Shown here one piece after another: positions 1-21,306 of a stretch of 21,306 nucleotides of DNA. The position numbers were made by a program, and so were the translations under genes. How positions within the stretch are numbered: position 1 is the stretch's first letter; each line of letters opens with the position of its first letter. Under the pieces are notes generated by a model that made no database searches, had not been told where the DNA came from, and worked only from the letters and a program-made list of their open reading frames with translations. The stretch comes from a virus. The stretch covers positions 1 through 21,306 of IMG/VR virus record IMGVR_UViG_3300047468_000076; one strand, given 5' to 3'.

Positions 1-1
1 C

Positions 2-421
2 GCAGCGACCATCGCGGCCGATGCGCGCTACTGGAAAACAGGGCAAGCCGCCGTCGGCAAGGGCATCACGACGAGCGGCGACGCCGCCCAGCAGCTCGAC
101 CGCATCACGCGGTCGTGCGGGCTATCGTGGTCGATTCAAGACGGCCAGCTGCAGTTTCTGCCAACGCGCGCGGCAGCGCTACCGGACCCGCCGATTCTGC
201 TGTCGCCGCAGAGCGGCTTGATTGAGTCGCCAGAACTCGGAAAAGACCAGATAGTGAAGGCTCGCACGCTCATGCTGCCGGGCTTGTATCCCGGCCGCCA
301 GGTCGAGCTCGACACGCGCTACGTCGACGGCGTCTATCGCATCGACTCTGTGACGTACAAGGGCGAGTGGCTCGGCAACGATTGGGGCACCGAGCTCGAG
401 CTGAGCGCTCTGCAGCGCTAG
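2..421 (+). CDS. Phage baseplate hub / tail protein, C-terminal part (gene cut by window start)
   Basis: An open frame enters from the left edge and ends with TAG at 419-421, leaving the last 139 residues. The visible part contains LSWSIQDGQLQFLP, then a segment PPILLSPQSGLIESPELGKD, and later DGVYRIDSVTYKGEWLGNDWG. This pattern (intrinsic ruler of the hub's third domain, then a final barrel that ends in a 'DGVYRI..V.YKGD' strand) is what I know from contractile-tail hub proteins (XkdQ or Mu gp44/P2 gpD-like). The hub sits under the tail tube and carries the spike. The next genes (spike, wedge, J, I) are in the usual order, which supports the call. The true start is outside the window. Assignment to one named family is inference; that it is a tail or baseplate protein is fairly safe. 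Confidence 0.75.
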   Translation, partial: AATIAADARYWKTGQAAVGKGITTSGDAAQQLDRITRSCGLSWSIQDGQLQFLPTRAAALPDPPILLSPQSGLIESPELGKDQIVKARTLMLPGLYPGRQVELDTRYVDGVYRIDSVTYKGEWLGNDWGTELELSALQR

Positions 422-460
422 CCCCTTGCGCTCGGCGCGACTCTGCCGCTACGCGCCCGT

Positions 461-628
461 ATGCAGAGCACCGACCCAACGCCCACCGAAGAAATCACCG
501 CGACGCTCGATCTGCCGGAGCCGGCCATCCCGACTGGCGACCTGCAGCCCGTGCCGGCGCCGGCGAGCGCCGAAGCCGACCTCGAGGCCGACGACCTCGC
601 GAGCGCCTTAGTCGCGCCCGACGCGTGA
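461..628 (+). CDS. Small acidic 55-aa protein, translationally coupled to the spike gene
   Basis: An ATG at 461 opens a 55-codon frame ending in TGA at 626-628. That stop overlaps the GTG start of the spike gene (625-627), a GTGA overlap typical of coupled genes in this operon. The product is acidic and rich in Pro and Ala (motifs PTPTEEIT and EADLEADDLASAL), has no Cys, and has no hydrophobic segment. It fills the otherwise empty 200 bp between hub and spike genes. I do not recognise a family. It may be a small structural or assembly peptide, or a non-functional leader. The overlap and the otherwise tight gene packing are the main support. Confidence 0.5.
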   Translation: MQSTDPTPTEEITATLDLPEPAIPTGDLQPVPAPASAEADLEADDLASALVAPDA

Positions 629-1377
629 CGCTCGCAACGCCCGACTGGGCGGAGATAGTGCAGGCGGCCATCGCGTCGGCGCTCTTCGACACCCACACGG
701 CGATGCCGGGGCAAATCGTGGCAGTGCACACCGACGCGAGCGGCCGCGGCCAGCTCGCCGACGTGCGCCCTTGTCTTCGCAACGCGCTGGCGATGGCCGA
801 CGACGCAGAGGGGTTTGCGCCCTTCGTCGAAGAGGACCTGCCCATCATCCCGCGCGTGCCTATCGCGTTCCCGCAGGGCGGCGGCTTCGCCATCACATGG
901 CCGCTCGCCGCCGGCGACTTCGTCTTGCTCGTCTTCGCCGAGCGCTCTATCGACCAATGGCTCGCTACCGCGTCTAAGAGCCGCCAGGTCGCCATCTCGA
1001 CGGGCGACTTGGGGACACACACGCTCGACGGCGCCGTCGCCCTACCGCTCGGCCCGGCGCCCTTGGGACACCTCCTGAGTCCCGTGTCGTCGACCGCCAT
1101 GCGGCTCGGCTCTGATACGGGTAAGGCGATTTACGTCACGGCGAGCAAGGTCAACCTAGGCAGCTCGGCGCCGACCGACGCGGTCGCGCTCGCCTCGAAG
1201 ACCAATGGCAACTTCACCGCCAATCAGACCGACCTCACCGTGCTCGTGACAGCGCTCAAGACGGCTATCGCCGCGCTCGACCCGAGCGGGGTTATCTCGG
1301 GAGCTTTCAACACCGCCGTCGCAGCCATCCCGGCCACGCCGACCGGCGTCGGGTCGACCGTCGTCGCCAGCGACTAG
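625..1377 (+). CDS. Baseplate spike protein, Gp138 N-terminal domain type (Mu gp45-like)
   Basis: The product (250 aa from GTG 625) is the likely membrane-piercing spike or central hub protein of the baseplate. Residues about 30-135 match what I know of the Gp138_N domain: PGQIVAVHTD, then LPIIPRVPIAFPQGGGFAITWPL, AGDFVLLVFAERSIDQWL and a THTLDGAVALPLGP end. The C-terminal part has the repetitive short-strand look of a spike stem (KAIYVTASKVNLGSS, then DAVALASKTNGNF). I chose GTG 625 because it overlaps the stop of the preceding small gene and sits just before the conserved PDWAEIVQAAI stretch. The frame is open further upstream to 367, but that would overlap the hub gene and the extra residues look like a shadow. 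Order hub-spike-wedge-J-I is the Mu/P2 order. Confidence 0.8.
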   Translation: MTLATPDWAEIVQAAIASALFDTHTAMPGQIVAVHTDASGRGQLADVRPCLRNALAMADDAEGFAPFVEEDLPIIPRVPIAFPQGGGFAITWPLAAGDFVLLVFAERSIDQWLATASKSRQVAISTGDLGTHTLDGAVALPLGPAPLGHLLSPVSSTAMRLGSDTGKAIYVTASKVNLGSSAPTDAVALASKTNGNFTANQTDLTVLVTALKTAIAALDPSGVISGAFNTAVAAIPATPTGVGSTVVASD

Positions 1378-1386
1378 TTGCTCGAG

Positions 1387-1418
1387 CAACCGGTGCACCG
1401 GTGCACCGATTCGCCGGT
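1387..1418. repeat. Array of four 8-bp units (ACCGGT type) between spike and wedge genes
   Basis: In 8-bp phase the sequence reads CAACCGGT, GCACCGGT, GCACCGAT, TCGCCGGT, followed by GC. Similar arrays occur at 15418, 16731 and 17302. This one begins 9 bp after the spike stop codon and is the only copy inside the late tail operon. See the finding on candidate RHH binding sites. Confidence 0.7.
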
Positions 1419-1457
1419 GCTCTTGCGCTTCGGTCGACTCTGCCTGTACAGCCCGGC

Positions 1458-1907
1458 GTGACCGACCTTGCGCTCGACCCGCTCGACGGGGACATCGTGA
1501 TCGCTGGCGGCGACCTTGCGCTCGTCCACGGGGCCGACGCCGTCGCCCAAGACATCAAGCTGCGCGTCGCCCTATTCAAGGGCGAGTGGCCACTCGATAC
1601 CCGCGTCGGCATCGACTACCGCACGCTCTTCTTTGAGCGCCGGCCTCCCGACCAGGTCGTGCGCGCGGTGTTCACGCAGGTGCTGCGCGAGACGGGCGGC
1701 GTCGCCAGCGTCGACCGGCTGCAGATTGGCTTCGCCCGCGCGGAGCGCTCGCTCAACATCTCGGCGACCGTCACGACGACCGCCGGCGAGGTCGTGCCGG
1801 TCTACCGCGACGTGCTCGTGACGCTCGACGCATCGACCGAGCCCACAGACACCGCCACGCCCACCGGCACCGTGGCGCCCGCGCGCTTCAACGGGGGTTC
1901 ACCGTGA
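1458..1907 (+). CDS. Baseplate wedge protein, gp25/W-like (Mu gp46-like)
   Basis: The 149-aa product from GTG 1458 begins MTDLALDPLDGDIVIAGGDL and continues with AVAQDIKLRVALFKGEWPLDTRVGIDY. This is the classic gp25/W-family pattern: a short strand-turn-strand start, then a helix and the 'F.GEW..D...GI.Y' motif. The protein joins baseplate wedges and helps initiate sheath assembly. The frame is open upstream to a GTG at 1401, but that start would place the 8-bp repeat array inside the gene and precede the family's normal N-terminus, so 1458 is preferred. The last codons overlap the next gene's GTG start (GTGA, 1904-1907). Confidence 0.8.
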   Translation: MTDLALDPLDGDIVIAGGDLALVHGADAVAQDIKLRVALFKGEWPLDTRVGIDYRTLFFERRPPDQVVRAVFTQVLRETGGVASVDRLQIGFARAERSLNISATVTTTAGEVVPVYRDVLVTLDASTEPTDTATPTGTVAPARFNGGSP

Positions 1908-3082
1908 GCGGACTCACCCCGGAAGGCTTCGTCGCCAAGACCGTCTCGGAGATCATCGCCGAGCTGCAAGCCGCCCAGCGCTCGACCGTCGACGGCTCGC
2001 TCAACACCAGCGCCACCGGCGTGATCGCCAATCTCAACATGGCATTCGCGCTCGAGCTCGCCGCGTGCTGGGAAGCGATCGCCGAAGTCTACGACGCACA
2101 CGACCCTGTCAGCGCCGAAGGCATCGCGGCCGACGCCAACGGGTCGCTCGTCGGCGTGCCGCGTCTACCGGCGACGCAAGCGCTCGCCACGCTACACCTC
2201 ACGATGGCGCCGTCGACGCTCGTCCCGAGCGGCAGCGTCGTGTCTGACCCCACGCGACCTAGCGTGCGCTTCGTCACACTCGAAGACGCACTCACCTCGA
2301 CCACATCGACAAGCGTCGACGTCGCTGCCGCCGCCGAGACGGCCGGCGAGCTCACGGCCGGTGCCAACACACTCACCAAGATCGAAAGCCCGGCGTCTGG
2401 CTGGACAGCCGTCACAAACCCCCTACCTGCGATCCCTGGGCGCGACGTCGAGACCGACGAAGAGTATCGCATCCGGCAAGCCGAGCTGCGCGCGACCAGC
2501 GAGGGCTCGACGCTCGACGGCATCGTCGCCGACGTCGCCCTACTGCCTAACGTGCTCACCGCGAAGGGCTACGAAAACGTCTCAGACGTCGTCGTCAACT
2601 CGCTGCCGCCGCACTCGTTCGAGATCGTCGTCTCCGGTGGCAACGACCAGGTGATTGCGCAATCCATCTGGCGCAACAAACCGGCCGGCATCGAGACCTA
2701 CGGCACGACGAGCGTGTCGATACTCGACAGCGAGGGCGTGACGCACACGGTGCGCTTCTCACGCCCGACTGAAAAGATCGTCAACGTCACCTATGCCGCG
2801 ACCACAGATGCGAGCTACGTCGCCGCCAGCATCCGTGCGGCGCTCGAGCAAGCGAGCGTCGACCCGACGAGCCCGGCGCACTTCGGCATCGGCGAGCCGG
2901 TGTATCTCGTGCGGCTGCTCGCCATCGCATCCGAAGTGCTCGGCGTCGTCAACGTGACGCTCGACATCGCGCTCGCGCCGGCGCTGCCGCCCGATGCGAT
3001 CCCGACCTCGCCCGACAACGTCTTGCTGGTTGGCACGCGCGAAGTCGCGACCTTCGCGGGCGCGACCTGGGTCGGCCCGTGA
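1904..3082 (+). CDS. Baseplate J-like protein (Mu gp47 / P2 gpJ-like)
   Basis: This 392-aa product is the wedge arm protein of contractile baseplates. It shows the family pattern: an N-terminal helical region (ELQAAQRSTVDGSLNTSATG, then a long helix), a middle beta region (LVPSGSVVSDPTRPSVRFVT), and the hallmark stretch TNPLPAIPGRDVETDEEYRIRQ near residues 167-190. LDGIVADVALLPNV follows. Length is normal for the family. The start overlaps the wedge gene stop and the stop (TGA 3080-3082) overlaps the next gene's GTG, so all three genes are coupled. Confidence 0.88.
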   Translation: MSGLTPEGFVAKTVSEIIAELQAAQRSTVDGSLNTSATGVIANLNMAFALELAACWEAIAEVYDAHDPVSAEGIAADANGSLVGVPRLPATQALATLHLTMAPSTLVPSGSVVSDPTRPSVRFVTLEDALTSTTSTSVDVAAAAETAGELTAGANTLTKIESPASGWTAVTNPLPAIPGRDVETDEEYRIRQAELRATSEGSTLDGIVADVALLPNVLTAKGYENVSDVVVNSLPPHSFEIVVSGGNDQVIAQSIWRNKPAGIETYGTTSVSILDSEGVTHTVRFSRPTEKIVNVTYAATTDASYVAASIRAALEQASVDPTSPAHFGIGEPVYLVRLLAIASEVLGVVNVTLDIALAPALPPDAIPTSPDNVLLVGTREVATFAGATWVGP

Positions 3083-3678
3083 CGCTCACGCACAACCCTG
3101 ACGTGGTGACCCAAGGGCAAGCGCTGCCTATCTACGACCTGCGCACGCCGAAGTTTCTCGCGCTGCTCGCCACCTACCTCGAGCAGGTGCAGCAGCTCGA
3201 AGACGCTATCTACGATGTCTTCGTCGGAACGATGCTGCCGGGCGCAGAGGGCGACGCGCTCGACATGCTCGGCGAGCTCATCGGACAGCCGCGCGCCGGC
3301 CGCGACGACTTCACCTACAAACTCTGGATATCGGCGCGCATCATGCTCAACAAGTCGAGCGGTAGACCGCCCGACATTCTCGGAATCGCTCGCGCCATCA
3401 TGCCGCCGGGCGGCACCATCCTGCTCGAGGAATACTTCCCCGGGGCGTTCAAGCTCGAGCTGCTCGGCCTCACGTTCGCAACCACGGGCGTGCAGCTTCG
3501 CCAGGTATTTCAGGAGGCGAAAGCCGCGGGCGTGCGCATCGACGTTATCTTCTCCGCGGCCGACCTGGGCGAGCAGTTCACGCTCGGCGGCGCCGCTGTC
3601 ACTCCGGATATCAACGTGCAGCAAGGCTTCGCGGACATCGCGCAAACGACCGGCGGCCAGCTCGTCGGTGTGGTGTAG
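3079..3678 (+). CDS. Tail protein, P2 gpI / DUF2612-like
   Basis: The 199-aa product starts at GTG 3079 inside the J stop. Motifs such as LEDAIYDVFVGTMLPGAEGDALDMLGELIGQPR, followed by DDFTYKLWISARIMLNKSSGRPPDIL, match the 'L..A..A.G..LD.LG..VGQPR.G..D..YR..I..RI..N.S.G' pattern I know from DUF2612 and gpI-like baseplate proteins. These sit between gene J and the tail fibre and connect the fibre to the baseplate. The position here is exactly that. The C-terminal part (ATTGVQLRQVFQEAKAAGVRIDVIFS) is also typical. Mu gp48 is the functional equivalent. Confidence 0.78.
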   Translation: MTLTHNPDVVTQGQALPIYDLRTPKFLALLATYLEQVQQLEDAIYDVFVGTMLPGAEGDALDMLGELIGQPRAGRDDFTYKLWISARIMLNKSSGRPPDILGIARAIMPPGGTILLEEYFPGAFKLELLGLTFATTGVQLRQVFQEAKAAGVRIDVIFSAADLGEQFTLGGAAVTPDINVQQGFADIAQTTGGQLVGVV

Positions 3679-3680
3679 AT

Positions 3681-6600
3681 ATGGCAATCACACTCACGTT
3701 CGACCAAGTAGACGCAGGCATCCCGGCCGGCAGCGTCGACCGCGGCCGCACCGACATCAAGAGCACCGGAGCTGTCGCCGCGACGCGCGCGCACACCGTG
3801 ACGATCACGGTCGGCAACATCCCGACCGGTGCGCTCGTCGACGTCGTGCTGCTCGACGAGCCGCCCAACAGTAACCCCCTACTCACGCAGCTCGCGCCGG
3901 AGACGTGGACGCTCGAGTTTGATATCGGGTGTTGGGGTCCGTTCCGTGTGCGCGTCACGGCCACCGCGAGCGGCCAGGTGGTGTCATCTGTCACGCGGCG
4001 CATCTCGATTCGCTCGCCGGGCTACCACATCGACTACCCCGGGCTCGCCGAGAGATACGACCCGAACGCGACGCTCGTGCCGACCGTGCCGTCGGTCGAG
4101 TTGACGGAGATGAATGAGGGCTCTACCAACCGCCCTCTCGTCGACTTTCACCGACAGATGGTCGAAGCCATCGAAGGCGGCGTCGGCGGCGGCGGCGGCG
4201 GCGTAATACCCGACGGCAGCATCACCGAAGAGAAGCTCGCTCCCTCCCTTAGCGACAACCTGCTTCGCGCCGACGGGACGATACCCTTTACCGGCGACCA
4301 GAATGCCGCCGGGCACATCATCCATAACGTCGGCGTCCCACTGCTACCAGGCGACGCCGTGCCGCTCTCGAGCGTCATCGCGGCCGTCAACCGCGCCGGC
4401 ACACGCACGCCGTGCCGACTCGTTGCAACGATTCCGATCACTGCGTCGAATACGCAAGTAGTCGACTCGGTCGCCACCGTGAACGGCGACCGCGTGCTGC
4501 TCACGGCGCAAGCGTCGCCAGTCGACAACGGCATCTACATCGCCAACGACGCCGGCGCGTGGCTGCGCAGCAGCGACGCAGACTCAAGCGAAGAGCTCCT
4601 GCCGGGCATGGTGATATTCATCACCGCCGGCACCGCCTTCGCGGACAGCGGGTGGATACTCTCGACCGATGCGCCGATCTTGCTCGGCACGTCGGCGCTT
4701 ACGTTCACGCGGTTTACTGGCTCCGCGCAGCTAATCGCCGGCGCCGGGCTTACGAAGACCGTTAACTCGCTCGACGTAGTCGCGCACGCTGACGGCTCGA
4801 TAGTCGTGTCTGCAGACGCCGTGCAGGTCGGCACGCTCGCGACCGATGCGCAGCACGGGACGCGTGGCGGCGGCCCGCAGCATGCCGCTGCGACGCCGAG
4901 CGTTGCCGGGTTCCAATCGGCACTCGATAAAACCAAGCTCGACGGCATCGCCAGCGGCGCCGCTGCGCTCTCGAGCTCGGCGCCGGCGAACGTCGGCACG
5001 GCAGCCGCGGTCGGCGTCGGCACGACGGCCGCTCGAAGCGACCACGTGCATGCGCACGGCGCGCAGACCGACGGCACGCTGCACGCAGCTGCGACAACGA
5101 GTGTTGCTGGATTCCAATCGGCACTCGATAAAACCAAGCTCGACGGCATCGCCAGCGGCGCCGCGGCGCTCTCGAGCTCGACGCCGGCAGCCGTTGCGTT
5201 TACGGGCTCGGTCGGCGTCGGCACGACGGCCGCTCGAAGCGACCACGTGCATGCGCACGGCGCGCAGACCGACGGCACGCTGCACGCCGCAGCGACGCCG
5301 AGCGTTGCTGGATTCCAGTCGGCACTCGATAAAACCAAGCTCGACGCGATCGCATCGGGCGCCGCTGCACTCACCACCAACGCGCCGACGCAAATCACTG
5401 TCACGACCGCCGCCGTCGGCGTCGAGACGGCAGCGGCCAAGGGCGACCACGTGCACAGTGTGTCGACGGCCGCACCGTCCGCGCTTGCCGTCGGCGGAGC
5501 GCAGAGCACCGGCTCGGCGACGTCGCTCGCGCGCAGCGACCATGCGCACGCCATGCCGGGGCTCGTCACGACCGCGGCAGATGGGTTTGCATCGGCGGCC
5601 GACAAGCTCAAGCTCGACGGCTTGGCAACCGGCGCCGCGGCGCTCACTGGGACGGCGCCGGTCGCCGTCGACAATGCGGCGGCCGCGGTCGGCGTCGGCA
5701 CGACCGCTGCGCGACACGACCATAAGCACACCGTGAGCGTCGGCACGCCCGTCGCGCTCACCATCGGCGGCGCGAACGCGCAAGGCTCGGCGACGACGGT
5801 CGCGCGCAGCGATCACACGCACGCCATGCCGGGGCTCGTCACGACCGCGGCAGATGGGTTCGCATCGGCCGTCGACAAGCTCAAGCTCGACGGCGTCGAG
5901 ACTGGCGCGCAGGTCACCTCGTTTGCGCGCGTGCAGACGGCGCTCGCTGCGGCGAGCTCCAACGTCGGCTTCAATGCTCAGCGTCTAACCAGCGTCGCCG
6001 ACCCGACCGCCGCACAGGATGCCGCGACAAAAGCCTATGTGGACGCCGTCGCCCTAGGACTCGATACCAAGGCGTCCGTGCGTCTCGTTGCGACCACCAA
6101 CGTCGCCGCGCTCACTGGCGCCGTCGCCATCGATGGCGTCACGACATCGGCCGGCGACCGCGTGCTGCTTACCGCGCAGACCGCAGGCAGTGCAAACGGC
6201 ATATACACGACCGCTGCCGGCGCTTGGGCCCGCTCGACCGACGCTGACAGCTCGGCAGAGGTCAACTCTGGCATGTATGTGTTTGTTACCGAGGGCACCG
6301 CCAACTCAGACAGCGGATGGGCCCTCACCACCAACGACCCGATCGTGCTTGGTACGACCCCCCTCGCGTTCACACAGGTTTCCGGCGCCGGCCAAATCAT
6401 CGCCGGCGCCGGTCTGACGAAGACGGGCAACCAGCTTGACGTCGTTGCGCACGCCGACGGCTCGATTGTGGTCGCCGCCGACAGCGTGCAGCTCGGCGTG
6501 ATTGCGACCGACGCGCAGCACGGCGCGCGCGGCGGCGGCACGTTGCACGCAGCAGCCATTGCCGGCGGAGCGTCTGGCTTTCTCACGGGCGTCGACAAAA

Positions 6601-9212
6601 TCAAGCTCGACTCGCTCGCGTCGGGCGCCACTAACACGCCGCTCGCGACTGTCACGAGCCCGGCAGTCGGCAACGCTGCCGCAGCCGTCGGCGGCGGCAC
6701 GACCGCTGCGCGCCAGGATCACACGCACCTTGTCTCGAGCGGCACGCCCGTTGCGCTTACGCTCGCGGGCTCCAATGCTGCCGGCAGCGCTGCAACGCTC
6801 GCGCTGTCAGACCACGTGCACGCGATCCCCGCCACGGCGACGCCGGTAGCGCTCACGGTGGGTGCAGCGAATGCGCCGGGCGCTGCGGTTACGCTCGTTC
6901 GTAGCGACCACGTGCACGCGATGCCGGGACTTGCCACCGGCGCAGCTGATGGCTTCCAATCGGCCGCCGACAAAACGCGTCTTGATGGCCTATCCGCCAG
7001 CTTCAAGACAGCGGTGCGCGTGGCGTCTGTTACGAACATCCCAAATATCCAAGTGCCGGGCATGCAGCCGAACGTCGTCGACGGCATAGCGTTGGCAGTC
7101 GGCGACCGCATCTTATTCAAAGATGCATCGGCTTCGATCGAGTGGCGAAACGGCATCTACCACGTAACCGTTGTCGGCACCGGCTCGGATGGAACTTGGT
7201 TGCGGGCGACGGAATCTGATTCCGCTGGCGAGCTGGTGACTGGGTCCGTTGTCTATGTGGCAGAGGGAACCCATGCGGGTCAGCGGTGGCAGCTCACCAC
7301 GACGGGTCCGATCACCGTAGGGACTACGCCGCAAATATGGGCGCAGCAAAACGCCGCCCTTGCCACCGATGCGCAGCACGGCACACGCGGCGGCGGCACG
7401 CTGCATGCGGTCGCTACGGCCAGCACTGCCGGCTTCCAATCGGCCGCCGATAAAGCGCGGCTGGACGCGCTGCGGGCTCGAAGCTACTTCGACGCGCGGC
7501 TCGCCACTGCAACCACGCTGCCGGCCTACACGGCGACCACCATCTCGACCAACCGGCCGCGTCTCACCGCGACGGCCAACGGCGCCCTCAGCGTCGACGG
7601 CGTCGCCGTTGTCGCCGGCGACCTTGTCGTCGTGCTCTTCGAAGCCGCGGCCAACTGCGGCGTATACGAAGTCATCGCACCCGGCACCGCCGGCACGCCC
7701 TATCAGCTCGACCTCGCCTACTCCGGCGCCTACACCGCGACGGTCAGCGGCTCGCAAATGATCGTGCGCACTGGCTCGGCTGGCTATGCGTACTGCAATC
7801 GCGAATTTCGACCCGGCTCGACCACCAGCGGCCTGTTCATCGAGATTCCCGGCGAGCTGCAGTTGTGGCCGCGCGACACCACGCCGCCGACAACGGTTTA
7901 TCCCGGCTGGCTCTACGAGCTCGACATGCTCGGCTCCACTGTTAGCCTCACACTCGTATCGCCGCCTGGGTCCGAGCAGGTGTTGCGCGGCGTGCGGTTC
8001 GGCGTCAACGCCGGCGCTACCATCTCGCTCACCATCACACCGAGCTCGCCGAGCAAAATAGACTCGCCTTATGCGACGAGCGGTGCCTCTGGCGGCTCGC
8101 CGGGCACCTCGATCAGTTACTCGGTTATCTCCGGCTCTGCGACGACATGGGTCTGCGGCCGCAGTTACACGAGCTACAACCCAGACAGCCCCTATTGGAA
8201 AGTCGACACGGCCTATGGGCTAGCGGCCGAGTCGGTGTTAAGCGCCAGCGGTCGAATCGACTTCACCGGCACAGGGCCTGTTGCCGGATCCGTTCTGACG
8301 GGCAAAAGCACGAGTCAAGCATGGTGGGTGCCGCCTGACGTCGACCCGAGTACAAACGGCTTTCGCTTGTCGCCGACGGCTGACGACTCGCCGGTCGCCG
8401 ATGGCGCCTTTTCAATCATCTACCTCGCCCCGGTCAAGAGCGACAGGATCGCGCTCTACGACACTACGGTCTCAGGCTGGCGCTTGTGCTCGGTCAACGG
8501 TTTCGGACAGACGCTGTCAGGCCGCACGACGGGCACGCCGTTCGACGTATTCATCTCACTGTCAGCACCTGCACCCACCGACGGAACGGCCGCCGGCGTC
8601 GCCGTGGAGTTCGTCAACTGGACACTGCCGACAGCACGCGCGACCGCAATAACCCGCGTCAACGGCGTTTTGACCAAGTCTGGCGCACCCGCGTCGCGCT
8701 ACCTCGGTACATGCAGCCCGCGCAGCGCGACGACCTATCACATGCAGACGGTCGGCAACGATACGACACCGGCCAAGTGTGACCTTTGGAACATCGACAA
8801 CCAGGTCACAGCAGCGTTTAGATACGCGCGCAGCTGGACGCCGGAGACATTCACGCACCCGACGGCCAACACCTGGGTCGGCGCGAATGGCTCGTCCTCG
8901 CGCTTCGAATTCGTGCAGGGCGTGCCGGGCACCTGGACCCGTGCGCAAGCCTATGCCGCCGTGCAGACGAAGACCTTCGCAGCCGTAACAGGCATCGGCT
9001 TCGACACCGTCGGCACGCCGAGCGGCACTCGCACGCGCGTGCTTTCGACCAGCGTCAATGACGCAGTCACGGCCAACGGTCAATACTCCCTGCAGTCGCC
9101 CATCGGCGTGCACTATCTCGCGTGGATTATTTGGGCCTCTAACGTTGCGGTCGTCTGGTGGGGCGCGCAGTCGACGCACGAGAGCGGACTCGAGATAGCG
9201 TTCCAATGCTAG
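3681..9212 (+). CDS. Long tail fibre protein with DHxH repeats and three NGIY-type domains
   Basis: This 1843-aa product begins 2 nt after the gpI-like gene and is the main side-fibre candidate. Residues 1-165 form a baseplate-attachment region, followed by a poly-Gly linker near 168-176. Three copies of a phage fibre domain with the pattern GDRVLLT..NGIY...G.W.R..DADS..EL..G..VFV..G lie near residues 245-348, 796-903 and 1111-1221. Between them are shaft repeats ending in DHxH motifs (near 453, 521, 589, 621, 680, 712, 1013, 1045, 1076). In other fibres such HxH motifs bind metal ions within trimers. Residues 411-610 contain 67-residue tandem repeats. The C-terminal 600 residues (from about 1250) have no repeat I recognise and probably form the receptor-binding tip. 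No separate chaperone gene directly follows. Confidence 0.85.
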   Translation: MAITLTFDQVDAGIPAGSVDRGRTDIKSTGAVAATRAHTVTITVGNIPTGALVDVVLLDEPPNSNPLLTQLAPETWTLEFDIGCWGPFRVRVTATASGQVVSSVTRRISIRSPGYHIDYPGLAERYDPNATLVPTVPSVELTEMNEGSTNRPLVDFHRQMVEAIEGGVGGGGGGVIPDGSITEEKLAPSLSDNLLRADGTIPFTGDQNAAGHIIHNVGVPLLPGDAVPLSSVIAAVNRAGTRTPCRLVATIPITASNTQVVDSVATVNGDRVLLTAQASPVDNGIYIANDAGAWLRSSDADSSEELLPGMVIFITAGTAFADSGWILSTDAPILLGTSALTFTRFTGSAQLIAGAGLTKTVNSLDVVAHADGSIVVSADAVQVGTLATDAQHGTRGGGPQHAAATPSVAGFQSALDKTKLDGIASGAAALSSSAPANVGTAAAVGVGTTAARSDHVHAHGAQTDGTLHAAATTSVAGFQSALDKTKLDGIASGAAALSSSTPAAVAFTGSVGVGTTAARSDHVHAHGAQTDGTLHAAATPSVAGFQSALDKTKLDAIASGAAALTTNAPTQITVTTAAVGVETAAAKGDHVHSVSTAAPSALAVGGAQSTGSATSLARSDHAHAMPGLVTTAADGFASAADKLKLDGLATGAAALTGTAPVAVDNAAAAVGVGTTAARHDHKHTVSVGTPVALTIGGANAQGSATTVARSDHTHAMPGLVTTAADGFASAVDKLKLDGVETGAQVTSFARVQTALAAASSNVGFNAQRLTSVADPTAAQDAATKAYVDAVALGLDTKASVRLVATTNVAALTGAVAIDGVTTSAGDRVLLTAQTAGSANGIYTTAAGAWARSTDADSSAEVNSGMYVFVTEGTANSDSGWALTTNDPIVLGTTPLAFTQVSGAGQIIAGAGLTKTGNQLDVVAHADGSIVVAADSVQLGVIATDAQHGARGGGTLHAAAIAGGASGFLTGVDKIKLDSLASGATNTPLATVTSPAVGNAAAAVGGGTTAARQDHTHLVSSGTPVALTLAGSNAAGSAATLALSDHVHAIPATATPVALTVGAANAPGAAVTLVRSDHVHAMPGLATGAADGFQSAADKTRLDGLSASFKTAVRVASVTNIPNIQVPGMQPNVVDGIALAVGDRILFKDASASIEWRNGIYHVTVVGTGSDGTWLRATESDSAGELVTGSVVYVAEGTHAGQRWQLTTTGPITVGTTPQIWAQQNAALATDAQHGTRGGGTLHAVATASTAGFQSAADKARLDALRARSYFDARLATATTLPAYTATTISTNRPRLTATANGALSVDGVAVVAGDLVVVLFEAAANCGVYEVIAPGTAGTPYQLDLAYSGAYTATVSGSQMIVRTGSAGYAYCNREFRPGSTTSGLFIEIPGELQLWPRDTTPPTTVYPGWLYELDMLGSTVSLTLVSPPGSEQVLRGVRFGVNAGATISLTITPSSPSKIDSPYATSGASGGSPGTSISYSVISGSATTWVCGRSYTSYNPDSPYWKVDTAYGLAAESVLSASGRIDFTGTGPVAGSVLTGKSTSQAWWVPPDVDPSTNGFRLSPTADDSPVADGAFSIIYLAPVKSDRIALYDTTVSGWRLCSVNGFGQTLSGRTTGTPFDVFISLSAPAPTDGTAAGVAVEFVNWTLPTARATAITRVNGVLTKSGAPASRYLGTCSPRSATTYHMQTVGNDTTPAKCDLWNIDNQVTAAFRYARSWTPETFTHPTANTWVGANGSSSRFEFVQGVPGTWTRAQAYAAVQTKTFAAVTGIGFDTVGTPSGTRTRVLSTSVNDAVTANGQYSLQSPIGVHYLAWIIWASNVAVVWWGAQSTHESGLEIAFQC
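4911..5380 (+). repeat. 201-bp tandem repeats inside the tail fibre gene
   Basis: The block beginning TTCCAATCGGCACTCGATAA starts at 4911, recurs at 5112 and returns with one change at 5313, a period of 201 bp (67 codons). Each unit encodes GFQSALDKTKLDGIASGAAAL, then a short variable part, then GVGTTAARSDHVHAHGAQTD. More diverged copies continue to about 5900 and again near 6550-7000. Copies one and two are near-identical at the DNA level, so unit number could vary by recombination. Confidence 0.85.
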
Positions 9213-9937
9213 CGCTTGGCATCATGACAGTGCCGGAACGCGCGGAGCATTGCCGGCGACTCGTCGAGCGCGTCGGCGGCGAGGTTCGCGTGCACGTCGA
9301 CATCAACCGGCGAGGTTGCTGGCCGGCGTGGAAAGCGACTTGGGTCGCGTGCGCGCTAGCCCAACCGCGCGCGACGCACATCGCGATCCTCGCCGACGAC
9401 ATCGCCGTGTGCTCTGACCTACGCGCGACGCTCGAGACGCTCGTCGCTGCGCGGCCGCACTCGCCGATCGCTGGCTGGCTGCCGCGCGACCAGGTCGAGA
9501 TCGCGCACGCGCAAGGCTTGCGATGGGCAAGCACCCGGCGACTGCAGTTCGTTCAACTGCTCGTGCTGCCGCGCGAGCTCGGCGACCGAGCGCTCGACTG
9601 GGTGTGCGACCGCGAGCATCTCTTCGGCGACCTGTGGGGCACATGGGACGACGAGCGCTTGCGAGCGTTTACGCTCGCCAACGAGCTCGACGTCTTCGTG
9701 CCGGTCCCAAATATCTGCGATCACTTAGGCGGCGACGGCACCATCAAGTCGACCTTCGGGCACCGCTTCGCGGCGGAGAGCGCACGCGCGCGCGTGTGGC
9801 TCGGCGAAGACGGTCGCGGCGCAACGCTCGACTGGTCTGACCTGCGCGCCGTCGGCGACCAACCGGTGCACCCCTATCGCATCCCGCGCATCCTGCTTAC
9901 GCCCTACAACACCAGCCACGACGAGGTGCCGCTATGA
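9206..9937 (+). CDS. Putative phage glycosyltransferase
   Basis: The 243-aa product starts at ATG 9206, overlapping the fibre stop (9210-9212). It opens with a strand MLALGIMTVPERAEHCRRLVERV, then EVRVHVDINRRGCWPAWKATW. The short acidic motif ILADDIAVC at residues 61-69 resembles the DXD nucleotide-sugar/metal site of GT-A fold enzymes. Later come a region of the type LFGDLWGTWDDERLRAF and CDHLGGDGTIKS near residues 171-182. This layout resembles family-2-like glycosyltransferases found near phage tail genes. It could modify fibre or virion proteins or surface glycans. The frame extends upstream to 9158, but those residues lie within the fibre gene's end, so ATG 9206 is preferred. Substrate is unknown. 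Confidence 0.55.
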   Translation: MLALGIMTVPERAEHCRRLVERVGGEVRVHVDINRRGCWPAWKATWVACALAQPRATHIAILADDIAVCSDLRATLETLVAARPHSPIAGWLPRDQVEIAHAQGLRWASTRRLQFVQLLVLPRELGDRALDWVCDREHLFGDLWGTWDDERLRAFTLANELDVFVPVPNICDHLGGDGTIKSTFGHRFAAESARARVWLGEDGRGATLDWSDLRAVGDQPVHPYRIPRILLTPYNTSHDEVPL

Positions 9938-10305
9938 GCTGCGCTGGAGCCCTGCCGGCTCAAATCAATCTCGTGCCGGCCGCCGTGCAAATCCGCGTCG
10001 CGATCGGGGCGTCGGTCGGTCTGCGACTGAGCGCTGTGCATTCGGACGGCACGCCGTTCGACCTCGCGCCGTACACGGTGACAGCGCCGTTCTCGCCCAC
10101 GCACAGCGCTGTGCCGCAAATCCCCGGGTGGGCGGTCGTTGTCGAGGGCACCTTCGTACTGCTCACGCTCTTGCCCGCAGACACGTCGACGCTCGCGCCT
10201 ACGGGCAAGCCTGCGACGTGGCATTGGGACGTATGGCTCGCGCACTCGACCGCACCGGAGCGGCTGCTATTCGCGCACGGCGACCTCGCGTTACTCACAC
10301 CGTGA
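9934..10305 (+). CDS. Small beta-rich phage structural protein
   Basis: This 123-aa product overlaps the preceding gene by ATGA (9934-9937). The sequence pattern is a stretch of beta strands: QIRVAIGASVGLRLSAVHSDGTPFDLAPYTVTAPF, then a second half FVLLTLLPADTSTLAPTG, and WHWDVWLAH. I recognise the general type: small Ig-like proteins encoded near tail fibres with 'G.T..L...D.DG.P.DLTGYT....' and 'Y.WDL.L..'. They are thought to be virion-attached connectors or upper-baseplate components. No catalytic residues are apparent. Exact function is unknown. Confidence 0.6.
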   Translation: MSCAGALPAQINLVPAAVQIRVAIGASVGLRLSAVHSDGTPFDLAPYTVTAPFSPTHSAVPQIPGWAVVVEGTFVLLTLLPADTSTLAPTGKPATWHWDVWLAHSTAPERLLFAHGDLALLTP

Positions 10306-10314
10306 GGGCTCAAC

Positions 10315-11124
10315 ATGGCAACCCAGAGATGCACAGTCACCGTCACCGCGCAGCCCGCAGGCAGCCCCGGGCCCGTCGGACCCGCGGGTCCGGTCGGGCC
10401 CGCGGGTCCTCCTGGAGCTGGCGGCGCAGCGACCGTGCTCGCGCCCTACTTGACGCCGCCGCTGGTGGCTGCCGCACTAAATGACGAGTTTGACGCCGGC
10501 TCGCCGGTGCTCGGCGATCGCGGATGGACGGCTCTGCACAACGGCACCGGCGAGCTGCTCACGCGCAAGGGCGAGGTCACGACGGCGGCGCCCGTGCTGG
10601 GCCCGACCGAATACAACTCGACGCTCGTCAATGGGGTGATTCGAATCCAGTCGACGAGCGGCATGCGGCTAACAAAAGCGCTGTCAGCGCCGCAGACGCA
10701 GATCGCTGCGCGCTTCACCGACCCGCGCATGAACACGTCGCAAGTGATTCAGATGCAGCTGACAAACGTCGCTGGAGCGCACGACCCGACGACGGTCGCG
10801 CTGAGCTACGGCTATTTGTGGGGCAACCGCTGCCGGTCGTACAAGTATCTCGACCTGACGCCGACCACGCTCAGCACGGTTGTGCCGGGCGTTGACGACG
10901 GTGCTTACGTGTTTGTGCAGGATTGGCGCCCCTCTGATTCGCGGTGGGGTAGCGCGGTGATCAATCCACACACGCAGCGCATCCTGCGCGTCGACGGTGG
11001 TGGGTTTGCACCTCTAACGCCGACGCGTGCCGGCTTCGAAATCCTCACGGTCGCCGCGACGTTTGCGTGGGTCGAGATCGATTACATCCGCGAATATCCA
11101 TACGGCAGCTGGTTTCCGGCGTGA
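10315..11124 (+). CDS. Collagen-like tail fibre / adhesin protein (269 aa)
   Basis: The product has an N-terminal strand (MATQRCTVTVTAQPAG), then a short collagen-like run of Gly-X-Y triplets near residues 18-36 (GPVGPAGPVGPAGPPGAGG), then a globular beta-rich domain of about 220 residues. That domain contains FDAGSPVLGDRGWTALHNG and ends in ATFAWVEIDYIREYPYGSWFP. The layout resembles a trimeric fibre with a carbohydrate-binding or laminin-G-like head, but the fold call is inference. The triplets probably trimerise the chains. The next gene shares the N-terminal plan (short beta segment then collagen), so the two may be alternative or additional fibres on the same baseplate. Confidence 0.65.
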   Translation: MATQRCTVTVTAQPAGSPGPVGPAGPVGPAGPPGAGGAATVLAPYLTPPLVAAALNDEFDAGSPVLGDRGWTALHNGTGELLTRKGEVTTAAPVLGPTEYNSTLVNGVIRIQSTSGMRLTKALSAPQTQIAARFTDPRMNTSQVIQMQLTNVAGAHDPTTVALSYGYLWGNRCRSYKYLDLTPTTLSTVVPGVDDGAYVFVQDWRPSDSRWGSAVINPHTQRILRVDGGGFAPLTPTRAGFEILTVAATFAWVEIDYIREYPYGSWFPA

Positions 11125-11133
11125 GGTGATGCC

Positions 11134-11607
11134 ATGTCGACAGATGAGTTTTGCGAGCTGACTGTCATTGTGTCACCTGCCGGATCGCCGGGGCCCGCAG
11201 GTCCGACCGGGCCCGCGGGTGCGGACGGAGCCGCAGGTCCTGTCGGGCCGCAGGGGCCGCAGGGGCCGCAAGGTGAGCCAGGATCGGGTGCCAGCGTGGC
11301 GATACCCTTGTCCAACAAAGCTATGCCAGCGTCCATCACCACCGCTCCGCACATGCTGGCGTGCGCAACACCCTTGGCCGTCACGCCGAATGCGGACGGC
11401 TATTTGCATGTGTTCGTCAACGGCGTTGCGTACACGCTCGGCGATGCATCACGCGCCAGCGACTTCTATTTCTCGGTCGACGCCGGCGCAACGGCCAAGC
11501 CGATCGCCAGCCTCGACGCGGGTGACCTGCTTTACCAAGGCAGCGGGCTCGCGTTCAACCTCGACGCCGGCGACGTCGTCGCATTCCTAACACTGGCCAC
11601 GCCATGA
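11134..11607 (+). CDS. Collagen-like structural protein (157 aa)
   Basis: Start ATG 11134 follows an AGGTGA-like ribosome-binding sequence. Residues about 15-53 are collagen-like triplets (GPAGPTGPAGADGAAGPVGP, then GPQGPQGPQGEPG). The C-terminal 100 residues form a small beta domain with LHVFVNGVAYTLGDASRASDFYFSVDAGA and LDAGDLLYQGSGLAFNLDAGDVV. This 'V.VNG..Y..GDG....D.YFS.DGG' pattern is common in small phage capsid- or tail-decorating proteins with a jelly-roll tip. It probably forms a trimeric decoration or minor fibre. Its stop overlaps the next ATG (ATGA, 11604-11607). Confidence 0.65.
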   Translation: MSTDEFCELTVIVSPAGSPGPAGPTGPAGADGAAGPVGPQGPQGPQGEPGSGASVAIPLSNKAMPASITTAPHMLACATPLAVTPNADGYLHVFVNGVAYTLGDASRASDFYFSVDAGATAKPIASLDAGDLLYQGSGLAFNLDAGDVVAFLTLATP

Positions 11608-12587
11608 CTATCAAACTCAAGCAGATAGACCTACCGCCCGGCATGTCGACGACCGCGGTCACCGACGGCGCGTTGCTCACCGGCACCGAAGCGGCCGAGC
11701 TCATCGCGGGTGTGGACGGCACCAACCACGCCCAATTTGTCGCGACGGAAGCCGATGGCCGGGTGAAGATCTCAGACGGCGGCGTGCCGTTGCGGATCTC
11801 TGTGCCGTCCGTAGCAGATGCTGGCAACAGCACCGACACGCCGCTTGCTGCTAACGGCACCTTCACGGGCGCCGCGGTGTTCGTGCAAGACTACGCAGCG
11901 ATCGGCGTGCACGCGTTTGCTAACGTGGGGTCAGCCACTGACGGGCTGAAAATGCAGTGGTCAACAGACGGCGTTCTCTGGAGTGAGACGCTCGCCTTTA
12001 CGCTGCTACCGAGCCTCCCGGGCTCGTATACGGTCGGACCGCGAGCGGCGTATTTCCGCGTCGTGTTCACGAACGGCGGCACGGCACAGACTACGTTCCA
12101 CATACAGACCATCCTGCATTACACGGTGGTGCGCACCGGGACTATTCGCATCTCCGATGTGACTCACCCCGAATCCGACGCGTCGATCGTCAAATCGGTG
12201 ATCACGGGCCGCACGACTCAGGGCGGCGGCGGGTACGTCGACGTCAAGGTCGCGCCGTCCGGCGCAGTGGCGATCGACGGCTCGGTCACGGTCTCGAATT
12301 TCCCAGCATCGCCAGGTGCACCAGCTACGGCAACCGTTGCCAGCGTCGCCGCCGCCATCACGCCCGTTACGCTGCTCGCGAGCAATGCACTGCGCAGGGG
12401 ATCGACAATCCAGAACGACTCAACATCGCCGCTGTATCTCAAGCTCGGCAGCGCTGCTTCGAGCTCGAGCTACACATGCCTCATGGTACCGGGCTCTTAC
12501 TATGAAACGCCGTACGGCTACACCGGCCTCATTACCGGTGCATGGGCCTCGGCAGTGGGTGCCGCTCTAGTGACGGAGGTTGCATAA
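11604..12587 (+). CDS. Phage structural protein, function unknown (327 aa)
   Basis: The gene is coupled to the preceding collagen-like gene by ATGA. The N-terminus (QIDLPPGMSTTAVTDGALLTGTEAAELIAG) is followed by DGTNHAQFVATEADGRVKIS. The middle has a beta-sandwich look (TPLAANGTFTGAAVFVQDYAAIGVHAFANV, then LKMQWSTDGVLWSETLAFTLLPS and YFRVVFTNGGTAQTTFHIQTILH). The C-terminus has SSPLYLKLGSAASSSSYTCLMVPGSYYETPYGYTG. These segments resemble proteins annotated simply as phage virion or fibre-associated proteins. Position inside the fibre block suggests a virion component. I see no enzyme motif. Confidence 0.55.
   Translation: MTIKLKQIDLPPGMSTTAVTDGALLTGTEAAELIAGVDGTNHAQFVATEADGRVKISDGGVPLRISVPSVADAGNSTDTPLAANGTFTGAAVFVQDYAAIGVHAFANVGSATDGLKMQWSTDGVLWSETLAFTLLPSLPGSYTVGPRAAYFRVVFTNGGTAQTTFHIQTILHYTVVRTGTIRISDVTHPESDASIVKSVITGRTTQGGGGYVDVKVAPSGAVAIDGSVTVSNFPASPGAPATATVASVAAAITPVTLLASNALRRGSTIQNDSTSPLYLKLGSAASSSSYTCLMVPGSYYETPYGYTGLITGAWASAVGAALVTEVA
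12575..12580 (+). promoter_or_regulatory. Shine-Dalgarno sequence GGAGGT deciding the start of the glycine-rich fibre gene
   Basis: A strong GGAGGT lies 8 nt before ATG 12589. It makes that ATG the start rather than a TTG at 12580 in the same frame. It lies inside the last codons of the preceding gene. Confidence 0.7.
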
Positions 12588-12588
12588 C

Positions 12589-14388
12589 ATGCCTCTCTAT
12601 CCACCAATCCCCGGTGCGGGTAGCGGCGGGCTCATGCCGCACCCCGGTCTAGTCGGCGATCCGGCAGTCGGCGAGTACGTGATAGCGGACCCGGCGTCAT
12701 GGCCGCTGATTACGCTGCCGGTGACGACCGAGGTTGGGGCGCGTGTCGGCGTATATGCGCCGCTCGGAATCGATGTCGTGCCGCCTGACGGTTACGGCTT
12801 GATCCACGGCGCATCTAGCACTGACTCGGCAACGCCACGCCACTTAGCAGGGCCCACGTATGCAGAGTGGGTCCTTACGGATATGGCAGGGTCCGGCACC
12901 GGGCCGTATGCCTGGGTTCAAGGCGGCGGCGGCGGCGGCGGGCTGGTTGTGGCGCGCGACAGTTCGTCACCGTGGGTCGGCGAATGGGCGAACGCAACTG
13001 GGCCGGGACCGCAAGGGGTTACCGCGCCCGTGTCGAGCGAAGTCAACTCACGCTTCGGCGTGTACGTGCGCGCCGATGCCGCTGGAACGCAGCTGCAAAT
13101 CACGGCCGGCAGCCTGCGATTAGGCGTGGACCACTACGAAGCACCGGCATCGCTCACGCTCGACGCCGGGGCTTATTACGAGTGGGTACTGATTAGGGAT
13201 CCGTTTGACCTTGGGTACGAATGGATCCCGGCGGGACAGTCGTATGCATCGGGCGGCGGCACTGAGGGCCCCATGGGGCCGGCGGGGCCGGAAGGGCCGG
13301 CGGGTCCGCAAGGGCCGCAAGGCATACCGGGGACATCGGGCGGCGGCGGTTTTAGGGTCGGGTATCTTGTAGCCGGTACGTATACGTACGTAGTACCGGC
13401 GAACCACACCGTCACGGGCGTGTGGCTCGCGCCGGGGGCGGGTGGTGGCTCAGGCGGATCGGGCGGCGGGGGCGGCGCAACCACGCCTAACACCAGCGGC
13501 GGCGGCGGTGGCGGCCGCGGCATGGCCGGCGGCGCATGCAACCTAGTCCTAGCTCCGGTAACTCTGACAGCCGGTGAAAGCCTGACGATCATTGTAGGTG
13601 CTGGCGGCCCTGGAAGCGCGGGTGCGGCCGGTGGTGCAGTCGGCACCGTTGGGTCAAATTCACTTGGCGCCCCCGTTAGCCTTGCCGGCGGGCCCTCGAG
13701 TGTCACTCGTGCGGCGGGGTTGGCGGTCAAAACTGCCGAGCTGTTAAACGGCGCCACTGGGGCAAGTCCCGGCGGCGGCGCTGGCACTGCTACCGGCGGA
13801 GCCGGCTCTACCGCTGCGGGTACATTCGGCGTGCACTGGCCGTACCCACTCACGGGCCCGGCACTGCCGCTCACAAACGGTGGCGCAGGCGGCACAGGCA
13901 CGGCTGCCGGGGCCACGTCTGCAAAGATGGTTTTGGCGAGTGCTATGTGGTCTCAGGGCCTTGGCGCATCTGACTACATCGTCACGCCGGCAGCGGGTGT
14001 CGGCGGTGCAGCCGGTGGCGCTGGCGGCGGCGGCGGCGGTGGCGCTGGTAGCTGCGGCTCGCCAACTCATCACGGTTGGGAAGTCGCGCTGATGGGCTCA
14101 ATCCCCCCGCAGACCGGCGCGGGCTCGGGTGCCGGTGGCACGCCGGGTACTGGTGGCGCGGGCGCCGTGGCCGGTGCAAACGGCAACGTGGGCTTGCCGG
14201 GGGGCAATGGCTGGGATGGCAGCATGGGTCGCGGCGGCGGCGGCGGCGGCGGCGGGGGTGGCGGCGGAGGTGCGCCGTCCGGCTTCGTGGCTGGCGCTGG
14301 CGGAGCCGGGGGCAACGGCGGCAAGGGTAGCGACGGCGCCGTGATCCTCGAGCTGCGACCGGTGACCGTGCCGCCGGTCGTCGACTAG
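12589..14388 (+). CDS. Glycine-rich and collagen-like tail fibre protein (599 aa)
   Basis: The N-terminal 220 residues contain two similar beta modules. One contains VTTEVGARVGVYAPLGIDV and the second has PVSSEVNSRFGVYVRADAAG, each followed by a YEWVL or YAEWVL strand, which suggests a tandem duplication. A collagen run lies near residues 224-250 (GPMGPAGPEGPAGPQGPQG). A strand TYTYVVPANHTVTGVWLAPG leads into about 330 residues of Gly-rich sequence with repeated GGGGGG runs. This matches the glycine-rich domain proteins known from phage adhesins, where Gly-rich segments can form polyglycine-II bundles. It probably binds receptors or forms a minor fibre. GGC/GGT microsatellites underlie several Gly runs and may expand or contract in frame. 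It is the last gene of the late block. Confidence 0.7.
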   Translation: MPLYPPIPGAGSGGLMPHPGLVGDPAVGEYVIADPASWPLITLPVTTEVGARVGVYAPLGIDVVPPDGYGLIHGASSTDSATPRHLAGPTYAEWVLTDMAGSGTGPYAWVQGGGGGGGLVVARDSSSPWVGEWANATGPGPQGVTAPVSSEVNSRFGVYVRADAAGTQLQITAGSLRLGVDHYEAPASLTLDAGAYYEWVLIRDPFDLGYEWIPAGQSYASGGGTEGPMGPAGPEGPAGPQGPQGIPGTSGGGGFRVGYLVAGTYTYVVPANHTVTGVWLAPGAGGGSGGSGGGGGATTPNTSGGGGGGRGMAGGACNLVLAPVTLTAGESLTIIVGAGGPGSAGAAGGAVGTVGSNSLGAPVSLAGGPSSVTRAAGLAVKTAELLNGATGASPGGGAGTATGGAGSTAAGTFGVHWPYPLTGPALPLTNGGAGGTGTAAGATSAKMVLASAMWSQGLGASDYIVTPAAGVGGAAGGAGGGGGGGAGSCGSPTHHGWEVALMGSIPPQTGAGSGAGGTPGTGGAGAVAGANGNVGLPGGNGWDGSMGRGGGGGGGGGGGGGAPSGFVAGAGGAGGNGGKGSDGAVILELRPVTVPPVVD

Positions 14389-14411
14389 CGACGGCCGCTT
14401 CGAATCCCGCA

Positions 14412-14435
14412 GGCTCTAGCCCGGACACTAGAGCC
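14412..14435. terminator. Stem-loop after the late tail operon (GGCTCTAG / CTAGAGCC)
   Basis: An exact 8-bp inverted repeat, GGCTCTAG at 14412-14419 and CTAGAGCC at 14428-14435, has an 8-nt loop. It lies 24 bp after the stop of the last tail gene and could terminate transcription. No T-run follows, so intrinsic termination is uncertain. The same GGCTCTAG box recurs elsewhere in the window, so it may instead be a protein-binding site. Confidence 0.4.
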
Positions 14436-14443
14436 CGCGAGCG
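14428..14443 (-). repeat. 16-bp GGCTCTAG-family box, copy A
   Basis: CTAGAGCCCGCGAGCG here is identical to 16686-16701 beside the parA start. A diverged copy, CTAGAGTCTCCGAGCG, is at 19972-19987. Both this copy and the 19972 copy have a second CTAG box about 8-14 bp away, so the similarity covers about 35 bp. Confidence 0.6.
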
Positions 14444-14494
14444 CCTATCACAGCGCACACCGTGCGAATAGCCCTGACATTGGAGCCAAAAACT

Positions 14495-14522
14495 CACTTG
14501 GCCAAGTGGCTATACCCTCTAG
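14495..14522. promoter_or_regulatory. 14-bp palindrome with adjacent TATACC and CTCTAG
   Basis: CACTTGGCCAAGTG at 14495-14508 is a perfect palindrome. It is followed by TATACC (14511-14516, possible -10) and a CTCTAG box (14517-14522). This looks like an operator-promoter for the small gene starting at 14545. No good -35 is visible at the right distance. Confidence 0.3.
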
Positions 14523-14544
14523 ACACGCGACCGCGCTCGCGGCG

Positions 14545-14796
14545 ATGCTCGGCCAGATGGACCCGTCACCCAGCGCGTTCAATGCCGGACCCGACTACAC
14601 GCACGAGCGCTTCGCCGACGCCGACGCCGCGCTGCGCGCAGCGGGCTATCGCTACGACCTCGCGGCCGAGCAGTGGCTGCACCCGACGCGCGCGCCGGCC
14701 TACATCCGCCGCTCTGTGGCGCTCGACAACGGCGGTCACCAGGTGACGCGCTACCTCATTGTGCACACGGCGGCCGAGCGCTCAGCGCGTCACTAG
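14545..14796 (+). CDS. Hypothetical protein, 83 aa
   Basis: The product reads MLGQMDPSPSAFNAGPDYT, then HERFADADAALRAAGYRYD, AEQWLHP and a final beta strand VTRYLIVHTA. The 'GYRYD...EQW..P' part suggests a small beta-alpha fold, but I do not recognise a family. The same frame can also start at GTG 14506, which would add 13 residues. That codon falls inside a perfect palindrome and before a possible -10, so ATG 14545 is preferred. Its last 15 bp overlap the end of the convergent gene at 14782. No ribosome-binding site is obvious, so a real but weakly translated gene is the best reading. Confidence 0.45.
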   Translation: MLGQMDPSPSAFNAGPDYTHERFADADAALRAAGYRYDLAAEQWLHPTRAPAYIRRSVALDNGGHQVTRYLIVHTAAERSARH

Positions 14797-15063
14797 CAGC
14801 TCGCCGGCAACGCCCGCTTCGACCGCCACGCGCACGAGCTCGAGCAGCTCGAGCGACGCGCAGCCGCGTGTGATGGTCATCCGCCCGTCGACGACGCCGA
14901 GCGAGCCGTCGGCCAGCGTGCGCCGACGCCCGCGCGCCGACGGCACGCGCCCAAGCACGCGCCAGCGACGCACGAGCGACCCACCGCGCCAGCTCGGCAG
15001 CGCTTCGAGCAGCACGACCCGGCCGTGCGACAGCCGGTAGGAGACTGTCTCGCTCGACCCCAT
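14782..15063 (-). CDS. Hypothetical protein, 93 aa, downstream of the HTH gene
   Basis: The frame starts at ATG 15063, 7 bp after the stop of the HTH gene, so the two are likely co-transcribed. The product is basic in the middle (WRVLGRVPSARGRRR) and ends LLELVRVAVEAGVAGELLVTR. There are no Cys-rich, membrane or catalytic motifs. I do not recognise it. The operon link to the HTH gene suggests an accessory or regulatory role, but this is only context. Confidence 0.5.
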   Translation of the reverse strand: MGSSETVSYRLSHGRVVLLEALPSWRGGSLVRRWRVLGRVPSARGRRRTLADGSLGVVDGRMTITRGCASLELLELVRVAVEAGVAGELLVTR

Positions 15064-15070
15064 ACGCCGC

Positions 15071-15394
15071 CTACCCTACCAGCGGCAACGCCAGTTGCGC
15101 GCCGCTGCCGGCCTCGAGCGCGGCCGGGCCGCACTTCACCAGCGGCTTGAGCCGACCGTCCGCGTCGCTGGCAATGATCACCGCCCAGAGCCGAGCCCGC
15201 AGCCGGGCGCTCGCGCGTCGGCAGCCACGCTCGACCATCGCCAGCGTGTCGGCCGTGCAGCCCGCGAGCTGCGCCAGGTCGTTTATCCGCATGCGCCGCC
15301 CGCTCGGCAGCCGCTGCAGCTTGCGCCAGCGCCGAATCTCGAGCCCTTCGCCCTTCACTCCGCGCGCCGCCAACTGCTCGATTGTGAGTTCCAT
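15071..15394 (-). CDS. Helix-turn-helix DNA-binding protein, 107 aa
   Basis: Residues about 36-72 (RINDLAQLAGCTADTLAMVE, followed by RGCRRASARLRARLWAVI) have the spacing of an XRE/Cro-type helix-turn-helix: a helix, LAQLAGCTADTL as the turn and recognition helix, then a packing helix. It could be the phage-plasmid's repressor or a copy-number or partition regulator. The region upstream of its start (15395-15457) carries an array of five 8-bp units, which suggests that another protein, possibly the RHH product, controls it. It is followed after 7 bp by the 93-aa gene. The target is unknown. Confidence 0.6.
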   Translation of the reverse strand: MELTIEQLAARGVKGEGLEIRRWRKLQRLPSGRRMRINDLAQLAGCTADTLAMVERGCRRASARLRARLWAVIIASDADGRLKPLVKCGPAALEAGSGAQLALPLVG

Positions 15395-15417
15395 CGCTGC
15401 ACCGCCAGTCTACCGAA

Positions 15418-15457
15418 GCATCGATGCGTCTGTGCACCGGTGCATCGATGCGCTTGT
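15418..15457. repeat. Array of five 8-bp units upstream of the HTH gene
   Basis: In strict 8-bp phase the units are GCATCGAT, GCGTCTGT, GCACCGGT, GCATCGAT and GCGCTTGT. The array lies 24 bp upstream of the HTH start codon, inside its likely promoter or leader. It contains the 12-bp palindrome TGCACCGGTGCA (15433-15444). Confidence 0.75.
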
Positions 15458-15482
15458 ATACCACATATCCGCTATAAGCGCC

Positions 15483-15517
15483 GCCGGGCGCGTGTCTGGC
15501 GGCTCTAGGCGCCCGGC
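15483..15517 (-). terminator. Stem-loop downstream of the RHH gene
   Basis: A 9-bp perfect stem pairs GCCGGGCGC (15483-15491) with GCGCCCGGC (15509-15517) across a 17-nt loop. It lies 19 bp past the RHH stop codon in the direction of transcription. The loop contains GGCTCTAG (15501-15508). No T-run is present, so factor-dependent action or protein binding is possible. Confidence 0.45.
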
Positions 15518-15535
15518 GCTACCACGCGTTACCCC

Positions 15536-15952
15536 CTAACGTCGCTTGCGCGCCGCCAGCTCATTGCGCGCTATCCATTCCTTCGCCGCCGTCTCGGCCG
15601 CTTCGGACGCGCTCAGGTCGAGCGCTTCGGCACGCTCGGCGAGCCGCTCGAGCGTCGCCGTGGTGAGCAGCGCGGCGCCGCCGCCGAAGAATCGCTCGAG
15701 CGCATCCGCGACAACGGTCGACATCTCGATGCGCCGGCTCGCGCAATGGGCGCGCAGCTTCTCGCCGATCGCTTTGGGCAAGTAGCTCGTCACCCGGTCT
15801 AGCTCAGCCTTGCGCCGCCGGTGCACGAGCCCGCGCGCCGAGCCCTTCACCCCGGTGGGCTTGTCGACGAGCTCGAGCGCCAGGTCGTCGACGCCGGAGC
15901 CAGGGATAGCCGTTTGCCGCGAGCGCGGCGACGCCATGGGACGCGCTTTCAT
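15536..15952 (-). CDS. Ribbon-helix-helix partition partner / centromere-binding protein
   Basis: The 138-aa product starts at ATG 15952, overlapping the ParA stop (ATGA, 15949-15952). Residues about 52-90 (DRVTSYLPKAIGEKLRAHCA, then RRIEMSTVVADALERFF) fit a ribbon-helix-helix fold: a DNA-contacting beta strand with alternating residues followed by two helices and the typical 'S.VV..AL..F' end. The N-terminal 50 residues are basic and probably flexible, as expected for RHH partners that stimulate ParA. In type Ib partition (ParF/ParG, delta/omega) this gene follows parA and binds short repeats near the parA promoter. The 8-bp arrays at 16731 and 15418 are strong candidates for its sites. It has no ParB HTH domain. 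Confidence 0.7.
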   Translation of the reverse strand: MKARPMASPRSRQTAIPGSGVDDLALELVDKPTGVKGSARGLVHRRRKAELDRVTSYLPKAIGEKLRAHCASRRIEMSTVVADALERFFGGGAALLTTATLERLAERAEALDLSASEAAETAAKEWIARNELAARKRR

Positions 15953-16668
15953 GTGCGCACCTCGGCCGAGCGCACGGCTCGCTTGTCGGCGGCTGCGCCG
16001 CGTCTGGGTATGCGGCCGTCGGCGAGCTCTTCGAGCTCGGTCGCCAGCTGCCGCACCTCGCTCGCCGCCGCGCTCTTCGGGGCGTACTCAGTCACGCCGA
16101 GCCCGGCCGCGAACGCGTACCCGTAGTCGACCCGGTAGCAGCACTTGGTCTCGAGCGTCGGCAGCCCGACTTCGGCGATGGCCGCTTCCGCGTGTCGACC
16201 CATCAGCGTCTGTCCATCCCACCGTGTGAGCAGCGCCACGGCGATGCACGCGGGGCGCCGCTTCATCTCGGCGCGCGCGAGCGCGGCCGCGTCGTAGAGC
16301 GCCCACATCTCTTGCGCGGTCGAGCCGGTCGGAATGACCATCAGGTCGGCCATCGCGGCCGCGGCCGCTTGCACGTCGGCCAGCTGCGGGGGCGTGTCGA
16401 CGATCACGACATCAAACCCTTCGCCGATCTTGCGCAGCTGCTTGGCCAGCTTCGCCGCCGGCATCGCGCGCACGACGGGGGCATGCTCGAGCGCGTGGCC
16501 CCCTCGCTCGGCGGCAAGCCCAAGCCACGTCACCACGTGGCGCTGCGGGTCTGTGTCGACGATCAGCACGCTCAAGCCGCGCGCGCGCCATTCGACGCCG
16601 AGCGAGACGGCCGTCGTCGTCTTGGCGACGCCCCCTTTGTGGTTGGTCACTGCAACGGTGTAGCTCAT
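15949..16668 (-). CDS. parA: ParA-like partition ATPase (type Ib, small)
   Basis: This 239-aa protein from ATG 16668 shows a deviant Walker A motif KGGVAKTT at residues 11-18, with the signature lysine (K11) and K16. It also shows VDTDPQ at 37-42 and the Walker B-type VVIVDTPP at 87-94. It lacks the N-terminal HTH extension of P1-type ParA, which together with the RHH partner defines a type Ib partition ATPase. It should form ATP-dependent patches on the nucleoid that move plasmid copies apart. GTG 16674 is an alternative start two codons upstream. A GGCTCTAG box lies 18 bp upstream of the ATG and an 8-bp array 63 bp upstream. It is the best evidence that this phage genome is kept as a plasmid. 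Confidence 0.85.
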   Translation of the reverse strand: MSYTVAVTNHKGGVAKTTTAVSLGVEWRARGLSVLIVDTDPQRHVVTWLGLAAERGGHALEHAPVVRAMPAAKLAKQLRKIGEGFDVVIVDTPPQLADVQAAAAAMADLMVIPTGSTAQEMWALYDAAALARAEMKRRPACIAVALLTRWDGQTLMGRHAEAAIAEVGLPTLETKCCYRVDYGYAFAAGLGVTEYAPKSAAASEVRQLATELEELADGRIPRRGAAADKRAVRSAEVRT

Positions 16669-16676
16669 AGGCACTA

Positions 16677-16705
16677 GCCGTAGCGCTAGAGCCCGCGAGC
16701 GTCAA
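16677..16705 (-). promoter_or_regulatory. Candidate parA promoter (TTGACG ... TACGGC)
   Basis: On the - strand TTGACG (16705-16700) is followed after 17 nt by TACGGC (16682-16677). A start around 7 nt later would make a nearly leaderless parA message. The spacer contains the GGCTCTAG box, so a protein binding there would block the promoter. The -10 is weak. Confidence 0.3.
16686..16701 (-). repeat. 16-bp GGCTCTAG-family box, copy B, at parA
   Basis: CTAGAGCCCGCGAGCG is identical to 14428-14443. It lies between parA and the 8-bp array at 16731, inside the candidate promoter spacer. Confidence 0.6.
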
Positions 16706-16730
16706 TGCCTTGGTGGCTCGGTAGCTCTGC

Positions 16731-16770
16731 GCACCCATCGACCGGTGCGCCGGTGCTCCGGTGCATCGAA
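16731..16770. repeat. Array of five 8-bp units upstream of parA (candidate centromere/operator)
   Basis: In 8-bp phase the units are GCACCCAT, CGACCGGT, GCGCCGGT, GCTCCGGT and GCATCGAA. The array lies between parA (-) and the gene at 16807 (+), the place where type Ib partition systems carry their RHH-bound repeats. Confidence 0.75.
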
Positions 16771-16806
16771 AATACGGTCTTCGTTCGATTGTGTTAGAAG
16801 GCCCCC

Positions 16807-17103
16807 ATGGGCAACTTCTACGACCGGAAGGGGCAGCCGATGACACTCGAAGAGTGGTCGTCTGCATTCGAGGACTTCGAGGGGCGACGAATCGCTGCGG
16901 ACGAGTTGTACGGGTACACAGTTTCGACAGTGTGGTTGGGCGCCGACCACGGCTTCGGTCGCAGCGCGAAGCCGCTCATCTTTGAGTCGATGGTGTTCCA
17001 CGCCACAGAGCCGGAAGAGTGCCGTCGCTACGCGACCGAGGATGAGGCGCGAGCCGGTCATGCCGCGCTCGTCGCCGAGGTCAAGCTCGCGCACGGCAAC
17101 TAG
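16807..17103 (+). CDS. Conserved phage-type hypothetical protein, 98 aa
   Basis: The start ATG 16807 is preceded by AGAAGG. The product reads MGNFYDRKGQPMTLEEWSSAF, then VSTVWLGADHGFGRSAKPLIFESMVFHA, and ends YATEDEARAGHAALVAEVK. I recognise this 'FYD..G.P....EW...F.D....V..T......VSTVWLG.DH.F....P..FE.MVFG......RY.T...A..GH..MV' pattern from many phage and bacterial accessory genes, where its role is unknown. It is divergent from parA, with 138 bp between their starts holding the array and the GGCTCTAG box. Confidence 0.75.
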   Translation: MGNFYDRKGQPMTLEEWSSAFEDFEGRRIAADELYGYTVSTVWLGADHGFGRSAKPLIFESMVFHATEPEECRRYATEDEARAGHAALVAEVKLAHGN

Positions 17104-17370
17104 GGCAGCAGGGCGGCGCACCCGTTGACAGACAGGCATTTCTGAGTTTTCGGGATTTACGCCCGATAATGACCATTATGTAAACTCACCCACACTATGG
17201 GTGTGCTCGCGCAGAGGACTTCCGATCTGCACCCCTAAGTCAGCGGAACTGCTCGGCGCTCGGACGAAGAGGCTTAAGAAAAAGGCGTTTTGATCCGCAG
17301 TGCACCGGTGCATAGATGCGCCAAGCCACTTGGCGCTTGACGGTCGAGCAGGCTGCCTCTACTCGGTCGA
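17104..17370. other. Regulatory-looking intergenic region of 267 bp with palindromes
   Basis: This stretch is visibly richer in A and T than its surroundings. It holds GATAAT (17165-17170), a possible -10, overlapping the palindrome ATAATG-AC-CATTAT (17166-17179). A second inverted repeat, CACCCA-N5-TGGGTG, lies at 17187-17203. Further right are the 8-bp array at 17302 and an 8-bp hairpin at 17318-17336. The stem GCCTC(t)ACTCG/CGAGTGAGGC (17355-17377) covers the GTG start of the next gene. Together they look like a promoter with at least two operators. No gene is evident. Confidence 0.5.
17302..17325. repeat. Array of three 8-bp units upstream of the GIY-YIG gene
   Basis: Units GCACCGGT, GCATAGAT and GCGCCAAG are in phase. 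The last unit is also the left arm of the hairpin GCGCCAAG-CCA-CTTGGCGC (17318-17336). The array is about 45 bp upstream of the GTG start. Confidence 0.65.
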
Positions 17371-18420
17371 GTGAGGCCACTTCAACGCAAGACAACGAGC
17401 CCGGCGCAGCTTCCCTTCGCATGGGATGATGCGCCGCCAACCGAGCGCTCGGAGTCGCCGGCGCTGCCCGTGGTTGTTAGACCGCCGCAGCTCGAGCCGA
17501 CGGTCACGCTCCACCGCGGCACGCCGGAAAGCCTGGTCTACATGATCGAGGCGGTCGGCTCAGGCCTCGTGAAGATCGGCCGCAGCCAACGAAATCCCTA
17601 TGTCCGTATCGGCGAGCTCGGCACCGGCGCTCAGTTTCCTCTCAGCATCCTCCGCGCGATCCCGGGCGGGTCTGCCGCCGAGACTGAGTTGCATCGACGG
17701 TTTGACGACCACCATTCCCATGGTGAGTGGTTTTTCCTCGAGCCGATCCGTGCGGCGCTCATGGCATTGGAAACGATCAGGCTCGGAGACTGGCGTCCGC
17801 GCTGCGCAGGCTGCGGGAAGCCCATCCATTCGACTCGTCAAGTGCGATGCCGGCCGTGCGCCTCACAGCATATCCGCGATGCGGCGACGGCACGCTACGC
17901 GGCAGCGGGCACCCCGCGGCCGCACTGCGCGGTCTGCGACAAGGTCGTTGACCACGGAAGCAAACATTGCCCGCAGTGCGTCGCGAAGATACGCAGCCAA
18001 CGGGGCTTGCATAAGCGCTTTCGTCAGCCATGCGTTGACTGCGGTGGCCGTGTTAGCGCGGCCGCCTGCAAACGTTGCGGCCCATGCGAAAAGAAACGGC
18101 GCTCCCTAGTGGCAGCCGCACGAACAAGAGTCGGCGGCGCTCCTTGCTTGGACTGCGCGGGTCCGACGAGCGCGCCCGGGGTGAAGCGCTGTCATCGATG
18201 CGCATTCAAGCGCCGAAGTACCACTCCGCAATGCTTAGGTTGCGCCACGCCGATCGGCTTCGGAAGTAAGCATTGCAAGCCTTGCAGCAACAAGAGACGA
18301 AGCGCAGCTCGGAACCAACCCGCCGCCGATGCGTTGCCTCTATGGGCTGTCTCACTCGTGCGCGACCTCGAAGAGCCGACTCAGGTCGAGCTCGACGCCT
18401 TCGAACGGCGGCAGGCTTAG
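17371..18420 (+). CDS. GIY-YIG (MUG113/T5orf172-like) nuclease-domain protein with five zinc ribbons
   Basis: The 349-aa product from GTG 17371 has a GIY-YIG-like domain at residues about 55-130: SLVYMIEAVGSGLVKIGRSQ, then VRIGELGTGAQFPLSILRAI, AETELHRRFDDHH and GEWFFL. This is the pattern of the MUG113/T5orf172 subfamily, with a Y, a G-x-x-KIG core, an R and a catalytic-type E (E105). Five tandem CxxC-x10/11-CxxC zinc ribbons follow at residues 145-163, 186-203, 221-239, 259-277 and 288-305, each joined by basic linkers. It could be a DNA-binding nuclease (homing, anti-competitor or defence). The last 69 bp overlap the convergent Uma2 gene. The start codon is in a predicted stem. Confidence 0.7.
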   Translation: MRPLQRKTTSPAQLPFAWDDAPPTERSESPALPVVVRPPQLEPTVTLHRGTPESLVYMIEAVGSGLVKIGRSQRNPYVRIGELGTGAQFPLSILRAIPGGSAAETELHRRFDDHHSHGEWFFLEPIRAALMALETIRLGDWRPRCAGCGKPIHSTRQVRCRPCASQHIRDAATARYAAAGTPRPHCAVCDKVVDHGSKHCPQCVAKIRSQRGLHKRFRQPCVDCGGRVSAAACKRCGPCEKKRRSLVAAARTRVGGAPCLDCAGPTSAPGVKRCHRCAFKRRSTTPQCLGCATPIGFGSKHCKPCSNKRRSAARNQPAADALPLWAVSLVRDLEEPTQVELDAFERRQA

Positions 18421-18933
18421 CGCCGGTCGATACACATAGCGCTCGCACTTGTACACAGAGTGCGTAACCGGCATGTCGCACACGTCAATCCAGCGCTCGC
18501 GCGGATGCACCATCCAATAGAACGGCACCTCCATCGCAGCATACAACTCGCGCTTCGTCTTGCGGTCCCGTTGCGGCTGCTTCGAGAGCACCTCACACAC
18601 CCAGTCCGGGCGCTCTTCGAAGATGCCTTGATCCATGTCGGTCGGCGCGCGGTCTATCCGCCAGCCTGCGACGTCGGGGACCACGTATTCACGCTCGTCG
18701 CTCTCGCACAGCGCCTTCGGCAGGTAGACGCCGCAGCCCGCCAGAATGAGCCACTCGCGCCGACCACCACGCTTGCCGCCGCCGAGCTCGTCGTCGAGTT
18801 GCCGGCAAAGGTTACCGGCAACGAGATTGTGCCGAGCGCTCGGCGGTGGGTAAACAACGAGCTCGCCAGCGAATATCTCGGACCGTACGCCGTCGGGTAG
18901 GGCGTCGCGAAGCTGCTCGAGCGGGGTGCGCAT
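18352..18933 (-). CDS. Uma2 family (DUF820) PD-(D/E)XK nuclease-like protein
   Basis: The 193-aa product has the Uma2 layout: an N-terminal SEIFAGELVVYPPPSARHNLVAGNL, then VVPDVAGWR (D87), and PDWVCEVLSKQPQRDRKTKR (E114, K125/K127), followed by YAAMEVPFYWMVHP. The acidic residues and lysines are those expected for a PD-(D/E)XK core. Function of Uma2 proteins is not settled; they are abundant in Cyanobacteria, Myxococcota, Chloroflexi and other genomes. Its C-terminus overlaps the end of the GIY-YIG gene in antisense, and its start is 55 bp from the divergent 60-aa gene. Confidence 0.8.
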   Translation of the reverse strand: MRTPLEQLRDALPDGVRSEIFAGELVVYPPPSARHNLVAGNLCRQLDDELGGGKRGGRREWLILAGCGVYLPKALCESDEREYVVPDVAGWRIDRAPTDMDQGIFEERPDWVCEVLSKQPQRDRKTKRELYAAMEVPFYWMVHPRERWIDVCDMPVTHSVYKCERYVYRPALSLPPFEGVELDLSRLFEVAHE

Positions 18934-18988
18934 CGGCCAGAGCTTAGCACCCTTCGCGACGTCATGGCTTGCGGGCTACAGTCAGCCC

Positions 18989-19171
18989 ATGACCGACCCC
19001 GTCACCGTGCAACTATTGCCTGAACTCGAAGAGATTCTGCTCGAGCGTGCGCGCAAGCAGAACCGCGACCCCGGCGAGCTCTTGATCGAGATAGTCACGC
19101 GCGAGCTCGACGCGCAGGACGCCGACCCGGAGCGCCGCGCCGCATTCATCGCGCGCCTAAAGGCCCGCTAA
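18989..19171 (+). CDS. Small ribbon-helix-helix-like protein, 60 aa
   Basis: ATG 18989 begins MTDPVTVQLLPELEEILLER, followed by ARKQNRDPGELLIEIVTREL and a charged tail. The first strand (VTVQLLP) and two helices with a 'DPGELLIEIV' turn match the RHH/antitoxin type. It is divergent from Uma2, sharing a 55-bp promoter region. No toxin gene is adjacent; the scrambled gene starts 15 bp after its stop. It may be an orphan antitoxin or repressor. The frame is open upstream to 18926, but the earlier residues look like non-coding sequence. Confidence 0.55.
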   Translation: MTDPVTVQLLPELEEILLERARKQNRDPGELLIEIVTRELDAQDADPERRAAFIARLKAR

Positions 19172-19186
19172 AGGTTATTAGCGCGT

Positions 19187-19845
19187 GTGATCCGCCGCGG
19201 TATAAGCCGACACCCCCATCCCGTCGTCGCGCATCCGCCATGCGGCCCGTGGTCGCGTCTCAGCTTCCTGTGTACGAAGCAAGACGCCAGCTGCGCACCG
19301 CGCGCCGTCGTAGCGCTTCGCGTCGCGCGTCTCGTCCCAGCAATCCACGCCGGCACGTCGACGCGTATTGGCAGCGGTCGCGGCTGTCAAGCGACAGACG
19401 GCCATGGATGGATAGGGGCCCGTTGCGTCGACGTAGAGGGCGGCGACCTGTCGAGCAAGTGCGCCGCTTCGGCGGCGTGCTCGAGCACCCGCAAGCGTCG
19501 CAGCTCTGGCGTGCATGCCGGCTGCCGCGCCCCGGCGAGCTGCCGGACGAATACGGCGGCCGCTCTTACGAGGTGATGCAAGTCGCGTGGGGCCATGCCT
19601 GCAAGAAACCCACGTGGCTCTACGTCGTCGGCGTCGACTCAGAGCTCGTCATGCGCGGCATCAAGACGGGCGGCGAGCCCACCCATCGCATCACACGCGG
19701 GCCACGGGGCCCGCAACTCGCCCGCGCGAGCGCGAAGGTAGGCCGTCTGTCGCCGCCGGCGTTCGCACAGTGGCTCGTCGACCTCGCTCGAGCATCACGC
19801 ACCCAACGCCTCGCTACGGCGAGAGAGACGCACGCGGCTCTGTAG
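19187..19845 (+). pseudogene. Scrambled phage gene of the 'VVAHPPC...GGVLEHP' family
   Basis: The left part (frame of 19187) encodes HPHPVVAHPPCGPWSRLSFL then CTKQDASCAPRAV, ending at about 19309. The right part, in another frame, encodes VEQVRRFGGVLEHPQASQLW, then LPRPGELPDEYGG, WGHACKKPTWLYVVGVD and FAQWLVDLAR, ending 19845. From memory these belong to one phage protein family in the order 'YVD..GPYP..(V)D.WD..RDAR.Y.GP-HPVVAHPPCGPW..-AVEQVR..GGVLEHP'. Removing 143 bp (19310-19452) fuses left and right in frame at CAPRAV-EQVRR. The N-terminal block is not upstream; it is in the 143 bp, inverted (next entry). No product of normal length is expected. Function of the family is unknown to me. 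Confidence 0.65.
19310..19452 (-). other. Inverted 143-bp segment carrying the scrambled gene's own N-terminus
   Basis: Read on the - strand this insert encodes AALYVDATGPYPSMAV, a short linker, then GVDCWDETRDAKRYDG. These look like the start of the same family (first strand and 'VDCWD..RDA..Y.G' motif). The segment separates the plus-strand parts, has the trinucleotide GTC at both edges (19307-19309 and 19450-19452), and its length is not a multiple of three, so it causes the frame shift between halves. Confidence 0.55.
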
Positions 19846-19930
19846 GAGCGACCGCGCCTTCGAAGCTCTCTCGCGCCAACGTCGTGCGAGCAAACGGCGT
19901 TTACGCACCACGGCTACACGCGCTCGCGAG

Positions 19931-19987
19931 CTAGAGCCTTGGCGCGCTAGCGCGCGAGCTAGAGCGCCGGACTAGAGTCTCCGAGCG
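19931..19987. repeat. Cluster of CTAG boxes beside the origin
   Basis: Boxes are CTAGAGCC (19931), the palindrome GCGCGCTAGCGCGC (19942-19955), CTAGAGCG (19959) and CTAGAGTCTCCGAGCG (19972). CTAG occurs four times in 45 bp, spaced 16, 12 and 13 bp. The last copy resembles the 16-bp boxes at 14428 and 16686. Confidence 0.6.
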
Positions 19988-19995
19988 CTATTTGC

Positions 19996-20026
19996 TTGAC
20001 ACGGGTCTGTGTCGCACATGTACGCT
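19996..20026 (+). promoter_or_regulatory. Candidate promoter pointing at the origin and rep antisense
   Basis: A perfect TTGACA lies at 19996-20001. The best -10 candidates, TGTACG (17-bp spacer) and TACGCT (19-bp spacer), are weak. Transcription would run through the iterons and antisense to the 3' end of rep. Confidence 0.3.
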
Positions 20027-20178
20027 CGCGCGTGCGCGGTCTCAGTTAACCGAGAGACTAGGCTTACGCTCTCCGTTGAAACGTCGTCAGAAGAGAATCT
20101 CGCAATCTGGCAGAGTTCCCAGACTCAGATCAGTTGCTTCTAAGCGCCGATCCATGCGCGCGCGCGAGACGCGACGGA

Positions 20179-20239
20179 CCATGTCTGGAAGGGTCCTGGC
20201 CATGTCTGGAAGGGTCCAAGGCCATGTCTGGAAGGGTCC
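20179..20239 (+). repeat. Three 18-bp iterons (CCATGTCTGGAAGGGTCC)
   Basis: Identical copies lie at 20179-20196, 20200-20217 and 20222-20239, with start-to-start distances of 21 and 22 bp, about two helical turns. They sit between rep's 3' end and the CTAG cluster and next to DnaA boxes. They are the expected binding sites of the TrfA-like initiator. Confidence 0.85.
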
Positions 20240-20257
20240 CCGCGAATGGTGCTAGTG

Positions 20258-20277
20258 CGGGGATAACGTGTGGATAA
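20258..20277 (-). promoter_or_regulatory. DnaA boxes at the origin
   Basis: TGTGGATAA at 20269-20277 is the exact reverse complement of TTATCCACA, a perfect match to the consensus DnaA box. A second, 7-of-9 copy (CGGGGATAA) lies 11 bp to the left at 20258-20266. Their position 19-30 bp from the iterons fits an iteron-type oriV loading host DnaA. Confidence 0.75.
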
Positions 20278-20344
20278 CCTACCAACAGGTAGGGAACGCA
20301 AGCGCGCGCGTTTGGACCGTCGACGATCCGTCGGTGCCGGCCGC

Positions 20345-21121
20345 TTAGCGCTCAGTGGAAACAACGTCGCCGGCGAAGCTCACAGGCTCAGCGCCGCTGT
20401 TGCGAAGCTCTGCAACAGCAGATTTCACGCGCCGCCGCACTTGCTCGCGTGGCTGGCCAGGTGCGACGCGCTCGCGAATCGCTTCGAGCGTCACGCTCGG
20501 CGCCGCCGCCAGACAGAGTTGCACCCATTGCGCGAGCGGCCGGTTGCCGATCGTGTGTCGCTTCGCCTCCGACACGCCGACCATCCCGAGCGCCATCACG
20601 TCGAGCATGACTTCGTTGGCCCACAGCGTGACGGTAGAGCCGGTTGCCGATGCGCCGAGCAGCACACCGCCTACCGTCGTGCGCTCGCGACCCTCGCGAA
20701 ACCACACCACCGTTGCGCTCAGATCGAGCAAGAGACGCCACAAGTCTTCGAGGTGCAGCAGCCCGCATTTGCGACCCAAACGCCGGTTTATAGTGGCGAG
20801 AGTGACCGTCAACCGCGCGCCGGGCCCGCTGTCGCTCAGGTGCTCAAGCGCGACCATCAGTACATCGGCATGTGCTTGAGTGAGCTCGCAGCCGTGCAGC
20901 TGGTAGACGCGTTGGGCGCCTTCCACATCGACCGCTCGCTTGCGAGTGCGAGCCTTGCCGACGTGCGAAGCTGTGAAGACGTTTGCGCGGACGAGCTCTA
21001 GCGGCATCTGGAGGGTACCCGATCGGCATCGTGGCACGCGTTCGAGCGGCGCGCGAGTACGTGAAAGTGCGCTCTCGGCAAGAGCCTTGAGCTTGTCGGC
21101 CGCATCTGCTTTACTCGCCAT
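20345..21121 (-). CDS. TrfA-like plasmid replication initiator
   Basis: The 258-aa protein starts at ATG 21121 (alternative GTG 21124) after AGGGA. The middle matches the TrfA family as I know it: PLELVRANVFTASHVGK, then a short beta segment RVYQLHGCELTQAHADVLMV, ALEHLSD, and LTVTLATINRRLGRKCGLLH followed by LEDLWRLLLDLSATVVWF. In TrfA the equivalent is 'R..LF......' then 'Y.GEQL.Q.DLDV...LLHLA' and the winged-helix 'LL..LGR....-.L...L..L'. The C-terminal half has a winged-helix look. It would bind the three iterons and recruit the host replisome. Its gene points toward the iterons, which lie beyond its stop. Confidence 0.75.
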   Translation of the reverse strand: MASKADAADKLKALAESALSRTRAPLERVPRCRSGTLQMPLELVRANVFTASHVGKARTRKRAVDVEGAQRVYQLHGCELTQAHADVLMVALEHLSDSGPGARLTVTLATINRRLGRKCGLLHLEDLWRLLLDLSATVVWFREGRERTTVGGVLLGASATGSTVTLWANEVMLDVMALGMVGVSEAKRHTIGNRPLAQWVQLCLAAAPSVTLEAIRERVAPGQPREQVRRRVKSAVAELRNSGAEPVSFAGDVVSTER

Positions 21122-21306
21122 CACGAATCCCTGTGCGGGGCTCTAACCCGCCGATTCAGGACGCCGCGCTGCTGATAACAGTGCGGTGTCGCCCTATGGC
21201 CTCGGAGCCATGTACGCCAGAGTAGAGCCCGGCAGACACTGCAACGCAAAGAAAATCGGCAATGTGCGGACGATTGCCTACCGCTTGCGAGCTGCTTTGC
21301 GGGCTT
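21122..21306. other. Upstream region of rep to window end
   Basis: No gene is visible. The stretch contains GGCTCTAA (21139) and TAGAGCCC (21224), diverged members of the CTAG box family. It also contains the inverted repeats ATGGC-N6-GCCAT (21196-21211) and GGCAAT-N9-ATTGCC (21258-21278). These could be operators controlling rep. Confidence 0.4.

What the first reader, a model, noticed from the sequence alone, without database searches (positions are those of the whole stretch)
15418..17325. 8-bp-phased repeat arrays may be the centromere and regulon of an RHH partition protein
Arrays of GCACCGGT / GCATCGAT-type units run in strict 8-bp phase at 15418 (five units), 16731 (five) and 17302 (three). 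They lie upstream of the HTH gene, parA and the GIY-YIG gene. RHH proteins of type Ib partition (omega, ParG) are known to bind short direct repeats of about 7-8 bp near parA. I see the units; that the RHH product at 15536 binds them is inference. It would link plasmid partition to control of a regulator and a nuclease.
Basis: partly seen in the sequence, partly recalled or inferred. Interest (0 to 1): 0.75.

Follow-up and report, generated by a model that had tools for sequence, protein, structure and literature searches.

The report
Partition-protein sites scattered across a phage
Short 8-letter DNA repeats, laid end to end at several gene starts of a plasmid-like phage, are most likely docking sites for its own DNA-segregation protein, and because some sit at the switches of virus-building genes the protein that keeps the viral plasmid in the cell may also help keep the virus dormant.

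Summary
Three closer relatives carry 5-9 arrays each (shuffles: below 0.1), mostly at gene starts, including the promoter of the head-maturation-protease (late) operon and the flank of a CI-like repressor gene. More distant relatives keep ParA, an RHH protein, the 8-bp period and many of the same sites, but with different boxes. The RHH call, weak alone, is supported by a profile match to the ParB-position protein of plasmid pSa001, a clear RHH. Three ParA systems outside the group (pSa001, mycobacteriophage RedRock, Myxococcus pMF1) have 8-bp arrays at their par loci; published work shows ParB recognising them in RedRock and pMF1. That this RHH protein binds them, and that it silences late genes, is inferred. 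Novel part: parS-type arrays on phage structural, late and regulator genes.

The parts
1388..1435 (+). 8-bp array (AACCGGTG CACCGGTG CACCGATT CGCCGGTG CTCTTGCG CTTCGGTC), ends 23 bp before the likely GTG start (1458) of the baseplate wedge gene
   Evidence: same site in G001, G002, G003, G004, G007, G009, G013, L026, L033, L034, L036
1458..1907 (+). baseplate wedge gene downstream of the array (phrog_120, 4.6e-27)
15071..15394 (-). HTH (Xre-like) gene, 107 aa; rival binder
15403..15457 (-). 8-bp array ending 9 bp before the HTH start codon, downstream of a -10-like TGTGGTATACA
   Evidence: same site and distance in G001, G002, G003
15536..15952 (-). RHH centromere-binding protein candidate (ParB analogue), 138 aa; RHH core at residues ~52-89 (DRVTSYLP ribbon)
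15949..16674 (-). parA, small type I ParA ATPase; likely start ATG 16668; stop overlaps the RHH start
16678..16705 (-). sigma70-like promoter of parA, TTGACG-N17-TACGG
   Evidence: same in G001 and G002
16731..16771 (-). 8-bp array upstream of the parA promoter: candidate parS; also 36 bp before the divergent gene 16807
16807..17103 (+). divergent small gene, 98 aa, no family match
17295..17325 (+). short array (CACCGGTG CATAGATG plus weak units) before the GIY-YIG gene
   Evidence: G002 36064-36095
17371..18420 (+). GIY-YIG-type (MUG113) plus zinc-ribbon gene
20179..20239 (+). 22-bp direct repeats (2.8 copies), with a DnaA-box-like TGTGGATAA at 20269-20277: candidate plasmid origin
   Evidence: G002 also has 22-bp repeats near its homologue
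20345..21124 (-). gene beside the 22-bp repeats; candidate replication initiator (no family match)

Best explanation
The window is part of a phage-plasmid with a type Ib-like partition operon: parA and, overlapping it, an RHH gene. RHH dimers most likely load side by side on tandem 8-bp near-palindromic boxes. The array before parA would be the main centromere (parS) and the autoregulatory operator. The same protein would use the other arrays as extra centromere sites and as operators: at the HTH regulator, the GIY-YIG gene, a baseplate gene and, in relatives where the region is present, the late head operon (array 4 bp from a conserved TTGACA -35) and a CI-like repressor gene. Segregation and silencing of lytic genes would thus share one protein in the dormant state. 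Shown: arrays, phase, sites, conservation, box replacement, promoter proximity, RHH-type protein. Inferred: binding, partition activity, repression.
For: Arrays: 4/9/8/5 in window, G001, G002, G003 against 0.01-0.09 in shuffles, essentially only at periods 8 and 16. 0 of 5000 random placements are as non-coding (0.34 vs 0.90 coding overlap). Constant distances to start codons: HTH 9 bp, baseplate 23, late gene 20, divergent gene about 100. 7 of 13 TTGACV-N17-TAYRV promoters lie within 60 bp of an array, 0.36 expected. Distant relatives G010-G012 keep ParA and RHH (35-47% identity) and 8-bp arrays with other boxes: GAGCGCTC 8 [control 0.4], AGTGCGCT 6 [0], AGTCGACT 2 [0]; box-free lag-8 test p<=0.05 at 8 of 12 orthologous sites. 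RHH profile matches the pSa001 ParB-position protein at 4.7e-5, itself a Pfam RHH, with about 105 8-bp units before parA. RedRock: two strong arrays flank parAB, ParB recognition published. pMF1: AGATGTCT boxes in 8-bp phase, a unit that ParB footprints and shifts while repressing its operon. RHH protein omega of pSM19035 needs >=4 contiguous 7-bp boxes and binds parS sites on promoters.
Against: No binding data for this protein. Its own Pfam/PHROG matches are insignificant and the AlphaFold model is poor (pLDDT 49). HTH and CI-like proteins are also conserved in these phages, so co-occurrence does not single out RHH. DNA-facing ribbon residues (predicted R-T-Y) are the same in the window group, G011 and G012 although boxes differ, so the code is not explained by the ribbon alone. 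The baseplate site is not detected in G010 and G012. Plasmid state of the prophage is inferred.
Confidence: 0.75

Rival explanations
1. The Xre-like HTH protein (15071-15394) reads the arrays; they are stoperator-like sites of a prophage repressor and have nothing to do with partition.
For: One array lies 9 bp before its own gene in four phages; it co-occurs with the arrays in G000-G003, G010, G011.
Against: An Xre dimer normally covers 14 bp or more, which an 8-bp repeat does not suit (established knowledge). No match to this HTH in G012, which still has 8-bp arrays before parA (but G012 is a 24-kb fragment). Separate CTAG-centred inverted repeats (e.g. GGCTCTAGC..GCTAGAGCC) exist that would suit an HTH dimer. 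In RedRock and pMF1 ParB, not an HTH repressor, is tied to such arrays.
Confidence: 0.1
2. A CI-like HTH_3 repressor (G002 29450-30046 and orthologues, outside this fragment) reads the arrays as its operators.
For: An array lies in its divergent upstream region in G002 (29269-29308) and similarly in G001; it is conserved at 80-84% in G001-G003.
Against: Same geometric objection; no operators of 8-bp phase are known to me for CI-like repressors; arrays also sit at the par loci of plasmids such as pSa001 and pMF1.
Confidence: 0.05
3. The RHH protein binds all arrays, but they are only dispersed centromere sites; their nearness to promoters has no regulatory role.
For: Dispersed ParB sites occur in pMF1 and N15.
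Against: Strong bias to gene starts, fixed distances and -35 proximity; pMF1 ParB and omega regulate promoters.
Confidence: 0.08
4. The arrays are replication iterons or chance repeats of a GC-rich genome.
For: Short GC-rich direct repeats near plasmid genes.
Against: Period-specific and far above shuffles; a separate 22-bp repeat set is the better iteron candidate.
Confidence: 0.02

Closest known systems
parCAB of Myxococcus plasmid pMF1 (type Ib)
   Same: ParA 37% identical; small DNA-binding ParB after parA; AGATGTCT near-palindromes in 8-bp phase, dispersed over the plasmid; ParB binding and autorepression shown (PMC3235114)
   Different: a plasmid, not a phage; box differs; has parC; sites mostly between rep and par
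parABS of mycobacteriophage RedRock
   Same: extrachromosomal prophage, ParA plus RHH-like ParB, 8-bp repeat arrays at parA (PMC7157519)
   Different: strong arrays only flank parAB; none found at structural or regulator genes; unrelated virion
delta-omega system of pSM19035
   Same: RHH protein, tandem short boxes on several promoters, partition plus regulation (PMC9499535)
   Different: 7-bp non-palindromic heptads; Gram-positive plasmid
N15 sop with dispersed IR centromeres
   Same: prophage-plasmid with centromere sites spread over the genome (named in PMC3235114; IR1-4 in PMC7205306)
   Different: SopB is an HTH-type ParB; sites are single inverted repeats
MetJ met boxes
   Same: RHH dimers on tandem 8-bp palindromes (AGACGTCT; from established knowledge)
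   Different: metabolic repressor, no ParA
pSa001 par locus of Sandaracinus
   Same: ParA 35% identical, RHH partner matching this protein's profile, 8-bp array before parA
   Different: about 105 units in one block; untested experimentally as far as I found

Membership tests
type Ib ParABS partition system | small ParA ATPase with Walker motifs and no N-terminal HTH | tested here: met
   241 aa, Walker A near the N terminus; AAA_31 1.1e-20, NF041546 1e-47 (162 bits, below its curated cut-off 180), phrog_164 4e-46
type Ib ParABS partition system | small RHH DNA-binding protein in the same operon | tested here: met
   gene overlaps parA by 4 bp; RHH pattern; profile match to pSa001 RHH protein E 4.7e-5 against best decoy 0.087; direct Pfam hits insignificant
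type Ib ParABS partition system | tandem short-repeat centromere at the par promoter | tested here: met
   conserved in relatives
type Ib ParABS partition system | centromere protein binds the repeats and autoregulates | not testable with these tools
   needs EMSA, footprint, reporter
type Ib ParABS partition system | stabilises a low-copy replicon | not testable with these tools
   needs a stability assay
phage-plasmid | virion genes plus plasmid replication/partition genes on one replicon | tested here: inconclusive
   baseplate, sheath, terminase, head protease and parA present across the group; 22-bp repeats and DnaA-like box, but no recognised Rep family
Cluster A stoperator system (HTH repressor sites) | single asymmetric sites bound by an HTH repressor | tested here: not met
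   sites are phased tandem arrays of near-palindromes

The most novel reading that the evidence does not exclude
In this phage group a type Ib RHH partition protein doubles as a genome-wide silencer of lytic (late head operon, baseplate) and regulatory genes through parS-like arrays, so segregation and dormancy are set by one protein, and lineages have replaced the 8-bp box at most sites together, which would create new partition incompatibility and immunity groups at once.
Probability: 0.4. Interest if true: 0.75.

Novelty: new variant of a known kind. Interest (0 to 1): 0.6.

Why it matters
Partition proteins are usually studied as segregation machines. Here parS-type arrays sit on late, structural and regulator genes of a phage, suggesting that prophage maintenance and lytic silencing may share one protein. 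The relatives with rewritten boxes at the same sites give a ready natural series for testing how RHH specificity, plasmid incompatibility and superinfection immunity change together.

Tried and rejected
Scans for the RHH protein in genome contigs, plasmids and phages found nothing, so no host or named relative. ParA- and RHH-based viral scans returned only close kin; a scan with the baseplate J protein gave the distant relatives. AlphaFold of the RHH protein was too poor to search. The box-free test at pMF1 looked at the wrong promoter (parC precedes parA there); the box scan found its arrays. Permuted palindromes that also score (CACYRGTG, YACCGGTR, CRTCGAYG) are near-copies of the same box, not independent. 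Rejected: chance repeats, replication iterons.

Full report
What the window is. The window is a 21,306-bp IMG/VR virus record with no host named. It holds contractile-tail phage genes (baseplate J, baseplate wedge), a parA gene, a small gene overlapping parA by 4 bp, an Xre-like HTH gene and a GIY-YIG-type gene. The best named ParA hits are myxobacterial plasmids pMF1 (37%) and pSa001 (35%), a weak hint at the host.

The observation. All three arrays are at the stated coordinates. Shifted by one base the unit is a near-palindrome, CAYCGRTG; a count over 155 boxes shows two-fold symmetry (C 74%, A 67%, C/T, C 78%, G 76%, G/A, T 81%, G 75%). With a score threshold of 5, the window has 4 arrays and the relatives G001, G002, G003 have 9, 8 and 5, against 0.04, 0.01, 0.07 and 0.09 per shuffle. 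The signal is essentially confined to periods 8 and 16. The 17302 array is weak by itself but is matched at the same site in G002.

Where the arrays are. Using simple ORF calls, mean coding overlap of the 26 arrays is 0.34 against 0.90 for random placement, 0 of 5000 trials as low. Sites recur with fixed distances to start codons: HTH 9 bp, baseplate wedge 23 bp, first gene of the late head operon 20 bp, its divergent neighbour about 100 bp. That first late gene is a head maturation protease (phrog_530, 2.4e-83). At this gene the array ends 4 bp from a conserved TTGACA-N17-TACGC promoter, so the real start may lie slightly downstream or the transcript may be leaderless. Seven of 13 such promoters in the four genomes lie within 60 bp of an array, 0.36 expected. 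In G002 and G001 an array also lies in the upstream region of a CI-like repressor gene (HTH_3, 2.3e-6).

Distant relatives. A scan with the baseplate J protein found G010, G011 and G012 (56-70% identical in that protein). All carry ParA and the RHH protein (35-47% identity); the HTH protein is found in G010 and G011, not in the 24-kb fragment G012. They lack the CACCGGTG box (one weak array in G011 apart) but have 8-bp-phased arrays of other boxes: GAGCGCTC in G010 (8 runs, control periods 0.4), AGTGCGCT in G011 (6, 0), AGTCGACT in G012 (2, 0). A test that assumes no box, only self-similarity at lag 8, gives p<=0.05 at 27 of 32 tested sites overall and at 8 of 12 in G010-G012. Single p-values are modest (0.002-0.05) and the boxes of G010-G012 were chosen after looking; the period controls limit but do not remove that bias. 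The baseplate site is not detectable in G010 and G012.

Is the protein RHH? Direct family searches are insignificant (NCBIfam ORF56 0.13), and the model is poor, though it shows two helix pairs. The seven-sequence alignment has the RHH pattern, DRVTSYLP followed by helix-turn-helix. Its core profile matches the ParB-position protein of pSa001 at 4.7e-5, best decoy of 2000 shuffles 0.087; that protein matches Pfam 56B_RHH above its cut-off. RedRock ParB has weak RHH_1 and Antitox_RHH matches.

Precedents. pMF1 ParB binds dispersed iterons with unit AGATGTCT by footprint and EMSA and represses its operon (PMC3235114); I find those units in 8-bp phase at several places. RedRock has two parS loci, each with eight copies of an 8-bp motif, recognised by ParB (PMC7157519); my scan finds those two and one marginal site, none at structural genes. 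pSa001 has about 105 8-bp units directly before parA. In pSM19035 the RHH protein omega binds 7-bp boxes on the copS, delta and omega promoters and needs four or more contiguous boxes to stimulate ParA fully (PMC9499535). Dispersed centromere sites also occur in N15 and RK2 (named in PMC3235114).

Conclusion. What goes beyond precedent is the placement on phage baseplate, late-operon and repressor genes. Binding, partition and repression remain inferred. The HTH and CI-like proteins are not excluded by co-occurrence; the 8-bp geometry, the pMF1 and RedRock precedents and the arrays in G012 speak against them. The ribbon residues predicted to face DNA are the same in phages with different boxes, so how specificity changed is open.

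Noticed in passing
L031:1624-2465 (pSa001 of Sandaracinus, NZ_CP070226.1): About 105 head-to-tail 8-bp units (842 bp) directly before parA, an unusually long candidate centromere; 602 bp of it is a perfect 16-bp repeat.
   Followed up: partly
window 20179-20279 and 20345-21124: 22-bp direct repeats with a DnaA-box-like TGTGGATAA beside a gene of no known family; G002 has 22-bp repeats of other sequence near its diverged homologue. Candidate Rep/iteron origin.
   Followed up: partly
window 14400-14455, 16674-16700, 19931-19967; G001 5765; G003 16805, 16874; G012 18636: CTAG-centred inverted repeats (GGCTCTAGC..GCTAGAGCC and GCTAGCAAGTGACCTGCTAGC), recurring between genes and over the parA -10 region; a second class of likely regulatory site, possibly for the HTH protein.
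   Followed up: no
G000 19390, G001 31008, G002 20328, 21267, 33920, G003 12119, 12613: Near-identical promoters TTGACA-N13-CCAATAC[AG] recur before several genes of the group.
   Followed up: no
window 15536-15952, residues ~98-130: A second helix pair after the RHH core gives a weak RHH_1 match (E 0.56); the protein may hold two RHH-like units, the second absent in G012.
   Followed up: no
G003 342-381; G001 40734-40757: Two arrays without an obvious start codon downstream (between convergent ORF calls; inside an ORF call before the Rep-like gene).
   Followed up: no
L017:1-987 (G001): Tyrosine recombinase (Phage_integrase 6e-12) near parA; may resolve plasmid dimers or integrate.
   Followed up: no

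Follow-up and report, generated by a model that had tools for sequence, protein, structure and literature searches.

A TrfA-type initiator and a putative iteron origin in a probable contractile-tailed phage-plasmid lineage from metagenomes

Phage P1 combines a contractile tail with an iteron-type initiator, DnaA boxes and ParA partition, and the contractile-tailed Vibrio phages VP882, VP58.5 and vB_VpaM_MAR have extrachromosomal linear plasmid prophages with a protelomerase. The replication origin of plasmid RK2, by comparison, contains five 17-bp iterons and four DnaA boxes (PMC4980987). For phage-plasmids in general, exchange of replication genes has been proposed as an escape from incompatibility (PMC10879196).

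Here we analysed a stretch of 21,306 bases, referred to as the window, which is an entire IMG/VR record without end repeats, jointly with twelve related IMG/VR records (numbered G001 and so on where a handle is needed) retrieved by searches with the initiator, ParA and terminase. The clade comprises 24 contigs with a terminase identity of at least 69%, and the next matches lie down at 43%. The left two thirds of the window are occupied by a tail block on the + strand, and the right part by ParA, a small gene and the initiator on the − strand. The features are as follows.

2–421, +: 3′ portion of the baseplate hub, truncated at the left contig end (PHROG 196, E = 2e-29)
625–1377, +: protein at the baseplate spike position (68–99% identity in relatives, position kept)
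1401–1907, +: baseplate wedge, gp25-like (PHROG 120, E = 5e-27)
1904–3082, +: baseplate wedge, gpJ-like (PHROG 6, E = 3e-51)
3079–3678, +: baseplate protein at the gpI-like position (PHROG 1160, E = 4e-11)
3681–9212, +: long repetitive tail fibre or virion protein (PHROG 11518, tail fiber, E = 3e-54)
9934–14388, +: tail-tip or collagen-like fibre genes (9934–10305, 10315–11124, 11134–11607, 11604–12587 and 12580–14388)
15071–15394, −: small helix-turn-helix (HTH) protein downstream of the partition genes (72–99% conserved in relatives)
15536–15952, −: ParA partner, putatively centromere-binding, tentatively ribbon-helix-helix (RHH); overlaps the parA stop
15949–16674, −: ParA partition ATPase (PHROG 164, E = 4e-46; Pfam AAA_31, E = 1e-20)
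17371–18420, +: accessory GIY-YIG/T5orf172-like protein of the variable interval, containing zinc ribbons (Pfam MUG113, E = 3e-9)
20037–21098, −: exchanged replicon cassette (trfA, DnaA box and iterons), approximate borders, from identity to G003, which is high on either side and about 40–60% within
20177–20196, 20198–20217 and 20220–20239: three 20-bp iterons, copies of GGCCATGTCTGGAAGGGTCC, spaced 21–22 bp, putative oriV
20269–20277, −: exact DnaA box, TTATCCACA
20345–21124, −: TrfA-type replication initiator of 259 aa (profile comparison, AF2 model)

The hub fragment is 85–100% identical to the full-length hubs of G001–G003. At the spike position, a longer open reading frame (367–1377) had no family match in the PHROG search. 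The first four fibre genes (9934–12587) are 98–99% identical to those of G001 and the fifth (12580–14388) 75%, and 11134–11607 matches collagen-like tail PHROGs. A preliminary description of this DNA had reported a complete baseplate block, which holds for the relatives and is slightly overstated for the window, where the hub is cut by the contig end.

The relatives share one gene order: terminase, portal, protease, capsid, neck, sheath, tape measure, baseplate and fibres, followed by the small HTH gene (its G003 homologue matches HTH_31 with E = 0.005), the ParA partner, ParA, a variable interval (3.7 kb in the window) and trfA. Beyond trfA, near which the window stops, the relatives carry a conserved 250-aa gene and then a CI-like repressor on the same strand as trfA, and on their opposite strand genes for a DnaC-like helicase loader and an HTH protein precede the terminase. 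The head and terminase genes that the preliminary description had suggested looking for are thus present in the syntenic relatives (terS, terL, portal, protease, capsid, sheath, tape measure and baseplate); the window holds only the tail part of this set, in which no lysis genes were identified. Judged from the gene content of the window plus the long relatives, the layout is that of a complete myovirus, and the window is best explained as part of a phage of roughly 43–50 kb.

Circularity, likewise suggested as a check, was examined at the contig ends. Identical ends were found in G003 (123 bp), G011 (141 bp) and G007 (31 bp), which makes these assemblies apparently circular, although circular permutation or terminal redundancy of virion DNA can also produce such ends. 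In addition, the window bridges both ends of G001, to which its positions 13954–15952 and 19808–21306 align.

For the partition genes, six long contigs belonging to the clade or closely related to it encode ParA in addition to the window, and the ParA partner is 96% identical in G001 and G003. Of the ParA/RHH cassette proposed beforehand, the ParA half is assigned by PHROG and Pfam, whereas the RHH label of the partner is weakly supported: the G008 homologue matches RHH_5 with E = 4e-4, below the Pfam cut-off, and the AF2 model of the partner (pLDDT 52.7) is too poor to judge an RHH fold. No k-mer enrichment relative to shuffles was seen upstream of parA, where a parS-like repeat array was sought, and a centromere was not found; the counts of one candidate motif, GCTCTAGC, barely exceeded those of the shuffles, and it was rejected. 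ParA and its conserved partner nevertheless form a predicted partition system, as looked for in a phage-plasmid.

The window initiator alone had no direct match in Pfam, PHROGs, PDB sequences, phages or plasmids, and its kinship to TrfA is visible only via the homologues in its relatives. The G003 homologue matched the annotated plasmid TrfA proteins of Allochromatium, Arsenophonus, Aeromonas and Burkholderia in tblastn (best E = 5e-11, 86% of the query covered), and a distant homologue in G005 narrowly passes the cut-off of the Pfam TrfA family (PF07042). When aligned by hhalign to a profile of five plasmid TrfA proteins including that of R751, the initiator profile reached Prob 99.7 and, across 229 columns, E = 4e-25, bearing out the TrfA-like assignment made from the letters of the window. 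The AF2 model of the window initiator (pLDDT 79.7) matched RepE of plasmid F (Z = 11.8) and iteron-bound R6K Pi (Z = 11.2), as well as RctB and TrfA (9a0w, Z = 6.5), and contains two predicted winged-helix domains, as in iteron initiators. These results, namely the profile comparison, the tblastn matches, the Pfam match of the distant homologue and the modelled fold, indicate that the window initiator belongs to the TrfA family. No TrfA homologue was detected in 50,697 phage records at E values up to 1, and the window's own copy had no match in these records at E values up to 0.1.

Downstream of trfA, the iterons and the DnaA box that had been reported for the window were located as three copies of GGCCATGTCTGGAAGGGTCC and one exact box. 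The iteron triple scores 54 of 54, compared with a null maximum of 33, and a degenerate DnaA box is expected by chance 0.21 times per window. The layout was compared in every clade member with sequence downstream of trfA (the window, G001, G003, G004, G008, G009 and G011). In all seven, the exact box lies 68–99 bp past the trfA stop and three repeats with a 21–22-bp period lie beyond it, none much more than 200 bp from the stop; the best triples score 46–54 of 54, and the shuffle maxima are 33–39. In the more distant G010, this layout was not seen downstream. Direct repeats at helical spacing and a DnaA box near the initiator gene, conserved in 7/7 members, are the anatomy of an oriV, suggesting that a plasmid replication initiator is present together with its candidate origin.

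The strongest evidence in this analysis that the origin may be functional comes from the distribution of its alleles. The TrfA proteins fall into two groups, one with the window, G001 and G008 and the other with G002, G003, G004, G009 and G011, and the identity between the groups is 27–33%. In contrast, when the records are sorted by baseplate protein J, capsid, terminase, CI or ParA, the window falls with G001, G002, G003 and G004 versus G008 and G011. Iteron sequence and DnaA box orientation both track the TrfA group. Between the window and G003, the DNA is 82–89% identical until just before trfA, 33–59% identical across trfA and the iterons, and beyond them identical again by as much as 87%, with the flanking blastn pieces at 86% and 80%. 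This sharp drop between conserved flanks shows that about 1.06 kb, containing trfA and the origin, was replaced as a unit. An exchange of the protein together with the repeats is expected if they work together; with regard to the predicted binding of the iterons by TrfA, the observation is that trfA allele and iteron sequence are co-inherited. The exchange would be explained most simply by selection to escape plasmid incompatibility, which is probably its reason; this is not a new idea, because it has been put forward for phage-plasmids already, as noted above.

Taken as a whole, the window very probably comes from a temperate, contractile-tailed phage with a prophage in the form of a low-copy circular plasmid. 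For the lysogen, the relatives show the CI-like repressor gene, the conserved 250-aa gene and trfA on one strand, under predicted promoter control. TrfA would bind the three iterons adjoining its gene and open the origin jointly with DnaA of the host, acting at the box, while ParA and its small partner would segregate the plasmid copies and a Cre-like recombinase would resolve multimers in some of the relatives. On induction, the opposite-strand module, in which the DnaC-like loader lies beside the HTH protein, probably drives lytic replication, which would be followed by packaging by the terminase. Between relatives, trfA and the origin are swapped as a single cassette. Two records count against this explanation: G007, which has matching contig ends, carries ParA and no recognisable TrfA, and the TrfA of G006 is marginal.

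The best-surviving alternative, which we regard as improbable, is an ordinary integrating temperate phage with borrowed plasmid genes, in which the recombinase of the relatives is an integrase that was lost or is unrecognised in the window and G003. It draws on a tyrosine recombinase (PF00589) encoded in or beside the ParA–TrfA interval of five relatives (G002, G004, G007, G008 and G011), which may also integrate in some of them. The statement in the preliminary description that no integrase is seen was confirmed for the window, in which neither protein family searches nor tblastn with the tyrosine recombinase of the relatives gave a match; beyond the window it extends to the closed G003 but not to these five relatives. 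No serine recombinase or rve transposase was found in nine records including the window and G003. The absence of the tyrosine recombinase from the closed G003 and from the intact ParA–TrfA interval of the window argues against this alternative, as do its matches to solved structures, all 17 of which are P1 Cre or its derivatives, and an integrated prophage would gain little from a conserved partition gene and an intact iteron origin. Cre resolves multimers of P1 (PMC10879196). Searches for lox-like palindromes near the Cre-like gene gave candidates in single genomes and none that was shared, so the role of this recombinase is a guess. No host genome or isolate was found, and we infer the extrachromosomal state of the prophage. 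A non-exhaustive search of the genome contigs of 84,980 species with two short peptide patterns yielded no close terminase (the best was 42% identical over a fragment, the others 31–37%), and, because a distant terminase hit is annotated as Myxococcota, 377 genomes from that phylum were searched, which contained no near terminase and no TrfA hit.

Still less probable is that TrfA and the iterons serve lytic replication in a virulent or otherwise conventional phage and do not form a plasmid replicon. Initiators with iteron origins are used lytically by phages, as exemplified by lambda O, and the plasmid state has been seen in no lysogen. However, trfA lies on the repressor strand, opposite the packaging and structural genes, a second replication-like module with the DnaC-like loader is already present on the lytic strand, ParA would be useless to a purely lytic phage, and the exchange of initiator type and iterons is uncoupled from the lytic genes. 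A misassembly of a phage contig with a plasmid contig, which had been named beforehand as a possible refutation and which no tool result favours, is excluded by the gene order shared among independent records, including G003 and G011 with their matching ends, and by the bridging of the G001 ends, and its probability is negligible.

A temperate phage with a plasmid prophage, the reading that we prefer, can be compared with several described systems. The lineage has so far been found only in metagenomes, and its terminase is at best about 40% identical to those of the phage records searched. Among these, the nearest terminase (40%) is that of Aeromonas phage vB_AsaM-56 (Popoffvirus), which has a similar order of head and tail genes, but no ParA or TrfA is annotated in it and its early region differs. 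The Vibrio phages VP882, VP58.5 and vB_VpaM_MAR are also about 40 kb in size and carry a ParA with 29–30% identity, whereas no TrfA was found in them.

For the TrfA plasmids, including RK2/IncP, the likeness lies in the initiator and in an origin with iterons and a DnaA box. The putative origin described here, with three iterons and one DnaA box directly downstream of trfA, is of the same kind as that of RK2, in a smaller form beside its gene. Three TrfA plasmids inspected beyond R751 carry conjugation or type IV secretion genes, and no virion genes are annotated in the stretches inspected. In the literature searched, we found no description of TrfA in a phage-plasmid of this kind; an Arsenophonus paper in which both terms occur uses them for an integrated plasmid–phage mosaic region.

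Compared with P1-type phage-plasmids, to which the relatives' recombinase is linked by its best solved match, this phage is about half the size and has a TrfA-family initiator with three iterons only, and no P1 record is among the nearest ParA or terminase matches. The combination of tail and initiator had been called unusual beforehand. This holds for the TrfA family, which was not found in the phage records searched, whereas the class of solution is not unprecedented, because P1 already joins a contractile tail to an iteron initiator. As far as the searched collections and literature show, the TrfA family in a phage-plasmid role and the clean two-allele pattern are new. Opinion is evenly balanced on the broadest claim, that this is an undescribed lineage of contractile-tailed phage-plasmids with a discrete TrfA/iteron cassette of at least two alleles, which replace each other by recombination between conserved flanks whatever the repressor, partition and virion genes, and in which incompatibility would act as a second superinfection immunity. 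Overall, these comparisons would extend the replicons of phage-plasmids by the TrfA family, which is known from RK2 and other broad-host-range plasmids, and a clean natural exchange of the replicon cassette between near-identical phages makes the idea of incompatibility escape (PMC10879196) directly testable.

Downstream of the iterons, pairs of GCTCTAGC/GCTAGAGC motifs were observed in the window and in three related records (G001, G003, and G004), and a single motif copy was located immediately before parA in several genomes. The positions of the motifs are as follows.

Window, 19922-19965 and 16685: GCTCTAGC/GCTAGAGC motifs
L008, a stretch of a relative's record, 1038-1086: GCTCTAGC/GCTAGAGC motifs
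L015, a stretch of G003, 12797-12845: GCTCTAGC/GCTAGAGC motifs

These motifs possibly represent a candidate centromere or regulatory site, for which the statistics are weak.

Between ParA and trfA lies an interval of variable content, in which the window encodes a GIY-YIG-like protein with repeated zinc ribbons (17371-18420). The PHROG 12600 gene (19187-19845) lies in two frames, with the N-terminal part at 19187-19576 and the C-terminal part at 19240-19845, a split that is presumably a frameshift or an assembly error. The fibre gene of the window (3681-9212) is strongly repetitive and differs from that of G001 in length and repeats, whereas the baseplate genes are 97-99% identical between the two.

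In the relatives carrying trfA, a conserved PHROG 874 protein of ~250 aa is encoded between trfA and the CI-like repressor gene (L015 10653-11411 in G003), and it may be a regulator of the replicon. G003 also encodes a Mom-like protein (L015 13422-13886; Pfam Mom, E 5e-6, slightly below the cut-off), the homologue of which in G001 adjoins the terminase, unlike the placement in G003. The Mom-like gene is a candidate for DNA modification.

In the relative G007 (L128-L130), which has identical 31-bp contig ends, ParA and the Cre-like recombinase are present, and no recognisable TrfA was found. For the more distant G010 (L140 and L141; 22 kb, 57% G+C), none of the virion genes of the window clade was found in the 22-kb IMG/VR record, and TrfA and ParA are adjacent. 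G010 is perhaps a different type of TrfA phage-plasmid, or a misfiled plasmid.
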